DNA of 64,000 nt, taken from the NCBI GenBank assembly GCA_030526995.1, contig JAUNBP010000001.1:31258-95257 (forward strand), read 5' to 3'. This document shows, piece after piece, positions 1 to 64,000 of this stretch (its first letter is position 1; every line of letters begins with the position of its first letter). A program made the translations under genes and the position numbers. The notes under the pieces are model-generated. The model saw only the letters and a list, made by a program, of their open reading frames with translations, was not told where the DNA came from and did not search any database. Origin of the DNA: Clostridia bacterium (GTDB taxonomy: Bacteria > Bacillota > Clostridia > Christensenellales > CAG-138).

Positions 1-300
1 CACAGCAACTACAACATCCGCTCCTTCGGTGAGCGCATAGCCATGAACATGCCTATTCAGGGCAGCGCAGCGGATATAATGAAGCTGTCCATGATAAAGG
101 TCAGCGAGCGCATGAGGGCGGAACGGCTCGAGGCGAGGCTGATTTTACAGGTGCACGACGAATTGATAGTGGATTGCCCGCTCAACGAGGCGCAGACGGT
201 GGCAAAAATCCTCACCGAATGCATGGAAAACGCCTATACTTTGAGCGTGCCGCTTATCGCAGAGGCGAAGATTGGCTCAAACTGGTACGAGATGAAATGA
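1..300 (+). CDS. polA: DNA polymerase I, C-terminal fragment (5' end outside window)
   Basis: The reading frame is open from base 1 and ends at TGA 298-300, so only the last 99 residues are present. The motif ERIAMNMPIQGSAADIMK is the family A polymerase motif of the fingers/palm (O-helix side), and LQVHDELIVDCP is motif C with the catalytic HDE. PolA fills gaps and removes RNA primers during repair and lagging-strand synthesis. The stop codon overlaps the ATG of coaE (ATGA), so the two are translationally coupled, a common clostridial arrangement. The identification is firm; the presence of nuclease domains cannot be judged. Confidence 0.95.
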   Translation, partial: HSNYNIRSFGERIAMNMPIQGSAADIMKLSMIKVSERMRAERLEARLILQVHDELIVDCPLNEAQTVAKILTECMENAYTLSVPLIAEAKIGSNWYEMK

Positions 301-893
301 AACGGCAGGTAATAGGCATTACAGGGGGCATAGGCAGCGGCAAGAGTACCGCAGCGGAGAGGCTTCGGCTCTTAGGAGCAACGGTGCTCAATGCGGACGA
401 GACCGTCACCGAGCTTTACGAGGGCTCCGAGCCGCTGAAAATTGAGCTTGTAAAGGCGTTTGGCAAGGAGGCGGTCATAGAGGGCGGCGTCAACAGGGGT
501 TTTATCTCAAGGCTCGTGTTCGAGGATGAACTCAACCTAAAGAGGCTTAACTCCATAGTGCATCCCCTCGTTCAAAAGCGCATGGAGGAAAGGACGGCGG
601 AGGCGCAAGGCGTTATAGTTTGGGACGTTCCGCTGCTGTTCGAGCTTGGAATGGATGCTTCCGTTGACGTAACGGTTGTGGTAGTTGCCGACAGGCAGGA
701 GCGCATCGGGCGGGTTATGAAGCGGAGCGGGCTGAGCTTTTGCGAGGTTGAAAAGCGCATAAGGGCGCAGCTGAGCGACTTTCAGCGCATAAGACTTGCC
801 GATTACGTATGCATAAACAACGGCGATAGGGAGAGCCTGTATCGCCAAATCGAAAGGATATACAGGGACATTAGGGGCAAAAACCAACTATGA
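297..893 (+). CDS. coaE: Dephospho-CoA kinase
   Basis: This 198-aa protein phosphorylates the 3'-hydroxyl of dephospho-CoA, the last step of coenzyme A synthesis. The P-loop GITGGIGSGKS lies at residues 7-17, followed by the DADE-like acceptor region (NADETVTELY) and the lid region near VIVWDVPLLFE. Length is normal for CoaE (about 200 aa). I chose ATG 297, which overlaps the polA stop, rather than an upstream in-frame ATG inside polA, because the kinase fold begins immediately there. The 3' end overlaps the next gene by 4 bp (ATGA at 890). Confidence 0.95.
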   Translation: MKRQVIGITGGIGSGKSTAAERLRLLGATVLNADETVTELYEGSEPLKIELVKAFGKEAVIEGGVNRGFISRLVFEDELNLKRLNSIVHPLVQKRMEERTAEAQGVIVWDVPLLFELGMDASVDVTVVVVADRQERIGRVMKRSGLSFCEVEKRIRAQLSDFQRIRLADYVCINNGDRESLYRQIERIYRDIRGKNQL

Positions 894-1462
894 AGAAGAG
901 AACAACGGTAATAATTGTGGTTTGCATAGCTGTGATAATTGGGATGCTTGCGATATTATTCATCGCAGCCCCCGCAGTTATGAAAATGAGATACAAACTC
1001 GACTACGAGGAAACGATTGCAGCCTGCGCCGAGGAGTTCGGGCTTGAACCCGCCATGGTCTGTGCGGTCATCCACACCGAGAGCAAGTTCAAAAGCGATG
1101 CCGTAAGTCATGCGGGCGCAGTAGGTTTAATGCAGATAATGCCTGCAACCGGCGCAGAGATTGCAGACGGACTATCCTTTGAGAACTTCGATGAGAGCGT
1201 CCTTCAAGACCCCAAGACCAACATCCGCTTCGGCTGCTACTATTTGTCACGGCTCATAGAAAGGTTCGACGGCAACATCAGGGTGGCGCTTGCCGCCTAC
1301 AATGCAGGGCCCGCAAGGGCGGAGGAATGGGAGCGGCAGTACGGCTTGGACGAGGAGGGCGGCATCAAATACATTCCGTATCCGGAAACCGACAACTATG
1401 TAGGAAGGGTCATGCGGGCATACGACGTCTACGATATGCTCTATTCCGACAGATGGGATTGA
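890..1462 (+). CDS. Membrane-anchored lytic transglycosylase (SLT domain)
   Basis: This 190-aa protein has one N-terminal hydrophobic segment (residues about 6-30), acting as a signal anchor. An SLT/GEWL-fold domain follows: HTESKF contains the catalytic Glu, then GAVGLMQIMPATG and AAYNAGP are the usual family motifs. It should cleave peptidoglycan glycan strands between MurNAc and GlcNAc outside the membrane, forming 1,6-anhydro ends. A single SLT gene after coaE is typical of clostridial genomes. It overlaps coaE by 4 bp and precedes lspA by 4 bp, so it is part of the same operon. Confidence 0.9.
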   Translation: MKKRTTVIIVVCIAVIIGMLAILFIAAPAVMKMRYKLDYEETIAACAEEFGLEPAMVCAVIHTESKFKSDAVSHAGAVGLMQIMPATGAEIADGLSFENFDESVLQDPKTNIRFGCYYLSRLIERFDGNIRVALAAYNAGPARAEEWERQYGLDEEGGIKYIPYPETDNYVGRVMRAYDVYDMLYSDRWD

Positions 1463-1466
1463 CGGT

Positions 1467-1967
1467 ATGATTGAACTGATTATTGCCGTAGCAGTGCTTG
1501 CAGCGGACATGATAACCAAGTATTTGGCAGCTACCTACTGGCTAACGCCCGTAACGCTGATTTCGGGCGTCGTTCAGCTTACATACGTTGAAAACGTCGG
1601 GGCTGCATGGGGAATGCTCGGCGGCGCAAGGCTGTTTTTCATCGTTATAACCGTGATATTCTGCGGGCTCATAATAGCAGCCTACGTTCGCAACCGCAAT
1701 TCGATGCTGCGATATTCAAAGGTGGTGCTGGCGCTTGTCTTCAGCGGAGCCTTGGGCAACCTCATCGACAGGATAATCTTCGGCTACGTCAGGGATATGA
1801 TTCAGCCCCTGTTCATAGATTTTCCGGTTTTCAACATCGCAGACAGTGCGATAGTGATAGGAACTATACTATTGATTATCGAGGTTCTGTTTATGAAAAA
1901 CAACCTCTTCCATGTGATTGAAGAGGACCTTAAAACTCTAAAAAGGAAAAAGAAAAAGGATGAGTGA
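1467..1967 (+). CDS. lspA: Lipoprotein signal peptidase (signal peptidase II)
   Basis: This 166-aa polytopic membrane protein has four predicted transmembrane segments. Family motifs are VENVGAAWGML, GNLIDRIIFGYVRD (first catalytic Asp) and FNIADSAI (second catalytic Asp). LspA removes the signal peptide of diacylglyceryl-modified prolipoproteins, which would include the lipoprotein encoded two genes downstream. The lysine-rich tail (KTLKRKKKKDE) is cytoplasmic. The 3' end overlaps rluD by 8 bp. Confidence 0.95.
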   Translation: MIELIIAVAVLAADMITKYLAATYWLTPVTLISGVVQLTYVENVGAAWGMLGGARLFFIVITVIFCGLIIAAYVRNRNSMLRYSKVVLALVFSGALGNLIDRIIFGYVRDMIQPLFIDFPVFNIADSAIVIGTILLIIEVLFMKNNLFHVIEEDLKTLKRKKKKDE

Positions 1968-2892
1968 AAAGATTTCTCTGACCGTGTCACAAGGCGGAGA
2001 AAGGCTTGACAAGTACATATCCAATCACACGGACTTTTCCAGAGCTCGGGCGCAGACCCTGATATCTTGCGGCAGCGTTTGGGTAAACGGAAAAGAAGCC
2101 AAAAAGAACACCGTATTAAACCTCGGGGACATAATTTCAATCGAATATGAAGAGGAGACAGGCCCCGTCTTTGCTGCCGAGCAGATACCGCTCGATATAG
2201 TTTACGAGGACGAGGATATTTGCGTCGTCAACAAGCCGCAGGGCATGGTAGTGCATCCCGCTGCGGGCAACTTCAGCGGCACGCTGGTAAACGCCCTCAT
2301 GGCACACTTTGACAAGCTCTCGGACTTGGGCGGAACGGACAGGCCCGGGATAGTCCATAGGTTAGACAAGATGACGAGCGGGCTGTTGGTCATTGCAAAG
2401 AACAATGCGGCGCACGAAAACCTTGCAAAGCAGTTTGCCCTGCACACCGCCAACAGGCGTTACTTGGCACTCGTCCACGGCAATCTCAAGCAGGATTTCG
2501 GCACCGTATCCGCCAACATAGGCAGGCATCCCAACGACAGAACGAGGATGGCAGTAACCTTGGAAGGCAAGGAGGCAACAACGCATTGGAGGGTCTTGGA
2601 GCGGTTCGGCTCAATAACCCTGCTCGAACTCAGGCTCGAAACCGGAAGGACGCATCAAATCCGAGTGCACATGGCGCACATAAAGCATCCCGTTCTCGGG
2701 GATGAGGTCTATTCGGGCAGCGACAAGCGCTCCCGACTTAAGGGACAGATCCTGCATGGCTACCGCTTGGAGCTCGACCACCCCGTCACGGGTCAAAAAT
2801 GCGTGTTCCTCTCCCCGATACCCGATTACTTCCAACAGGAGCTTATGAGGCTCAATTCAACCTTTTCGTGGAAGGAGGAGATAGGGCTGTGA
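1960..2892 (+). CDS. RluD-family 23S rRNA pseudouridine synthase
   Basis: This 310-aa protein has an N-terminal S4 RNA-binding domain (about 12-75) followed by the pseudouridine synthase fold. The catalytic Asp sits in HRLDKMTSGLLVIAKN, and LETGRTHQIRVHM is the second conserved block. The lspA-rluD pair is very common in Firmicutes (the ylyB arrangement). It probably modifies uridines in helix 69 of 23S rRNA, although RluC/RluA-type specificity cannot be excluded by sequence alone. The stop overlaps the GTG of the next gene. Confidence 0.9.
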   Translation: MSEKISLTVSQGGERLDKYISNHTDFSRARAQTLISCGSVWVNGKEAKKNTVLNLGDIISIEYEEETGPVFAAEQIPLDIVYEDEDICVVNKPQGMVVHPAAGNFSGTLVNALMAHFDKLSDLGGTDRPGIVHRLDKMTSGLLVIAKNNAAHENLAKQFALHTANRRYLALVHGNLKQDFGTVSANIGRHPNDRTRMAVTLEGKEATTHWRVLERFGSITLLELRLETGRTHQIRVHMAHIKHPVLGDEVYSGSDKRSRLKGQILHGYRLELDHPVTGQKCVFLSPIPDYFQQELMRLNSTFSWKEEIGL

Positions 2893-4607
2893 AACGAATT
2901 ATAGGGTTTATTTTGGCAGCGCTCATGCTGCTTACAACCTTTGCAGGCTGCAAGGAGGAGCAGGTGACGGAGGCCAACCCCACGGCTTCCCCCGCACCTG
3001 TGGCAACGACCGCTGCAACACCTACGGCGGAGGTTGAAACGGATGCGGAGCAGGAGTTTTTAACGCTCGATAGGGAGGTGTTTGCGTGGCTTACAACGAG
3101 CAGCTACCGATACTATGGCTATATCGACGCAGGCGAGGGTGAAATTTCTAAGCCCACAACGCTTGGCAGCTATTCAAACGCAAATGCCCTCGATAATCTC
3201 ACCGCCTGTCGGGGCTTTTTGACACGGCTCGAGGGCATGGACAAGTTGCAGCTCAGTCTTGAGCTTCAATACGCCTATGATGTCATGCAAAGATACCTCT
3301 CCAACGAGTGCGACAGCTTGCAGCATTTTGAGATGTACGAGCCGTTCTTCCCGTTCTTTGGGGAGCATCAGGGGCTTTGCCAATTTTTCATAACCTATCC
3401 ATTGACCGATGGGGAGGACGTTGAGGCCTATCTTGCCCTGCTTGCAGACCTTCCGAGGTATGCAAACCAGCTTATTTCGCACGAGGAGGAGCGCTGCAAC
3501 AGCGGTACCTTTATGACCGAATACGCCCTAAATCAAGTGCTTGACGAGCTGTATATGCTTTTGGACGGGAGCTTTGTTTCCGCAGCCTTTATATCCAAGC
3601 TCAACGACCTGCATTCCTTGGACGAGGACACCCGCGAAAGTTTCATCTCCCGCCACGACGAGCTGATTGAAAACAGCTATTGCACAGCCTACAACGCCAT
3701 GTACGAGAGCCTTCTTCAAATGCAGCCCTACTGCAGAGAGCCTTTGGGACTTTCTGCAGCCTTTGGCAGGGAGGGGGTTTCGTATTATGAAAGCCTGATG
3801 AAGAACAACGCCGCCTCGAACATAGCTGTCGATGAGGCAAGGGAGCTTGTTGAGCTTAGGATAGACGATACGATGCTGCTGATTGCGATACTCTACGAGC
3901 TGGATTCGGAGATTTTTTCAATCTCGATTGACACCGAGGTTGCAACGACCTCTGAGGCGCTGGACTACATGCAGGGCTTGAGCCTGCCCTATCCCGTCCT
4001 TGAAGGCGTGGATTGCACCCCGCATTACGGTGCGCCAAACGGGATATCCATGCAGCTGTTTGGCAACCGTCTCATCGTTTTTGAGTCTCAACCTATCGAC
4101 CTTTTCGACTTTGCTCGAACGGTCTATCCCAGGGAGCAGTATCTTTTTAAGTATCAGAATCAGGGCGAGGCCGGGAGCCTGTTTTTGAAGGTTGCGCCGA
4201 TAAACGGCTATTACGGCGGCTGGGCAATCGACGCCGAGGCTCATTTTGCCACCAATGCCGAGGGCTTTTATGAGGAGTATTGTCAGGCGCAGTTTGCAAA
4301 TTCGCTCTTGGACCTGCTGCTTCTCGCCTCCTCCGATATGCTCGTCAACTACTACGGCTATGACGAGGAAAACCTTTACGGTTATTTACAGCAGTACTTC
4401 ATGGAGGAGCTTGCGCACAGCTACTATGAAACCGTCGTTGCCATGCCCGGATATCACATCGGCTATGCAATAGGCTACTGTGAGCTTACAAACATGGCGC
4501 AAGCGAGCGGCATGGACGAGGCGGACTTCTACAAAAGCTACCTCGAGCTTGGCGCAGGCTATTACGACCTAATCCGAGACTATATTTTTCGGGATAACGA
4601 TAAATAA
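2889..4607 (+). CDS. DUF885-like lipoprotein, probably without the metal site
   Basis: This 572-aa exported lipoprotein has a type II signal with lipobox LTTFAGC at about residues 15-21, then a Thr/Pro/Ala-rich linker of about 25 residues. I chose GTG 2889 because AAGGAGGAG lies just upstream and it gives a clean signal peptide. The C-terminal half resembles the DUF885 (M32-like) family: GVSYYESLM, YGGWAIDAEAHF and PGYHIGYAIGY match typical positions. Where active members have HE..PGH the protein reads FARTVYPREQYL, so zinc ligands appear lost. It is perhaps a substrate-binding or scaffolding paralogue. Family assignment is moderate. Confidence 0.65.
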   Translation: MKRIIGFILAALMLLTTFAGCKEEQVTEANPTASPAPVATTAATPTAEVETDAEQEFLTLDREVFAWLTTSSYRYYGYIDAGEGEISKPTTLGSYSNANALDNLTACRGFLTRLEGMDKLQLSLELQYAYDVMQRYLSNECDSLQHFEMYEPFFPFFGEHQGLCQFFITYPLTDGEDVEAYLALLADLPRYANQLISHEEERCNSGTFMTEYALNQVLDELYMLLDGSFVSAAFISKLNDLHSLDEDTRESFISRHDELIENSYCTAYNAMYESLLQMQPYCREPLGLSAAFGREGVSYYESLMKNNAASNIAVDEARELVELRIDDTMLLIAILYELDSEIFSISIDTEVATTSEALDYMQGLSLPYPVLEGVDCTPHYGAPNGISMQLFGNRLIVFESQPIDLFDFARTVYPREQYLFKYQNQGEAGSLFLKVAPINGYYGGWAIDAEAHFATNAEGFYEEYCQAQFANSLLDLLLLASSDMLVNYYGYDEENLYGYLQQYFMEELAHSYYETVVAMPGYHIGYAIGYCELTNMAQASGMDEADFYKSYLELGAGYYDLIRDYIFRDNDK

Positions 4608-4611
4608 CGTC

Positions 4612-4640
4612 TTGACAATTTTTGCGGTATGATATAACAT
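4612..4640 (+). promoter_or_regulatory. Sigma-A-type promoter of the valS T-box transcript
   Basis: TTGACA at 4612-4617 is followed after 15-17 bases by TATAAC/TAACAT (4633-4640). It begins 5 bp after the preceding stop codon and lies directly upstream of the T-box leader. Confidence 0.6.
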
Positions 4641-4644
4641 ATCG

Positions 4645-4875
4645 GAGACGTTGAAGAAGAGGAGTACGCATAAGTTCCTTAAAGAGAGAGGGCGAAAGGT
4701 GAGAGGCCCTCAGGAAAACGATGGCGGAAGGTCGCTTCGGAGTCGGCATTACGAAAGGAGTAGTTTTGCCCGCAGCAGCTGCGTTATAGCTTTGAGTGAG
4801 ATGTTTTCATCTAACAAAGGTGGTACCGCGAACGCCCGTTTCGTCCTTTGACGGAACGGGCGCATTATATTTTTA
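4645..4875 (+). promoter_or_regulatory. T-box riboswitch (tRNA-Val sensing) with terminator
   Basis: The leader between a promoter and valS has the T-box landmarks: an AG-rich stem I start (GAAGAAGAGGAGTA), a distal stem AGAGAGGGC...GGTGAGAGGCCCT, and the antiterminator box AAAGGTGGTACCGCG at 4816-4830. A terminator hairpin (about 4831-4862, arms CGCCCGTTTCGTC and GACGGAACGGGCG) is followed by a T-rich run. A plausible specifier codon is GTC (Val) at 4731-4733, matching the downstream gene, though exact placement in the specifier loop is inferred. Uncharged tRNA-Val would stabilise the antiterminator and allow valS transcription. Confidence 0.9.
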
Positions 4876-4887
4876 GAGGTGAAAAAT

Positions 4888-7524
4888 ATGAAACAAGAGA
4901 TGCCAAAGACCTATGACCACGCCATAGTGGAGAAGAAATGGTATAAGTGGTGGGAGGAATCGGGCTTTTTCAAGGCAAGGCCCAACCCCGACAAGCAGCG
5001 ATACAGCATAGTGATGCCGCCCCCCAACATCACGGGAGTCTTGCACATGGGCCATGCGATTGACAACACCCTGCCGGATGCGATAATCCGCTACAAGCGC
5101 ATGAACGGCTTTGAAACCCTGTGGCTTCCGGGCACCGACCACGCTTCCATCGCCACCGAGGTTCGAATCGTCGAGCAGATGGCAAAGGAGGGCATTAAAA
5201 AGCAGGACATCGGGCGCGAGGCTTTTCTAAAGCGGGCTTGGGCTTGGCGCAACGAGTACGGGCGAACGATTACCAAGCAGCTAAGAATGTTGGGCTTTTC
5301 GTGCGACTGGGAGCGGGAACGCTTCACTATGGACGAGGGCTGCAACCGTGCCGTGATAAAGGTGTTCAAGAGTCTGTATGACAAGGGCTTGATATACAGG
5401 GGCGACAGGATAATAAACTGGTGCCCGAGGTGCAAGACCGCGCTGTCGGATGCCGAGGTAGAGTATCAGGAGCAGAACAGCCATCTTTGGCATATTCGCT
5501 ACGACGCCCCCGACAAGAGCTATTCGATAACCGTGGCAACGACGAGGCCCGAAACGATGCTGGGCGATACCGCCATAGCCGTGCATCCCGACGACCCGAG
5601 GTATAGGGACATCATAGGCAAGACCGTAATAATACCCGCCGTGGGCAGGGAGATTCCGATAGTTGCCGACGAGTATTGCGAAATGGAGTTCGGCACCGGT
5701 GCAGTCAAGATTACCCCGGGGCACGACCCAAACGACTTTGAGGTGGGAGCAAGGTGCAAGCTGCCTATCCTCTGCGTAATGACCGAGGACGGGCATATAA
5801 ACGAGCTCGGCGGCAAGTATGCGGGCATGGACAGGTACGAGTGCAGAAAGCAGCTTTTAAGCGACCTTGAAAGCATAGGCAACCTCGTCAAGACCGAGGA
5901 CTACACCCACAACGTCGGAACCTGTTACCGCTGCCACACCACGATAGAGTCGATAGTCTCAAAGCAGTGGTTTGTGAGCATGAAGGAGCTTGCAAGGCCC
6001 GCCATCGACGCCGTGAGAAACGGGGAAGTCAAGTTCGTGCCCGAAAGGTTTTCCAAGACCTACTTCAATTGGATGGAAAACATCCGAGACTGGTGCATCT
6101 CGCGTCAGCTCTGGTGGGGGCATAGGATTCCCGCCTATTACTGCGACGCCTGCGGGGAGATGACCGTATCCGAAACGCATTTGCAAACCTGCCCGCATTG
6201 CGGAAAGCCCGTGCGGCAGGACGAGGACGTTTTGGACACCTGGTTCAGTTCGGGAATGTGGCCGTTTTCAACCTTGGGCTATCCCGACAGCACCGAGGAG
6301 CTAAAATACTTCTATCCCACCAACACCCTGGTAACGGGCTACGACATCATCTTCTTCTGGGTGGCAAGGATGATAGTGTTCGGCTACGAGGTCATGGGCG
6401 AAAGACCCTTCGACCACGTGTACATCCACGGGCTTTTGCGGGATGCACAGGGCAGAAAGATGTCCAAGTCCTTAGGCAACGGTATAGACCCGATGGAGGA
6501 GATCTACGAGTACGGAGCGGATGCGCTGAGGTTTTCGCTGGTCACGGGCAACTCCGCCGGCAACGATATGCGCTATTCGACCGACAAGATAGAGGCGGCG
6601 CGGAACTTCTGCAACAAGATATATAACGCCGTGCGCTTTGTAATGATGAACATCGACGCCGACGCCTGCTGCAACATCGAAGCGGACAGGCTCACCCTTG
6701 CCGACAGCTGGATACTCACAAGGCTTAACAGGATTATCGGTGAGGTGACCTCGAACATAGAGGCGTTTGAGCTCAACATAGCCGCACAGAAGGTCTACGA
6801 CTTCTTCTGGTCGGAGCTTTGCGATTGGTACATCGAGCTTGCAAAGACCTCGCTGTACTCACAGAACGAACAAGCCAAGCGCAACACCTCGGCGGTGTTG
6901 GTGTACGTCATCACAAACGCCCTAAAGCTCATGCACCCCTTCATGCCGTTCATCACCGAGGAGCTTTATCAGCAGCTTCCGAATGCGGAGCGAACGATAA
7001 TGCTCTCCGCATGGCCCAAGCAGGATGAGAACCTGCTCTTTGAAAGCAGCGAGCAGGATATGGAGACCGTGATGGACATGATACGCTCTATAAGAAACCT
7101 TCGTGCCGAGCGCAGCGTGCCGCCGTCACAGAAGATAAGCGCAACCATAGTGTCGAAGAACACGGGGCTGTTTGAAAACACAAAGCCCTACTTCTCAAGG
7201 CTCTGCGGGCTTGACGGGCTGGAGGTAAGGGATGGTATGGGAGCTTCAAAACCGAGCGATATCCATTTGGTGTTCAACGGGGGCGAGGTGATAATCCCAC
7301 TTGCGTCCCTTGTCGACCTTGCCGAGGAATGCGCAAGGCTGGATAAGGAGATAGCCGCAGCCGAGTTTGAGCGCAGCAGGGCTGAAAAGATGCTGAACAA
7401 TGCGGGCTTTATGGCAAAGGCGCCGCAGGCGGTGGTCGAGGGCGAGCGCAAGAAGCTGCAAAACGCCCAAGAGCTGCTTGAAAAGCTCAAGCAGCGCAAG
7501 GTCGAACTTCAAGCGGAAATGTAA
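4888..7524 (+). CDS. valS: Valyl-tRNA synthetase
   Basis: This 878-aa class I synthetase charges tRNA-Val. PPPNITGVLHMGHA contains the HIGH-type motif and GRKMSKSLGNG the KMSKS motif; the CP1 editing domain (with VATTRPETMLGDTA) lies between them. The C-terminal arm is a coiled coil rich in Glu/Lys/Ala, typical of ValRS. ATG 4888 is preferred over GTG 4879 because AGAGGTG is the ribosome binding site at the right distance. Expression is controlled by the upstream T-box. Length is normal (about 880 aa). Confidence 0.98.
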   Translation: MKQEMPKTYDHAIVEKKWYKWWEESGFFKARPNPDKQRYSIVMPPPNITGVLHMGHAIDNTLPDAIIRYKRMNGFETLWLPGTDHASIATEVRIVEQMAKEGIKKQDIGREAFLKRAWAWRNEYGRTITKQLRMLGFSCDWERERFTMDEGCNRAVIKVFKSLYDKGLIYRGDRIINWCPRCKTALSDAEVEYQEQNSHLWHIRYDAPDKSYSITVATTRPETMLGDTAIAVHPDDPRYRDIIGKTVIIPAVGREIPIVADEYCEMEFGTGAVKITPGHDPNDFEVGARCKLPILCVMTEDGHINELGGKYAGMDRYECRKQLLSDLESIGNLVKTEDYTHNVGTCYRCHTTIESIVSKQWFVSMKELARPAIDAVRNGEVKFVPERFSKTYFNWMENIRDWCISRQLWWGHRIPAYYCDACGEMTVSETHLQTCPHCGKPVRQDEDVLDTWFSSGMWPFSTLGYPDSTEELKYFYPTNTLVTGYDIIFFWVARMIVFGYEVMGERPFDHVYIHGLLRDAQGRKMSKSLGNGIDPMEEIYEYGADALRFSLVTGNSAGNDMRYSTDKIEAARNFCNKIYNAVRFVMMNIDADACCNIEADRLTLADSWILTRLNRIIGEVTSNIEAFELNIAAQKVYDFFWSELCDWYIELAKTSLYSQNEQAKRNTSAVLVYVITNALKLMHPFMPFITEELYQQLPNAERTIMLSAWPKQDENLLFESSEQDMETVMDMIRSIRNLRAERSVPPSQKISATIVSKNTGLFENTKPYFSRLCGLDGLEVRDGMGASKPSDIHLVFNGGEVIIPLASLVDLAEECARLDKEIAAAEFERSRAEKMLNNAGFMAKAPQAVVEGERKKLQNAQELLEKLKQRKVELQAEM

Positions 7525-7530
7525 CCTGTT

Positions 7531-7561
7531 GCGGGGATGCGAGGACTGCTCACATCCCCGC
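7531..7561 (+). other. Perfect 9-bp hairpin between valS and the comEC-like gene
   Basis: Arms GCGGGGATG (7531-7539) and CATCCCCGC (7553-7561) enclose a 13-nt loop and lie 6 bp after the valS stop. There is no convincing U tract after it (CTTATATC), so it is either a weak terminator or an mRNA structure that occludes the upstream ATG at 7537. Confidence 0.5.
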
Positions 7562-7572
7562 CTTATATCGAG

Positions 7573-8775
7573 ATGGAGCGTGTAGAGCTACAAAAAAGCC
7601 CCCTGTTTCATAAGCGTCTGTCGCTGTTCATGGCGGTAGGAACGCTTATCGGCGTATGCGCCGCAGCGGTGGAAAGCGACGTCTTTTCGATAGTTGCAAT
7701 GGCGCTGTGCGCCGCAGGCTTTGTGCTTTTTAGCAGCAGATACCTGCATCTTAGCCTAATGTGCCTCCTTGCCCTGCTCATGATAGGCCTGCAGTATGCG
7801 CTTGGGGGTAGGAGCTTCGATTTTGAAAATTCGTCGCTCTACGGCTGGACCTTGGGGCTTAGGGAGGGTATGGAAGCAAAAATCGACCTGCTCTTCGACG
7901 ATTATAACGGCTTAATCAAGGGGCTGCTGTTGGGCGACAAGTACGGAATATCGCAGGAGCTGTACTCCGTCTACGTCAACAACGGGGTTGCCCACCTCTT
8001 TGCCGTCTCGGGCCTGCATATTTCCATATTGAGCGGCTTCGTTTTAAGGCTGTTTAGGCCCGTTGCACAGTGGCTAAGGGCAACGGTTCTCGTTGCGTTT
8101 TTGGCAATCTACGTTTGCCTCACGGGGCTTTCACCCTCTGCGATGCGTGCTGCGGTCATGCTTCTCGTAATTCTTTCGGCAAAGCTCGTCAAGGGCAGAC
8201 CCGATTACCTGTCCGCCTTTAGTATAGCTATGACCGTCGTGCTGTTCGTCTCCCCAAGCGCAATACAAAGGTCGAGCTTTCTGCTCTCCTTCGGCTGCGT
8301 GTACGGCATTTTAATGCTCTCCGACCCGCTAAAAAAGTTTCTCAGAATGCCAAAAGGCATGGTTTCAAGCCTGCTCATAACGGGTGTGGTCGTAAACTTT
8401 GCGGTGCTGCCGTGGAGCGCCAAGTTCTTTGGCGGCATCTCCTTAACCGCCATCCCCATATCCATATTGGTGCTGCCGCTCTCGTCGATATTGATTATCT
8501 CCTCCTTCGTTGCGGTGGTTGTAAGCTACATCTTCCAACCGCTTGCGGCGGTCATAGCCTATCTGCCAAAGGGCTTGCTGTTCTGCATAAACCATCTTTT
8601 GAACTGGGCGAATGTCGGACTGTTCAGCCTAAAGGCGCCAAACGATATTTCAACCGCCCTTTGGTTCGTATCCATCTTCTTCTTGTCCAAGTATTACCTG
8701 CCCAATCGCACCAAATTCCCGATAATAGGCGTTTTATTGCTCGCAGCCTCAATTCTCCTTTGGATTCTCATTTAA
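7573..8775 (+). CDS. ComEC/Rec2-type competence membrane protein, core domain only
   Basis: This is a polytopic protein of about 400 aa with many hydrophobic segments. The motif NNGVAHLFAVSGLHISILSG is the hallmark of the Competence (ComEC) domain, which forms the DNA channel of the uptake machinery. Standard ComEC proteins are about 700-800 aa with an N-terminal OB fold and a C-terminal metallo-beta-lactamase-like nuclease; neither is present, so this is a core-only version. The start is uncertain: ATG 7537 lies inside a hairpin, ATG 7573 is outside it, and neither has a clear ribosome binding site. Whether it supports DNA uptake is unknown. Confidence 0.75.
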   Translation: MERVELQKSPLFHKRLSLFMAVGTLIGVCAAAVESDVFSIVAMALCAAGFVLFSSRYLHLSLMCLLALLMIGLQYALGGRSFDFENSSLYGWTLGLREGMEAKIDLLFDDYNGLIKGLLLGDKYGISQELYSVYVNNGVAHLFAVSGLHISILSGFVLRLFRPVAQWLRATVLVAFLAIYVCLTGLSPSAMRAAVMLLVILSAKLVKGRPDYLSAFSIAMTVVLFVSPSAIQRSSFLLSFGCVYGILMLSDPLKKFLRMPKGMVSSLLITGVVVNFAVLPWSAKFFGGISLTAIPISILVLPLSSILIISSFVAVVVSYIFQPLAAVIAYLPKGLLFCINHLLNWANVGLFSLKAPNDISTALWFVSIFFLSKYYLPNRTKFPIIGVLLLAASILLWILI

Positions 8776-8869
8776 TGTATCACTAAAGAGACAATATATT
8801 TACGATTCATTTACGAAATTCGATTTTTATCGATTGCCTTACACCTTTTATTTCGGGCGAAAATCGGTA

Positions 8870-8875
8870 TATAAT
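8870..8875 (+). promoter_or_regulatory. -10 element upstream of spo0A
   Basis: TATAAT lies 35 bp upstream of the spo0A ATG in a 134-bp AT-rich spacer. No strong -35 is seen at 17 bp (TTTATT only), which suggests an activator or another sigma factor. Confidence 0.4.
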
Positions 8876-8909
8876 GCATACAAGGAACCGGAAAATTTTA
8901 GGAGGTAAT

Positions 8910-9695
8910 ATGAGAACAATAAAACTCTTGAGTTGTGACCGTGCGCTGCTCGATTCGATGCGCACGGCTGTTAGTGACGCGGAGGAGTTGGTGTGGGCAG
9001 GGGATGGAAGCGAGGCACACGGGGACGGGGCAGCAAAAGCGGAGCTGCTGCTTGTGGACTTATCGACGGAGGATAGGGTTTTAAGGGAGGACATCGATGC
9101 AGCCTCATTCATAGCAACGATTAGCGACCCCCTCTGCGACGCCGATACGATTGCCGAGCTGAACGGCAGGATAAGCTATCATTTTGTAAAGCCAATCTCC
9201 CCCGAAAACCTCATTCGCAAGGTATTGAGAATAGTTGAGGGCGAGGGCGAGATAACGGCACTCGAGTGGCAAACCCGACAAATAGAGGCGTGTCTGAGTG
9301 CGCTTTCGGTGCCCAGTCATCTCTTGGGCCATCGCTACGCCCTGCAAGCGGTACGCCTTATCGCAGAAAACGAAACCAACACGCACATAGGCATGATGCA
9401 CACGGTATATCCTACGATAGCGGAAAACTGCGGCACATCCGCGGTCATGGTGGACAGGGCGATACGCCACGCAATAGATGTAAGCTGGAAGAAGGGGAAC
9501 ATCAGGGTTCAACGCATATACTTTGGCTACTGCGCCTACGACAAAAAGGGAATTCCGACCAATTCGGAGTTCCTCTTTGCTATAGCCGAACAGCTAAAGT
9601 TAATGTTTGCAAATTCCCAACCGGACAGGGCGTTCAAGCAGAGGATAGGCGAGCTTGAACAAGAGTTGGGCAGCGGGGAAAAGGTGCTCGGCTAA
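8910..9695 (+). CDS. spo0A: Sporulation transcription factor Spo0A
   Basis: This 261-aa response regulator is the master switch for entry into sporulation. The N-terminal receiver is divergent but keeps D10, the candidate phospho-acceptor D50 (LLLVDLS), T70 and K94 (FVKPIS). The C-terminal effector domain is unmistakable: HTVYPTIAENCG, VDRAIRHAIDVSW and GIPTNSEFLFAIAEQL match the Spo0A DNA-binding helices. ATG 8910 is preceded by AGGAGG, so the in-frame ATG at 8874, which overlaps the -10, is not used. The weak receiver makes annotation by the receiver alone difficult. Sporulation genes further along the window support the role. Confidence 0.93.
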   Translation: MRTIKLLSCDRALLDSMRTAVSDAEELVWAGDGSEAHGDGAAKAELLLVDLSTEDRVLREDIDAASFIATISDPLCDADTIAELNGRISYHFVKPISPENLIRKVLRIVEGEGEITALEWQTRQIEACLSALSVPSHLLGHRYALQAVRLIAENETNTHIGMMHTVYPTIAENCGTSAVMVDRAIRHAIDVSWKKGNIRVQRIYFGYCAYDKKGIPTNSEFLFAIAEQLKLMFANSQPDRAFKQRIGELEQELGSGEKVLG

Positions 9696-9719
9696 GGAGA
9701 AGGTTTTGAGTTCGTTGCG

Positions 9720-10919
9720 CTAACCGAAATACTCCGACAGGGCGAGCAGGATTCCGTTTGCAACGTTGGCAGGCGTTTTATCGGCAGTGATTATCGCAAG
9801 GTCGTCGGCATTGTCGTGATAGCCTATCTCCAGCAAGACCGCAGGCAGGTTGTTCTCCCTCGTCATGAAATAGTCGTTGATAATAACCTTTTCGCTTCGC
9901 TTATTCAGCCCCGTCTGCTCGGAGACGTGGGTGTTTAGAAGGTCACCCAAGCGAAGGCTGTTCTCGGCTTGATAGCCGTCGTAGTAGGTGGGATTGTAGG
10001 TGTTATCGGTGCAGTAGACCAAGAGCCCTCGGTTCAGCCCCGACTGCGAGCCTGCTGAGGCGTTGGTGTGCAGGGATATGTAGACCATGTTCGCCAGCCT
10101 CGGATCCTTCTCATACTCATATATGAGCTTGGTGTCGGGGTGTATCACCCTGAGCCTGCTGTTATCATAGGGCGTAAAGTAGTACAGCTTTGCAAGCTCC
10201 CCGTTGTCCTCGTCGGTGCCGGGGCGGTACTGCCCGATTATGGCGTCCATTATCCCGATAAGCCTGTCATATTCGGCAATTTTCAGCAGGATTGAGGGAT
10301 CATAGGGCTCGGTGGCAAGCTCCGAATCGTAGAGCTTAAGTTGGTTTAAGGCATACTTGTGAACCATGGAAACCCGCACGTAGTTGCCGACCATATACCT
10401 GTCGGAGCGGGTCAGGATTACGGTTGCGCCGTGCTCCTCCAACAGAGCCTTGGTTTCAAGCGCAAAGGTTAGAACCCGATCGGCCTCGGCATAGGTTAAA
10501 AGCCCGTTTACAGCCATCCTGCCGCCGTACAGCGAGCCGGTAACGCTGTCATAGCCATGCCCGGGGTCTAAGAATATCACCTTTCCGCTCAAATCCGGTC
10601 TTTCCTCAACGGGAGGGGGCACGGGCGCAGTGGAGGGCGGAATCGTATCGATTTTCACGACATAGCGAAGTATGCAGGCGGCGTCGGTTGCGGAAACCGC
10701 CTCGTCTTGGTCGGCGTCGGCAAAGGGAAGCAGCTCATCGGGGATGGCCTCAATTAAAACCAAGTGCCGCAGGACGGCGGAAGCATCGGTAGCGTCAACG
10801 GAGCCGTCGCCGTTTGCATCGCCAAGCTCAATCTCCCCCTCCGCAAACGCAGTTGGGAGGCTGAAACACATAAAGATAAGTGCGCATACTATCGCCAAAA
10901 GTCGTCTCTTTCCATTCAT
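9720..10919 (-). CDS. Exported N-acetylmuramoyl-L-alanine amidase with N-terminal dockerin
   Basis: This 399-aa protein has a signal peptide (MNGKRRLLAIVCALIFMC..., cleavage near AFA). Next come two dockerin type I repeats, GDANGDGSVDATDASAVLRH and ADADQDEAVSATDAACILRY (residues about 30-90), a Pro-rich linker, and an Amidase_3 domain. Zinc-site motifs are IFLDPGHG, YISLHTNAS and LLEIGYHDN. The amidase removes stem peptides from MurNAc. The dockerin should dock it on a cohesin, unusual for a cell-wall hydrolase. The start is set by a promoter whose -10 ends 7 nt before ATG 10919, so upstream TTG/ATG starts lie in promoter DNA. Confidence 0.88.
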   Translation of the reverse strand: MNGKRRLLAIVCALIFMCFSLPTAFAEGEIELGDANGDGSVDATDASAVLRHLVLIEAIPDELLPFADADQDEAVSATDAACILRYVVKIDTIPPSTAPVPPPVEERPDLSGKVIFLDPGHGYDSVTGSLYGGRMAVNGLLTYAEADRVLTFALETKALLEEHGATVILTRSDRYMVGNYVRVSMVHKYALNQLKLYDSELATEPYDPSILLKIAEYDRLIGIMDAIIGQYRPGTDEDNGELAKLYYFTPYDNSRLRVIHPDTKLIYEYEKDPRLANMVYISLHTNASAGSQSGLNRGLLVYCTDNTYNPTYYDGYQAENSLRLGDLLNTHVSEQTGLNKRSEKVIINDYFMTRENNLPAVLLEIGYHDNADDLAIITADKTPANVANGILLALSEYFG

Positions 10920-10926
10920 AAGCCAC

Positions 10927-10955
10927 ATTATAAATGGAAAAAGGCTTTCTGCCAA
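10927..10955 (-). promoter_or_regulatory. Promoter of the dockerin-amidase gene (leaderless transcript predicted)
   Basis: On the minus strand TTGGCA (10955-10950), a 17-bp spacer and TATAAT (10932-10927) form a near-consensus promoter. Transcription should begin at about 10920, essentially at the ATG (10919), leaving no room for a Shine-Dalgarno site. Confidence 0.65.
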
Positions 10956-11062
10956 TCGGTAAATTTTGTTGTTTTTTATTTGTTTACACTAACAAAGCCA
11001 ACAAAAGCCAAAGCCGAGCATTCCCCTCCTTTTTATCGCATATAAGTAAACAGAGGCTCAAA

Positions 11063-11668
11063 ATGACAAAATATGCAATCTGTGGTACAATACACAAAAA
11101 AGGAGGGCTGCCCATCAAACACATAGCCGAGCTGATTACATTTTCCCGCATTCCCATGGCTGCAGGCTTGGTCTTGACGGCCCCGTTTTCGACGGCGTTT
11201 TGGGTCTTGTATTGTCTCTGCGGCGCAAGCGATGCGATAGACGGGGCGGTTGCAAGAAAGCTCGGCATACAAAGCGAGCGGGGAGCGCTGCTTGACAGCA
11301 TAGCGGATATGGTTTTCTTTGCAGCCGTAATTTTTGTGGCCGCAATAAATTTTGAAATCCCGACATGGCTCATAGTGGGAACAGCTATCGTTTCTGCAAT
11401 TCGGCTTTCAAGCTGCGGGCTTGGCCTTTATAGGTTTCACACGCTGCCCCTGCTGCACACCTATGCGAATAAGGCGGCAGGACTCGTCCTTTTCGCCTTT
11501 TTGGGACTGGGTCGGCTGCTCGGAGTTGCGGCAGCGGGTGCGATTGCACTCGCCTTTACGAGCCTGTCCTCGATTGAGGAACTGATTATCGTCTCAAGGA
11601 CAAAAGAGCTGCACAGAAACGTTAGGGGGCTTTGGCTCAAAAAGGCAGACAAGGTCGAAATTCCCTGA
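11063..11668 (+). CDS. CDP-alcohol phosphatidyltransferase family protein
   Basis: This multi-pass membrane enzyme contains the complete CDP-OH-P motif D-G-x2-A-R-x8-G-x3-D-x3-D (in SDAIDGAVARKLG and ERGALLDSIADMV). It would transfer a phosphatidyl group from CDP-diacylglycerol to an alcohol such as glycerol-3-phosphate, serine or inositol; the acceptor is not evident. The start is uncertain. ATG 11063 adds about 15 atypical residues and overlaps a promoter-like ATGACA-17-TACAAT (11063-11091). A strong AGGAGGG (11101-11107) points to a non-AUG start near 11108-11114. The given start is the longest plausible one. Confidence 0.8.
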   Translation: MTKYAICGTIHKKGGLPIKHIAELITFSRIPMAAGLVLTAPFSTAFWVLYCLCGASDAIDGAVARKLGIQSERGALLDSIADMVFFAAVIFVAAINFEIPTWLIVGTAIVSAIRLSSCGLGLYRFHTLPLLHTYANKAAGLVLFAFLGLGRLLGVAAAGAIALAFTSLSSIEELIIVSRTKELHRNVRGLWLKKADKVEIP

Positions 11669-11689
11669 ACTTATCGATGATGTTGGGGA

Positions 11690-11718
11690 TTGACTTTTAT
11701 ATATTATTGTGCTATAGT
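11690..11718 (+). promoter_or_regulatory. Promoter of the nagB-glmM-acyltransferase-glmS cluster
   Basis: TTGACT (11690-11695), a 17-bp spacer and TATAGT (11713-11718) lie in the 90-bp gap before nagB. Confidence 0.65.
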
Positions 11719-11758
11719 CTGTGAGAAAACGAATTATGGAGTATAATGGAGTATAATG

Positions 11759-12478
11759 ATGAAAATTGTAGTTGGAACAAGAGAAGAAATTGCAAAGAAG
11801 GCAGCCGCAAGATATGAAAAGCTGCTGAACGAAAGGCCCAACGCCGTTTTGGGCTTTGCCACGGGTTCAACGCCCTTGGATTTGTACGGCGAATTGATAA
11901 ACCTCAACAAGGCGGGAAGGCTCTCCTTTGCCGAGGTTACGAGCTTCAATCTCGACGAATATGTGGGCTTGGACGGAACGCACGATCAGTCCTACCGCTA
12001 TTTTATGAACGAAAACCTGTTCAATCACGTGGACATTCGCAAGGAATGCACCTTCGTGCCCTCGGGCTTGGACGTATCCGACGAGAAGGCAGCGCAATAC
12101 GACGAGGCTATAAAGGCAGCCGGCGGAATCGATGTGCAGCTTTTGGGCATAGGCAACAACGGTCACATCGGCTTTAACGAGCCGAATACGCCCTTTGGCA
12201 GCATCACCCACGTCGTTGAGCTTACGCAGAACACGAGGGAGGTCAACTCAAGGTTTTTTGCAAGCATCGACGAGGTGCCGACCCATGCGGTCACCATGGG
12301 CATCAAGACGGTTATGAACGCCAAGAGCATCATCTTGGTTGCGCTCGGCAAGGCAAAGGCACCCATCATACGCGAAACCGTTTTGGGCGAGGTCACGCCA
12401 AAAGTACCCGCTTCAGTCCTTCAGCTTCATCCCGAAGTGGAGATTTACCTCGATTACGAAGCAGCATCACTGCTTTAA
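11759..12478 (+). CDS. nagB: Glucosamine-6-phosphate deaminase
   Basis: This 239-aa enzyme converts glucosamine-6-phosphate to fructose-6-phosphate and ammonia. GFATGSTPLDLY binds the sugar phosphate, SFNLDEYVGL holds the catalytic Asp, and GIGNNGHIGFNEP carries the active-site His and Asp. A duplicated GGAGTATAAT precedes the gene; the second GGAG is 7 nt from ATG 11759, so I prefer this over ATG 11756. Its pairing with glmM and glmS, which run the opposite reaction, suggests a cluster balancing amino-sugar use between glycolysis and cell-wall synthesis. Confidence 0.95.
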   Translation: MKIVVGTREEIAKKAAARYEKLLNERPNAVLGFATGSTPLDLYGELINLNKAGRLSFAEVTSFNLDEYVGLDGTHDQSYRYFMNENLFNHVDIRKECTFVPSGLDVSDEKAAQYDEAIKAAGGIDVQLLGIGNNGHIGFNEPNTPFGSITHVVELTQNTREVNSRFFASIDEVPTHAVTMGIKTVMNAKSIILVALGKAKAPIIRETVLGEVTPKVPASVLQLHPEVEIYLDYEAASLL

Positions 12479-12491
12479 TATATCCAAAAAG

Positions 12492-12517
12492 CACCGCTTA
12501 CAAGGCGGTGTTTATCT
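12492..12517 (+). terminator. Weak hairpin between nagB and glmM
   Basis: Arms CACCGC (12492-12497) and GCGGTG (12505-12510) are followed by TTTATCT. The short stem suggests partial termination or an RNA processing point that lowers glmM relative to nagB. Confidence 0.4.
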
Positions 12518-12536
12518 GTGCATTTAAGGAGGAGTT

Positions 12537-13889
12537 ATGTCAAAATATTTTGGAACCGACGGATTCAGAGGAGATGCCAACACAGTGCTGACCGTCGAGC
12601 ACGCCTTCAAAATTGGAAGGTTTTTAGGTTGGTATTACGGCAAGGAGCATAAGGCGAGGATAGTCATAGGCAAGGACACCCGCCGCTCGAGCTACATGTT
12701 TGAGTGCGCATTGGCAGCGGGGCTTACCGCCTCGGGCGCCGATGCCTACCTGCTTCACGTAACGACTACCCCGAGCGTATCTTACGTTGCAAGAACCGAG
12801 GATTTCGACTGCGGAATCATGATATCGGCAAGCCACAACCCGTTCCACGACAACGGCATAAAGCTGTTAAACGGCAACGGCGAGAAGATGGAGGACTCGG
12901 TTATCAACGAAGTTGAAACGTATTTGGACGGCGGCTACGGGGAGCTTCCGCTTGCAACCGGTGCAGATATCGGAATGGTCATAGACCATGCTGCGGGCAG
13001 AAACCGCTATGTAGGCTATCTCATCTCACTGGCAACGCAGTCCTACAAGGGCATAAAGATAGGGCTTGACTGCGCCAACGGCAGCACATGGATGATAGCC
13101 AAGAGCGTCTTTGATGCGCTCGGAGCTGAAACCTACGTGATAAACAATACCCCCAACGGGCTGAACATCAATACCGACTGCGGCTCAACGCATATCGAGT
13201 ACCTCAAGGAGTTCGTTCGCGAGAACGGGCTGGACGTGGGCTTTGCCTTTGACGGCGATGCCGACCGCTGCCTTGCCGTCGATGAGTACGGCGAGGAGGT
13301 CAACGGCGATAAGATAATGTACATCTACGCCCTGTACATGAAGGAGAGGGAAAAGCTCGCCAACAACACGCTGGTGACCACCGTAATGTCCAACTTCGGG
13401 CTTTATAAGGCCTTGGATAAGGCGGGCATCAACTACGAAAAGACCAAGGTGGGCGACAAGTATGTTTACGAGAACATGCGTCAAAACGGGCATCTTATCG
13501 GCGGCGAGCAGTCGGGACACATCATCTTTTCAAAGTATGCCAACACCGGCGACGGCGTTTTGACTGCTATAAAGGTCATGCAGGCAATGGTGGCGAAAAA
13601 GAGCACGCTGTCCGAGCTTGCAAAGCCTGTAACTATGTATCCGCAGGTTCTAAAGAACGTCAAGGTCACGGATAAGGAGACGACTTTGAACGATGCCCAC
13701 GTGCTTGCAGCGGTAAAAGCGGTAGAGGAGCGCTTGGGCAACAACGGCAGGATTCTGCTTCGTGCAAGCGGCACCGAGCCGGTTTTGAGGGTCATGGTGG
13801 AGGCGGACACGCACGAGCTGTGCGAACTCAACGTCGATTACGTGATTGATGCCATGGCGGAACAAGGTTATCTATTGGGAGTGAAATAA
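12537..13889 (+). CDS. glmM: Phosphoglucosamine mutase
   Basis: This 450-aa phosphohexomutase interconverts glucosamine-6-phosphate and glucosamine-1-phosphate for UDP-GlcNAc synthesis. The phosphoserine loop is GIMISASHNPFHDNGIK, the metal loop is AFDGDADRC, and the phosphate-binding loop is RASGTEPVLRVMVEA. The N-terminal KYFGTDGFRG is typical of GlmM rather than phosphomannomutase, and the neighbours nagB and glmS support this. The ribosome binding site AAGGAGGAG precedes ATG 12537. The stop overlaps the next ATG by one base (TAATG). Confidence 0.95.
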   Translation: MSKYFGTDGFRGDANTVLTVEHAFKIGRFLGWYYGKEHKARIVIGKDTRRSSYMFECALAAGLTASGADAYLLHVTTTPSVSYVARTEDFDCGIMISASHNPFHDNGIKLLNGNGEKMEDSVINEVETYLDGGYGELPLATGADIGMVIDHAAGRNRYVGYLISLATQSYKGIKIGLDCANGSTWMIAKSVFDALGAETYVINNTPNGLNINTDCGSTHIEYLKEFVRENGLDVGFAFDGDADRCLAVDEYGEEVNGDKIMYIYALYMKEREKLANNTLVTTVMSNFGLYKALDKAGINYEKTKVGDKYVYENMRQNGHLIGGEQSGHIIFSKYANTGDGVLTAIKVMQAMVAKKSTLSELAKPVTMYPQVLKNVKVTDKETTLNDAHVLAAVKAVEERLGNNGRILLRASGTEPVLRVMVEADTHELCELNVDYVIDAMAEQGYLLGVK

Positions 13890-14551
13890 TGTACACGATA
13901 AAAGATTTACTGGACACGGAAAAGACGATAGCAGCGGGGCTGTTCGAGGGCAAGACCTACCCTTGGGAGGTTTTGGACGAGATAAAGGACTTTATAATTG
14001 AGCTTGGCAAGACCCTGCCTGCGGAGGAATACGACAATCCAAGGGAGAACGTGTGGATTGCCAAGGACGCTACGGTGTTTGACAGCGCCTACATCAACGG
14101 CCCCTGCATAATCGACCACAAGGCGGAGGTGCGCCAGTGTGCGTTCATCCGCGGCAGCGCACTCGTGGGCAAGAACTGCGTGGTAGGAAACTCGACCGAG
14201 CTTAAAAACGTCGTGCTGTTCGACAACGTTCAGGTTCCTCATTACAACTACGTGGGCGATTCCATTTTGGGCTACAAGTCGCACATGGGCGCAGGCTCCA
14301 TAACCTCGAACGTCAAGAGCGACAAGACCAAGGTCGTCGTCAAAAACGGCGATGAGCAGATTGCAACCGGCAGAAAGAAGTTCGGCGCAGTGTTGGGCGA
14401 CTTTGTCGAGGTAGGCTGCAACAGCGTGTTAAATCCGGGCACGGTCGTAGGCAGAAACAGCAACATCTATCCGGTATCCTGCGTTAGAGGCGTGATTCCC
14501 GAAAACTCAATCTGCAAGAGCGGCGGAAAGATAGTCAAAAAGCACGATTGA
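13889..14551 (+). CDS. Left-handed beta-helix acyltransferase (GlmU-C-like, no uridylyltransferase domain)
   Basis: This 220-aa protein has a short helical N-terminus (about 1-60) and then hexapeptide repeats forming a left-handed beta helix (about 60-200), as in the acetyltransferase half of GlmU. NSTELKNVVLFDNVQVPHYNYVGDSILG resembles the GlmU acetyltransferase region that includes the catalytic His and sugar-binding Tyr/Asn. It lacks the N-terminal pyrophosphorylase domain. Its position between glmM and glmS, with a TAATG overlap to glmM, suggests acetylation of glucosamine-1-phosphate or a related nucleotide sugar. The UTP step would need a separate enzyme. Confidence 0.8.
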   Translation: MYTIKDLLDTEKTIAAGLFEGKTYPWEVLDEIKDFIIELGKTLPAEEYDNPRENVWIAKDATVFDSAYINGPCIIDHKAEVRQCAFIRGSALVGKNCVVGNSTELKNVVLFDNVQVPHYNYVGDSILGYKSHMGAGSITSNVKSDKTKVVVKNGDEQIATGRKKFGAVLGDFVEVGCNSVLNPGTVVGRNSNIYPVSCVRGVIPENSICKSGGKIVKKHD

Positions 14552-14563
14552 TAGGAGCATAGC

Positions 14564-16384
14564 ATGTGTGGCATAGTAGGCTACGTCGGTGAGAGAAACG
14601 CTGCCCCCATACTTATGAAGGGCTTGCAAAAGCTCGAATATCGGGGCTATGACAGCGCAGGAATAGCGGTTCACGACGGCAAAAAGGTAAACATCTATAA
14701 GGCAAAGGGCAGGCTCAAGGTTTTGGAGGAGAGGCACCCCTCCGATAAAATTTCGGGCACCCTCGGCATTGGGCATACCCGCTGGGCAACGCACGGCGAG
14801 CCGAGCGAATTAAACTCCCATCCCCACGTGAGCGGCAAGATTGCGGTCGTGCATAACGGGATTATAGAGAACTACCAAAGGCTAAAGCTCTGGCTCGAGG
14901 AAAAGGGCTATCACTTCGTTTCCGAGACCGACACCGAGGTTGCGGCACACCTTGTCAACCACTTTTACGAGGGCAATCTTTTGCAGGCGCTGCAAAGGGC
15001 AATAGCGCTTTTGGAGGGAAGCTTTGCGCTCGGAGTTCTAAGCTCCGACGTCCCCGACACCCTCGTTGCAGTTAGAAAGTCCAGCCCGCTGATAGTCGGA
15101 ATCGGTCAAAACGAGAACTTCATAGCCTCGGACATCCCCGCCATCTTGGAACACACGAGGAACGTGTATCTCTTGGACGACGGTGACATGGTGGTTCTCA
15201 AAAAGAACAGGATTCGCATGTACAACTCCCTGGGCGAGAGGATAGAAAAGCCCGTGTTCAACGTCACGTGGGATGCGGACATGGCGGAAAAGGGCGGCTA
15301 TGCGCACTTTATGGTCAAGGAGATAAACGAAACGCCGAAGGTGCTGCACGACACCTTGAACCCGAGAATAGACAAGGACGGCAGATTTTCACTGTCTGAG
15401 ATATCCAAGTTCTCCGCCATGGCAAACACGCTCAAAAGACTGTTCATTGTGGGCTGCGGCACGGCGTATAACGCCGCAATGCTCGGCAAGTATTATATAG
15501 AAAAGATGGCGCGCATCCCCGTTGAGGTGGAGTATGCAAGCGAGTTCCGTTACAGAAAGCCCCTCATAGGTAAGGGCGACGCCTGTATAGTCATATCCCA
15601 GTCGGGCGAGACGGCAGACACGCTTGCAGCCATGCGCGAGGCGCAGAGATGCGGGGCCATGGTGGTTGCGATAACAAACGTTGTCGGCAGCTCCGTTTCG
15701 AGGGAGGCCGATGAGGTTTTCTACACTTGGGCAGGGCCGGAGATAGCGGTAGCGTCCACAAAGGCGTACAGTGCCCAGCTCATGGCGCTCTATATCATAG
15801 GCACCGAGCTTGCGTTTCGCGTCGGCGGCATAGACGAGGACTATTATCGCGAGCTTTTGACCGCATTGACCGCAATTCCAAAGCAGGCACAGACCGTTTT
15901 GGACAACGTTGCAAGGATTCAGCAGCTTGCTGCGGAGCGGTTCAACGCCAAGAACGTGTTTTACATCGGCAGGGGCATGGACTGCCCGCTTTCTATGGAG
16001 AGTGCGCTAAAGCTAAAGGAGATATGCTACACCCACGCCGAGGCGTTCGCAGCGGGAGAACTCAAGCACGGCCCGCTTGCGCTCTTGGAAAACGGCTCGC
16101 TCGTAGTTGCCCTTATGACGCAGGAAAGCCTGCTCGACAAGACGATAAGCAACATGATTGAGTGCAGAACGAGGAATGCCTACCTTGTAGGAATAGCCAT
16201 GGAGGGCAACATCCGCGCCGTCGAGACGGCGGACGACTGCATACTGATTCCCCGCACCGTTGAATGCTTTGCTCCCATGCTTGCAGCGATTGCAGCCCAG
16301 CTGTTCGCCTACTATATTTCAACGCACAAGGGCGTAGACGTTGACAAACCCCGCAACCTTGCAAAATCCGTAACGGTGGAATAG
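14564..16384 (+). CDS. glmS: Glutamine-fructose-6-phosphate aminotransferase (isomerizing)
   Basis: This 606-aa enzyme makes glucosamine-6-phosphate from fructose-6-phosphate and glutamine. The N-terminal class II glutaminase begins MCGIVGYVGE with the nucleophile Cys2. Two SIS sugar-isomerase domains follow (for example VISQSGETADT and VASTKAYSAQ), and the end DVDKPRNLAKSVTVE is the conserved C-terminal tail. A ribosome binding site (AGGAG) lies 12 nt after the previous gene. The gap is far too short for a glmS ribozyme, so control is probably at the upstream promoter. Confidence 0.98.
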   Translation: MCGIVGYVGERNAAPILMKGLQKLEYRGYDSAGIAVHDGKKVNIYKAKGRLKVLEERHPSDKISGTLGIGHTRWATHGEPSELNSHPHVSGKIAVVHNGIIENYQRLKLWLEEKGYHFVSETDTEVAAHLVNHFYEGNLLQALQRAIALLEGSFALGVLSSDVPDTLVAVRKSSPLIVGIGQNENFIASDIPAILEHTRNVYLLDDGDMVVLKKNRIRMYNSLGERIEKPVFNVTWDADMAEKGGYAHFMVKEINETPKVLHDTLNPRIDKDGRFSLSEISKFSAMANTLKRLFIVGCGTAYNAAMLGKYYIEKMARIPVEVEYASEFRYRKPLIGKGDACIVISQSGETADTLAAMREAQRCGAMVVAITNVVGSSVSREADEVFYTWAGPEIAVASTKAYSAQLMALYIIGTELAFRVGGIDEDYYRELLTALTAIPKQAQTVLDNVARIQQLAAERFNAKNVFYIGRGMDCPLSMESALKLKEICYTHAEAFAAGELKHGPLALLENGSLVVALMTQESLLDKTISNMIECRTRNAYLVGIAMEGNIRAVETADDCILIPRTVECFAPMLAAIAAQLFAYYISTHKGVDVDKPRNLAKSVTVE

Positions 16385-16400
16385 CGCTTGCGGGAAAAAT

Positions 16401-16429
16401 TTGACCAAACCGCACCTTTGTGTTATCAT
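16401..16429 (+). promoter_or_regulatory. Promoter of the radical-SAM / rng operon
   Basis: TTGACC (16401-16406), 17 bp, then TATCAT (16424-16429) with a TG extension. It shows that the in-frame TTG at 16401 is promoter DNA, not a start codon. Confidence 0.65.
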
Positions 16430-16460
16430 AGGGATACAGTGGGGTAGTTTGGAGGAACGA

Positions 16461-18236
16461 TTGGACGAGCTTTTGTTAAGTAAGCTGCTTTGCAAGGTTG
16501 AAAAGCCGGCACGATATATAGGCGGAGAGTGGAACTCCGTAGATAAAAAGGACGCACAGGTTCATTTTGCGCTGTGCTTTCCCGACGTATATGAAATAGG
16601 GATGTCCCACTTGGGCTCGCGGATTCTTTACAACGTCCTAAATGAAATGGACGGCGTGTTCTGCGAGCGTGTTTTTGCGCCGTGGACGGATATGGAGCAG
16701 GAGCTTCGCAGTGAGGGTGCGCCCCTGTTTTCGTTGGAGAGCAAGCGTGCCTTGGGCGACTTCGATATCATAGGCTTTTCGCTGCTGTATGAGATGTGCT
16801 ACACGAACATCTTGACGATGCTTGACCTTTCAAACATCCCGTTCTACGCCTGTCAGCGTACGGAGGACATGCCGCTTGTAATCTGCGGAGGGCCCTGCAC
16901 CGTAAACCCCGAACCGATAGCCCCGTTTATGGATGCCGTGATAATCGGGGACGGCGAGGAGGCCGACGCCGAGATAGTTAAAGAGTACATGAGGGCAAAG
17001 CGGGAAGGCCTATCCAAGGGCGAGCTTTTGGAGCGCCTTGCCAAAATAGAGGGCGTGTACGTCCCGAGCCTTAAAAACAGGGTCTCGCGCAGGATACTCA
17101 AAAACTTGGATGCCGCTCCCTACATCGGCAAGCAGCTCGTTCCCCATATCGGGATAGTCCACGACAGGGTTGCGATAGAGGTCATGCGGGGCTGCACACG
17201 GGGCTGCAGGTTCTGTCAGGCGGGCTACATATACCGACCGGTTCGCGAGCGCAAAAAGGAAACGCTTTTAAGGCAGGCGGAGGAGCTTGTAAGCTGTACC
17301 GGCTACGATGAGGTTTCGCTTTTGAGCCTGTCAACCGGCGATTATTCCGAGCTTCATGAGCTTTTGCCCGAGGTTATGGACAGGATGCAGGAGCAGCGGG
17401 TTTCAATTGCGCTTCCTTCACTCAGGATAGACTCCGTCTTGAAGGACGATCTTGAGAGGATGCAGCAGGTCAGAAAGGCGGGGCTCACCTTTGCACCGGA
17501 GGCGGGCACGCAGCGGCTTCGGGACGTGATAAACAAGAACGTGACCGAGGAAGATTTGTTAAGGGCGGTAGGCGACGCCTTTGAAGCGGGCTGGACGGGC
17601 GTCAAGCTCTACTTCATGATAGGCCTGCCCACCGAAACCGATGAGGACGTGTTGGGAATTGCCGAGCTTGCCAAAAAGGTCAGCGGGGTCTATTATTCGC
17701 TTCCGAAAGAGAGGCGGCAAAAGGGACTTAGGATAACCGTGTCGGTCTCAACCTTCGTGCCAAAGCCCTTCACCCCGTTCCAGTGGGCGCCGCAGAACAC
17801 CTTGGAGGAGATAGTGCGAAAGCAGCAGCTCCTAAAGGGAGCGATAAAGGGAGTCCGTGCAGCGGAATTGCACTGCCATCCCTCAAAGCTGTCAGAGCTT
17901 GAGGCCTGCTTTTCAAGAGGGGATCAGAGGCTTTCAGGGGTTTTGGTGTCGGCATATCAAAAGGGCTGCAGGTTCGATTCGTGGGCGGAGCATTTCAAGC
18001 CGGACAAGTGGCTTGAGGCTTTTGAACAAAACGGGGTAACGATTGAGGAATATGCGCATAGGGAGCGACCTTTGGACGAAGAATTACCATGGGCGCATAT
18101 CGATGCGGTGGTCACGCCCGAGTATCTAAAATGCGAGTGGCAGCGTGCATTGAAAGGAGTAACAACGCCCGATTGCAGGGAGGGCTGCAACGGCTGTTTC
18201 GGTAAAAGATATGAAGATTATTGCCGCACTTCATAA
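16461..18236 (+). CDS. TIGR03960-type radical SAM protein
   Basis: This protein of about 591 aa has an N-terminal B12-binding-like domain (ALCFPDVYEIGMSHLGSRI) and a radical SAM core with the cluster motif CTRGCRFC. Its C-terminus has further Cys (DCREGCNGCFGKRY). It belongs to the uncharacterised family often fused to, or next to, a DUF2344 protein, and the DUF2344 gene follows here with a 26-bp overlap. Context before RNase G and L21 is conserved in Firmicutes, suggesting a role in RNA or ribosome maturation, but the substrate is unknown. The start is TTG 16461, with GGAGGA 5 nt upstream. Confidence 0.85.
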   Translation: MDELLLSKLLCKVEKPARYIGGEWNSVDKKDAQVHFALCFPDVYEIGMSHLGSRILYNVLNEMDGVFCERVFAPWTDMEQELRSEGAPLFSLESKRALGDFDIIGFSLLYEMCYTNILTMLDLSNIPFYACQRTEDMPLVICGGPCTVNPEPIAPFMDAVIIGDGEEADAEIVKEYMRAKREGLSKGELLERLAKIEGVYVPSLKNRVSRRILKNLDAAPYIGKQLVPHIGIVHDRVAIEVMRGCTRGCRFCQAGYIYRPVRERKKETLLRQAEELVSCTGYDEVSLLSLSTGDYSELHELLPEVMDRMQEQRVSIALPSLRIDSVLKDDLERMQQVRKAGLTFAPEAGTQRLRDVINKNVTEEDLLRAVGDAFEAGWTGVKLYFMIGLPTETDEDVLGIAELAKKVSGVYYSLPKERRQKGLRITVSVSTFVPKPFTPFQWAPQNTLEEIVRKQQLLKGAIKGVRAAELHCHPSKLSELEACFSRGDQRLSGVLVSAYQKGCRFDSWAEHFKPDKWLEAFEQNGVTIEEYAHRERPLDEELPWAHIDAVVTPEYLKCEWQRALKGVTTPDCREGCNGCFGKRYEDYCRTS

Positions 18237-18891
18237 ATCGGGCTTGGTGGCGCACACCTCACATTTGGATGTGCAGCGGAGCTTGCAGAGGGCATTTAGA
18301 AGGGCAAAGGTGCCGCTTGCCTATTCGCAGGGCTTCAACCCGCACCCGCTGTTGTCGTTTGCAACGGCGCTGGCAACGGGCTATACGAGCGATTGCGAGT
18401 GGTTCGAGCTTTCGCTTGAAAGGGATATGGCTGTAAGCGAGTTCGAGCAGAGGGTGAACGGGTGTATGCCGCAGGGCATGTGGGTGTCGGCTGCCTTCGA
18501 TTCCACCTTTGAGGCGGTCTCGCTCACCAAGATGCTGCGGGCTGCAAGATACGAGGCCACCGTGCACTTGGATTGCGGCATAGACTTTGATATGGTGGAG
18601 AGGGCGTTGAAGGAAACGCTCGAACAGAAAGAAATAGAAATCTTAAAAAAGACGAAGGGCGGAATAAAACCCGTCAACATTCGTCCTCAAATAATTACGG
18701 CTGCTGTGGAGAAGGTCGAAAAAACCGTTGTACGATTTGATATTCTAAGCGAGCTTAATGCGGCAGGAGGATTGCGGGTAGAACCGTTTATCCATGTCGT
18801 GTTCAAGGGGTTCGGGACGGAACCGCTCGTTTCAGTGCATCGTGCGGCAATGTATTTCGACGGCTGTGAAAGGCTTCCCCGCTTGCCGTAG
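18211..18891 (+). CDS. DUF2344 (TIGR03936) radical-SAM-linked protein
   Basis: This 226-aa protein begins with the family signature SHLDVQRSLQRAFRRAKVPL and AYSQGFNPHPLLSF. The function is unknown, but it is almost always encoded next to or fused with the TIGR03960 radical SAM protein, as here (26-bp overlap). The pair probably acts as one complex. The start ATG lies inside the upstream gene. Confidence 0.85.
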   Translation: MKIIAALHKSGLVAHTSHLDVQRSLQRAFRRAKVPLAYSQGFNPHPLLSFATALATGYTSDCEWFELSLERDMAVSEFEQRVNGCMPQGMWVSAAFDSTFEAVSLTKMLRAARYEATVHLDCGIDFDMVERALKETLEQKEIEILKKTKGGIKPVNIRPQIITAAVEKVEKTVVRFDILSELNAAGGLRVEPFIHVVFKGFGTEPLVSVHRAAMYFDGCERLPRLP

Positions 18892-18903
18892 GGAAGGAAT
18901 AAA

Positions 18904-20415
18904 ATGAATAAGGAAATTTTGGTAGATGCAATCGGGTTTACAACTCGGGTTGCAGTGGTGGAGGACGGCACTCCGGTGGAGCTGTACGTCGATCAGGAGG
19001 GAAGCGAAAGGCTCGTAGGCAACATATATCTCGGCAAGGTTCAAAACGTATTGCCGGGGATGCAGGCGGCGTTCGTGGACATCGGCTTGGAGAAAAACGC
19101 CTTTTTGTATGCGGGAGACGTGTTCTTCCCGGGCGATCAGTTTGACAAGTTGGAGCAGATACCGCAGAGCAGAAAGATAAACGATTTGCTAAAGGCGGGG
19201 CAGACCATTATGGTTCAGGTCGCAAAGGACCCGATAGGCACCAAGGGCGCAAGGGTCACGACCCATATCACGCTTGCGGGCAGGTCGCTGGTACTAATGC
19301 CCACCGTGGACTACGTCGGCGTTTCGCACCGAATCGAAAGGGAGGAGGAGCGCAACCGCCTAAAGAAGATTCTGCACGAGATAAAGCCCAAGGACAGGGG
19401 CGTTATAGTCAGAACGGCGTCGGCAGGCAAGTCCAAGGAGGCTTTTTCGGAGGACTTGGACGGGCTTATGAAGCTCTATGCCGACATCGAAAAGAAGGCG
19501 GGCAGGAGCAAGGCGCCAAAGCTGCTTCACGCCGAGCAGTCCCTGTTGTTTAGGACGGTTCGGGACATCCTCATGAAGGACGTGGACAGGCTGTTCGTCA
19601 ACGAGAAGAAGGCTTATAACGAGCTTAGGGACATTGCGGAGGTGATTGCCCCCAAGCTAAAGCCTCGGATACTGTTCAAGGACAGCGAAAACCTGTTCGA
19701 CAGGTACGAGACCGAGTCCAAGATTGAGAGGGCGTTGGAGCGCAAGGTCTGGCTTAAAAACGGCGGGTATCTCATCATCGACCGCACCGAAGCGCTCACG
19801 ATTATCGACGTCAACACGGGCAAGTTCGTGGGCAAGGACAATTTGGAAAAGACGCTCACCGCAACGAATTGCGAGGCTGCACAGGAGATAGCCGTGCAAT
19901 TGAGGCTCAGGGACATCGGCGGGATTATCGTGGTGGACTTTATCGACATGGAAAAGGAGAGCAACCGTCAGTTGGTGCTTCAGACGCTGAAAAATGCGAT
20001 GAAGGACGACCACACCCGTTCGCATGTGTATGGCTTTACGCACTTGGGCTTGGTTGAGCTTGCGAGGAAAAAGACGGGGAGGAGCATAGGCGACACGCTG
20101 CAGACGACCTGCCCGTATTGCGCAGGCGATTCCAAGGTGCTCTCGCCTCAGTCGGTCTTTGCAAAGGTTAGAAAGCAGGTTTTGCAGGTGCAGCGGGGCA
20201 GCAAGATAAAGCGCATGTACATCGAGGTAAACCCCGAGGTGATGAGGACTATGGAGATGCTGCAAAAAAAGCACGGCGAGATTTTCCCCGAGCTGCCGGA
20301 AGCGGGCTATTATGTCAGAGCAAACGAAGCCCTGCACATAGAGAAGTTTACGGTAAGACCGCTACCCGACAAAAAAGTTGCAGAATTTAGAAAAGTTTGC
20401 AAAATCATGCGTTGA
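18904..20415 (+). CDS. rng: Ribonuclease G (Rne/Rng family)
   Basis: This 503-aa protein is of the RNase E/G type without the long RNase E tail. Residues 38-120 form an S1 domain (GNIYLGKVQNVLPGMQAAFVD); ERKVWLKNGGYLIIDRTEAL and IIDVNTGKFVG carry the catalytic Asp, and VVDFIDM the second. The zinc-link motif TTCPYCAGD is present. It processes rRNA and mRNA ends. The start ATG follows GGAAGGA. The rplU promoter overlaps its stop codon. Confidence 0.95.
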   Translation: MNKEILVDAIGFTTRVAVVEDGTPVELYVDQEGSERLVGNIYLGKVQNVLPGMQAAFVDIGLEKNAFLYAGDVFFPGDQFDKLEQIPQSRKINDLLKAGQTIMVQVAKDPIGTKGARVTTHITLAGRSLVLMPTVDYVGVSHRIEREEERNRLKKILHEIKPKDRGVIVRTASAGKSKEAFSEDLDGLMKLYADIEKKAGRSKAPKLLHAEQSLLFRTVRDILMKDVDRLFVNEKKAYNELRDIAEVIAPKLKPRILFKDSENLFDRYETESKIERALERKVWLKNGGYLIIDRTEALTIIDVNTGKFVGKDNLEKTLTATNCEAAQEIAVQLRLRDIGGIIVVDFIDMEKESNRQLVLQTLKNAMKDDHTRSHVYGFTHLGLVELARKKTGRSIGDTLQTTCPYCAGDSKVLSPQSVFAKVRKQVLQVQRGSKIKRMYIEVNPEVMRTMEMLQKKHGEIFPELPEAGYYVRANEALHIEKFTVRPLPDKKVAEFRKVCKIMR

Positions 20416-20440
20416 CAGGGCAAAAACCCTGTGTTATAAT
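20412..20440 (+). promoter_or_regulatory. Consensus promoter of rplU-prp-rpmA
   Basis: TTGACA (20412-20417), exactly 17 bp, TATAAT (20435-20440) with a TG extension: a perfect sigma-A promoter overlapping the rng stop codon, as expected for a ribosomal operon. Confidence 0.85.
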
Positions 20441-20446
20441 GCTTCG

Positions 20447-20515
20447 GTGAGCCGCTTCGGAGCGGGATTTAAGTATGCATTTGCATCTCCGCATTTGAGC
20501 GAGTCTGGTAGAAGG
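20447..20515 (+). promoter_or_regulatory. Probable L21 leader RNA
   Basis: The transcribed leader of about 75 nt before rplU has short complementary stretches (GCCGCTTCGGAGCGG and GCATTTGCATCTCCGCATTTGAGCGAG) and ends at the ribosome binding site AGAAGGAGG. Position and size fit the L21 leader class known in Firmicutes; I cannot verify the match to the consensus. Confidence 0.45.
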
Positions 20516-20525
20516 AGGAAGTAGT

Positions 20526-20831
20526 ATGTACGCAATCATTCAAACCGGTGGTAAACAGTACAAGGTAGCGGTAGGCGACGAAGTTTTGGTTGAAAAGCTC
20601 GACGTCGAGGTAGATACCGAGGTTACGTTTGATGTATTGTTAGTAGCCGATGGAGAGAACATCACGGTAGGCACGCCCGTTGTAGACGGAGTCAAGGCAA
20701 CCGGCAAGGTGTTGGAACAGGGCAAGGGCAAGAAGGTCATCGTATTCAGGTACAAGCCCAAGAAGAACATCCGCAAAAAGCGCGGTCATCGCCAGCCGTA
20801 CACAAGGGTTGAGATAACCGCAATCGGCTGA
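20526..20831 (+). CDS. rplU: 50S ribosomal protein L21
   Basis: This 101-aa protein starts [19 protein letters not shown], the universal L21 N-terminus, and contains the conserved basic region [20 protein letters not shown] that contacts 23S rRNA. It is first in the standard L21-Prp-L27 operon. Confidence 0.98.
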
Positions 20832-20835
20832 TAAA

Positions 20836-21165
20836 ATGGTCAGGCTGACAGTTTTGAAGGAAAAGGGCATACCGATAGGCTTTGAGCTTTCGGGACATGC
20901 CGAACAGGGTGAATACGGGAGCGACTTGGTCTGCGCAGCCATATCGGGCATAGTGCAGACAACGATACTCGGAATCACCGAAGTAGTGAAAGCAAGCGCA
21001 GCGTTTTCAATTGAGGAGAACGACACACATTGCGCTATATCCAAGGATGCGTCCGACGAACAGATAAAGGGCACGGCATTGCTGATAGAAACAATGCAAA
21101 AGGGCTTGGAATCGATAGAACTGACGTATTCGGGTACCCTCAAAATAAAGATTAGGGAGGTGTAA
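20836..21165 (+). CDS. prp: Ribosomal-processing cysteine protease Prp
   Basis: This 109-aa protein lies between rplU and rpmA. SGHAEQGEYGSDLVCAAIS contains the catalytic His and Cys of the Prp family. In Firmicutes, Prp removes the N-terminal extension of L27, which is essential for ribosome function; the downstream L27 here has such an extension. Length and position are standard. Confidence 0.93.
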   Translation: MVRLTVLKEKGIPIGFELSGHAEQGEYGSDLVCAAISGIVQTTILGITEVVKASAAFSIEENDTHCAISKDASDEQIKGTALLIETMQKGLESIELTYSGTLKIKIREV

Positions 21166-21168
21166 ATT

Positions 21169-21450
21169 ATGTTCATGATGAATCTGCAATTATTCGCTCA
21201 CAAGAAGGGCGGCGGCTCGACCCGTAACGGCAGGGACAGCGAAAGCAAGCGCTTAGGGCCCAAGCGTGCGGACGGGCAGTATGTGCTGGCGGGAAACATT
21301 CTCGTTAGGCAGCGCGGAACCCATTTCCATCCGGGCAACAACGTCGGCATCGGCAAGGACGATACCTTGTTTGCAAAAATCGACGGCGTGGTTCGCTTTG
21401 AAACCCGTCATCTCGGAAAGAAGACCGTCAGCGTCTACGCAGCGGAATAA
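21169..21450 (+). CDS. rpmA: 50S ribosomal protein L27 with Prp-cleavable N-terminus
   Basis: This 93-aa protein begins [16 protein letters not shown]; the LQLFA extension before HKKGG is the known Prp cleavage site, and the mature protein would start at His. The rest ([23 protein letters not shown]) is typical L27, whose N-terminal tail reaches the peptidyl transferase centre. A GGGAGGTG ribosome binding site precedes the ATG. Confidence 0.98.
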
Positions 21451-21463
21451 CAAAACAAAACCC

Positions 21464-21495
21464 AAGAGCCGCACCCACATGCGGCTCTTAATCTT
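21464..21495 (+). terminator. Terminator after rpmA (works for both strands)
   Basis: A perfect 10-bp stem, AAGAGCCGCA (21464-21473) with TGCGGCTCTT (21480-21489), has a 6-nt loop and a short AT tail. It lies between the converging rpmA and the minus-strand HTH gene. Confidence 0.75.
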
Positions 21496-21514
21496 TGCCC
21501 AAATTTTCAACAAT

Positions 21515-21736
21515 TCACAGCGGCTGATCCGAATCGTTCGGAGTATAGCGCATAATATCCGAAACCCCGCAATTCAATATTCTGCACAGGTCGTTGACGG
21601 TAGTCGTGCTCAACGGCTTGTTCTTTCTCAGTCTGTCAAGTAAGGAGCTTGAAAGGTGATGCTTGTGAATCAAGGTATAGGTAGATTCGGCTTTCGATGC
21701 CTTCAAAGTAGCCCAAAACGGCCCATAGTCTATCAC
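21515..21736 (-). CDS. Small XRE/Cro-type helix-turn-helix protein
   Basis: This protein of about 73 aa is nearly all one HTH_26-like DNA-binding domain: YGPFWATLKASKAESTYTLI, then LSSSLLDRLRKNKPLSTTTV and DLCRILNCGVSDIMRY. GTG 21736 is preferred over GTG 21745 because AGGAGG is then about 8 nt upstream. It is likely an autoregulated repressor; targets are unknown. Downstream it shares the rpmA terminator. Confidence 0.8.
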   Translation of the reverse strand: MIDYGPFWATLKASKAESTYTLIHKHHLSSSLLDRLRKNKPLSTTTVNDLCRILNCGVSDIMRYTPNDSDQPL

Positions 21737-21801
21737 GTTTCTCACCTCCTCCTTTAATATTAGTTAAAGTCTACATATTGACATTGTAACCCCTAAACAT
21801 A

Positions 21802-21833
21802 CCCATTTTGCCATCCGTCCATGGCAAAATGGG
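21802..21833 (+). repeat. 13-bp perfect inverted repeat
   Basis: CCCATTTTGCCAT (21802-21814) and ATGGCAAAATGGG (21821-21833) with a 6-nt spacer, in the gap between the HTH gene and the ABC exporter. It could be an operator for the HTH protein or a folded RNA end. Confidence 0.6.
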
Positions 21834-21886
21834 GCGCTCAAAACCGTATTTACTCTTAACTACAACCCCTTATACATTTTCCTTTG

Positions 21887-21916
21887 GTACTTTCCTTTTT
21901 TGCAAAAGGAAAGTAC
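21887..21916 (+). repeat. 13-bp perfect inverted repeat after the ABC exporter
   Basis: GTACTTTCCTTTT (21887-21899) and AAAAGGAAAGTAC (21904-21916) flank a 4-nt loop, 26 bp beyond the end of the minus-strand ABC gene. It lacks a U tract and may be an mRNA 3'-end hairpin or a dispersed palindrome. Confidence 0.6.
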
Positions 21917-21941
21917 GGTACCTTTCCGTCCCCACATCCCC

Positions 21942-23678
21942 CTACTCCCGCATAGTAGCCTGATAGAACGTAGCGTAGATGCCGCCCGTTTCTACGAGTT
22001 CGTCGTGGGTGCCACGCTCGCGGATGCCGCCGTTGTCGATGACTATGATTTCATCGGCGTTACGAACCGTTGAGAGCCTGTGCGCGATGACGAGGGTGGT
22101 TCTGCCCTCGGAAAGCTCGTCGAACGAGTGCTGAATATCGGTTTCGGTCAGCGAGTCGAGGGCGCTGGTCGCCTCGTCGAGAATAAGGATGGGCGGATTT
22201 TTCAAAAAGAGGCGGGCGATGGATATGCGCTGCTTCTGCCCACCGGAGAGCATCATGCCCCGCTCGCCTACTTCGGTGTTGTAGCCGTCGTGGAACTGCA
22301 TGATCTCGTCGTGGATGTGCGCCCGCTTGGCGGCCTCGATGACCTCCTCGTCGGTGGCGTTCAGCCGTCCGTAGCGAATGTTTTCCATAACGCTGCCCGC
22401 GAAGAGGAAAACGTCCTGCTGCACGATGCCGATGTTGCGGCGAAGCGACTTTTGCGTGACGTCGGTGATGCACTTGCCGTCCACGGTAATCTTGCCGCCC
22501 TTGACCTCGTAGAAGCGCATCAGAAGGTGGCACAGCGTGGTCTTGCCTCCGCCGGAGGGCCCGACGAGGGCTATGGTGGAGCCTGCGGGAATCTTCAGAT
22601 TGAGGTGGGAAAGCACGGTTATATCGTCCTCGTAGGAGAACGAAACGTCCGAAAACTCAATGTTGCCCTTGACATTCGAGAGGGTTTCGGCGTCGGGCTT
22701 GTCGGTGATGTCGGGGTTGGTGTCGAGGATCTCGGCAAAGCGGGTAAAGCCTGCCATGCCCATGATGTACTGCTCGGCAAAGTTTGCAAGCCTTTTCACG
22801 GGGGAGGAGAACGCCGAAACATAGAGGGTAAAGGTTATCATCACGATGGGGTCGAGCTGATCCTTGTAGATTAAGAGCCCGCCCACGCAGAGGACGAGGA
22901 TGTTGAAAAGCGCGATGAAAAACTCGGTTCCGCTTCCGAACAGGGCCATGTAGCGGTAAAAGTCGTCCTTGGCGTGGAGAAAGTCGGAGTTGCCGCGCTC
23001 AAACTTTTCAATCTCGTAGTCCTCGTTGGTAAAGGCCTTGGCAACGCGCGCGCCCGAAATCGAGGACTCAACGCCCGCATTTATGCCCGCAACGGTCTCC
23101 TTGACACGGCGTGAAGCCATGCGCATCCTAAACCGCGTCAGCATGACGAAAACCAGCATACAGGGCAAAAGCACGAGCATGGCGAGTGCAAGCCGCCATT
23201 CGATGACGAACATTGCGATGAAGGCGCCGACTATCGTAAGCGTTGAGATTAGAACATCCTCGGGGCCGTGGTGCGCAAGCTCGGTAATGTCGAACAGGTC
23301 GGTCGTGACGCGGGAGAGCAGCTTGCCGGTACGAATCTTGTCGTAAAAGCTGAACGGCAGCGTCTGTATGTGCGCAAAGATATCCCGCCGCATATGCGCC
23401 TCCATCTTGACGCCCAAAAGATGCCCCCAGTAGTTGACAACGTACTGCATGGCGGTCCTTAGAAAGTAGGCAAACAAGGCACCTATGAGCAGCCAGATAA
23501 AGGTGGAGAGCAGCGAGGGGTCGAGCTTCATCTGCGGCATCAGCGTTCGCAGGATGTACTGCGTTAAAAGCGGGTAGCCCAAATCTACGAGCGAGATAGC
23601 CGAGGCACAGCCGAGATCCAAGCACAACAAGCCCTTGTGTGGCTTGTAATATTGTATAAAACGTTTCAATTTATCCAT
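21942..23678 (-). CDS. ABC-type multidrug/lipid exporter (fused permease and ATPase)
   Basis: This 578-aa half-transporter has six transmembrane segments in residues 1-310 and a nucleotide-binding domain with Walker A VGPSGGGKT, signature LSGGQKQRIS, Walker B ILILDEATSALD and switch His in VIAHRLSTV. It is MsbA/LmrA-like and would act as a homodimer, or a heterodimer with a partner not seen here; the substrate is unknown. ATG 23678 is chosen because the upstream GTG (23714) lies in the -35 of a promoter whose -10 ends 7 nt before this ATG, which predicts a leaderless mRNA. Confidence 0.92.
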   Translation of the reverse strand: MDKLKRFIQYYKPHKGLLCLDLGCASAISLVDLGYPLLTQYILRTLMPQMKLDPSLLSTFIWLLIGALFAYFLRTAMQYVVNYWGHLLGVKMEAHMRRDIFAHIQTLPFSFYDKIRTGKLLSRVTTDLFDITELAHHGPEDVLISTLTIVGAFIAMFVIEWRLALAMLVLLPCMLVFVMLTRFRMRMASRRVKETVAGINAGVESSISGARVAKAFTNEDYEIEKFERGNSDFLHAKDDFYRYMALFGSGTEFFIALFNILVLCVGGLLIYKDQLDPIVMITFTLYVSAFSSPVKRLANFAEQYIMGMAGFTRFAEILDTNPDITDKPDAETLSNVKGNIEFSDVSFSYEDDITVLSHLNLKIPAGSTIALVGPSGGGKTTLCHLLMRFYEVKGGKITVDGKCITDVTQKSLRRNIGIVQQDVFLFAGSVMENIRYGRLNATDEEVIEAAKRAHIHDEIMQFHDGYNTEVGERGMMLSGGQKQRISIARLFLKNPPILILDEATSALDSLTETDIQHSFDELSEGRTTLVIAHRLSTVRNADEIIVIDNGGIRERGTHDELVETGGIYATFYQATMRE

Positions 23679-23684
23679 ATGTAA

Positions 23685-23713
23685 AGTATAGCAGACCTTG
23701 CGAAAAATGTCCA
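23685..23713 (-). promoter_or_regulatory. Promoter of the ABC exporter gene
   Basis: On the minus strand TGGACA (23713-23708), 17 bp, TATACT (23690-23685). The start ATG at 23678 is at the expected transcription start. Confidence 0.6.
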
Positions 23714-23724
23714 CATGAAAAAGA

Positions 23725-23753
23725 GCATACTTGCCCTTTGAAACTCATACATT
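23725..23753 (+). promoter_or_regulatory. Candidate sigma-E promoter of spoIVA
   Basis: GCATACTT (23725-23732), 13 bp, CATACATT (23746-23753) resembles the mother-cell sigma-E consensus; spoIVA is a sigma-E gene in other spore formers. Confidence 0.5.
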
Positions 23754-23787
23754 GTGATGAAATAGATGCCATTTAGGGAGGAAGAAA

Positions 23788-25266
23788 ATGGACAGAGCAA
23801 GTTTATACCGAGATATAGCCGCACGGACGCAGGGAGATATATACATAGGGGTTGTGGGGCCGGTTCGCACGGGCAAGTCCACCTTTATAAAACGGATATC
23901 CGAGCTCATGCTGCTGCCGAAGATAGACAACCCGCACGTCAAGCAGAGGGTCACCGACGAGCTGCCGCAGAGCGGGGCAGGCAAGAGCATAATGACTACC
24001 CAGCCCAAGTTCGTGCCCTCCGACTCGGTCAGGGTGGAGCTTGACGAAAACGTCTTTGCAAACCTTCGCTTTGTAGACTGCGTGGGCTATATGATACCCG
24101 AGGCGTTGGGGCAGTTCGAGGATGAGGTTCCCCGCATGGTCACAACCCCGTGGTTCGACTACGACATCCCATTTTCCGAGGCTGCAACCGTGGGCACGCA
24201 AAAGGTAATATCCGAGCACGCTACGATAGGCATCGTTATGACGACCGACGGGAGCATAACCGACCTCCCGAGGGAGGCGTACATCGAGGCGGAGCGCACC
24301 GCAATAGACGAGGTTAAGCAGACCAAAAAGCCCTACATAGTCATAGTCAACAGCACGAACCCCGAGGGCGAGGCGGCAAGGCGAACGGTGGAGGATATTG
24401 AGCAGCGATACGGCGTCCATGCGATAGCCATGGATGTGCTGCACATCGAAGAAAGGGGCATTACCGACCTTCTGACCGAGATGCTCTACGCCTTCCCGCT
24501 AAAGCTCGTGCAGATTCAGGTTCCCTCCTTCATGCGGGCACTCCAATTCAACCACCCGCTGATACAGAGGATACTGCTTCCTATACTCAGCACCGCCTCA
24601 CAGATAAAGACCGTGCGCGACTATCAATACCTGCAGGAGGAGCTTGGCAACATCGAGCAGTTCACAAAGGCAACGCTTGAAAGCCTGTCGCTTGGCGATG
24701 GCACGGCGTGTTTTGAGCTAAGGCCGGAGGAGGGCCTGTTCTACGAGGTGTTGAGCGGCGCCTGCGACTGCGATATCCACGACGACTTTCAGCTGATGTC
24801 CGCCATAACCGAGTTTGTCAGGGCAAAGAAGGAGTACGACCGCCTCTCGGGAGCCTTGGAGCAGGCAAAGCAGACCGGCTACGGCATAGTGTCGCCCATG
24901 TTGGATGAGATGGAGCTTTTGGACCCCGAGATTATAAGGCAGGGCAACAAGTTCGGCGTAAAGCTGCACGCAAAGGCGAGCGGGCTGCACCTGATAAGGG
25001 TCGATATCGACAGCGAGGTAAATCCGCTCGTGGGCTCGGAGCAGCAGTCCGAGGCGCTGATAGAGTACCTCACAAAGACCTTCGAGGACGATCCCACTGC
25101 GATATGGGAGACCAACATCTTCGGAAAATCCCTCTACGACTTGGTCTGCGAGGGGATGCAGGGCAAGATTGTCGGCATGAGCGAGCAGGTGCAGCAGCGG
25201 CTTCAGGGAACGCTGCAGAGGATAGTAAATCACGGCTGCAACGGATTGATTTGCATAATGCTGTAA
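23788..25266 (+). CDS. spoIVA: Stage IV sporulation protein A (spore coat ATPase)
   Basis: This 492-aa protein is the ATP-driven cytoskeletal base on which the spore coat assembles around the forespore. The Walker A motif GPVRTGKST is at residues 24-32; further conserved text includes DCVGYMIPEALGQ and EHATIGIVMTTDGSI. The C-terminus ends in a short hydrophobic segment (NGLICIML), typical for membrane localisation through SpoVM. AGGAGG precedes ATG 23788. Length matches the family. It confirms that the organism makes endospores. Confidence 0.97.
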   Translation: MDRASLYRDIAARTQGDIYIGVVGPVRTGKSTFIKRISELMLLPKIDNPHVKQRVTDELPQSGAGKSIMTTQPKFVPSDSVRVELDENVFANLRFVDCVGYMIPEALGQFEDEVPRMVTTPWFDYDIPFSEAATVGTQKVISEHATIGIVMTTDGSITDLPREAYIEAERTAIDEVKQTKKPYIVIVNSTNPEGEAARRTVEDIEQRYGVHAIAMDVLHIEERGITDLLTEMLYAFPLKLVQIQVPSFMRALQFNHPLIQRILLPILSTASQIKTVRDYQYLQEELGNIEQFTKATLESLSLGDGTACFELRPEEGLFYEVLSGACDCDIHDDFQLMSAITEFVRAKKEYDRLSGALEQAKQTGYGIVSPMLDEMELLDPEIIRQGNKFGVKLHAKASGLHLIRVDIDSEVNPLVGSEQQSEALIEYLTKTFEDDPTAIWETNIFGKSLYDLVCEGMQGKIVGMSEQVQQRLQGTLQRIVNHGCNGLICIML

Positions 25267-25278
25267 ATAATAGGGTTC

Positions 25279-26175
25279 ATGAGAACCGATTTAGCAAAGG
25301 AAGCGCGAGGCAAGCTGCCCGACTGCGTGGGAGTTACCGAGGAGGTAGCCTACGAGGAGGGGATAGACGTCTCGCGCATCCTCGTTCATACCGACGAGGC
25401 GCAAAGGCTCTTGGACAAGCCCAAGGGCAGGTATGTCACGATAACCTTTTCAACTCCGGCACTTTCGGACAGGGACGCACGGGGCAGGATTGCGAGAAGG
25501 ACGGCACGGGAGCTTATCGCCATGCAGCGCATAGACGCCGACACCTCGGTGCTCGTCATAGGCCTCGGCAACCGCCACGTCACCCCCGATTCGTTGGGCC
25601 CCCTCGTTGCCGAACACATCTTCGTCACCCGCCACATCCAGCTCTACTGCGACGATATCCTGTCCGAAAAGACAAGGACGGTCACGGCGTTTTCAACCGG
25701 AGTTTTAGGCGTTACCGGCATGGAAACCGCCGAAGTAGTCAGGGGGCTCGTTTCGACTGTAAGGCCCGATTTGGTGCTTATCGTCGATGCGCTCGCCTCC
25801 ATGGAAGCGGGGCATATCGGCAACGTGATTCAAATGAACGACAGCGGCATAAGCCCGGGCGCAGGCATAGGAAATTTCAGACGCAGCCTGAACAGAGAAT
25901 CGCTCGGCGTTCCGGTTGTCACGCTCGGAATGCCGCTCGTGGTCTCCTCGGGCACGATAGTTGTGGACGCCCTTTCAAAGATTTCGCCAAAGCGGGATTG
26001 GAACGGGGTTGTAAAGCTCGTGGAAAGGACGCTGCCAAAAGAATTTATCAGCATGATAGTTTCGCCCAAGGACATAGACGCCATGGTCAGCGACGCCGCA
26101 AAGCTAATCTCCGATGCGATAAATCTCACCTTGCACGGGGAGCAGTATTCAAAGCTCGAAAAATTATTGAGATAA
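25279..26175 (+). CDS. gpr: GPR germination endopeptidase
   Basis: This 298-aa protein starts close to the self-processing region: MRTDLAKEA matches the GPR/SASP cleavage-type motif. VLVIGLGNRHVTPDSLGP is the family core. GPR degrades small acid-soluble spore proteins at germination and is made as an inactive zymogen in the forespore. It follows spoIVA after 12 bp, so may be read from its transcript as well as from its own signals. Confidence 0.95.
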   Translation: MRTDLAKEARGKLPDCVGVTEEVAYEEGIDVSRILVHTDEAQRLLDKPKGRYVTITFSTPALSDRDARGRIARRTARELIAMQRIDADTSVLVIGLGNRHVTPDSLGPLVAEHIFVTRHIQLYCDDILSEKTRTVTAFSTGVLGVTGMETAEVVRGLVSTVRPDLVLIVDALASMEAGHIGNVIQMNDSGISPGAGIGNFRRSLNRESLGVPVVTLGMPLVVSSGTIVVDALSKISPKRDWNGVVKLVERTLPKEFISMIVSPKDIDAMVSDAAKLISDAINLTLHGEQYSKLEKLLR

Positions 26176-26216
26176 TGCCTGTCCACCCCGCATAAGTTTT
26201 AGCGGAGGTGCAATCA

Positions 26217-27179
26217 ATGAGATACAAACATAAAAGATACGATGACGGGCCCACCTTCTTCGACTGGCTGCTTTTAATCCTTCTGTGGGGCGCAACGCTC
26301 TTTATCATCGCAGTGATGGCAAGGGATATAATCTTGGCGCAGAGCTCTTTTGCAAGCACCGAGCAGAGCATAGAGCCAAGCGCATCCGAGCTTGAGCCCT
26401 CCCAAAGTCCAACGCCCTCGCCCACCTTAGAGCCGCTGACGGTTGCGCTTGATAGGAGGGAGGGGCCCTTGCTCGATTTACGGGGCGACAGTCCCAAGAT
26501 ACTGATATACCACACGCACACGACGGAGGCGTACACTCAGACGGAGCAGTACACTTACGTTGAAGCCTCATCGTGGCGGACGCTCGATGAGAGCCGAAGC
26601 GTCGTAGCGGTGGGCGAGGCATTGAAGGAGGCGCTGGAGCAAACCTATGGCTTTAACGTGATTCACGACAGAACAAACCACGAGCCGCCGAGCCTCTCCA
26701 CCTCCTACGAGCGTTCGCAGCTTACGATAGAGCAGTACCTAAAGCTCTACCCCTCGATAGTTTTGGTGATAGATTTACACCGTGACGCCTATACGGTTAC
26801 CGATGAGCCCACAACCGACTATGCAACCGTCTATGACGATGAGACCGCAAGGATAATGTTCGTCGTGGGCAAGGGCACCAACTATGAGGACAAACCCGAC
26901 TTCGATACGAATTATGCGCTTGCAAAGAGCATAACCGACAGGCTTAACGAACTCAATCCAAGGCTGACAAGGGAGGTTAGGGTAAAGGACGGCAGGTACA
27001 ATCAGCATCTCTGCCCTTACAGCCTCTTGGTTGAGGTGGGGCACAATGCCAATACCTTGGAGCAGGCCCTCGCCGTCGTGCCCTATTTAGCGGACGGAAT
27101 AGCCCTCGCCTGCGCCGAATTGGAGGCGGAGGGGGAGAGGGGCAGCGAGGTTTTGAACTGCTTTGTGCCTATCGATTGA
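26217..27179 (+). CDS. spoIIP: Stage II sporulation protein P
   Basis: This 320-aa protein has a membrane anchor (residues about 15-40), a Ser/Pro/Glu-rich linker, and the SpoIIP amidase/endopeptidase domain. Zinc motifs are IYHTHTTEAYT, VIDLHRDAY and LLVEVGHNANT. With SpoIID and SpoIIM it removes septal peptidoglycan during engulfment. ATG 26217 follows GCGGAGGTG at 8 nt, so the GTG at 26208 is part of the ribosome binding site. The asd promoter overlaps its stop codon. Confidence 0.93.
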   Translation: MRYKHKRYDDGPTFFDWLLLILLWGATLFIIAVMARDIILAQSSFASTEQSIEPSASELEPSQSPTPSPTLEPLTVALDRREGPLLDLRGDSPKILIYHTHTTEAYTQTEQYTYVEASSWRTLDESRSVVAVGEALKEALEQTYGFNVIHDRTNHEPPSLSTSYERSQLTIEQYLKLYPSIVLVIDLHRDAYTVTDEPTTDYATVYDDETARIMFVVGKGTNYEDKPDFDTNYALAKSITDRLNELNPRLTREVRVKDGRYNQHLCPYSLLVEVGHNANTLEQALAVVPYLADGIALACAELEAEGERGSEVLNCFVPID

Positions 27180-27204
27180 CAAACGGGCGGGGTTTGAGTA
27201 TAAT
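27176..27204 (+). promoter_or_regulatory. Consensus promoter of asd-dapA-dapB
   Basis: TTGACA (27176-27181), 17 bp, TATAAT (27199-27204): a perfect sigma-A promoter overlapping the spoIIP stop. No lysine riboswitch fits in the remaining 35 bp before asd. Confidence 0.85.
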
Positions 27205-27239
27205 TATACTGTTGACATATAGGCATTTGAGGTGATGTT

Positions 27240-28250
27240 ATGGATAGAAAGCGCATTGCAATCGTAGGAAGCACCGGCATGGTCGGCAGAATGTTCCTAA
27301 AAGTTTTGGAGGAACGTTCGATCGATGCGGATTACACGCTGTTTTCTTCAAAGAAGAGCGCAGGCACGGTGATAGACTTTTTGGGTTGTAAACACGTTGT
27401 AAGGGAGCTTACAAAGGACAGCTTCAACGAGGACAAATACGATATCGCCCTGTTTTCGGCAGGCGGCGCAACCTCCTTGGAGTATGCCCCGATAGCCGCA
27501 AAGAGTGGAGCGATAGTGATAGACAATTCGAGCGCATGGCGCATGGACACAGAGGTGCCCTTGGTAGTTCCCGAGGTCAACCCCGATTCGATAGCCGACT
27601 GCCATAAAAAGGGCATAATCGCCAACCCGAACTGCTCCACAATTCAGGCGGTTCTTCCGCTCAAGGCATTAAGTGATGCCATAGGGCTGAAGCGGGTCAT
27701 ATATTCCACCTATCAAGCCGTCTCGGGCGCAGGCTTGCAGGGCTATATGGACCTTAAAAACGGGCTTGAGGGCGAAAAACCCCAAAAGTTCCCGTATCCG
27801 ATAGCGGGCAACTGCATCCCCCACATAGACGTCTTTTTGGAGAACGGCTATACAAGGGAGGAGCAGAAGATGGTGGATGAGACCCGAAAGATTCTAAACC
27901 TGCCCACGCTGCCCGTGACTGCCACTGCGGTTCGGGTTCCCGTATATCACGGGCACAGCGAGAGCTTGAACATCGAGCTTAGCAGGGCATTTGAGATGAG
28001 CGAGGTTTTCGAGGCGCTTAAAAACATGGACGGAGTGAAGATAGTGGACGATCCGTCTAAAAACCTGTATCCCATGCCGATTACGGCGGAGGATACGGAC
28101 TTGGTATATGTCGGAAGAATCCGCCGCGATTTCTCGATAGAAAACGGGATAAACCTCTGGTGCGTCTCCGACAACATTAGAAAGGGCGCTGCTACCAATG
28201 CGGTACAGATAGCCGAGCTTTTATTGAAAAAATGGGAGGAAGAAAGATGA
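27240..28250 (+). CDS. asd: Aspartate-semialdehyde dehydrogenase
   Basis: This 336-aa enzyme reduces aspartyl-phosphate to aspartate semialdehyde with NADPH, feeding lysine/DAP, threonine and methionine synthesis. AIVGSTGMVGRMF is the nucleotide-binding loop, NPNCSTIQAVLPL has the catalytic Cys, and the His lies in VPVYHGHSESLN. The stop overlaps dapA (ATGA), so DAP genes are coupled. Confidence 0.96.
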   Translation: MDRKRIAIVGSTGMVGRMFLKVLEERSIDADYTLFSSKKSAGTVIDFLGCKHVVRELTKDSFNEDKYDIALFSAGGATSLEYAPIAAKSGAIVIDNSSAWRMDTEVPLVVPEVNPDSIADCHKKGIIANPNCSTIQAVLPLKALSDAIGLKRVIYSTYQAVSGAGLQGYMDLKNGLEGEKPQKFPYPIAGNCIPHIDVFLENGYTREEQKMVDETRKILNLPTLPVTATAVRVPVYHGHSESLNIELSRAFEMSEVFEALKNMDGVKIVDDPSKNLYPMPITAEDTDLVYVGRIRRDFSIENGINLWCVSDNIRKGAATNAVQIAELLLKKWEEER

Positions 28251-29122
28251 GTATATTCAAAGGAAGCGCAGTAGCTTTGGTAACCCCCTTTGCAAACGGA
28301 GCGATAGATTACGTGGCGCTGACAAGGCTTATTGAGCTTCAGATAGTCAGCGGAACCGATGCGATAGTGGTCTGCGGCACGACGGGCGAGGCGTCAACGC
28401 TCAGCCACGATGAAAAGCTCGAGGTGATTCGTCACGTCGTCGAGCGGGTCGAGGGCAGGGTTCCCGTAATAGCAGGCTCGGGCGGCAACTGCACCGAGGC
28501 GGTGATTGAGATGAGCAGGGGCGCCGAGGCGGTGGGCGTGGACGGACTTTTGATAGTCACCCCGTATTATAACAAGACCTCCCAAGACGGGCTTGTCGCG
28601 CATTATCACGCCGTGGCGGAGCAGGTGCGCCTCCCGATAATCGTCTATAACGTACCCTCCCGCACGGGCGTGAATGTGCTGCCCGCCACGATGAAGAGGA
28701 TTTTGGAGCATGAGAACATCTCCGGCATCAAGGAGGCGAGCGGGAACATCGAGCAGATAGTAAACCTTGCGGCTCTCTGTCCCGACTGTGACATCTATGC
28801 GGGCAACGACGACCACGTCGTCCCCGTTTTGAGCGTCGGTGGCAAGGGCGTAATTTCAACGATAGCCAACATCGTCCCCGAGGCCATGCATAAGATGTGC
28901 AAATTCTTCTTTGCAGGCAAGATTGCCGAAGCGAGGGAATTGCAGTTTGAGATGCTCCCGCTTTGGAAGGCGGCGTTTTGCGATGTCAACCCGATACCGA
29001 TAAAGACGATGATGGGAATGCTGCACCTTTGCAATGCGGAGCTTAGGCTTCCGCTCGTTCCCCCCTCCAAGGAGAACGTGGAGTTTATGAAAAAGGTCCT
29101 CGGTGAATACGGCATGATGTGA
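28247..29122 (+). CDS. dapA: 4-hydroxy-tetrahydrodipicolinate synthase
   Basis: This 291-aa TIM barrel condenses aspartate semialdehyde with pyruvate. GTTGEASTLSHDEK holds the conserved Thr pair, YNVPSRTGVNV the Tyr and Arg, and GIKEASGN the Schiff-base Lys. GGGAGGAAGAAAG precedes ATG 28247; the in-frame start at 28232 is rejected because it includes this ribosome binding site. DAP feeds cell wall, lysine and the spore dipicolinic acid pool. Confidence 0.96.
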   Translation: MSIFKGSAVALVTPFANGAIDYVALTRLIELQIVSGTDAIVVCGTTGEASTLSHDEKLEVIRHVVERVEGRVPVIAGSGGNCTEAVIEMSRGAEAVGVDGLLIVTPYYNKTSQDGLVAHYHAVAEQVRLPIIVYNVPSRTGVNVLPATMKRILEHENISGIKEASGNIEQIVNLAALCPDCDIYAGNDDHVVPVLSVGGKGVISTIANIVPEAMHKMCKFFFAGKIAEARELQFEMLPLWKAAFCDVNPIPIKTMMGMLHLCNAELRLPLVPPSKENVEFMKKVLGEYGMM

Positions 29123-29132
29123 GGTAAGCACG

Positions 29133-29879
29133 ATGAAAGTTTTGATTAACGGAATATCGGGACAAATGGGGCAGGCTGTTCTTCGCCTGCCTCAAACCGA
29201 TTTTGAGGTCGTAGGCGGCGTGGACGTTGTAGAATCCAAGTCCGCAGTTCCGACCTTTACAAGCGTCGAAGCCATCGATGTGGATTTCGACGTTGCAATC
29301 GACGTCTCCGTTGCCAAGGCAGCGCTGACCATGCTGGATTACTGCATAAAGCACGAAAAGCCCATAGTCATATGCACAACGGGCTTCGATGAGGACGGGC
29401 TTGCCCGCATTCAAAGGGCGGCGGAAACGATACCGATATTCCGCTCGAGCAATATGTCGTTAGGCGTCAACCTCCAAGCGGCGATTTGCAGGACGATAGC
29501 CGAGTTTTTGGGAGGCAGTGCGGATATAGAGATTGTGGAAAAGCATCACAATAAAAAGGCCGACGCCCCGAGCGGCACCGCCCTTATGCTCTTTGAAAGC
29601 ATAGACGGGGCTATGGACTGCCCGCATGAAAAGAAGTTCGGAAGAGGGCCCAAAGACGGCAGAAGGCAGAAAAACGAGATAGGATTGCACTCGGTTCGGG
29701 GAGGCACCGTAGTAGGGGAGCATGAGGTAATGTTTCTAATGGATGATGAGGCTATAACCGTAACGCATCAGGCGTTTTCGCGTCGGGTGTTTGCGATAGG
29801 CGCAGTGCGAGCAGCGGCCTTTTTAACGGAGCAGGCTGCGGGGCTGTATTCGATGGACGATCTTATAGGACGGAGATAG
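29133..29879 (+). CDS. dapB: 4-hydroxy-tetrahydrodipicolinate reductase
   Basis: This 248-aa enzyme performs the next DAP step with NAD(P)H. INGISGQMGQAV is the nucleotide-binding loop and EKHHNKKADAPSGTALML is the substrate/catalytic motif. It lies 10 bp after dapA in the same operon. Confidence 0.96.
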   Translation: MKVLINGISGQMGQAVLRLPQTDFEVVGGVDVVESKSAVPTFTSVEAIDVDFDVAIDVSVAKAALTMLDYCIKHEKPIVICTTGFDEDGLARIQRAAETIPIFRSSNMSLGVNLQAAICRTIAEFLGGSADIEIVEKHHNKKADAPSGTALMLFESIDGAMDCPHEKKFGRGPKDGRRQKNEIGLHSVRGGTVVGEHEVMFLMDDEAITVTHQAFSRRVFAIGAVRAAAFLTEQAAGLYSMDDLIGRR

Positions 29880-29892
29880 AGCGGGGCAAACG

Positions 29893-32800
29893 ATGCAAAA
29901 ACCCTTTGTACACCTTCATGTACACACGCAGTACAGCCTTTTGGACGGGGCTGCAAGAATCGACGAGCTGGTAAACAGGGCCAAGGAGCTCGGGCAGACG
30001 GCGCTTGCAATAACCGACCATGGGGTCATGTACGGCGTCATAGACTTTTTCAGAGCCTGCAAAAATGCGGGCATAAAGCCGATTATCGGCATGGAGGCGT
30101 ACGTTGCGCCGAGGGCTTATAATATCAAGGAGGGCAAGGCGGACAGGGAGTATGCCCACTTAATCCTGCTTGCCAAGAACGATATAGGCTATCGCAACCT
30201 TATATACCTCTCCTCCGAGGCGTTCATCCACGGATTTTACTACAAGCCCCGAATCGACTACGACCTTTTAAGACAGCACAGCGATGGACTTGTCTGTACC
30301 TCGGCGTGCCTTGCGGGCGACATCCCGCAAAACTTCCTCTTGGGCAGGGACGAAAAGGCATATGAATATGCGAAGCTATTAAAGGACATATTCGGGGACG
30401 ATTTTTATATTGAGCTGCAAAACCACGGGTTAAGGGAGCAGGCGGACGTTTTGCCAAAGCTTAGAAAGCTCGCAAGGGAACTTGGCATAAAGACCGTAGC
30501 CACAAACGATATCCACTATGTTAATCGGGAGGACGCCGAGGCGCAGGACGTGCTTTTGTGCATCCAAACCCAGCGCTTTGTCGATGAGCAAAACCGCATG
30601 AGGATGGAGACCGATCAGTTCTATCTAAAGAGCTACGACGAGATGGCAGCAGCCCTCCCCAACGACTTGGACGCCTTGGACAACACCAATGAGGTTGCAA
30701 AAAAGTGCAATCTGGAGATAGAGTTCGGAGTAAGAAGGCTGCCCGAATTTACCGCCCCCGAGGGCAAGGACAACGCAGCCTACCTTAGAGAGCTTTGCGA
30801 GCAGGGCATGAAACTCAAGATGCCCGAGGCGGGGCAGGAGGCGCAAAAGCGGCTCGATTACGAGCTGAACGTTATAGAGAGCATGGGCTTTGTGGACTAT
30901 TATCTGATAGTCTGGGACTTCATTCGCTTTGCCAAGTCCCAAGATATCATGGTAGGCCCCGGCAGGGGCAGCGGCGCAGGCTCGCTTGCGGCTTATTGCT
31001 TGGACATAACCGACGTCGATCCTATAAAGTACAACCTCCTGTTCGAGAGGTTTCTAAATCCCGAGCGGGTGTCCATGCCCGACTTCGACGTCGATTTTTG
31101 CTACGAGCGAAGGCAGGAGGTAATAGACTATGTGGGCAGAAAGTACGGCGAGGGGCACGTATCTCAGATAATCACGTTCGGAACCATGGCTGCACGAGGG
31201 GTCATACGGGACGTGGGCAGGGTGCTGCGGCTGCCCTACGTCGAGGCGGACAGGCTCTCCAAGCTGGTTCCAAATGAGCTAAAGATGACCCTAAAACATG
31301 CGCTCGAGCTCTCAAGCGAGCTTCGGGGGCTGTACGAGACCGATGAAAAGGTGAGAAAGGTCATCGACCTTTCTATGAAGATAGAGGGCTTGCCGAGGCA
31401 TAGCTCAACCCATGCGGCGGGCGTTGTGGTTTCGGGGGTTCCTTTGAATACCGTGGTTCCGCTGCAATGCAACGACGACCTTTTGACCACCCAGTTTCCG
31501 ATGACGACGATAGAGGAATTGGGGCTTTTGAAGATAGACTTTTTGGGGCTTAGGACGCTCACGATAATTCGAGACACCCTCGATTTTATCCGTCAGCAGG
31601 GCAAGGAAGTGCCCGATTTTTCCAAGAATGATTTTTCCGACCCCGAGGTCTACAAGATGATAGCCGAGGGCAAGACCGACGGGGTTTTCCAGTTGGAATC
31701 TGCGGGGATGCGCCAGTTCCTGCTGCAGCTTCAGCCCGACTGCTTTGAAGATTTGATAGCGGGAATATCGCTCTACCGCCCCGGGCCCATGGAGTCGATT
31801 CCAAAGTACGTGCGGGGCAAGCATGAGCCAAGCTCGGTAGCCTATGCCGACGAAAAGCTAAAGCCCATACTTGCCACTACCTACGGCTGCATGGTCTACC
31901 AAGAGCAGGTAATGGAGATAGTGCGCTCGCTTGCGGGCTATTCGTACGGCAGGAGCGACATAGTAAGACGCGCCATGAGCAAGAAGAAGCATGACGTAAT
32001 GGCAAGGGAGCGCAAGTATTTTGTGTACGGCACCGAGGGCGTGGAGGGTGCTGTAAAGCGGGGCGTAAAGCCTGCGGTTGCAAACAGGATATTCGACGAG
32101 ATGATGGACTTTGCCTCCTATGCCTTCAACAAATCCCATGCGGCAGGCTATGCGGTACTGTCCTATCGAACCGCCTACCTTGCAAAGTATTATCCCGTGG
32201 AGTTTTTGACTTCTACGATAAACGGCTATATGACCAACTCCGACACCGTGGCGCAATACGTGTATGCGGCGAGGCGGCAGGGGATAGCGGTACTGCCCCC
32301 CGATGTAAATAACAGCGGCGCAAAGTTCACGGTGGAAAACGGGGCTATACGCTTCGGGCTCGGAGCGGTCAAAAACGTCAGTCCCAACGTCATGGATGCG
32401 ATGGTAAGGGAGCGTGAGCTTGGCGGAAAGTTCAAGAACTTTTTTGACTTTGTGGAGCGTGCCGACGGCTTGAACAAGCGTATGCTCGAAAGCCTGATTA
32501 ACGCCGGCTGCTTCGACGGCATGGGCGTATTCCGCTCTCAGCTGCTAATGGCCTACGACAGGGCGTTGGAAGGAGCCGCCAAGAACCGCAAGACGAAGGA
32601 GAGCGGGCAGCTGTCGCTGTTCGACGTCGATGGTGGGGAGGCGGTCAAGAGCGACTTTGAGTTAAAGCTCCCCAAGCTCCCCGAACTCAGTGCCCAGATC
32701 AAGCTCCAAAGGGAGCGTGAGGCTACGGGCCTGTATCTGAGCGGGCACCCGCTCGACGATTATGCGGACATCCTTAGCAAGCACAAGTATTCGGTTACGG

Positions 32801-33321
32801 ACCTCATGGAAGCAGACGGCATCAATGGTGAGCTGCGAGACAATGCCGTGGTGGAGATTGGAGGCATGCTCAACCAATGCAAGCAGAGACCAACAAAATC
32901 GGGCAACGGCATGATAGGCTACGGCGTGTTGGAAGGCGTCACGGGCAGCATAGAGGCGATCGTCTTTCCCAAGCATTTGCTGGAGTGCTCAAGGTATTTC
33001 CACGACGAATGCGCCGTCTTGGTTCGAGGGAGGTTCAGCATTCGGGAGGACAGGGCAAATTCGATACTGATAGAATCGCTCCTACCCTTGGACGCAGGAC
33101 TGAAAAAGCTGTACATTCGGGTGCCTTCGCTGAACGAGGAGCAGTGCAACCGAGTAAGGAGCTTAACCAAGAATTATTCGGGGACGACGCCCATCATCCT
33201 CGTGGACGCAGAAAAGCGGATAGCCAAGAATGCCCCGTCGAGCTGGGATGTGGAGATGAACGACCCGATGATGATAGTTTTATACAATGAATTTGGCGAA
33301 GGGAATATAATTTTCAAATGA
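29893..33321 (+). CDS. dnaE: DNA polymerase III alpha subunit (DnaE type)
   Basis: This 1142-aa protein is the DnaE polymerase. It begins with a PHP domain (FVHLHVHTQYSLLDGAARI). The polymerase palm has GPGRGSGAGSLAAY and PDFDVDFCYERR (catalytic Asps near residues 396-401) and KIDFLGLRTLT. A helix-hairpin-helix region follows, then an OB domain near residues 990-1040 (AVVEIGGMLNQC). Length is typical for clostridial DnaE. Firmicutes usually also have PolC, outside this window. The stop overlaps the next ATG. Confidence 0.97.
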   Translation: MQKPFVHLHVHTQYSLLDGAARIDELVNRAKELGQTALAITDHGVMYGVIDFFRACKNAGIKPIIGMEAYVAPRAYNIKEGKADREYAHLILLAKNDIGYRNLIYLSSEAFIHGFYYKPRIDYDLLRQHSDGLVCTSACLAGDIPQNFLLGRDEKAYEYAKLLKDIFGDDFYIELQNHGLREQADVLPKLRKLARELGIKTVATNDIHYVNREDAEAQDVLLCIQTQRFVDEQNRMRMETDQFYLKSYDEMAAALPNDLDALDNTNEVAKKCNLEIEFGVRRLPEFTAPEGKDNAAYLRELCEQGMKLKMPEAGQEAQKRLDYELNVIESMGFVDYYLIVWDFIRFAKSQDIMVGPGRGSGAGSLAAYCLDITDVDPIKYNLLFERFLNPERVSMPDFDVDFCYERRQEVIDYVGRKYGEGHVSQIITFGTMAARGVIRDVGRVLRLPYVEADRLSKLVPNELKMTLKHALELSSELRGLYETDEKVRKVIDLSMKIEGLPRHSSTHAAGVVVSGVPLNTVVPLQCNDDLLTTQFPMTTIEELGLLKIDFLGLRTLTIIRDTLDFIRQQGKEVPDFSKNDFSDPEVYKMIAEGKTDGVFQLESAGMRQFLLQLQPDCFEDLIAGISLYRPGPMESIPKYVRGKHEPSSVAYADEKLKPILATTYGCMVYQEQVMEIVRSLAGYSYGRSDIVRRAMSKKKHDVMARERKYFVYGTEGVEGAVKRGVKPAVANRIFDEMMDFASYAFNKSHAAGYAVLSYRTAYLAKYYPVEFLTSTINGYMTNSDTVAQYVYAARRQGIAVLPPDVNNSGAKFTVENGAIRFGLGAVKNVSPNVMDAMVRERELGGKFKNFFDFVERADGLNKRMLESLINAGCFDGMGVFRSQLLMAYDRALEGAAKNRKTKESGQLSLFDVDGGEAVKSDFELKLPKLPELSAQIKLQREREATGLYLSGHPLDDYADILSKHKYSVTDLMEADGINGELRDNAVVEIGGMLNQCKQRPTKSGNGMIGYGVLEGVTGSIEAIVFPKHLLECSRYFHDECAVLVRGRFSIREDRANSILIESLLPLDAGLKKLYIRVPSLNEEQCNRVRSLTKNYSGTTPIILVDAEKRIAKNAPSSWDVEMNDPMMIVLYNEFGEGNIIFK

Positions 33322-34967
33322 GGAACACCGCACCGGTACACAAGAATCAGGACTTGATTCTGCATATAGACGCACTTACAAGCGAGGGACAGGGAGTAGG
33401 CAGGGTGGAGGGCTTTGCGGTGTTCGTTCCGTTTGCGCTGGCGGGCGAAACCGTGTCTGCGCACGTTATCAAGGTTACGAGCAGCTATGCCGTAGCCAAG
33501 CTCATCGAGGTGATGGAGCCGAGCCCCGAAAGGGTAGAGCCGCTCTGTCCCGTGTTTTATGCCTGCGGCGGCTGCACCGTGCAGCACCTCAATTATCGTT
33601 CGCAGCTCGAGTATAAGAGGCAGGCGGTGGCGGATGCGCTTGAACGCATAGGCGGGTTTAAGGGCATAGAGGTTCTGCCCGCGATAGGCATGGACGAGCC
33701 GTGGCAGTACAGAAACAAGGGCAGCTTCCCCATAGGCAACGTCGGCGGGGAGATATCGATAGGCTTCTTCTCCCCGAGGAGCCACAGGCTCGTGCCGACC
33801 TATACCTGCCCGATATCCGACCGTCGGGTCATAGATACAGCAAACAAGGTGGCGGAGTGGGCAAACGAGAACCGCATCTCGGCTTACGACGAGCAGACCA
33901 AGCGGGGCGTCTTGCGTCACGTAGTCGTTCGTGCCACGCAGGCGGGCGGGATAATGGCGGTTGTGGTCACCACGACCTCCAAGCTGCCGCACTCGGAGCA
34001 GTTAAAGGAAAAGTTGGATGCGGTTGACAGCTTGTATCACAACGTCAACCCCAACGATACAAACGTGATATTCGGAGCCGAGTTCAAGCTGATATTCGGC
34101 GCAAGCGTGCTGACCGAAACGGTGTGCGGGAACAAGATTATCGTAAGCCCCCGCTCGTTTTTGCAGGTAAACCCGCTTCAATGCGAAAAGCTCTATGAAA
34201 AGGCGATAGAGTACCTAAACCCGCAGCCCCACGAGACAATTGCCGACCTCTACTGTGGCGTGGGCACAATTTCGCTGCTCTTGGCAAGAAGGGCAAAGAG
34301 GGTCATAGGCATAGAGAGCGTCCCCGATGCGATAGCCGACGCCCGCCGCAACGCCGAACTCAACGGGCTTGCAAATGTGGACTTCATCTGCGGCGAGGCG
34401 GAAAAGGTGCTGCCCAAGCGCATCGCAGACGGGCTGAGACCCAACGCCATAATCTTAGACCCGCCCCGCAAAGGCTGCGAGGAGCAGGTGCTAAAGGCAA
34501 TAGCCGACAGCAAAGCCGACCGCATCGTGTACATCTCCTGCAACCCCGCCACCCTCGCCCGCGACCTAAAACTCCTAAAAACCCACAACCTAACCCCCCA
34601 CCTAACCCACCCCCTCGACATGTTCCCCCACACCTCCCACGTCGAGACGATAGTTCTGTTGTCCAAACTCAATGCAAAACAGCACATCGCGGTCGATATC
34701 AACATGGACGAGCTCGACCTGACAGCCCCCGAGAAAAAGGCTACCTATGAGCAAATCAAGGCATATGTGCAGGAACACTCAGGCCTGAAAGTCAGCAACC
34801 TAAACATCGCCCAAGTCAAGCAAAAATGCGGCATCACGGAACGAAAGAATTACAACACCCCAAAATCCCCCACCGCCAAACAACCCCACTGCCCACCGGA
34901 AAAAGAATCAGCGATCATGGCAGCACTGAAACACTTCGGGATGATAAAATCATTGAGGCGTGATTAA
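33318..34967 (+). CDS. RlmD/RumA-type 23S rRNA uracil-C5 methyltransferase with C-terminal extension
   Basis: This 549-aa SAM enzyme has a TRAM domain (about 8-65), iron-sulfur Cys (CPVFYACGGCTVQHL), SAM motif DLYCGVGTISLLLA, and the catalytic Cys in ISCNPATLARD. It methylates U1939 or U747 type sites. The last about 95 residues after LDMFPHTSHVETIVLLSK form an extra module (TYEQIKAYVQEHSGL, KSPTAKQPHCPPEKE), also seen on other clostridial homologues, with a helical, DNA/RNA-binding look. The end marks the boundary of the GC-richer housekeeping block. Confidence 0.9.
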   Translation: MRNTAPVHKNQDLILHIDALTSEGQGVGRVEGFAVFVPFALAGETVSAHVIKVTSSYAVAKLIEVMEPSPERVEPLCPVFYACGGCTVQHLNYRSQLEYKRQAVADALERIGGFKGIEVLPAIGMDEPWQYRNKGSFPIGNVGGEISIGFFSPRSHRLVPTYTCPISDRRVIDTANKVAEWANENRISAYDEQTKRGVLRHVVVRATQAGGIMAVVVTTTSKLPHSEQLKEKLDAVDSLYHNVNPNDTNVIFGAEFKLIFGASVLTETVCGNKIIVSPRSFLQVNPLQCEKLYEKAIEYLNPQPHETIADLYCGVGTISLLLARRAKRVIGIESVPDAIADARRNAELNGLANVDFICGEAEKVLPKRIADGLRPNAIILDPPRKGCEEQVLKAIADSKADRIVYISCNPATLARDLKLLKTHNLTPHLTHPLDMFPHTSHVETIVLLSKLNAKQHIAVDINMDELDLTAPEKKATYEQIKAYVQEHSGLKVSNLNIAQVKQKCGITERKNYNTPKSPTAKQPHCPPEKESAIMAALKHFGMIKSLRRD

Positions 34968-35121
34968 TAGCCACATCCAACGACAGCACGAAGTTGAAAT
35001 GTTCATCCGTTGGCATTTGTGCTATCGACTGCATCGCTAAAAAAGTGTCTTACGACAATAGGTATCAGCGGTCGAAATTGGATTGAATCATCTACAATAA
35101 ATCATTGGAGCGTGCTCAGTT

Positions 35122-38100
35122 TCAAACGGTATCAAGAATCTTTTGAACAGCATATGGCTTAGCATACTTGAGATAAGCATCACTTACAAAAATGGTGTTA
35201 GCAGCATGTGGTTCAACCCACATTGCGGGGTAGATAACAACCTTCTTTGTGCCTCTTCTCCCAGTTACGCTGATTTCATCATCAGCAGTTACTTCACAAC
35301 CGGATTGTCCAAGAATATTTGCCAAAGGCATGATCATGTTAATTTGTTCTTCTGTTCTGATTGGGGGAGTTTTTTGTCCATCAAGACCCCATTCAAGTAG
35401 CTGCAACGCTGCGAAGCGGTCAAGCCTGCCATGCACATACTGGTTCCTATAATGCTTCAGACATTTAGAACACGCAGATCCACAATCACAGGAACTCAGT
35501 AGCTTCCTCATATCGGTTAGAAGTTCAACAATTGCATCGGCTACGCTGACAGCATAACCAGCTCCGCTCGATAGGCTATCGTAAAGATATATATCGACGT
35601 AAGAGGCATCGACACCGGTTCTGAGACGATAACCGGTTACAAGTTCGGTAAATTCAACATCGAGCTTTTTGCTTGCTACCAGTCGCAATGCCTCAGCTAA
35701 AGATTGAGCTGCACGGTCAAGCCATGGATTATTGTTTCGGTTGGCATCAATAATCTTGCTGTCAATTGTGAATTCAAGAACTATCATATCAGTTATGAAA
35801 TCATAGCCAAGATTCACATTAAAGGAATTGCTGTGACGGCACTTGCCTCGAGCATATTTTGATTTATAGGGTCTATTAATGTCGTTCAGGACCGAAATAT
35901 CATTGCCCGGCATGGCAGCACCACAGTCTTTGCAGACCATGAAGCCTTTGTCGTTTGAACCTTTGTTCAGCATAATAATTCGCTGGTTTGTTCGTGAAGC
36001 AAGTCGTATGTTCCTACAACCTGGGATAAGTTTCATTTCTCTTGCATCTGGTAGAGTCGAATACAGGGGCTGCTGTACAGCAGTGTATTCTTCTGATAGC
36101 TGAACATCCGGTATTGATTCAGCATTCCTTGGTGCAAAGCCCCAAGGTCGCATCATTTCACGGGTGATTTCCAGATTACTGTTTCCACAAAACGGGCAGT
36201 ATTTTGTGTTCTCTTCCATCAGGTCGAACCAGCCACATTCAGCACACGTAACAACCTGCTTTACGTAATTTGGATCTTCAGTGTAGGCACGTGCCGGGGT
36301 TAGCGATTGACCATAGCGATACTCACTTCCGGGATAGTGGAATCCACCAATCTGATAGGTTTGCTTATCAACGACAATTGCTCTGCCAGGAGCATATTCG
36401 CCAATGGCGACATCAAGCCCACGATCAACTTTGTAAAGGATTTTTCCATTCATATCCGGTATATAGATACTTACTACATTTTTTGGAAAAGAGTATGTTG
36501 GAATAATACCTTCTTCATACAGAGCATCCAGGAGAACCTTTGCGTTGCCTCCGATGGACAGTTCGTCTGCACCAAAAAGCTCAGGGTGGTCTTGAAATTT
36601 TTCCTTGAGTGCATCAAAAGATTCTCTGAGGTCACTCTCAAACGCTGAATAATGAAATACTGCTTCGATAGGCAAAAGGAGATGGTCTTTTTCGACGATG
36701 TAGGAAGCAATATATTTTTTGAAGTCGTCAAGGAAGTACTTGAGAAAATCAGCGGCGGAAATTGTATCAAGACTCATGTGCTTTTCTGAGAGGAACTCTT
36801 GCAAGATAACCATAGCCAGATGGCGCTGAAGGAGCTTCTCGCTTCGCACATCAATCCAAGGTTTGCGAGGATCGCCTCGAAACATGGGAATAGGATCATT
36901 GAAGTATAATGCATCATGAGGACCGTCTTCACAAAAGGTAATGATAGTAGACAAACTTGAACCGCGTCGACCTGCACGACCTGCACGTTGCTGATAGTTT
37001 TCGCGCATTGGAGGAATGTTTCGCATACCAACGGCAACTAAGGAACCGATGTCAATGCCAACCTCCATGGTGGTCGTGCTACTGAGGATATCGACAGGAG
37101 TTTCACCGTCTTGAACCAGATCTTGGAAGCGCAACTCATATTGTTCGGTCTTGCTCCAAAGATCATCGCGCTGATCTTTGTGCGAGAGCTGTGCAGTATG
37201 CTCCTCTGTATCAATCACATGGATCGGCTCCCCTCGGAGCGCATCAGAAACAGGGTTTCTCCAGAAGCTAAGTGCTTCATAATCGTCAGAGTTCATTTCG
37301 TGGATGCGGTTGGACCCACAACTGGGACAGTTTCCTTTTAAGAGAAAGGGGGTAAGCTCAGAGCACTTCTCGCACTTGTACCATATATGTGAAGCATCAA
37401 AACGTGCTTTGACTCTGGAAAGGTCAACATACAACCTACCATTATCAGGTTGGGCTAAGTCAAGAAACGCTTCCTTCAACACACGTTTCCATGCCATTTC
37501 AGTTTCACTTTCATTGTCCCATCCCATGATTTTCCGAATGACTTTTGAAAACCTCCAATTATTATCAAGTCCGTAACCGCCATAACTTGGGCGAACTTTC
37601 AATCGAACTGTATCACTGATGGTATGACCAATGGCTGTAGATGTATCGCAGATTGAAAGCATCCAAGCATTGAAGAAATTAACAAACTCTTCATTGGTGA
37701 CAGTTACATTGTTTTCGTTAAGAGCATCGATAGCATCAAAAAGTGCCTGATCAGTAGGTTCAATCCAACTTGTAGCCGAGTCGTACAAGGTGTTATAACC
37801 ACCGGAATACAATCGAAGGAGGTATTCTTGCATTTGCACAGGCGCATTTGCAATAGTAAACCTTGGAGAATAGCTTCCACCTCGCCTTACGCATCGACTA
37901 TAGTTTTTCAATGCGGAAGCACAGTCTTCAGCAAATTTTGTGCGTTCAGAAGAGTGAAACATCTGCACATGACGCTGACCGGCTGCAAGGCAGAAGTAGT
38001 CGTACAGTGAATTCATGGAGTGTTCGACTGGCTGTTCTTCCATTGTTTTTAGCGCTATTGCGAACAACTGCCTTGCAACAGAAATGTCAGAAGCATCGGA

Positions 38101-40368
38101 CATATCTCTGGCGAGTTTTGCAGCACGTTGACGACTATCAGAGAATAGCAATACCTTGCGCCCTTCATTAGGAAGCCGATCAGGGTTGCCATCCTTTCCC
38201 GGTACAGAGGGTTGCATTTGAAACTGTGACTTAATTAAGTTAAAGAAAGACTGGTTACCCCGAGTGCTAAACGAGGTAAGCTGCGATGTGGAAAGCTGAT
38301 GCCTACAATGCGGGCAGATCTGAAAGGTAATGATCTGTGGTCTTCCCTTTGCATAATAATTGCAGTAGTATAGCGTTCTAATCCACGGTTTACCCGCAAC
38401 AGAGTCATCCGTAAAGTTGATAAAGCCACTCTTGACATCGAGATAACATGGCTTGATGGCGTTTTTTCTTTGCTTTTCAGGCAACTCAAAATCGTCAGTC
38501 GGGATAAACAAATGTACTTCTTTCATCCTACGATCCATTAATTGACCGGGGTAGCGCCATAGATATACATTTCCATGTAGATCTGAGTTATCATCAAGAA
38601 CATAGCCCTTGAAGAACAGTGCTCCGCAACGCCTGTCATTGTAAAGTTCATATACAACACTGCCGCAATGTGGACAAGTTAAGTTACCATCATGCAGATA
38701 TATCTCACCTAAAGTGAGACCTCCTCCTGAATGAGAATGACTACAATCCGCATTGGCACAGGCATAGACTCCGAAAATGCCCTTGAAAAGCATATGCATG
38801 CGTGCAGGGAAAAGGACGGAACCCTTGGTGTTTTTTGCTAATGGTGCAATTGCCAGAAGAACACAAACTGCTTTTAGAGCATTTTCCGAACTTAGTCCCG
38901 GAAAAATATCGGAAGACAGTTCGTCCAAAGATACTGCGTTTCCACGACAATACTTGATCAGTTCATGAAACGGACGATAATAGATAATATTTTTGTACAT
39001 CCAGTTGTATATCTGTTCCAATGAATTGATACTTCGGTCAAAGTTTTCCACTTGGTGCCAGAACGACAAGAGAGCAGAAAGCTTTGATTCATCCTTGCCT
39101 TCAAATTCAATAGGGTCCAAGCTTAATAGCAGTTCGACAGGTATATCATACTTCAACTGACCATCAAGAGACTCTCTTTCACCAGTGAGATAGCAAAACT
39201 GGGTTGCTGTGTCGGAAGCAGTAAGCTCATTTGCAAACTTCATTACAGAATCGACATCTTGTTGATTCTTGCTGGGCATACTTGCGGTAGTGAGTATAAA
39301 TTGCACTCGGTCACGAGCAATACTGAGTTTATGAAAAAGTCTGCGAATCAACAGTGCGACTTCACCACCTGAAGAGCCGCGGTACATATGTGCTTCATCA
39401 ATAACAAACAACAATTTGTTCTCGGTGTTTGAAGCAAGCCACTTGCGAGTATCGTTCCATATTTTTTGCTCTATGGGGCGCAAGAGCATGTATTCTAACA
39501 TAGAATAATTTGTGATGAGAATATCAGGGCAGAATTGTTGCATCTCAAAGCGAGTTATTAGCTCTGCATCATCCTCGTTTGGAACATGCCTGCTCGCGCG
39601 AAGCCCTTGCAAGAACTGGGTCATATCTTCTTTTGCAGGGAGCTTTCCTTCCTTGAGAAGGTGGCTAAAGAATTCTTTTTCGGAATTACTTTGTGGAAAA
39701 GACATCCTTGCCAAGGTTTTTTCGAGTTTTCGGTCCTGCTCTGTGGAAGGTTGAGCTCCGGGATACGGAGTTCGTCCAGTATACATACCAAACTGGGGGC
39801 GACGAACTTCATCACCGCAGGTGTTTCGAAAAACTTTTATAAACTTCTTATCTGAATCTCCCAACATCCTTCTAAGCCGGCTAACTTGATCTGAAACAAG
39901 AGCGTTCATTGGGTACATGATAATAGTGCGCACACCTCGTTTAGCCCATGATCCTTTCGAATTCCTTGCTTCAGCGGCCATCTTTGCAAGAAGTGGCCAC
40001 ATAAAGCACTCCGTTTTACCAGAACCAGTGCCGGTTGAGACAAATAGATTTTCTCCCCTGGTAGCAGCTTCAAGGGCAGATATCTGGTGTGCAAATGGAG
40101 ATGCAAAAACTCCAATTCCGGCATCTGTCAACTTCAAAAAGTACTCTTTCATCCATGATTCCAAGGATGCTGTTTCTATGCCATTTTGTACTGCAACATA
40201 TGCTGGTGATGATTCGATAAAGGGTTTCTGATAAAGCAGCCCCGCATCGTCAAGATGACTGCTTATTGCTGAAAGCAGTAGGGGAGATTTCCCGAAATAT
40301 TGCGATTTAATATAGTTCTCTAGCTCCGTCCGAAGCTGCTTATGAACAAAGTTTGCTCCATTTTGCAT
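35122..40368 (-). CDS. Large DEAH-box helicase with DUF1998-type C-terminus (DruE-like)
   Basis: This 1748-aa superfamily 2 helicase has a Q-motif-like PFAHQISALE (residue ~95), Walker A VSTGTGSGKTE (110-120), DEAH box FVIDEAHMYRGSSGGE (321-336), motif III TTASM and motif VI QQRAGRAGRRGS (~1130). Several Cys4 ribbons are present (CPHCGSVVY, CEKCSE/CPSCGS, CAECGW/CPFCGN). The C-terminus has the DUF1998/MZB signature: YDSLSSGAGYA, CDCGSACSKCLKHYRNQ, LDR. Length and architecture match DruE of Druantia anti-phage systems and related defence helicases. It is last in a minus-strand operon, with TGATG coupling to the 339-aa gene. Function by homology only. Confidence 0.8.
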   Translation of the reverse strand: MQNGANFVHKQLRTELENYIKSQYFGKSPLLLSAISSHLDDAGLLYQKPFIESSPAYVAVQNGIETASLESWMKEYFLKLTDAGIGVFASPFAHQISALEAATRGENLFVSTGTGSGKTECFMWPLLAKMAAEARNSKGSWAKRGVRTIIMYPMNALVSDQVSRLRRMLGDSDKKFIKVFRNTCGDEVRRPQFGMYTGRTPYPGAQPSTEQDRKLEKTLARMSFPQSNSEKEFFSHLLKEGKLPAKEDMTQFLQGLRASRHVPNEDDAELITRFEMQQFCPDILITNYSMLEYMLLRPIEQKIWNDTRKWLASNTENKLLFVIDEAHMYRGSSGGEVALLIRRLFHKLSIARDRVQFILTTASMPSKNQQDVDSVMKFANELTASDTATQFCYLTGERESLDGQLKYDIPVELLLSLDPIEFEGKDESKLSALLSFWHQVENFDRSINSLEQIYNWMYKNIIYYRPFHELIKYCRGNAVSLDELSSDIFPGLSSENALKAVCVLLAIAPLAKNTKGSVLFPARMHMLFKGIFGVYACANADCSHSHSGGGLTLGEIYLHDGNLTCPHCGSVVYELYNDRRCGALFFKGYVLDDNSDLHGNVYLWRYPGQLMDRRMKEVHLFIPTDDFELPEKQRKNAIKPCYLDVKSGFINFTDDSVAGKPWIRTLYYCNYYAKGRPQIITFQICPHCRHQLSTSQLTSFSTRGNQSFFNLIKSQFQMQPSVPGKDGNPDRLPNEGRKVLLFSDSRQRAAKLARDMSDASDISVARQLFAIALKTMEEQPVEHSMNSLYDYFCLAAGQRHVQMFHSSERTKFAEDCASALKNYSRCVRRGGSYSPRFTIANAPVQMQEYLLRLYSGGYNTLYDSATSWIEPTDQALFDAIDALNENNVTVTNEEFVNFFNAWMLSICDTSTAIGHTISDTVRLKVRPSYGGYGLDNNWRFSKVIRKIMGWDNESETEMAWKRVLKEAFLDLAQPDNGRLYVDLSRVKARFDASHIWYKCEKCSELTPFLLKGNCPSCGSNRIHEMNSDDYEALSFWRNPVSDALRGEPIHVIDTEEHTAQLSHKDQRDDLWSKTEQYELRFQDLVQDGETPVDILSSTTTMEVGIDIGSLVAVGMRNIPPMRENYQQRAGRAGRRGSSLSTIITFCEDGPHDALYFNDPIPMFRGDPRKPWIDVRSEKLLQRHLAMVILQEFLSEKHMSLDTISAADFLKYFLDDFKKYIASYIVEKDHLLLPIEAVFHYSAFESDLRESFDALKEKFQDHPELFGADELSIGGNAKVLLDALYEEGIIPTYSFPKNVVSIYIPDMNGKILYKVDRGLDVAIGEYAPGRAIVVDKQTYQIGGFHYPGSEYRYGQSLTPARAYTEDPNYVKQVVTCAECGWFDLMEENTKYCPFCGNSNLEITREMMRPWGFAPRNAESIPDVQLSEEYTAVQQPLYSTLPDAREMKLIPGCRNIRLASRTNQRIIMLNKGSNDKGFMVCKDCGAAMPGNDISVLNDINRPYKSKYARGKCRHSNSFNVNLGYDFITDMIVLEFTIDSKIIDANRNNNPWLDRAAQSLAEALRLVASKKLDVEFTELVTGYRLRTGVDASYVDIYLYDSLSSGAGYAVSVADAIVELLTDMRKLLSSCDCGSACSKCLKHYRNQYVHGRLDRFAALQLLEWGLDGQKTPPIRTEEQINMIMPLANILGQSGCEVTADDEISVTGRRGTKKVVIYPAMWVEPHAANTIFVSDAYLKYAKPYAVQKILDTV

Positions 40369-41387
40369 CAGAACTGTCCTCCTTCAAATTGATAGCCCTC
40401 ATCAGAGAGAATCTTTTTTATGGATGTGAAGACTTCGGTTGAGAGTTTTCGCCTAAAGTCATGCGGGAGTGAAGTGCATTTCTCGGGCCAGCTGTAAAGT
40501 TTCAAAAACTCAAGTTCTCGTGGTGGAAGCAAATAATTTATGCGTATATGGACTAATGACTCATCCTCAGAGTATCTTATCGGTGGCAATGTTCCATAGG
40601 CGGAGAGGCAGGCACATGAAAGTGTTCTATAATTACGAGATTCAACCTGCCACTGTGGAAGAGGACTAACTTCTATCATAGCGTCAATATAACGATAAAG
40701 ATAGTAAAGTTGCAAACCTGTCATACCGGTCCGAAGAATCGAAACGGTGCCGGTCATATCTGGTTTGTTTATCCAGTACCCTTCAGAGTAAGGCGGTTTT
40801 AAACGCAGGTACTCTGTGCCATATTCAAATGATGGCCTGGACTCCCAAGAAGCAGAGGATAGTATTGTATGCCATATCGCTTGTAGATTCTCTTGTTCAA
40901 GACCGAACATCGTTTTTATCCTACTTAGGTTCACTCTCGGACTCGTTGCTTCATCATATTTGGAATAAAAACCAATACCAGATACGCAGGAGATACTATC
41001 TAAAGGAATTCCTCTTTGAAACAGAATGCCATCAAACGGTTCTTCATGTTTTACTGAAGGGGCTATCCTATTGGGCCGATGGTAAACCACTCCCATGCTT
41101 AAAAATTGGTTTGCAATCTCATCTTCAAGTTCATTGGAGGCATATGGCAAGCTCTCGGATAGTTCTGGGTACATTGATTTATAATTTGCAAGCATGCTGT
41201 GGATTCTTCTTTTTAAGTGCACAATGGAAACAGGCTCCTCCGAGTCATCCCAAAGTGAAGCATAGGCCATCATTCCGCAGATGCTATAAATCAAACGTGT
41301 TTTCCATTCATTCTCAGTTTCTTGTTTGCCTTTAAGAATGTTATATCGATGCGATACTGTTGAAAGCAACCCGCTATATTTGTTCAT
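40368..41387 (-). CDS. Unknown 339-aa protein of the helicase operon
   Basis: I recognise no domain. It is a soluble, Tyr/Trp-rich protein with a hydrophilic N-terminal helical part (ETENEWKTRLIYSICGMM) and no signal peptide or membrane segment. It is translationally coupled at both ends: TAATG with the upstream split ORF and TGATG with the helicase. A ribosome binding site GGAGATG precedes its ATG. By position it is comparable to the accessory subunits of Druantia-type systems that accompany the helicase, but I see no sequence proof. Confidence 0.75.
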   Translation of the reverse strand: MNKYSGLLSTVSHRYNILKGKQETENEWKTRLIYSICGMMAYASLWDDSEEPVSIVHLKRRIHSMLANYKSMYPELSESLPYASNELEDEIANQFLSMGVVYHRPNRIAPSVKHEEPFDGILFQRGIPLDSISCVSGIGFYSKYDEATSPRVNLSRIKTMFGLEQENLQAIWHTILSSASWESRPSFEYGTEYLRLKPPYSEGYWINKPDMTGTVSILRTGMTGLQLYYLYRYIDAMIEVSPLPQWQVESRNYRTLSCACLSAYGTLPPIRYSEDESLVHIRINYLLPPRELEFLKLYSWPEKCTSLPHDFRRKLSTEVFTSIKKILSDEGYQFEGGQF

Positions 41388-42860
41388 TATACATCTCCTA
41401 ATATCTGTTGAATGTTGCGCTTTAGGCTTGCAGAAATTGCTTTCTGTGAGTCAGCGATTGCTTCTTTGAGCTCGTCAATTGCCAGGGATGCACAAGCAAT
41501 AGGGAGAATTGCAAATAAGAATTCTTCATCCGTTGTTGTGACAGAATAAATACCATGCATCGTACCAACAAGGCGGTTGATTCGGTTTTTAACCAAAGAA
41601 CTCAATGCAAATTTTGAAAGGATTTTTAATTCTTTACGCGCATCCTTTGGGGGGGGAGTATGGACTGAAGTCATCGGCAAAGTAACCTCCGTAGTATTTG
41701 CCGACAGCTTTTTTATCCACAAAAAACTCTGTAAACAATGGCAAAATAAATCCATACAGGCTTTTGGGCTCAACTTGAATATCTTCTGCAAACGGATGGG
41801 TGGCAAGATAGAAAATGTCTTCATGAGAAAGGATGTCCGGGAGTCTATTCATCCAACTACTTGAAAAAAGATTTTTGATTATCACGATATCTTCGCCATT
41901 CGCACCGATTTCCGTGATTATGTGATTGGCGAAACTACCCTCACAGCAGAGCAACCCGTATTTACGAGCAGAGATGGCTGCGCTAAACGCTTGAACTATA
42001 TCGGTTGCGTTAGGACCAATAAGTAAGATTGGCTGTTTTTCAATGTATGCGGCACAGAGGAAAGCGGCTAACCCACCTTTGTATTGTTCTGCAACGCCGG
42101 CTTCTCCCAGTTCAAATGCAGCAGTATTAATTGCGTCCGCCCAGCAGTGATGAGCATCAAGGTCATTGAGGTCCTCAAATGCAGAATATGTGTGATATGT
42201 AGTAATTGCGTTTTCGTATGGAGCGGCAACAGGAACCTTTGCGACTGCAGCGTTCCCCTGTTGTCCACTAACAAATGCCATATTCGCAATGAAATCCGCC
42301 GCATTTTCTTGTGCCTTTCGGATTCTCTCGGCAACTGCTTTTTCAACATTCTCAGCCAGTTTTTCTTTTTCGGCAATAATATCGGCAAGGCGCTCTTCCT
42401 CCGATTTTGTTCTATTAAGAGTTTCTCGCACTTCAGTTAAGCTGGCAGTAGTAGATTTTAGTTCCGCATTAAGTGTGTTTAGTTCTTCTTGGGCTTTGGC
42501 TAGTAGACTCTTGTTCTTTGATTCCCAATCTGTGCGAACAAGGGTCTTTGTTTTTTCTTGGAGTTCAGTGCTTGCAGAAATGGCAGAGAGCAGTACTTTG
42601 TCTTCTAAGCTATCTCCATCAATGTATCTCCAGACCTCATTTAAGAATTTATCAAGTAATTCTTTAGCAGCAGGGGCGGAGCAGTGTACTTCTGTCTGAA
42701 TCCGGCATATTATGTCGTTAATCGGAATTGCTCCGAGAAAATCCTTGAAGGTTTTGTACATGGTGCGAGTCAGTCCCCTTGTTTTGTATGTGGACCAGGA
42801 AATTGAAGAGAGAACAATATCCTTTACAAGATCAAGAGGGCTTTTTATACAATAAATCAT
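41387..42860 (-). CDS. Split ORF of the helicase operon (frameshift at a C8 tract)
   Basis: Two overlapping ORFs (42860-41634, 408 aa; 41824-41387, other frame) form one protein of about 490 aa if a single base is removed from the run of eight C at 41656-41649 (minus strand). With eight C the frame ends YSPPKGCA-stop; with seven it continues YSPPKDARKELKILSK to a stop that overlaps the next ATG. The protein has a coiled coil at about 90-190 and an AAA-like or Rossmann-like part (QPILLIGPNATD). It may be phase-variable, a pseudogene or a sequencing error. There is no ribosome binding site before ATG 42860. Confidence 0.65.
41649..41656 (-). repeat. C8 homopolymer causing a frame switch
   Basis: Eight consecutive C on the minus strand (G8 on plus), the exact point where the two ORFs of the split gene change frame. 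Such tracts are typical slippage sites for phase variation and also for sequencing error. Confidence 0.9.
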
Positions 42861-42899
42861 GCTCGGAATGCCGGCAAATGCGTTCTTATAAAAAGAGGG

Positions 42900-44138
42900 T
42901 CAGTTGTCTAAACGCAAAATATCGTTATCAACGAATTCATATATCGGGGCTACATTACAATCCTCAGCAAAGGTTGTCTTTCCGTTAATAGTGTTGATCC
43001 CCTTGGCATTGAGCAGGACTCCCATATACTGTCCATTGGAAACATAAAGTGAGAACATGATTTTACGACTATGAGGTTTAAATTCAACCCCAAACTTTAA
43101 CATCTTAATCAGTTCATCAAGATTTGACGTCTCAGTTATGATGACAACCTCAATGGCATCAATAGCCGAATTGAATTGGGATGAAATGTAATCCTTGGAA
43201 GAATCATTAATGTTCGGAACTGCGGACCAATTCCAGATGCCATAGAAACCATTCTCGCAAGGTCCATCCTTGTAAAAAAGATTCTCTCGATTTACAAAGT
43301 ATGGCGGAACATCTTTGCTTTTGCGAAAAATTTGATAGTGTCCATTGTGGTTCAAATCAGCATAGCGTACAAGGCGTTTCTGACCATTGATCAATTTAAA
43401 GCCACATAAAGAAATGATCTCATCGCCGTCAACAGAGGGCAGAACAGAAGAATCTGTATCGTCAAATAGTGCGATATATTCAGGATTGTCACTTCTTACA
43501 GCAGAAGGAATTGCCTGCAATTCAGCAATTCTCTCTTGAGCTTCGATCAATGATGCTTCTAAGTTAATTTTATCCTGCTCAATTTTCAAGATTTTTTGTT
43601 CATATTCCTCCTTTATAGCATAGATACTCTGCTGCATAGCTTCGATTTGAGTTAACAATAGGAGTTTTTCATCTTCAATAGACCTAATGTCGTCAGCCGC
43701 TTTGGGACTCCTTGTGCGCTCAGATTTGATGCACTCCATTTCACTGCATAGCTTAGAGTACGCATCTGCATCCATAGACTGTCCCACAAGCTTAAGATAC
43801 AAGTCAACATTATTGACGAAGAAAGAGTCAAGCAAGGTCGTTGCAAGAGCGATGTCATGAAGTGCGCCTTCGCTTTCAAGCTTATTTATATTTTCCTTAA
43901 TTTCCTTGATCCAGGCATCCACACTTTTGTTGATATATGTTGAGATAAAGGGGCTGTCAACATTGGATATAGCAGTTGACAGGGCAAGCTCCTCAGACAT
44001 TGCTTTGACGCTGAATCCTTTATTAATTTTCAATAACTCTAGTTCCTCTTTCATAAACAGTTCTTTGAAAGCCCTACCGGTAATAATCCCGCAGATAATT
44101 GATTTTTCTTCCAAGGTAAGAGACTCAACGTAATTCAT
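42900..44138 (-). CDS. Coiled-coil protein of the helicase operon
   Basis: This 412-aa protein has a helical N-terminus, a long coiled coil at about 140-225 (DDIRSIEDEKLLLLTQIEAM, KILKIEQDKINLEASLIEAQ), and a C-terminal globular domain of about 180 residues with no recognised family. ATG 44138 overlaps the previous stop (ATGA) and has AAGGAG upstream. It ends at TGA 42902-42900, and the same frame stays open for 13 codons straight into the ATG of the next ORF, so the two could be one longer product by readthrough. Confidence 0.75.
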   Translation of the reverse strand: MNYVESLTLEEKSIICGIITGRAFKELFMKEELELLKINKGFSVKAMSEELALSTAISNVDSPFISTYINKSVDAWIKEIKENINKLESEGALHDIALATTLLDSFFVNNVDLYLKLVGQSMDADAYSKLCSEMECIKSERTRSPKAADDIRSIEDEKLLLLTQIEAMQQSIYAIKEEYEQKILKIEQDKINLEASLIEAQERIAELQAIPSAVRSDNPEYIALFDDTDSSVLPSVDGDEIISLCGFKLINGQKRLVRYADLNHNGHYQIFRKSKDVPPYFVNRENLFYKDGPCENGFYGIWNWSAVPNINDSSKDYISSQFNSAIDAIEVVIITETSNLDELIKMLKFGVEFKPHSRKIMFSLYVSNGQYMGVLLNAKGINTINGKTTFAEDCNVAPIYEFVDNDILRLDN

Positions 44139-45709
44139 GATATATCTCCTTGTCTATTTATTTTAATGCTGAGATAGGCATCCTGCAATCTGCGATAAGA
44201 TTGCTCATTGATGGAGCCAAACCTGATGCATTTTCGTATCCATTTGCATATTCGAGGATAGTGATTTAGGCCTGTCAATATATTTCGAAGAGAGTGGGGA
44301 GCTGGAATTAGTGCCCCGGATACATTTGTGATTCTTTTTAAAAGATTGATTTCATCATTTATAATGGCGGCACGTTGCCTTTTGAAATAGACTTGCCAAA
44401 TGATATCAAGACCAATGGCAACTTGAACACTTAAGCCATAGGTTATTCCATCTAATTCAATAAATTTATCTGCAGGAATTTTCCGCTTATCCAGAATGTG
44501 GTTATTATAGGAGATAATGAGCTGGCCATCAAATGATGATCTAAAACGAAGAGTTCTGTTTTGTGGTAAGATTTCGGCCTCTCCCGAAATGACCTCGAAA
44601 CCAGCACGGTCGGTCACTGAAACTTCTGGATCTGGAGCCTCTCGGTTAAGAGGCTCTTTCCAGAAATAAGCATATTGTAATGCTTGAGTACGCCCCACGG
44701 ATATTAGCTGCTGCCTGCCGTAACAGAGCACCTCATATAATTTCGATCGTGATGAATTGCAACTCAGTTCACGAACTGTCACAGAGGGGAATGTTTTAAC
44801 CGCCGCTATATTGCCTTCAACAAGCATATATACTTTGTCATGATTGTGCTTTATTATGTAACTGCCTTCGACAAATAAAGGCCATATCGGTTGTAATGTG
44901 ACAGGGTGATCCGTCAAGCGACAATGGAAGTTAAGATAGAATCGGGCTGCATCTTCATTAAATGCCGATGCAGAAACTACATAAAGGATCCAAGATTCCC
45001 AACCAAATTGCTTTCGAGTGACTTCTTGAATCTGGATGCACCCATATGATCTCATGGGAAAATAGTCACGTTTTAGTAAATAATATTCTTTTCCAATCTC
45101 GACATCGGCATCGTATGTGAGTTTATTACCGGAAATCTTCTCGAACAATGTACCTTTCGGATCAATGCCTTTAATTTCTTCTGGCCAGAATTCGTGTAAT
45201 TTATTGTTTCCGTTTTGGAAGCTGAGAGTATATTTGTCAAATGGCTTTTCGCCGATAGGAAGATATGTGATGCTGTCATAATTTAGCCGCTCTTTAGCGA
45301 ATATATAGGATGTATCCGACGCTCCCTTTGGCTTGATTTCTATGCGAAGATTCTTGCTGAGCAGACTTATTGGAACTCGAATTAGACCGATTTCTAATCT
45401 GAAAGAAGATGAAGATACGCCTGTAATACGGATTGGTAAATCGTGTTCTTGAGAACCGTAAGAGACAGAGTAACCGGCTCCGAATGTACGCTCAGGACAA
45501 TCCTTGCTTTTTTCATGGGCGCTGTGTTTGAAGTAACGCATCCTAATATCACCATTGGTGAGGATGACATACTGACCACAAAGTTCACACATAAACAGAC
45601 CGCTATGCGCAGAGACTGTTCCACCTGGATGCAATTTGGCAGCTTGCTCGGCTGTAATACGCTTCCAGCCATTTTCCGACCACATACAGACATGCGTTAG
45701 TGACGCCAT
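44135..45709 (-). CDS. CoiA-like zinc-finger protein, first gene of the helicase operon
   Basis: This 524-aa protein starts with a putative zinc finger: FMCELCGQYVIL, then RYFKHSAHEKSKDCPERTFG (Cys-x2-Cys, His, Cys). This resembles the N-terminal finger of CoiA and related nuclease-associated proteins. The rest is beta-rich and unknown, with no nuclease motif that I can see. AAGGAGGAG precedes ATG 45709. The lower GC content than the flanking housekeeping genes suggests horizontal transfer of the whole operon. Confidence 0.75.
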   Translation of the reverse strand: MASLTHVCMWSENGWKRITAEQAAKLHPGGTVSAHSGLFMCELCGQYVILTNGDIRMRYFKHSAHEKSKDCPERTFGAGYSVSYGSQEHDLPIRITGVSSSSFRLEIGLIRVPISLLSKNLRIEIKPKGASDTSYIFAKERLNYDSITYLPIGEKPFDKYTLSFQNGNNKLHEFWPEEIKGIDPKGTLFEKISGNKLTYDADVEIGKEYYLLKRDYFPMRSYGCIQIQEVTRKQFGWESWILYVVSASAFNEDAARFYLNFHCRLTDHPVTLQPIWPLFVEGSYIIKHNHDKVYMLVEGNIAAVKTFPSVTVRELSCNSSRSKLYEVLCYGRQQLISVGRTQALQYAYFWKEPLNREAPDPEVSVTDRAGFEVISGEAEILPQNRTLRFRSSFDGQLIISYNNHILDKRKIPADKFIELDGITYGLSVQVAIGLDIIWQVYFKRQRAAIINDEINLLKRITNVSGALIPAPHSLRNILTGLNHYPRICKWIRKCIRFGSINEQSYRRLQDAYLSIKINRQGDIS

Positions 45710-45991
45710 ATCTACTCCTCCTTATGAGGCTTCTTTTTTTCGAGCTCCACAAATTTTTCTCGTTTGAGCCTTTTCAATTTCAAGTTCTGCAGGCGAAGCA
45801 CTTAAGGGGAAGGCCTACTGAAGTAAATGGTTTAGTGAACAATAATTCATCGTTGCTAATATCGTATTTTTAATTATCATACAGATAAGCATCTTTCGGA
45901 GTCGATTGTATTGACCCGCCATGGTATAGCCTCCCAAGTGATTCTGCTCACATATCAATATCATTGTATCACGAGTTTCGGATTAAATCTA

Positions 45992-46095
45992 CTCTTTTCG
46001 ACAAAATTATGGATAATGTTATTTCCAACCCACTCCGAAGCCGTAAATTTGCTTAAAAAACCTCATTTTAGACCGCAAAAAAGTGTCCCAAACAA
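45992..46095 (+). repeat. Left copy of 104-bp direct repeat
   Basis: It differs from 54740-54843 at about five positions plus two compensating single-base indels; the last 55 bases, through the Lys/Phe-rich AT stretch to GTGTCCCAAACAA, are nearly identical. Both copies have the same orientation and flank the cohesin operon. Confidence 0.9.
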
Positions 46096-46257
46096 TCCCT
46101 CAGCTTCGCAAAAAAGATGCACTTTGGGTTATACAAACAAACCTTGTATGATTTGAGATACAAGGTCTGTTCTGATTCAAAGCTATCTGTGAAGACTGCG
46201 CACCTTTATCTGATCAAATATGTGATATCTTAAAGTATTACCGAGAAGACGGCGGTC

Positions 46258-46401
46258 ATGTATAATGATTACAATAGATTGAGGATTATTCCTAAAGCTC
46301 AGCTCAGGGAGATAGTTGAGCTGAAAAGAAAACCCAACAATATAATTCTAAAAAGAAGCAAGTATCCTTCGGAATTAAAGCAGTTGGCACATATTATATA
46401 A
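46258..46401 (+). pseudogene. Possible gene remnant (47 codons)
   Basis: An ATG-initiated frame encodes a basic peptide with LREIVELKRKPNN and KRSKYPSELKQLAHII. The composition looks protein-like but no family is recognised and the ribosome binding site is weak. It lies just inside the left direct repeat and may be the tail of a lost gene. Confidence 0.25.
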
Positions 46402-46413
46402 ACGAAGATACTT

Positions 46414-47511
46414 TTATCCTTCAACCGGAAAGGCTGTTATTATCTTAACAACAAACCTCAAGATGCATGCAGCATCAGATGAACTAATGTCTCCTCCATC
46501 GACATTCCCTCTATAAACCTGTTCCTCCGAGAGCGTTTTTAAGTGAACAATATGCCTCAAAACCTCAGCAGCATCGGCGGAAGTGACTTCTTTATCCATG
46601 TTTACATCTCCGAAGAGAATCAAACTTTCAAGTATAAACGACTTCTCATCGGTATAATCATTGTCAAGGAAAGACACTGTTGCAGTATAGCGAATCTCAC
46701 CGTTTTGCGTATATGTCGGAGGCACTGATGTGCAGGACACTTCAGCTTCAACCCTATGAATGTGTGTTGAATCGTTTTCGCATATAAATATGGCTTCTAC
46801 ATCATAGCCGATATCCGTTTCCTCCCATAGCCATTCCGGCCCTAAAAAGCTGTGCCCCAAAGCTTCTATAATTTGCTGCTCGACAATGAAAACATTACAA
46901 ATTGGGCAAAAAAGTCCTTCGGTTAGACCCGAGCAAGTGCATGTTGCATCAACTGCATCCACAACGGTAAGACTGTCTATTTGCAGTCCTCCATCTTCGA
47001 AAGTAATATTTAGTGGCGAGTATTCTTCATTGGTAAACACCATAGATTCCGTTGTATCGATTGCTATCGACGCAAAGCCCTCCGACGACTCTTTTGTTCT
47101 AAACGACATGGTGAGTATACTTCCGGCATCTCTAATAGGTTCTACTATTGTCTCCCAACTAACATAAACATAGCCTGCTATATTCGTGTTGATTGTTAGT
47201 CCCCCTAATCCATTCATAGCACTTCCAGATGTCGCAGACTCAAGTTCAAGCCGTGTAGAATCATAAGCGATGGCAAACTGCATAACATAAATATTGGCAT
47301 TCGCTCCAATGGTTGCATCAATTACATAACTTGTGTCAGGATGAGCGTGACTCACCGTTGTTACAGCCAAGCACATAGTTTCTGTCGCCGTCGCAGATTT
47401 TATCGGAAATGCCGCAGACACCAGGAGCACAAGGACAAACGCCCATGCCTTGCACTTAATTGTCAGCATTCTGCAGCATTTCCGTTGTGCTTTATTTCCC
47501 TTGTACTTCAT
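46414..47511 (-). CDS. Secreted cohesin-dockerin protein
   Basis: This 365-aa exported protein has a signal peptide (hydrophobic 22-35). A cohesin-like domain at about 47-178 contains NIYVMQFAIAYDSTRLELES, the typical beta-strand and YD pattern. A Cys-rich module (CTCSGLTEGLFCPICN, ALGHSF) covers 190-222, followed by an unknown beta domain. The dockerin at 300-362 has two repeats, GDVNMDKEVTSADAAEVLRH and GNVDGGDISSSDAACILRF; the second calcium loop is imperfect. Having both partners, it could act as an adaptor that links modules. The ATG overlaps the stop of the giant gene (TAATG). Confidence 0.82.
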   Translation of the reverse strand: MKYKGNKAQRKCCRMLTIKCKAWAFVLVLLVSAAFPIKSATATETMCLAVTTVSHAHPDTSYVIDATIGANANIYVMQFAIAYDSTRLELESATSGSAMNGLGGLTINTNIAGYVYVSWETIVEPIRDAGSILTMSFRTKESSEGFASIAIDTTESMVFTNEEYSPLNITFEDGGLQIDSLTVVDAVDATCTCSGLTEGLFCPICNVFIVEQQIIEALGHSFLGPEWLWEETDIGYDVEAIFICENDSTHIHRVEAEVSCTSVPPTYTQNGEIRYTATVSFLDNDYTDEKSFILESLILFGDVNMDKEVTSADAAEVLRHIVHLKTLSEEQVYRGNVDGGDISSSDAACILRFVVKIITAFPVEG

Positions 47512-50500
47512 TAGGATACCTCTATCGGGAAGACATCAATTAATTTAGCGGAATACCTGCGAATTAGATTCGCATCTATGACATTAACCTGCCCATCGCC
47601 GTTGACATCGGAAAGAATCAATGCTGTGTCGGAAAGAGTAAGCAGCTTTGCCGAATACCTTCTAATAATATTGGCATCAATTACATTAACACTTCCGCTC
47701 ATATCCACGTCTCCATAATTAAACTCAAGAACTTGAAGTATATCCGAAAATATGTCAACGCCAATATGCTCGACTTCACCATCGGGGTTCCATCTGCATA
47801 AGATGAATGGATATGCGTCATCGCTTCCATCTTCAACATACACTAATGTTTCCTGTGTAATTGCAGTATCGACAACGGAGAAGTACAAGTCTAAAACCAC
47901 CCCTCCATCGTTTATTCCTCCGACTCCATCCCACGCAAAGGAGATTTCGCCATCGATGGCTGTGTTTATTGTCGGAGCAAGGTTTTCTAACAATTCTCCG
48001 CCCCTGCAATCCTCAACTTTTAATACGCTTGGATCATACCGCACAACAAACTGCATCATTGATGCTCCGGTTCCTTCTGACAAATTGACAGTAACGTGAG
48101 AAGTTGCTCCCTTAACGACGGCCCTTGCCTCAACCCACAAGGAAGAATTTTGTTCACTTGGAGGTACTATAATAATGTTTCGACTTCCTACCGTTCCGCT
48201 GCCGTCATTTGCGGTTGCAACAATAGTTACAGTTCCCTCCTTTGTCGCAGTTAAAATGCCGTCAGTGGAAATCACCGCCTCTCCCGTGCCGGCAACGACG
48301 TCCCACTCAACCGTATTGTCATAAGCATTATCGGGTGCGATTATCGCAGCAACTTGGACAGAGTCGCCAAGAAGTACCGTATCGTTGACATCAACTACAA
48401 TTTCTGATACCGGAGCATATTCACCAAAGAATACTTGCATTACCTCTTGACTGAGTTCTGCACTCTCAATCCAAATGCTGCCGGCATATTCATACTGTTT
48501 AATTGCGCGAACCGCATACCAGTACGGAGCTACTGAGGAAACATTATCATCCAGATACACATTGCTAGCGCTGAACATTGAAGACTCTTGTCCGTATTGA
48601 TCCGTCCTGTAAACCATGTACCCATCTGCGCCCTCAACAGCATCCCATGTCACTGTTATCATCTCGCTATTCGCTGTCGCCGAAATGTTTCGCGGAGTTG
48701 CGGGAATGGTGCCTTCGGGAACAATGACAAACTCGTGGGTGGTTGTCATGGGATTCTTGTTTTCGCTATTACAGGTGACTTCGAGGATTGCCGTTTCTGA
48801 AATCACGAACGGTTCAGTATAAACAAACTCGGCATCCACTTCGTCCTGCTCCTCTCCATCACTATTAATGATATCTCCTGTCCCTTCACTCCCTACGACT
48901 TCACTCTCGGGGAAGTAATATATTTTGCAAACGATTTCAGCATCGCTATCCTCGCAGGATAGGGCAATGGTCTGTGAACCCTCGTAGATTCCGTCGCTGA
49001 TATTTATTTCCGCAGTTTCCGTATCCTCGTCGTAGAGAATTATAGGAGTAAGTACCAGTGGGCCCGTAACAGATAAATAACTGTCGTCGCTCCACGATTC
49101 CAAATATGTGCCTTCGGCCAAATTCAGCTCAGGAGCCGTCGCTGCATCACCATGTGATACCTGTTGCTCACTGACGATATTTCCCTCCTCATCAAGGAAT
49201 TGTACAGTGTAGACTTTCTTCTCATATTGAGCATATAGAATCAAGCTCTTAGTAACACTTCCGACTGTATTTCCATCTGCATCCTTCCATCCTATAAAGT
49301 TGAAACCTTCCCTATCCTCAGGGGTAGGCGTATCTATTGCGCTGCCATAAGTTAAATCCGTTTGCATCGCAACAGAGGCATTTTCCCAATCGACATATAC
49401 AACCGTAAATGATTTGGGGGCAAAACGCGCCTTAATCGTCATGTTATCCCTTATATTTGTGAGACCATATTCCCATCCTATGAAAGTATAACCTTCTTTC
49501 AATGCAACCTCAGGAGCGACAATGCTGCCGCCCTCATTGACATATTGGGTTTCTCCGATTTGCGCACCGGTCAGTTCGTCAACAAAGGTTACTGAATATA
49601 TCGGGGTCGGTGCCTTATAGAGGTCTCCGGTGTCGATGAATAGCGGAGATGTGGCACCTTCGATAGTCAAGCTTACGGTAAAATCACCGGTTTTTGCTGA
49701 CGGCATCTCTAAGGTTCTCACATTGCTGAACGAATAAGATCCATCCGCCCCCAAAGTCGTTTGTGCAATGTATTCATTGGAGTAATCCGAAGCTTCATCC
49801 ACTTTGTAGATAGTCAGTATGGCTTGTCTTCCCTCGACATTTTCCAATCCGGTAACCACTCCGCTGATTGTAACTGCTTCGTCTTCGGGTTGCTCCAATT
49901 TCACACGGATAAGCTCTCGAGTTTCGACTTGCAAGGTGTCACTTGCAATCGTCTCCATATCGTCCCACTCAGACCAATCTGTCCATGCGGCATATTGGTA
50001 AATCGGAATATCTTCACGGGTACGATAACGGTACTGCGTCTTGTAGGTAGCCGGAATTTGTCGACTTTCTTCCCAGTAGTATGTGGAGTTTGAAACCGTA
50101 TATTTATGCCACCAATATCTCCAATTTCCGCTTCTGTTGCTGTATATTCCATTGCCTATCGTGTTATTTTTCGTAGTGTAGACAGCCCAAGTTGAAGATG
50201 TGCCGTGTCTTGTGGTAGACCAGTTCGTATAGTTTAGATACCAGGTTCCGCCGTATCTGCTCTTGGCTGAAATATCGTTTGAATGATACCATGTGCCCTT
50301 GCTGCAATTTGTGCTCTTGTATCTACCATATCGATACTGTGTATAGGCTGCAGTTGCCTCTGCCTGTCGGGTTTCGACATCGACATTCTCCGATGCAACG
50401 ATTTCTGCATCCTGCCAAGCACTCCAAGCGCTCCACTCACTCTTTTGGGTGGAGGTCTGATACAGCTCCCAATCAAGATAACTCGTGCTGGTTGTCCACT

Positions 50501-53288
50501 CGCTGAATTGCAGCGTCTTTGTCCGATATTGAGTTTTTGTCTGAACAATCGAGTCTCCTTGGATCAAGTGAGCCATTTCTTCAGGAGTTCCCCAGTCCGT
50601 CCAGTCCAGCTCGCCCGTTCCCATTGTTTTAACCGCTATTTGTGATAAGGGTATCATGGACGAGTACGCATCTACTATATACACCTCGGTTGATGCGAAG
50701 TTCTCGCCTCGAATATCCGTTGAGATGGGAACATATAATCGGAAATTCAAGGAGCTTTCGCCGTCAATGTAAAATGCATTGGATTCAGTCTTAGTTAAAA
50801 ATTTCCCAAATGCCGATTTTAATGCAATGACCGCACGACCGTTGCGTCCCGTTTCCGTATGGTTTGTCATAGAGTAAGTGACCCAATATCCATATATTAC
50901 TCCATTGCGCTGTACAACGGTCACCTCATCGACAGTCGCAGTAATAGGAATATCCTTATTTGCCCAAACAGCACACGGAGTGCAAACAACATCCTGCGTT
51001 ACGGCAAGATAAGCATCCGTGTCCCAGCCGGCAAGAGTATAACCTGTCGGCAATTTCAACAGTGATTCGTCAGGAGGGATTGCACAGCCCGGCGTGTCCC
51101 CATCATAGCATACAATGCTTTCCTGTGCAATTTCGCCATTGTAATCCAAAAACGTAACCGTGTATTCTATTGGTTCATACAGGGCTGAAACCGTACGATC
51201 CGACACAACATTTGTTAAAGAGCCACTCCATCCTTCAAAAGTGTAGCCCTCTCTGTCAGGCGTTCCCGGGGACACGGCGTCATCTCCATAGGCTACGGTT
51301 TGAGTTGTATAGGTTGAACCGTCATAATTCAAAAACGTTACAACGGAAGGTGCGTGAACGATGATCGTTGCCGCACTTGAATATTCGCTGTCACCGCTGA
51401 CATTCGACGCTTTTACGCGAACCGTATAATTTCCCGCCTCGTTCAAAATGGTAGTTAAGGTTGTGGCGGGCGTCTTTGCCTCGTAGCAGACGTTTCCCGC
51501 TTCGTCATAGAATGTGACGGTATAGCTTCTTGCCCGAGAGCTTGCCCACCATGAGACCGTCAGCTCCTTGCCTGCGCCGACATGGTTTGTTATAGCCGTT
51601 AAGTTCGTTGCAGCAGGAGGCTCGATGGGCTCCCAAACCGCATACAACACCGTTGACGAGGAAGGAGTAAAACTTCCGTAGGGCAGAAAATCCGGGGCTT
51701 CCGCATCATAATTTAACGCCCATCCGATAAAGTTGTATTGATCCCTCTGCGGCTTTGAAAGGGCATTAAAATATATGGTTGTCCCATGAGATACCGTTTG
51801 GCTGCTTGGTGCATTCATTCCTTCGTTGGCATCAAAATCAATGGTATACTTTGGCACGACCTTCTTCTGGACATAAAAATCCCATTCCTGCCATGAGCAA
51901 GTACCCTCCACATCCCACATTTCTATATAGAAGGTATACTGACCCGCCTTAAGTTTGGAAAACTTCATCTTATTACATTCTGCTGCGGTAATGGTATAGC
52001 TTTTTCCACTAAGTCCATCATTTGGAACTACAAACAGAATGTCATCTTCTTCCCAACTGTATATGTACATGGTATACTTGCTCAGATTGGTTACGGAAGA
52101 CTTTAATACCGTTCCTCGGACATACACATTTGAATTTCCCTCGGTAAGGTTTTTGCTCAGATTAGCGACATCGGAGGTCGGGTTTATCGTAATTACGGTT
52201 TTTACACCGCTTGTATCAACAGAACCCTCGTAGACCCATCCGTATAGCGCATTACCCTTATCGTCGAACCCGTATCGAACCTTATACCATGTATTTCCGT
52301 AGTGGTTTTTTATGCGACCCGTAACGGGAAGGGAACGGGAAGTAGTGCACACTCCCCCACTTGTATATGCCGCATACGGTTGCTGGTTAACTTCGAGCCA
52401 TTTTGACCCGGAAGGGGAAGTTTGCACATAACCTGAAACGGCTTCAATGGTGTAGGAATATACATCGCTGTAGTATTTTTCGCATCCATCGCAATACCCT
52501 ATCGAATTCCACTCATGCTGATGATAGTTAATCCCCTTTGTTATTACCGCATATAATGTGCAAAATCCCGATTCCAGGATACCTTTTGATGTTGTCCCAT
52601 ACCGTTTTCCCATTACGCTGTTCTCGAGTTTTATCATACCTTTGTCCCAATAATCTCCGGCGGGGTCTAAACAATAGAATGTATCACCCACATAGTGTGT
52701 TAAAAGAACTCCATGCGAGTTAATTATATTACCGTTTTTATCTTTTTTTCTACACCACACCAAAACACCTTCGGGATGACTGTCAAGAAGTGTCTTCCAC
52801 TTATTCAATGGCTGTTGCGTAACTTGTATTTGCTTTATTCTATATTCGTAATCAGATGGTTTCACCTTTTCAACCTTACGCCATTGTACACTCACGTTCT
52901 TACCGTTTTTTTTGTATATCCAATCTAATGTAACTGCTTTGGACCATGTATTATAGTCAACACCGTTAATAATTTCAGCTCGTCTCAGCAGCATAGCCAA
53001 GCTACACAAGACACATGACTCCGGAATGTCTACTTGTGATATCGCCACTTTCTTTTGCAACTCCTCGTCCATCAACTGATCGTACAAAAAGGCTCCTGCA
53101 GCTCTCGTATTGGACATCGTTTCAGCGTCAGTTATAGCGTCCGCAGTTGAACCGTCATTTACCTCGTCCGGCGCATCAACCGTCGTGGTATCCACCGGGT
53201 CAGCAGCCGTTGTGTCAGCCATAGGAAATAGTGCCATTGCCATTATCAAAACCAACAATCCACTTAAAATCCTTTTTACTACCTTCAT
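47511..53288 (-). CDS. Giant secreted multidomain protein: C39-like peptidase, InlB repeats, cohesin and dockerin
   Basis: This 1925-aa protein has a signal peptide (1-29) and a papain/C39-like domain (about 80-250; Q85, Cys92, His in NSHGVLLTHY, Asp208). Next are an SH3-like region (275-357), InlB-type B repeats (478-553, 648-775, 1229-1420), Fn3 domains (558-645, 1527-1618) and an aromatic, Trp-rich region (890-1125). A CHB_HEX-like domain (1424-1523) and Big2 (1626-1708) follow, then cohesin (1715-1852, MMQFVVRYDPSVLKVED) and a dockerin with two good calcium loops (1856-1925). ATG 53288 follows GGAGGGAG. It is probably a cell-surface adhesin or processing protein. Confidence 0.85.
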   Translation of the reverse strand: MKVVKRILSGLLVLIMAMALFPMADTTAADPVDTTTVDAPDEVNDGSTADAITDAETMSNTRAAGAFLYDQLMDEELQKKVAISQVDIPESCVLCSLAMLLRRAEIINGVDYNTWSKAVTLDWIYKKNGKNVSVQWRKVEKVKPSDYEYRIKQIQVTQQPLNKWKTLLDSHPEGVLVWCRKKDKNGNIINSHGVLLTHYVGDTFYCLDPAGDYWDKGMIKLENSVMGKRYGTTSKGILESGFCTLYAVITKGINYHQHEWNSIGYCDGCEKYYSDVYSYTIEAVSGYVQTSPSGSKWLEVNQQPYAAYTSGGVCTTSRSLPVTGRIKNHYGNTWYKVRYGFDDKGNALYGWVYEGSVDTSGVKTVITINPTSDVANLSKNLTEGNSNVYVRGTVLKSSVTNLSKYTMYIYSWEEDDILFVVPNDGLSGKSYTITAAECNKMKFSKLKAGQYTFYIEMWDVEGTCSWQEWDFYVQKKVVPKYTIDFDANEGMNAPSSQTVSHGTTIYFNALSKPQRDQYNFIGWALNYDAEAPDFLPYGSFTPSSSTVLYAVWEPIEPPAATNLTAITNHVGAGKELTVSWWASSRARSYTVTFYDEAGNVCYEAKTPATTLTTILNEAGNYTVRVKASNVSGDSEYSSAATIIVHAPSVVTFLNYDGSTYTTQTVAYGDDAVSPGTPDREGYTFEGWSGSLTNVVSDRTVSALYEPIEYTVTFLDYNGEIAQESIVCYDGDTPGCAIPPDESLLKLPTGYTLAGWDTDAYLAVTQDVVCTPCAVWANKDIPITATVDEVTVVQRNGVIYGYWVTYSMTNHTETGRNGRAVIALKSAFGKFLTKTESNAFYIDGESSLNFRLYVPISTDIRGENFASTEVYIVDAYSSMIPLSQIAVKTMGTGELDWTDWGTPEEMAHLIQGDSIVQTKTQYRTKTLQFSEWTTSTSYLDWELYQTSTQKSEWSAWSAWQDAEIVASENVDVETRQAEATAAYTQYRYGRYKSTNCSKGTWYHSNDISAKSRYGGTWYLNYTNWSTTRHGTSSTWAVYTTKNNTIGNGIYSNRSGNWRYWWHKYTVSNSTYYWEESRQIPATYKTQYRYRTREDIPIYQYAAWTDWSEWDDMETIASDTLQVETRELIRVKLEQPEDEAVTISGVVTGLENVEGRQAILTIYKVDEASDYSNEYIAQTTLGADGSYSFSNVRTLEMPSAKTGDFTVSLTIEGATSPLFIDTGDLYKAPTPIYSVTFVDELTGAQIGETQYVNEGGSIVAPEVALKEGYTFIGWEYGLTNIRDNMTIKARFAPKSFTVVYVDWENASVAMQTDLTYGSAIDTPTPEDREGFNFIGWKDADGNTVGSVTKSLILYAQYEKKVYTVQFLDEEGNIVSEQQVSHGDAATAPELNLAEGTYLESWSDDSYLSVTGPLVLTPIILYDEDTETAEINISDGIYEGSQTIALSCEDSDAEIVCKIYYFPESEVVGSEGTGDIINSDGEEQDEVDAEFVYTEPFVISETAILEVTCNSENKNPMTTTHEFVIVPEGTIPATPRNISATANSEMITVTWDAVEGADGYMVYRTDQYGQESSMFSASNVYLDDNVSSVAPYWYAVRAIKQYEYAGSIWIESAELSQEVMQVFFGEYAPVSEIVVDVNDTVLLGDSVQVAAIIAPDNAYDNTVEWDVVAGTGEAVISTDGILTATKEGTVTIVATANDGSGTVGSRNIIIVPPSEQNSSLWVEARAVVKGATSHVTVNLSEGTGASMMQFVVRYDPSVLKVEDCRGGELLENLAPTINTAIDGEISFAWDGVGGINDGGVVLDLYFSVVDTAITQETLVYVEDGSDDAYPFILCRWNPDGEVEHIGVDIFSDILQVLEFNYGDVDMSGSVNVIDANIIRRYSAKLLTLSDTALILSDVNGDGQVNVIDANLIRRYSAKLIDVFPIEVS

Positions 53289-53331
53289 CCTATACTCCCT
53301 CCATACTTGAAAATGTATTCGTTTCGTGCTT

Positions 53332-54339
53332 TTACCTGCGCTGTTTAGCCAAAAGCCAAACGGCAACAGCCGCCATTAAAACTGCTGCACAAAGAACAAA
53401 CGGCCACCACGGAATTGGCTTCGCCGTCCCCTTGTCGCTTTCTTCCTCATCCTCGCTTGCAGTATTCTCCGTCTCTGTAACTATATCTAAATCCTCGACA
53501 TCGGTATTGTCAATATTTTCAACATCGGAAACCTTAACCGATATTCCGCAGGTTGCATAAGTGGTTCCATCCAACGTCTCCGCAGTAATAATAGCTTCCC
53601 CCTCCGATACAGCGGTTACGGTTCCGTCCTCTGAGACAATTGCAACCTGCTCGTTGCTGCTCGTCCATACCACCTGCTCGCTCGTGTCGATGACATAAAG
53701 CTCCTGCGTCTCTCCTGCCGTTATTATCGATGCGTTTTCGTTCAAGGTGATTCCACTGTTTATTCCTTCAACAACGGTCGGTGAAGTTGTTGCGGCAGGA
53801 TGTGGGCTGTATGATAAATCGCTGCCATCCGTAGCTTGATTGGGAGTCGGTGACCACTGTTCACTCGAGAGGTTAAGAATCACATCCTCGATTTCCAACT
53901 CGATTTGATCATAGTTGCTATCCACAACAATGAACTCTTGTGACATATCGAAGCTAACAATCGTTTCTCCTGTAGCAGACGGACGCTTCATAAAGGTCAG
54001 ATTCATCAGTTCCCCTCCCGATTCCAACGGGGAAAGGGAATCCCACACAAAGAAGATAACACCCTCATTCGGATGTGACATTAACGGCACCGTACTGCTT
54101 TCAAAACAATCACCGACGTTCATCGAAACAAATTCCAGTTTTTCGGGTTCATATACAACGGCGAACTGTATGGCGACTGCTCCACCTGCATCTGACAGCA
54201 TGACCGAAATAAGATAATTTTCCTCGTCGATTCCATTTGAAATAAGCTTAAGCGAGCCAATATTGTTTGCATTAGAAATACAAGGTAAAAAAGAACTAAT
54301 GAGTGCAATAGCCATAAGAATAATAAATTTTCGTCTCAT
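53332..54339 (-). CDS. Membrane-anchored cohesin/Big2 surface protein
   Basis: This 335-aa protein has a signal peptide (1-25), a cohesin-like domain at about 28-158 (AVAIQFAVVYEPEKLEFVSM), a Pro/Thr/Ser linker, a Big2 immunoglobulin-like domain at about 196-270 (VVWTSSNEQVAIVSEDGTV), and an acidic spacer. It ends in a C-terminal transmembrane helix (PFVLCAAVLMAAVAVWLL) and a basic tail AKQRR. It lacks an LPXTG motif. It is the likely cell-surface anchor for the dockerin proteins encoded downstream. GGAGGG precedes ATG 54339; the next gene starts 43 bp after it. Confidence 0.85.
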   Translation of the reverse strand: MRRKFIILMAIALISSFLPCISNANNIGSLKLISNGIDEENYLISVMLSDAGGAVAIQFAVVYEPEKLEFVSMNVGDCFESSTVPLMSHPNEGVIFFVWDSLSPLESGGELMNLTFMKRPSATGETIVSFDMSQEFIVVDSNYDQIELEIEDVILNLSSEQWSPTPNQATDGSDLSYSPHPAATTSPTVVEGINSGITLNENASIITAGETQELYVIDTSEQVVWTSSNEQVAIVSEDGTVTAVSEGEAIITAETLDGTTYATCGISVKVSDVENIDNTDVEDLDIVTETENTASEDEEESDKGTAKPIPWWPFVLCAAVLMAAVAVWLLAKQRR

Positions 54340-54466
54340 TGACTTCCCTCCAAGTAACCCCAACAATACAAATCGTCGAACAGAGCCTCTGCTCTTTTCT
54401 CACATTCTCACACGGAGCATTCGTTCCTATGACACTTCAGTCCAATTTCGTTTATCTATCAAATCA

Positions 54467-54495
54467 ATTTTATCAAAGGTTTTCAATAAATGCAA
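54467..54495 (-). promoter_or_regulatory. Promoter of the cohesin operon
   Basis: On the minus strand TTGCAT (54495-54490), 17 bp, TAAAAT (54472-54467), leaving an untranslated leader of about 120 nt with an AGAGC...GCTCT hairpin. Confidence 0.5.
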
Positions 54496-54739
54496 GCCCT
54501 AAAAGCAAAGATTTTTAATTTTTCCTTAAAAAAATTTTAACAGGCGACTTTGGTAGTTTAAGCCATAAAGTTTAGGAGTATAAAAAGGAGGAGGGCAGGA
54601 CCTATCACGCTATCGATAAGAGCTCTTAATCGCAGGCTAAAACGAGATAGCTCCGCAGAATATTCAATGGATGAAATTCACTCGCGCCTTACATCTCTTT
54701 ACTAACGTTATTTTAAGTGTTGGATACCAAAGTCAGGAT

Positions 54740-54843
54740 CTCTTTTCGACAAAAATATGAATGATGTTATTTTAACCCACTCCGAAGCCGTAAATTTGCT
54801 TAAAAAAACCTCATTTTAGACCGCAAAAAAGTGTCCCAAACAA
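54740..54843 (+). repeat. Right copy of 104-bp direct repeat
   Basis: Matches 45992-46095 in the same orientation. Here it runs on into the second arm of a 15-bp inverted repeat that the left copy lacks. Confidence 0.9.
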
Positions 54844-54877
54844 GCCCATTTTTCGGTGTTTCGTTTGGGACACTTTT
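54827..54877 (+). terminator. 15-bp perfect inverted repeat
   Basis: AAAAGTGTCCCAAAC (54827-54841) and GTTTGGGACACTTTT (54863-54877) with a 21-nt loop. It could be a terminator or the folded end of a small mobile element. The left direct repeat contains only the first arm. Confidence 0.5.
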
Positions 54878-55014
54878 CCGAGCCGTTTTTTGCCCTGTTT
54901 TACTGGCTTTTTTGGGCTTTTTTTCAAGGGTCAGCGTGCGAGGAAACGAAGTTAATGGTACGCTGACAGCCAAAATGCCGACTTAAAAACAATCAAAATG
55001 GAAGGTGAACTTAA

Positions 55015-56121
55015 TTGAAAGGAATTGAAGAAATCAAGGTGGTAAGAACCATTGCAAAAGCACTTCTCAACACCGTTGAGGAATATCCTGCACGGCTTTT
55101 AAGGCTTGTAGCTCGAACGAAAAACACAAGTTATGAAGCTGCACGGAAAGCGGTATTCAGATACACAAGGGAGCGAGATTTTGTCTTTATGGGTCAAGAG
55201 TTCTTTCAGACGAGGCTGTTTGAAACATCGGGTGCAAGGAATGATAAGTGTCGTGCGATAAGGTTGAATCACGAGGTTTTGGAAAAGTTGGGATATGAGA
55301 TGCGTGACTATCCGAGGACGGACGAAAAGCGGGAACGGCAAATGCGAATATGGGAAGCTGCTATATTTGCCGATATGCTCATGTATGAAACGGACGAACG
55401 CAAGAAGCCGAAGCTGCAATTAGAGCGATATGAAAACAACGAACAGCGATACTGCTACTACACATCACTGGAACTGAAAAGAGCGTTTCGAGAGGAAAGC
55501 GACCAACCGACCGTACACCTGTACGACATGGATTACAGTTCGGCTGTTGGGCTGCTGTTTGCCGACGGTAGAGGGTACACCTGTTACAACCTGTTCGATA
55601 CGGTACGGCGGTGGCGGTCGAACGGAGAGCGCAACATGAATGGCTGGTGCAGCGAGCTTGCAGCACGGAATTTCGGTGGGGACGACTTTCAACGCTGCTT
55701 TCTCATTTGGGGCAAGGATATGGAACTGCTCGTTAAAGCGATAAAGCAGAAGAAAGGAATATACTCCAACTTCTCCCACACCGAGGACAGCGAGGACATT
55801 CCCCGCCTTTACTTTCCACAGACGATTGACGGGCTTGCTGCGGCTGTCCTGCTGCGAAGCAATAAGTTTGAATCGGGCTGGCTGAACTATCACTTCCTGC
55901 CACGGCTCGTCAGTACAACCCCGTATGTGCATCAAGTGTTTTCGTGCGACATTCGAGATATGCGCCTGCTGCTTAAAGATGCAGAAACGCTCCCCGACAC
56001 AACGGTTTGGTGCTTCCCCTTTCAAAAAGCAGCGGTGGAAGAACTAACCAACGGAAAAGCCGCCGCGATAAAAACAATAAGCCCACGGGAGCTTTGGAAC
56101 GGTATTCAATCACCTTCGTAA
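55015..56121 (+). CDS. Conjugative-element protein, possibly replication-relaxation type
   Basis: This 368-aa soluble protein starts at TTG 55015 with GGAAGGTGA upstream. The N-terminal 70 residues look like a winged helix (LLRLVARTKNTSYEAARKAV), and the rest is Trp/Tyr- and Arg-rich without a recognised catalytic motif. Its place directly before a VirD4/TraG gene is typical of accessory genes on integrative conjugative elements of gut Firmicutes, where replication-relaxation-like proteins are common. The family assignment is tentative. Confidence 0.6.
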   Translation: MKGIEEIKVVRTIAKALLNTVEEYPARLLRLVARTKNTSYEAARKAVFRYTRERDFVFMGQEFFQTRLFETSGARNDKCRAIRLNHEVLEKLGYEMRDYPRTDEKRERQMRIWEAAIFADMLMYETDERKKPKLQLERYENNEQRYCYYTSLELKRAFREESDQPTVHLYDMDYSSAVGLLFADGRGYTCYNLFDTVRRWRSNGERNMNGWCSELAARNFGGDDFQRCFLIWGKDMELLVKAIKQKKGIYSNFSHTEDSEDIPRLYFPQTIDGLAAAVLLRSNKFESGWLNYHFLPRLVSTTPYVHQVFSCDIRDMRLLLKDAETLPDTTVWCFPFQKAAVEELTNGKAAAIKTISPRELWNGIQSPS

Positions 56122-56287
56122 GACAGAGTTATGGCTTAATTGCCATTGAAAATAAACGAATCAATGCAAGAACCTGTTTGCAGTTCCCCGCTAAACCACC
56201 ACCCCAATGAAAACCAAACCCGACCTTGCACCAGTCCCCAAGCTCCGTGCTGCGATTGGCTCGGCAAGGAAAACTCACCCACACACC

Positions 56288-56316
56288 CCCGTGCCAATGG
56301 TGCGGGTATTTTTTAT
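56288..56316 (+). terminator. Terminator just upstream of the coupling-protein gene
   Basis: An 8-bp stem (CCCGTGCC / GGTGCGGG, two G-U pairs) with a 3-nt loop is followed by TATTTTTTAT. It ends 8 bp before the ribosome binding site of the traG-like gene, so it may attenuate readthrough. Confidence 0.6.
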
Positions 56317-56340
56317 CACAATTAAGGAGGAATAACCCCA

Positions 56341-58308
56341 ATGGAAAAACTTAAAAAAAGGATTCGGAAACGAATCAAAGAACTCTCAAAACTGAAAAAA
56401 GCAATTATCTGTATTGCAGTGGCAGCTTTCGTACTGTACTGGATAGGCATAGGAGCGCAAGCGATACACTTGCAGTTTAAGCGATTCACAGACGGGAATC
56501 TGTTTAATCCCGCTGCAACCCAACCCGTTAATTGGCTTCCGATAAGCGGAGCGTATAACTATCTGTTCACAACGGTAATCGGACTGGTGTTCTTTGCGGC
56601 ACTGGTTATCTTCATCATTTGGTTTGTCGGCTATCTGAGAGCAAGGAGCAAATGGGCTGAAGGCACAGAGGACGAGGAACGGAACTTCACACAGGGTGCA
56701 AAAGGCACATACGGAACGGCTAAATGGCTGACAAAGGAAAAAGCAGAGGAAGTTCTGGAATTTGGCAAGATAGAGGACATAATGGGAACAGTGCTTGGCA
56801 AATATGAGAACGGTGTCGTAAGCCTGCCAAGTGATACAAGACTGAACCAGCATATCGCAATCATGGGTGCAAGCGGTACAGGTAAGTCAAGGGGCTTCTC
56901 CCGAACGCATATCATCCAAAGCGTAAGGAGAGCCGAATCAATCATAGTCACCGACCCTAAGGGTGAACTGTACAATTCAACTGCCGCATATTGCAAGGAA
57001 CATGGGTATGAGGTAAAGGTCTTGAACCTTGTTTCCCCCGAACACAGCGACTATTGGAATGTCATGGACGAGATGTGCGGGAATACCCTGCGAGTACAAA
57101 CGCTTGCGGAAGTCATTATTCAGAATACCAATGTGAGCAGTAAAGGCGGTGACAGGTTTTGGGACGATTCAGAAACAAACCTTGTTAAAGCAGTCGCCCT
57201 AATGGTCGAGTTGGACAAGCCGTCAGACGGGAATGGCACACTGCGTAAGACCCTGCCGATTATCTATAAGCTGATAGCAGGGAACAGCGAAAAGGACTTG
57301 ATAAGTATGTTTGCAAGAAAGGGCATAGTGTCGGATGCACACCCCGCATATATCCCGCTGCAAATGTTCTTGCAGGCAGACCCAAAGGTACGAGCAAGCG
57401 TTGTAACGGGCTTTGGCACACGACTTCATATCTTGCAGGATAAGACGATACAAAAGATGCTGTCACACTCAAATATAGACCTGTCGCTTCCTGCGAAAAA
57501 ACCGTGTGCGTATTACATCATACTAAGGGATAACGATAGAAGCCTTGACTTTATTGCAAGCCTTTTCTTCACATTCCTGTTTGTGCGAATCTGCGAATAT
57601 GCCGACAGCCAACCCGACTTGCGCTGTACAATCCCCGTCAATCTGATTCTGGACGAGTTCAGCAATATCGGCTCAATCCCGAACTTTGAACAGGTGTTGA
57701 GTACCATACGAAGCCGTGAAGTCCATGTGAGTATCATCTTGCAGAACATAGCACAGTTGAAGAATAGATACCCGAACGATGTATGGAGCGAAATCTTGGG
57801 CAACTGCGACACTCAAATTCTTTTGGGCTGTACCGATGAATACACTGCCCAATACTTTTCGGACAGAAGCGGTGAAATGACGGTCATAGTGGACAGCAAT
57901 CGGTACGGACGGAAAACCTTTGCCCCCGGTCAAATCATAGACGACCACCAAGTAATGACAGGTGTGGGTAAACGCCCCCTGCTTACCATGCACGAGGTTC
58001 TAACCCTGCCGTCCGATGAACTGCTGATATGTCTGCGCGGCAACGATGTGCTTAAAGCCAAGAAGTTTGACTATACCGAACACCCCGAAAGCAAGTACCT
58101 CAAAGAACTAAATTGCAGGAACTATAACCCCAACACAATCTTTGAGCAGCCAGAGCAGCCAGCACCTCCCCGTCAGACTGGAAATGAGGATACGATTCCT
58201 ACATCAAATTCCCCGTCTGACACGAGCGTGAAACCCAAGCCCAAACCCAAACCCAAGACCGACCAAGAGCAGCCGAATCTGTTTTGGTTTGAATCTAAAT
58301 CAGATTAA
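56341..58308 (+). CDS. VirD4/TraG-family conjugative coupling protein
   Basis: This 655-aa protein has two N-terminal transmembrane segments (about 20-42 and 73-98) and an ATPase domain with Walker A GASGTGKS (176-183), DPKGELYNSTA, Walker B VNLILDEFSNIGSIP (~434) and the later motif QILLGCTDEYTAQYF. It links the relaxosome to the type IV secretion channel. No relaxase, VirB4 or integrase is in the window, so the element is incomplete here or continues to the right. The last 55 codons (Pro/Lys-rich) contain a REP-like hairpin element in the coding sequence. AAGGAGG precedes the ATG. Confidence 0.9.
   Translation: MEKLKKRIRKRIKELSKLKKAIICIAVAAFVLYWIGIGAQAIHLQFKRFTDGNLFNPAATQPVNWLPISGAYNYLFTTVIGLVFFAALVIFIIWFVGYLRARSKWAEGTEDEERNFTQGAKGTYGTAKWLTKEKAEEVLEFGKIEDIMGTVLGKYENGVVSLPSDTRLNQHIAIMGASGTGKSRGFSRTHIIQSVRRAESIIVTDPKGELYNSTAAYCKEHGYEVKVLNLVSPEHSDYWNVMDEMCGNTLRVQTLAEVIIQNTNVSSKGGDRFWDDSETNLVKAVALMVELDKPSDGNGTLRKTLPIIYKLIAGNSEKDLISMFARKGIVSDAHPAYIPLQMFLQADPKVRASVVTGFGTRLHILQDKTIQKMLSHSNIDLSLPAKKPCAYYIILRDNDRSLDFIASLFFTFLFVRICEYADSQPDLRCTIPVNLILDEFSNIGSIPNFEQVLSTIRSREVHVSIILQNIAQLKNRYPNDVWSEILGNCDTQILLGCTDEYTAQYFSDRSGEMTVIVDSNRYGRKTFAPGQIIDDHQVMTGVGKRPLLTMHEVLTLPSDELLICLRGNDVLKAKKFDYTEHPESKYLKELNCRNYNPNTIFEQPEQPAPPRQTGNEDTIPTSNSPSDTSVKPKPKPKPKTDQEQPNLFWFESKSD
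58172..58221 (+). repeat. REP-like hairpin copy 1 (inside the coupling-protein gene)
   Basis: GTCAGACTGGAAAT ... ATTCCCCGTCTGAC, 50 bp, imperfect inverted ends. It encodes part of the low-complexity C-terminus. Confidence 0.8.
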
Positions 58309-58321
58309 GCTGGCTCGTCTC

Positions 58322-58371
58322 GTCAGACTGGAAATGAGCTTAATTTTTTACAATCCAATTTCCCGTCTGAT
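58322..58371 (+). repeat. REP-like hairpin copy 2
   Basis: Begins GTCAGACTGGAAAT and ends TTTCCCGTCTGAT with a central T run; 13 bp after the coupling-protein stop, so it may end that transcript. Confidence 0.8.
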
Positions 58372-58637
58372 GGAGCGTTACGGGAGGAAAGCATCCCCGC
58401 TGACCTCAAAAAACCCACAACAAGCTCATTCTAAAAAACCAACCACCCCTTAAATCGCAAATAAATGCGTTTGGTGGCATTTTAGGAAAACATAGGCAAT
58501 CACCCTCGAAGAACACAAAAAGCCAAAATATCGCAAATGGTGAAGCGTGGTGGCATTTTAACAAGGGTGGTGTGGAGGGGTGTGCGTGAGGGTGAGGAAA
58601 GAGCAGCCAGACCCCCGTAGCTCAGAAGACCCTCCCT

Positions 58638-58687
58638 GTCAGACTGGAAATCAGTTTGCTTTTTTAGAACCAAAATTCCAGTCTGAT
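58638..58687 (+). repeat. REP-like hairpin copy 3
   Basis: Begins GTCAGACTGGAAAT, ends ATTCCAGTCTGAT; 50 bp. Confidence 0.8.
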
Positions 58688-58749
58688 AGAGCGTCACGGG
58701 CGGAGAGCATTCCCAATTAAGTCGTCAGGTATCCGGGAGAAATTTTCCT

Positions 58750-58799
58750 GTCATACTGGAAATTACACTGATTTTTTGTGAGCAAAATTCCCGTCTGAT
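58750..58799 (+). repeat. REP-like hairpin copy 4
   Basis: Begins GTCATACTGGAAAT, ends ATTCCCGTCTGAT; 50 bp. Confidence 0.8.
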
Positions 58800-58845
58800 A
58801 GAGGGCAGTGTGCGGGCAGCCACAATAAGTACTCAATTAAAACAT

Positions 58846-58945
58846 AGGGTGGTGTACACCCAAATCTACGCCTGTGGAGAGAAAGTAAGACGGCGCATTG
58901 TTGCCGCAAACTCATTAAAGCAGGAAGCAATAATTTATTGCATAC
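58846..58945 (+). repeat. Omega-RNA/right-end-like repeat, copy a (no tnpB attached)
   Basis: It shares AGGGTGG...CACCC, TACGCCTGTGGAG, AGCAGGAAGC and the hairpin GCAATAATTTATTGC-ATAC with copies b-d, but carries about 20 extra bases in the middle stem. It lies 35 bp upstream of the ImmA-like gene. Confidence 0.7.
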
Positions 58946-58980
58946 AACAAATCATTACTCATAGAAAGGAGAAAAGAAGC

Positions 58981-59403
58981 ATGAATTACATAAGCCCCAA
59001 GGCAATCGACATTAAAAAGATTTGTTCCGACTTGCATATAAAGCTCAAAAAAACTAATCTGCCCAACGGACTGGTTGCAAAGACCGAAATATCCGAGGGA
59101 ATAACCCAAATCAGCGTGTCCGACAGGCTCTGCGAAGCCGACCGCCGCTACGCAATAGCAATAGAACTAAGCTATCTTGCGCGATATGGGTTCGCTCCCC
59201 CGTACATACATCTGCAATTCTCGTTTGCGCCGATAGAACCCAGCATACTCATAGCCGCCGATACGCTCATATGCCCCCCGGAGATAGCCAACTACTACAA
59301 AGCAGACAAAAGTGAACCACTCGCCGCATATGCCCTGCGTGTGAGCGAAGCGTGTGGAATCCCCTACGCCCGTGCGAAGTGCTATATCGAACGCAATAGT
59401 TAA
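58981..59403 (+). CDS. ImmA/IrrE-like protein lacking the zinc-binding His residues
   Basis: This 140-aa protein starts at ATG 58981 after AAGGAG. ISVSDRLCEADRRYAIAIELSYLARY aligns by pattern with the ImmA/IrrE (DUF955) helix that normally reads AHELGH; here both His are replaced (I61, Y65) and only the Glu is kept. The following AADTLICPPEI and ALRVSEACGIPYARAKCYI match the usual 'LLMP ... VS ... R' tail. It is probably an inactive relative, perhaps a regulator-binding protein. An XRE regulator gene follows 446 bp downstream. Assignment is by pattern only. Confidence 0.55.
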   Translation: MNYISPKAIDIKKICSDLHIKLKKTNLPNGLVAKTEISEGITQISVSDRLCEADRRYAIAIELSYLARYGFAPPYIHLQFSFAPIEPSILIAADTLICPPEIANYYKADKSEPLAAYALRVSEACGIPYARAKCYIERNS

Positions 59404-59422
59404 AAGCTCAGCAGCCATCCCT

Positions 59423-59472
59423 GTCAGACTGGAAATCAGAATAAATATTTTTAACGAAATTTCCCGTCTGAT
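59423..59472 (+). repeat. REP-like hairpin copy 5
   Basis: Begins GTCAGACTGGAAAT, ends TTTCCCGTCTGAT; 19 bp after the ImmA-like stop. Confidence 0.8.
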
Positions 59473-59714
59473 GCGCTCGCCTCAACGCACCATCCCCGCT
59501 GACCTCTAAGAACCCCCATAGAAATCATAATCAAAACCCAACCATGCCTTAAATCGCAAATAAATGCGTCTGGTGGCATTTTAGAAAACCATAGGCAATC
59601 ACCCTCGGAGAATGCCCGAAGCCAAAATAGCGCAAATGGTGAAGCGTAGCGGCGTTTTGGAGAGGGGGGCGTGCGGGAGCTGGAAAAGAGAAACCAGACC
59701 CCGCAGCTCGGTTC

Positions 59715-59760
59715 GTCAGACTGGAAATTGCATTGATTTTTTGTTTTATTCCCGTATGAT
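59715..59760 (+). repeat. REP-like hairpin copy 6
   Basis: Begins GTCAGACTGGAAAT, ends TTCCCGTATGAT; 46 bp, slightly decayed. Confidence 0.75.
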
Positions 59761-59798
59761 AAAGCCCTCTGACGGAAAAGTTAATTTTACAAAAGCTA

Positions 59799-59827
59799 TT
59801 GACAATACTTCGGTTGTCCGACATAAT
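59799..59827 (+). promoter_or_regulatory. Promoter and possible operator of the XRE gene
   Basis: TTGACA (59799-59804), 17 bp, CATAAT (59822-59827). The spacer contains the small palindrome TCGGTTGTCCGA, a plausible autoregulatory operator. Confidence 0.6.
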
Positions 59828-59848
59828 AATAGCAGAGAGGTGATTTGG

Positions 59849-60424
59849 ATGAACTTGAACGATATGTTGAGAGAAAGGAATATGTCACGGTATCGGCTTT
59901 CAAAGCAAAGCGGGATTCCGCAGGCTACTCTAAGCGACATTTTCAGCGGCAAGGCGAAGATGTATCGATGCTCTGCCGAAACCGTTTACAGGCTCGCACA
60001 GGCACTCGATGTTTCTATGGAGAGTTTGCTCGAACCCGAATTATCGGCAGAAAAGCGTAGCTCATTCGATGTGTACAGGAGTGGAGTATGTCACCTTGTC
60101 AAAGACATGGGCGAAGTTGAGTTTGCCGTAGATATGCTTGAAAGGGACGAGGTTTCAAGGCTGTATGATAAAAAGTGGTACCCCGAAGCCTTTTATATGC
60201 TTGCAATGATAGACTATCTGTGTAACAAGCACGAGGTTCCTTTGTGCAGCAAATACGATGAACTCCGTTGTCAGCGTTTGAAAAAGACCGTCTATCCGTC
60301 AAGCGCAGTTATCTTAGATGCAGCTACGAACACGGACGAGTACAAGGAGCAAGCGTTGAAAAATGCCACTCCGGAATTTATGCGTTTCAATATCGTTGAA
60401 AGCGAGGTAGAAAATGTCTGCTGA
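59849..60424 (+). CDS. XRE-family regulator (antitoxin-like)
   Basis: This 191-aa protein has an N-terminal Cro/C1 helix-turn-helix (residues 1-60: MNLNDMLRERNMSRYRLSKQ, GIPQATLSDIFSGKAK) and an all-alpha C-terminal domain of unknown family. ATG 59849 follows GAGAGGTG at 6 nt; the longer in-frame extension runs through REP DNA and the promoter and is rejected. The next ORF overlaps its stop (ATG at 60414), the layout of an antitoxin followed by a nucleotidyltransferase-type toxin. Confidence 0.8.
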   Translation: MNLNDMLRERNMSRYRLSKQSGIPQATLSDIFSGKAKMYRCSAETVYRLAQALDVSMESLLEPELSAEKRSSFDVYRSGVCHLVKDMGEVEFAVDMLERDEVSRLYDKKWYPEAFYMLAMIDYLCNKHEVPLCSKYDELRCQRLKKTVYPSSAVILDAATNTDEYKEQALKNATPEFMRFNIVESEVENVC

Positions 60425-60500
60425 ACTGTATTTTTCCAAGGAAAGGCTTGACGAGTGCCTTTTTATGCTTGCAAAGGAATATCGTAGGGACATTCAATAA
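60414..60500 (+). pseudogene. Truncated nucleotidyltransferase-toxin-like ORF (DUF6036-like start)
   Basis: Only 28 codons: MSAELYFSKERLDECLFMLA then KEYRRDIQ and stop. The pattern 'L-D-E-x-L-x-x-L-A-K-E-Y-R' is like the start of DUF6036/AbiEii-type toxins that follow XRE antitoxins, but the GG-S nucleotidyltransferase motif is gone. The sequence after it changes into mobile-element DNA 15 bp later, so an insertion or deletion probably broke the gene. Confidence 0.5.
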
Positions 60501-60515
60501 CCAAAAGCGGATTGT

Positions 60516-60710
60516 ATGAACAAAGCGTAAACAAACACGAATTTTTTGAGTAATTGCCTAAAATTTAACGCTTTAGTTTATAGAGGGGCATCTGCCCTTT
60601 TTGCCCTTCAAAAAATTACACAAAAAGATAGGGTGGTGTACACCCAAATTTAAGCCCGTGGAGATTGCTTTTACAATCGTTGAAGCGGGAAACAATAATT
60701 TATTGTATAC
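60516..60710 (+). mobile_element. Putative TnpB-less miniature element
   Basis: The left end ATGAACAAAGCGTAAACAA (60516-60534) recurs as ATGAACAAAGTGTAAACAA at 61141-61159, before the intact tnpB. The right end is omega-RNA-like copy b, ending TTGTATAC at 60710. The 195-bp unit thus looks like a deletion derivative of the tnpB element. Confidence 0.5.
60630..60710 (+). repeat. Omega-RNA/right-end-like repeat, copy b
   Basis: GGGTG/CACCC stem, CCCG/CGGG stem with inner GATTG/CAATC, then ACAATAATTTATTGT. The outer pair is A-T where copies a and c have G-C: compensatory change. Confidence 0.75.
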
Positions 60711-60800
60711 AAAAACGGTACGCAAGGATAATTTGCAGGAAGTTCTCAACGCTCTTAAATCTAAAATTAAACAATAAAAATAAATCAGAAATCAAAATAT

Positions 60801-60881
60801 AGGGCGGAGTACGCCCGAATTTACGCCCACGGAGATTGTGCTTGCAATCGTCGAAGTGGGAAGCAATAATTTATTGCATAC
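60801..60881 (+). repeat. Omega-RNA/right-end-like repeat, copy c
   Basis: GGGCG/CGCCC, CCCAC/GTGGG with inner GATTG/CAATC, then GCAATAATTTATTGC-ATAC. Stem changes relative to copy b keep pairing. Confidence 0.75.
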
Positions 60882-60921
60882 TCACAAGATGCACTCTCTG
60901 GTATCCTCAGCCGCACCCCCC

Positions 60922-60971
60922 GTCAGACGGGGAATGACATTGTTTTTTTGTAAGCAAATTTCCAGTCTGAT
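60922..60971 (+). repeat. REP-like hairpin copy 7
   Basis: Begins GTCAGACGGGGAAT, ends TTTCCAGTCTGAT; 50 bp. Confidence 0.8.
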
Positions 60972-60983
60972 GCTCTCGCCTCT

Positions 60984-61033
60984 CCTCGACGGGGAATTGC
61001 ATAGCGTTTTTTCAATCAGATTTCCAGTCTGAT
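60984..61033 (+). repeat. REP-like hairpin copy 8
   Basis: Begins with a degenerate left arm (CTCGACGGGGAATTG) and ends TTTCCAGTCTGAT; 12 bp after copy 7. Confidence 0.65.
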
Positions 61034-61264
61034 GCAAAACCCGCGTGCGAGCCTCCCATCGAGTAGCCCATCGCGACCCCCGCCCCGCACTCTACCTTGA
61101 CGGCGAAAAAGAGAAAAAAATCTCAAAATTACCCTCAAAAATGAACAAAGTGTAAACAATCGTCCAAAAGTGATAGTAAATGCGTAAAAAAACACGCTTA
61201 AAGTAATGAGGGACAAAAAATATCTCTTTCACAAAAAATCAAAAAAAGCAAGGAGGAAATATCA

Positions 61265-62356
61265 ATGCAGCACAATAAGGCCTACAAGTTTCGGCTTTAC
61301 CCAACCCGGCAACAACAAGAGCAAATCTTTCGCACTTTTGGCTGCTGCCGATTTGTTTATAACCATTACCTCGACAAGCGAAAGACATTGTATGAAGAAC
61401 AAGGCAAAAAAATGAGCTTCTTCGATTGCACGAAAGACTTAACAATACTCAAAAAGGAACTCACATGGCTGGGCGAGGTAGAGCTTGTAGCCCTCCGTTA
61501 CTCAATCAAAGACCTTGATTTTGCTTTTCAGAATTTTTTTCGCGGTGCAGGCTACCCCAAATTCAAATCAAAGAAGGGCAGCCACCGCCACAGCTATCGC
61601 TCGGACGGGAGTAATATCTCGTTTTCGGGAAACAAGGTCAAGCTGCCTAAACTTGGCTGGGTCAAATGCAAAGTAAGCCAGCCTATTAAGGGACGGATTC
61701 TAAACGCAACGATTTCTCAAACACCAAGCGGCAAGTTCTTTGTTTCTATCTGCTGTACAGAGGTAGAGATTCAACCATTACCCAAGCTGGATAATGCTGT
61801 CGGGGTAGACTTAGGCTATCGCAACCTTGCCACTTTGAGTGACGGAACAATCATCCCCAACGGGAAGTATAGGCACAAGTACGAGAAACAGCTTGCACGG
61901 CAACAAAAGAATTTGAGCAGGAAGGTCAAAGGCTCAAATAATTACGAAAAGCAGCGCAAAAAGGTTGCGAAGCTCCATGAAAAGATTACGAATTGCAGAA
62001 AATATAACATTCATAACATCACAACAAGGCTAATACGCGAAAACCAAGTGATTTGTCTTGAAGATTTGGATGTCATGCAAATGATGCAGAAGCCCTATCA
62101 AGCCAAATTTGACAATGATGTTGGCTATTATGAGTTCAAGCGGCAGTTACTGTACAAAGCGGATTGGTATGGGCGCGAGATAAGGGAGATTCCAAAGGAT
62201 TTTCCAAGTTCGCAAATTTGCAATGTTTGCGGGAAGCGGAACACCAAAGTTGGGTCACGGCTTACTTGGACTTGTGCTAATTGCGGGGCGAAGCATCATA
62301 GGGATGTAAATGCCGCTAAAAATATTTTAAGCGAGGGGCTGAAAATGTCAGCATAA
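61265..62356 (+). CDS. tnpB: TnpB RNA-guided nuclease (IS200/IS605 family OrfB, IS1341-type)
   Basis: This 363-aa protein is an apparently intact TnpB. It has the N-terminal helix-turn-helix region (KAYKFRLYPTRQQQEQ), RuvC-I AVGVDLGYRNLAT (D182), RuvC-II VICLEDLDV (E266), a zinc ribbon (Cys319/322/337/340: ICNVCG, CANCG) and RuvC-III HRDVNAAKNI (D347). No tnpA transposase is nearby. AAGGAGG precedes the ATG. TnpB uses an RNA from the element's right end as guide to cut DNA beside a short target motif; the matching structured repeat follows 12 bp after the stop. Confidence 0.95.
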   Translation: MQHNKAYKFRLYPTRQQQEQIFRTFGCCRFVYNHYLDKRKTLYEEQGKKMSFFDCTKDLTILKKELTWLGEVELVALRYSIKDLDFAFQNFFRGAGYPKFKSKKGSHRHSYRSDGSNISFSGNKVKLPKLGWVKCKVSQPIKGRILNATISQTPSGKFFVSICCTEVEIQPLPKLDNAVGVDLGYRNLATLSDGTIIPNGKYRHKYEKQLARQQKNLSRKVKGSNNYEKQRKKVAKLHEKITNCRKYNIHNITTRLIRENQVICLEDLDVMQMMQKPYQAKFDNDVGYYEFKRQLLYKADWYGREIREIPKDFPSSQICNVCGKRNTKVGSRLTWTCANCGAKHHRDVNAAKNILSEGLKMSA

Positions 62357-62368
62357 CAGTTTTTGAGT

Positions 62369-62445
62369 AGGGCGGTAGTCGTCCGAATTTACGCTTGTGG
62401 AGAGTGTGTAGACATTCGTTGAAGCGAGAAGTAATTATTATATAC
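62369..62445 (+). ncRNA. Predicted omega-RNA scaffold / right end of the tnpB element (copy d)
   Basis: It starts 12 bp after tnpB. It has GGGCG/CGTCC (one G-U), TACGCTTGTGGAG, inner GAGTG/CATTC, GTTGAAGCGAGAAG and the end TATAC. Firmicute TnpB elements end in very similar 'TACGCCTGTGGAG ... GTTGAAGCAGGAAGC' sequences. If the boundary at 62445 is right, the guide would be the bases from 62446 (AACTACCAAATCG...). Confidence 0.7.
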
Positions 62446-62552
62446 AACTACCAAATCGTGCATGACCCCCGCAAAACCCTTGCAAAATCCAAAAAATTAC
62501 TCTACACTAAAATCAAGGGAAACCTTAATCAAACAAAAAGGAGAGAAAGAAC

Positions 62553-63803
62553 ATGAAAAAGCTAATTGTATTTATTTTAATTTCGATAATGATACTCACC
62601 GTGGCGGGCTGCAACACCGAAACGCAGGATGTGCAGGGCGATACCACCCCTGTTCCTGTTGCGGCGACAGAAGTTCCGACTGAGGTTCCTACCGTTGAAC
62701 CCACAGCCGAGCCGACAGTTGAGCCTACTTCAACCCCCGTTCCGACTATCGAGGAACAGATTGCGCAGGCGGTTGCGAGCCGACCGACCGAACCCATGGA
62801 GCGAGCAGACAACACCTACCGCTTCTCATTTGATGAAGATGCGAACGCATTTGACGACTTCGAGGAGGACTGGGTATTGATTGGCAAGAAAAATTATGAA
62901 CTCGCAAACTTCTACTGGTATTGGGATTCCGATAACGACGGGATTCTCAATGTGTTCGATACCGATTGGGAGGGGTACGAATACCTCCCCTTCGGTGACG
63001 AAAGGCTGCCCGATAGCATGGACGAAGTGCCGACCGATAAACTGTGGACAAGCTGGACGGAGGACGAGGAACTGGCTGGATATGTCAGTGCCTTTACTGA
63101 AATATCCAACGCAGAAATGGACGCTTTGGGCGGTGGAAAAACGGTCTTTACGACAGGACAAAAGAGCTATATGACGGAACTGTTCCTGTGGAAGGCTGCC
63201 GATAACTACTTTTATATGGGCAAGCCCATAAGTACCGCACTCAATACACAGTTCGACTACACCGACCCTTTTAAGCTCGCAAGAGAAACTAAGCCGGTGT
63301 CAAACATTGCAACGCAAGAACATTATGGTATAAGCAATGTTCGTATATATGTATATTCTGAAACGGAGCTTATTGATTTTCTTGCGACCGAACCGGAAAG
63401 CGTATTCAACTTGGATGCCGATATAATACAGGAATTTCGAGATTCCTTTGAAAATGGTAGGATTGTATATGATGGAAACCTCTTATGCTATTGGGAAGCA
63501 ATACGCATATCCGTTGACGGGGAAGATTATATTGTAATGACGGTGAATCGCATCTTGGAATGGGGAACAGGCAGTGCCGAATACTGGTCAAACTATCTCA
63601 CATATGCAGGGGATAGAGTGGAAAGCCGTGCAAACGGGCAATACACCTGTTCAATTTGCGGAACGGAGGCTTGCGATATGGAGGGGTATAGCGCATGTTT
63701 CCCCGTATTGTGCATAACTTCCGGCACAGACACGGAGGGCGTTCATACCGTGTACTGCCCCACCTGTTACGCCGAATACGAACGCTCTTTGGGCGGGAAC
63801 TAA
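62553..63803 (+). CDS. Unknown lipoprotein with Pro/Thr repeat linker and C-terminal Cys motifs
   Basis: This 416-aa protein has a type II signal peptide with lipobox LTVAGC (cysteine at about residue 20), then a linker of PTVEPT/PTAEPT repeats to about residue 70. The globular part has an acidic, aromatic region with a calcium-loop-like DSDNDGILNVFDTD. The C-terminus has paired cysteines CSICGTEAC and CPTC that could bind zinc. No family is recognised. AAAGGAG precedes the ATG. A terminator follows, so it is a single-gene unit on the mobile region. Confidence 0.75.
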   Translation: MKKLIVFILISIMILTVAGCNTETQDVQGDTTPVPVAATEVPTEVPTVEPTAEPTVEPTSTPVPTIEEQIAQAVASRPTEPMERADNTYRFSFDEDANAFDDFEEDWVLIGKKNYELANFYWYWDSDNDGILNVFDTDWEGYEYLPFGDERLPDSMDEVPTDKLWTSWTEDEELAGYVSAFTEISNAEMDALGGGKTVFTTGQKSYMTELFLWKAADNYFYMGKPISTALNTQFDYTDPFKLARETKPVSNIATQEHYGISNVRIYVYSETELIDFLATEPESVFNLDADIIQEFRDSFENGRIVYDGNLLCYWEAIRISVDGEDYIVMTVNRILEWGTGSAEYWSNYLTYAGDRVESRANGQYTCSICGTEACDMEGYSACFPVLCITSGTDTEGVHTVYCPTCYAEYERSLGGN

Positions 63804-63831
63804 ACCAAACAAAAACTAAATAACACAGTCG

Positions 63832-63862
63832 AAACGACCTCAAAAACGGGGTCGTTTTTTAT
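63832..63862 (+). terminator. Rho-independent terminator after the lipoprotein gene
   Basis: AAACGACC (63832-63839) pairs with GGTCGTTT (63850-63857) and is followed by TTTAT. Confidence 0.85.
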
Positions 63863-63965
63863 ATACCAAAAATTCCAAGGTTAAAACCTTGTTTATATAT
63901 AGATTAAATACTTTCTCATTCTCGGAGGAAACCTTCGAGGAAATACAAAAAAGGAGATTAAAAAA

Positions 63966-64000
63966 ATGAGAAGAACAATGAGCAAAAAAACCAGAATTTT
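63966..64000 (+). CDS. Start of a gene cut by the window edge
   Basis: AAAGGAGATT lies 8 bp before ATG 63966, and the frame MRRTMSKKTRI is open to the end. The basic start would suit a signal peptide, but nothing more can be said. Confidence 0.6.
   Translation, partial: MRRTMSKKTRI

Follow-up and report, generated by a model that had tools for sequence, protein, structure and literature searches.

In the window, by which we mean the whole stretch of 64,000 nucleotides analysed here, four minus-strand genes form a druB-druC-druD-druE operon in which druC is broken. The first gene, druB (44135..45709), encodes a protein of 524 aa with an N-terminal CoiA_N/DUF7830-like Cys/His region. It is followed by the interrupted druC (41387..44138), by druD (40368..41387; 339 aa, intact, PADLOC DruD1), and by druE (35122..40368; 1748 aa, intact), which encodes a DruE1-type SF2 helicase of the YprA family with a C-terminal MZB/DUF1998 domain. 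Five coupled minus-strand ORFs had originally been predicted here. They are present and tightly coupled, with a 4-base overlap between the 524- and 412-aa ORFs and a single base common to each of the pairs 145/339 and 339/1748. They nevertheless amount to four genes rather than five, because the pieces of 412, 408 and 145 aa belong to one druC; the 412-aa ORF, which had been taken for a distinct partner, is its front part. The locus was correctly expected to be richer in AT than its flank, with G+C at 0.50-0.57 up to 34 kb and at 0.40-0.48 between 34 and 46 kb.

The DruE helicase

The sequence of the 1748-aa protein identifies it as a type I DruE of full length. It matches the PADLOC DruE1 model end to end (residues 2-1745, 1722.8 bits, E=0), and Pfam finds DEAD/DEAH (94-179), Helicase_C (1089-1136) and MZB, which is the DUF1998 domain (1557-1637), in agreement with the DEAH motifs, C-terminal DUF1998 and DruE likeness that had been predicted. 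In the window protein, Walker A, DEAH and QRAGRAGR are all intact, and these motifs are conserved in a six-row alignment. In phylogeny, too, it falls among the DruE proteins and is separate from the outgroup of other helicases, seven rows in a first tree and three in a second. Matches to DpdJ, DrmA and BrxH are fragments only, scoring far below DruE1. Among 6 rows of solved-structure matches were the large helicase entries 9tu7 and 9wae, together with YprA (6znp_A, 751 aa), which reached only 60 bits. We also considered a non-defence repair helicase of the stand-alone YprA or MrfAB kind, a setting described in PMC12458937, and rejected it given the length of 1748 aa, the DruE1 score of 1723 bits and the operon shared with DruB-D. 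Viral contigs, searched with DruE alone, gave no matches. DruE is the slowest-changing of the four proteins; in locus L048, for example, the values are 43% for DruB, 32% for DruC, 42% for DruD and 67% for DruE.

The partner proteins

The partner genes had been left unassigned by the original prediction, yet profile searches match them to the type I Druantia proteins DruB, DruC and DruD. On these matches the 524-aa protein is DruB and the 339-aa protein is DruD. The former matches PADLOC DruB1 at E=6.1e-4, as do 15 of 35 aligned rows, the window among them (best 5.7e-8); the latter matches DruD1 at E=4.3e-11, as do all 33 aligned rows including the window (best 2.7e-19). Compared with canonical profiles, the DruB family reached 96.7% probability (E=3.7e-10); for DruD and DruC, set against two or three canonical sequences, the matches were short, E=1.8e-4 over 96 columns at a probability of only 49% and E=2.6e-5 over 76 columns at only 75%, respectively. 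A solved-structure search with DruD found nothing.

For DruC, a match to DruC1 was obtained with 14 of the 33 relatives (best 8.5e-10), while the 408-aa piece of the window alone reached only E=0.21. Nearly as many rows (13 of 33, best 4.2e-7) match the PADLOC LmuB models, which are also coiled-coil; L031, the row closest to the window, matches LmuB (1.7e-4) and has no DruC1 match, and one relative of the 33 matches the DruG2 model at 5.6e-5. From its sequence, the protein appears to comprise an N-terminal module, a central 'SLC' domain, a coiled coil and a C-terminal degenerate P-loop-like region, the central domain enlarging it in the window's branch. Coiled-coil or helical chains account for 60 of the 63 solved-structure matches listed. 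The 412-aa piece had no matches in plasmids or in viral contigs, and a PHROGs search gave nothing useful.

Interruptions in druC

Frame analysis divides druC into a 412-aa front piece (42900-44138), a 408-aa piece (41634-42860) and a 145-aa frame (41387-41824), all on the minus strand. The first two share a frame and are separated by one TGA (42900..42902) plus 13 codons. The 145-aa ORF continues druC in another frame past a C8 run, as read on the minus strand, at about 41649-41656 (41649..41656), and homology to a relative changes frame at this same run. In close relatives druC is one uninterrupted ORF.

Every piece has a dN/dS of 0.06-0.39, and purifying selection is seen on both sides of each lesion. 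Because the pieces are still under such selection, the lesions look recent, or else are assembly errors; pairwise dN/dS averages the whole divergence, and with several comparisons showing dS above 1 it gives only a loose date for them. It is unlikely, though we give the idea some weight, that errors of assembly or consensus produced the interruptions in a gene that is truly intact: the genome is a draft of 86 contigs, one lesion sits at a homopolymer, and selection is intact in all the druC pieces, whereas homopolymer error leaves the TGA unexplained. Unless they are such errors, the system is probably inactive in this genome owing to the broken druC.

Absence of DruA and the DruA-less clade

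As predicted, no DruA-like DUF4338 protein (PF14236) was found in the window or in its own genome, which is only 80% complete. DruA was likewise found in none of the 83 related loci (L031-L113) as far as their sequence extends, the same search of 95 stretches finding it in 4 others, and in none of the 26 chosen whole genomes of the clade (0/26), in a search that was positive for G724 and three plasmid records. It lies nearby in 9 of 9 plasmid DruE1 relatives and in one genome of the phylum; the DruA-positive loci are L114-L116, L027, L152-L156 and L177. The gene-neighbourhood analysis that had been proposed found druB, druC, druD and druE in this order and on the same strand at 60 of the 83 loci; 17 loci begin within the operon, where their contig ends. 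Cultured relatives with an intact druBCDE operon include Fusibacillus kribbianus (L032) and Ruminococcus flavefaciens (L059). In two DruE trees, the first of them flagged by the tree program for long branches, the DruA-less rows form one branch with a local support of 100. The relatives are the best 80 of 130 loci encoding one, found with an alignment of the DruE mid-region, and basal members of the clade that carry DruA may thus have been missed. Overall, the absence of DruA looks like a property of the clade. A recent loss in this strain only was rejected, given that the absence spans 83 loci and 26 genomes on one supported branch.

An ordinary type I operon whose druA was merely lost or left unassembled would also account for a single incomplete genome, particularly as all the partner genes are type I and genes past the contig end are outside view. 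This reading is improbable: 47 of the 60 ordered loci extend upstream of druB by 1.5 kb or more, neither the 83 loci nor the 26 genomes yielded the gene, and its absence maps to that one branch.

One sub-branch of the clade, to which Sarcina sp. DSM 11001 (L104) belongs, carries a D12 N6-adenine methyltransferase gene beside DruE; the window's branch lacks it, and no adenine methyltransferase gene was found in the window operon. Druantia was reportedly named by Doron et al. in 2018. No DruA-less Druantia appears among the literature matches listed, though the variant may have been described elsewhere.

The rumA end and a putative mobile element

The operon is convergent with a plus-strand rumA-type gene (33318..34967; uracil-5-methyltransferase family, TRAM domain) whose product is extended at its C-terminus by a tail of about 98 residues. 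Six DruE loci of the clade also have a RumA tail; it is missing in 17 of the 20 RumA loci of the same family that were compared. PMC4701971 describes rumA as a target of serine integrases of integrative conjugative elements (ICEs), and the tail fits the end of such an element. The element probably ends within the rumA-type gene region, with the operon probably carried as cargo at that end. The mobile DNA said to adjoin the locus is indeed there: beyond the operon lie a plus-strand gene for a VirD4/TraG-type type IV coupling protein assigned to the putative conjugative element (56341..58308; Pfam T4SS-DNA_transf 1.7e-56) and an IS605 OrfB/TnpB-type gene (61265-62356). Neither an integrase nor the far end of the element was identified in the window; the latter was not located because a search of the rest of the window for direct repeats of the sequence at the rumA end gave only one 13-mer.

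Interpretation and proposed mechanism

We consider it likely that this is a DruA-less Druantia operon, damaged in druC and probably borne by an integrative conjugative element as cargo at its rumA end. It is very unlikely that a working DruC is instead made from separate pieces or by recoding (TGA readthrough plus a shift at C8), perhaps as a phase-variable switch. Purifying selection in the pieces flanking each lesion and an ATG 13 codons past the TGA would suit such a scheme, and C8 is the kind of tract prone to slippage; but in the 7 relatives examined druC has no stretch of at least 6 consecutive C, close relatives have the single uninterrupted ORF, and two independent lesions are better explained by decay. 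A separate, non-Druantia system with only a DruE-like helicase in common is hardly credible, since the partners, taken as families, give DruB1, DruC1 and DruD1 matches in canonical order, despite weak single-sequence matches (DruB1 6e-4, DruC1 0.21) and some DruC rows matching LmuB coiled-coil models instead of DruC1. The original prediction had offered a new subtype or a separate system; the first term is fair for the whole DruA-less clade, and the second is unsupported.

If the DruA-less operon serves in anti-phage defence, an intact copy would most likely act through DruE as its effector, a helicase that would load onto single-stranded 3' ends in phage DNA as it replicates and unwind or otherwise disable that DNA, by analogy with type III DruE (PMC13192584). 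DruB, DruC and DruD would form a faster-evolving sensing and adaptor layer, with DruB contributing a zinc-finger-like N-terminus and DruC a putative coiled-coil scaffold with a degenerate nucleotide-binding-like end and, in the window's branch, the extra central domain. Because of this scaffold and its end, DruC would be the likeliest site coupling sensing to DruE. The role of DruA would be dispensed with. Tentatively, and with slightly more doubt than belief, we suggest a functional DruA-independent subtype in several phyla, in which the DruC insert replaces the role of DruA in one branch and, in the sister branch, the operon has gained an N6-adenine methyltransferase that may serve to mark self DNA. 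If so, both would be Druantia with activation rules unlike those of type I.

Since a large clade persists under selection without DruA, DruA may lie outside the minimal machine. The natural deletion series A+BCDE, BCDE and BCDE+methyltransferase offers a route to the role of each component, and placement where a putative conjugative element ends at rumA provides a route of spread. Loci of this kind would be missed or misfiled by scans that make DruA a requirement.

Comparison with known systems

ARMADA, BRIGADE, TALON, DISARM and Dpd, treated as YprA-family systems in PMC12458937, have a DUF1998/MZB helicase of the same superfamily. Their partner genes are unlike those of the window.

The DruM of type II is a methylase, and one sub-branch of the DruA-less clade likewise has a methyltransferase adjoining DruE; this D12 N6-adenine enzyme of the sister branch is the one not found in the window operon. 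Type II, type IV CoCoNuT and the PADLOC type IV (PMC8565338) have DruE in common with the window, but DruM, DruF, DruG and DruL give no match to its partner proteins at E<=1. Type III (DruH-DruE) shares the YprA-family DruE helicase core, although DruH has no match to the partner proteins at E<=1. According to PMC12458937, the PLD nuclease of type III DruE is predicted to be active, while type I DruE has only an inactivated Vsr domain.

Type I is composed of DruABCDE, as given in PMC13316683 and PMC7251935. The window differs from it in having yielded no DruA, in a DruE clade of its own and in the added central domain of DruC in its branch. It shares with type I the homologues of DruB, DruC (at family level), DruD and DruE, in an unchanged B-C-D-E order.

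A DruA-less Druantia operon

The minus-strand block at 35122-45709 consists of tightly coupled ORFs and has a higher A+T content than the preceding DNA. It is ordinary in kind, yet represents a broad variant of Druantia that lacks DruA, the DUF4338 protein counted as standard in type I. The PADLOC model DruE1 spans the entire 1748-aa protein (1722.8 bits), with DpdJ, BrxH and DrmA scoring far lower, which bears out the helicase call of the original prediction; its Pfam domains are DEAD, Helicase_C and MZB/DUF1998. The partner genes, which that prediction had left unassigned, match DruB1, DruC1 and DruD1 when the window and its relatives are taken together. In the window, PADLOC matches the 339-aa protein to DruD1 (4.3e-11), the 524-aa protein to DruB1 (6.1e-4) and, weakly, a 408-aa piece of druC to DruC1 (E=0.21), where several coiled-coil models rank higher; the 412-aa and 145-aa pieces have no PADLOC match at E<=1. 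DruB also carries a CoiA_N/DUF7830-like region that falls below the curated Pfam cut-offs.

Among aligned relatives, at E<=0.01, DruD1 matched 33/33 DruD rows, DruB1 15 of the 35 DruB rows and DruC1 14 of the 33 DruC rows. LmuB coiled-coil models match 13 of these DruC rows, and the row closest to the window has an LmuB match only. DUF7830 was found in 29/35 DruB rows. Profile comparison with canonical proteins from a DruA-bearing genome of the phylum (G724) and Pseudomonas putida, with Nitrosococcus added for DruD, gave 96.7% for DruB (E=3.7e-10), 74.9% for DruC (E=2.6e-5, 76 columns) and 48.5% for DruD (E=1.8e-4, 96 columns); because of these last two values, the DruC and DruD assignments rest mainly on PADLOC matches and operon position.

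A broken druC

The five coupled ORFs originally described reduce to four genes, one of them broken: the 412-, 408- and 145-aa frames are a single druC, which is one ORF in relatives. The 412- and 408-aa ORFs share a frame, with a TGA (42900-42902) and 13 codons lying between them. Homology moves to another frame, that of the 145-aa ORF, past a C8 run at about 41649-41656. Ten close relatives (L031-L034, L036, L037, L039, L041, L043, L069) have a single DruC ORF of 875-922 aa, and in a further genome (G200), one contig has druC uninterrupted at the TGA position and a second contig has it uninterrupted at the frame-change position. The DruC ORF adjoining druD measures 519-1029 aa in 60/60 loci with all four genes in order.

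Against three relatives, dN/dS was 0.06-0.12 for DruE, 0.12-0.17 for DruD, 0.07-0.19 for DruB and 0.13-0.39 for the DruC pieces. These values fit recent druC lesions and give them no date, since they average the whole divergence and dS exceeds 1 in several comparisons. The operon here is probably inactive, or else the lesions reflect errors of assembly. Relatives L040, L061, L067, L080 and L098 also have druB or druE in split frames, which suggests that decay, or breakage during assembly, is no rarity in this family.

Distribution and gene order of related loci

We scanned genome_contigs, which represents 84,980 species by a single genome each, using the DruE mid-region; 175 stretches matched, encoding relatives in 130. 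The best 80 of these 130, together with three loci from viral contigs, gave 83 loci, 60 of which hold B-C-D-E in order on a single strand. In seventeen of the remaining 23 the available DNA begins within the operon. The others comprise a druB piece followed by broken druE frames (L098), DruE with B, C and D not recognisable (L040, L101), an unrecognised D (L071), a wider gap (L084), and B, C and D on the opposite strand (L094). A second druB/druC set follows the first operon in Anaerobiospirillum succiniciproducens (L074), where druD and a druE start are also present, and in a Clostridiales bin (L099).

Judged by the record titles of the best 80 of 130 relatives, Bacillota make up most of the DruA-less clade. 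It also includes isolates of Pseudomonadota (Anaerobiospirillum, Ruminobacter, Parasutterella) and a small number of metagenome bins assigned to other phyla, for which misbinning is possible. Counting the window's own genome each time, DruE1 exceeded 1700 bits in 4/395 genomes of the order and 3/398 drawn from the phylum. Two viral-labelled contigs (L111, L112) encode DruE of about 41% identity alongside B, C and D, and an 11.8-kb 'Bacteriophage sp.' record (MT836687.1) shows 67% identity over 68% of DruE, hinting at carriage by phage or satellite.

Absence of DruA

Ten sequences went into a DruA profile, which was searched against 95 stretches and detected DruA in four: G724 and plasmids of Nitrosococcus, P. 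putida and Paracoccus. The profile matched 0/83 related loci and nothing in the window. Of the 60 full-operon loci, 47 extend 1.5 kb or more upstream of druB. PF14236 (DUF4338) likewise matched 0/26 whole genomes of the clade, a chosen set including the window's genome, and none of 14 named control genomes. The same search matched G724 and three plasmid records. The family was detected in 14/119 genomes of an even draw of the phylum, so the search is able to see it. All nine plasmid records in which a DruE relative reached E<=1e-50 have DruA near DruE, seven by annotation and profile and Paracoccus by profile; in the Natribaculum plasmid the distance is about 8.6 kb, and the Leisingera and Meiothermus plasmids list genes other than B-C-D around DruE. 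In G724, a 391-aa gene between DruE and DruA (16549-17724 of locus L027) looks nuclease-like by eye.

DruE phylogeny and DruC architecture

A FastTree phylogeny built from 95 DruE rows places the 78 without DruA on one branch (local support 100), which splits into a 10-row branch (100) and a 68-row branch (92) that includes the window. The run gave a long-branch warning, L152 and L101 being among those flagged. An IQ-TREE mixture-model tree of 33 chosen rows, without L152, retains the DruA-less branch (SH-aLRT 100) and the methyltransferase branch described below (100); it unites 16 window-branch rows at 100, and only at 59 when L101 and L111 are added.

The 10-row branch has a methyltransferase gene directly after DruE in genome G749 and in 8/9 loci (L102, L104-L110), the ninth, L103, being cut short by its contig end; two of these loci share their records with genomes G192 and G260. 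The G749 enzyme is a D12-class N6-adenine methyltransferase (the gene of this branch in L028 lies at 16090-16926), and the others were recognised via similarity to the G749 copy.

DruC of the window branch comprises an N-terminal module, a central domain marked by the conserved pattern SLC...W.W...PN, a coiled coil and a C-terminal region. In 12/33 aligned rows the N-terminal module is mostly absent. Methyltransferase-branch DruC is short (519-624 aa in L102-L110) and aligns with the N- and C-terminal parts. The DruC C-terminus contains a hydrophobic strand and, in most rows, a GPN-type loop; it has no GKT motif, and by eye may be read as a degenerate P-loop.

A putative element beside rumA

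RumA (33318-34967), a uracil-5-methyltransferase-family protein encoded tail to tail with DruE, has about 98 extra C-terminal residues missing in most relatives. A same-family RumA was matched in 23/26 genomes, and the tail occurs in 3/20 fetched same-family loci (the window's own, L159, L160); 15 of the 17 without it are 449-465 aa long. Of the related loci, 62 extend 1.5 kb or more beyond DruE, and seven of these have a convergent RumA-type ORF 108-705 bases from it; six carry the tail, L041 does not, and the L039 ORF matched in its last 113 residues only. In streptococci, integrative conjugative elements (ICEs) that use serine integrases are inserted in rumA, whose 3' end they replace (PMC4701971). 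Given this precedent, the tail and a VirD4-type coupling protein at 56341, the simplest reading is a putative ICE carrying the Druantia operon as rumA-side cargo; an integrase and second element end were not identified within the window.

Two other features were observed in the window. Three surface-type proteins with cohesin and dockerin or Big_2 domains are encoded upstream of the operon (46414-54366, minus strand), and an IS605 OrfB/TnpB-type gene with a Cas12f1-like TNB domain lies at 61265-62356 (plus strand).

Possible mode of action compared with known Druantia types

The DUF4338 domain is annotated as GNAT-like (PMC10853773). Because type I DruE is reported with only an inactivated Vsr domain (PMC12458937), DruE in this variant may act by unwinding, or together with a host nuclease. 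In type III, DruE is described as loading on 3' single-stranded DNA and assembling into a nuclease-competent state, with DruH as the likely sensor, and the authors propose that the common core is the processing of DNA by DruE, its partners serving as triggers (PMC13192584). DruB, DruC and DruD diverge faster than DruE across relatives; from this and the type III precedent, we infer that these three proteins may sense infection.
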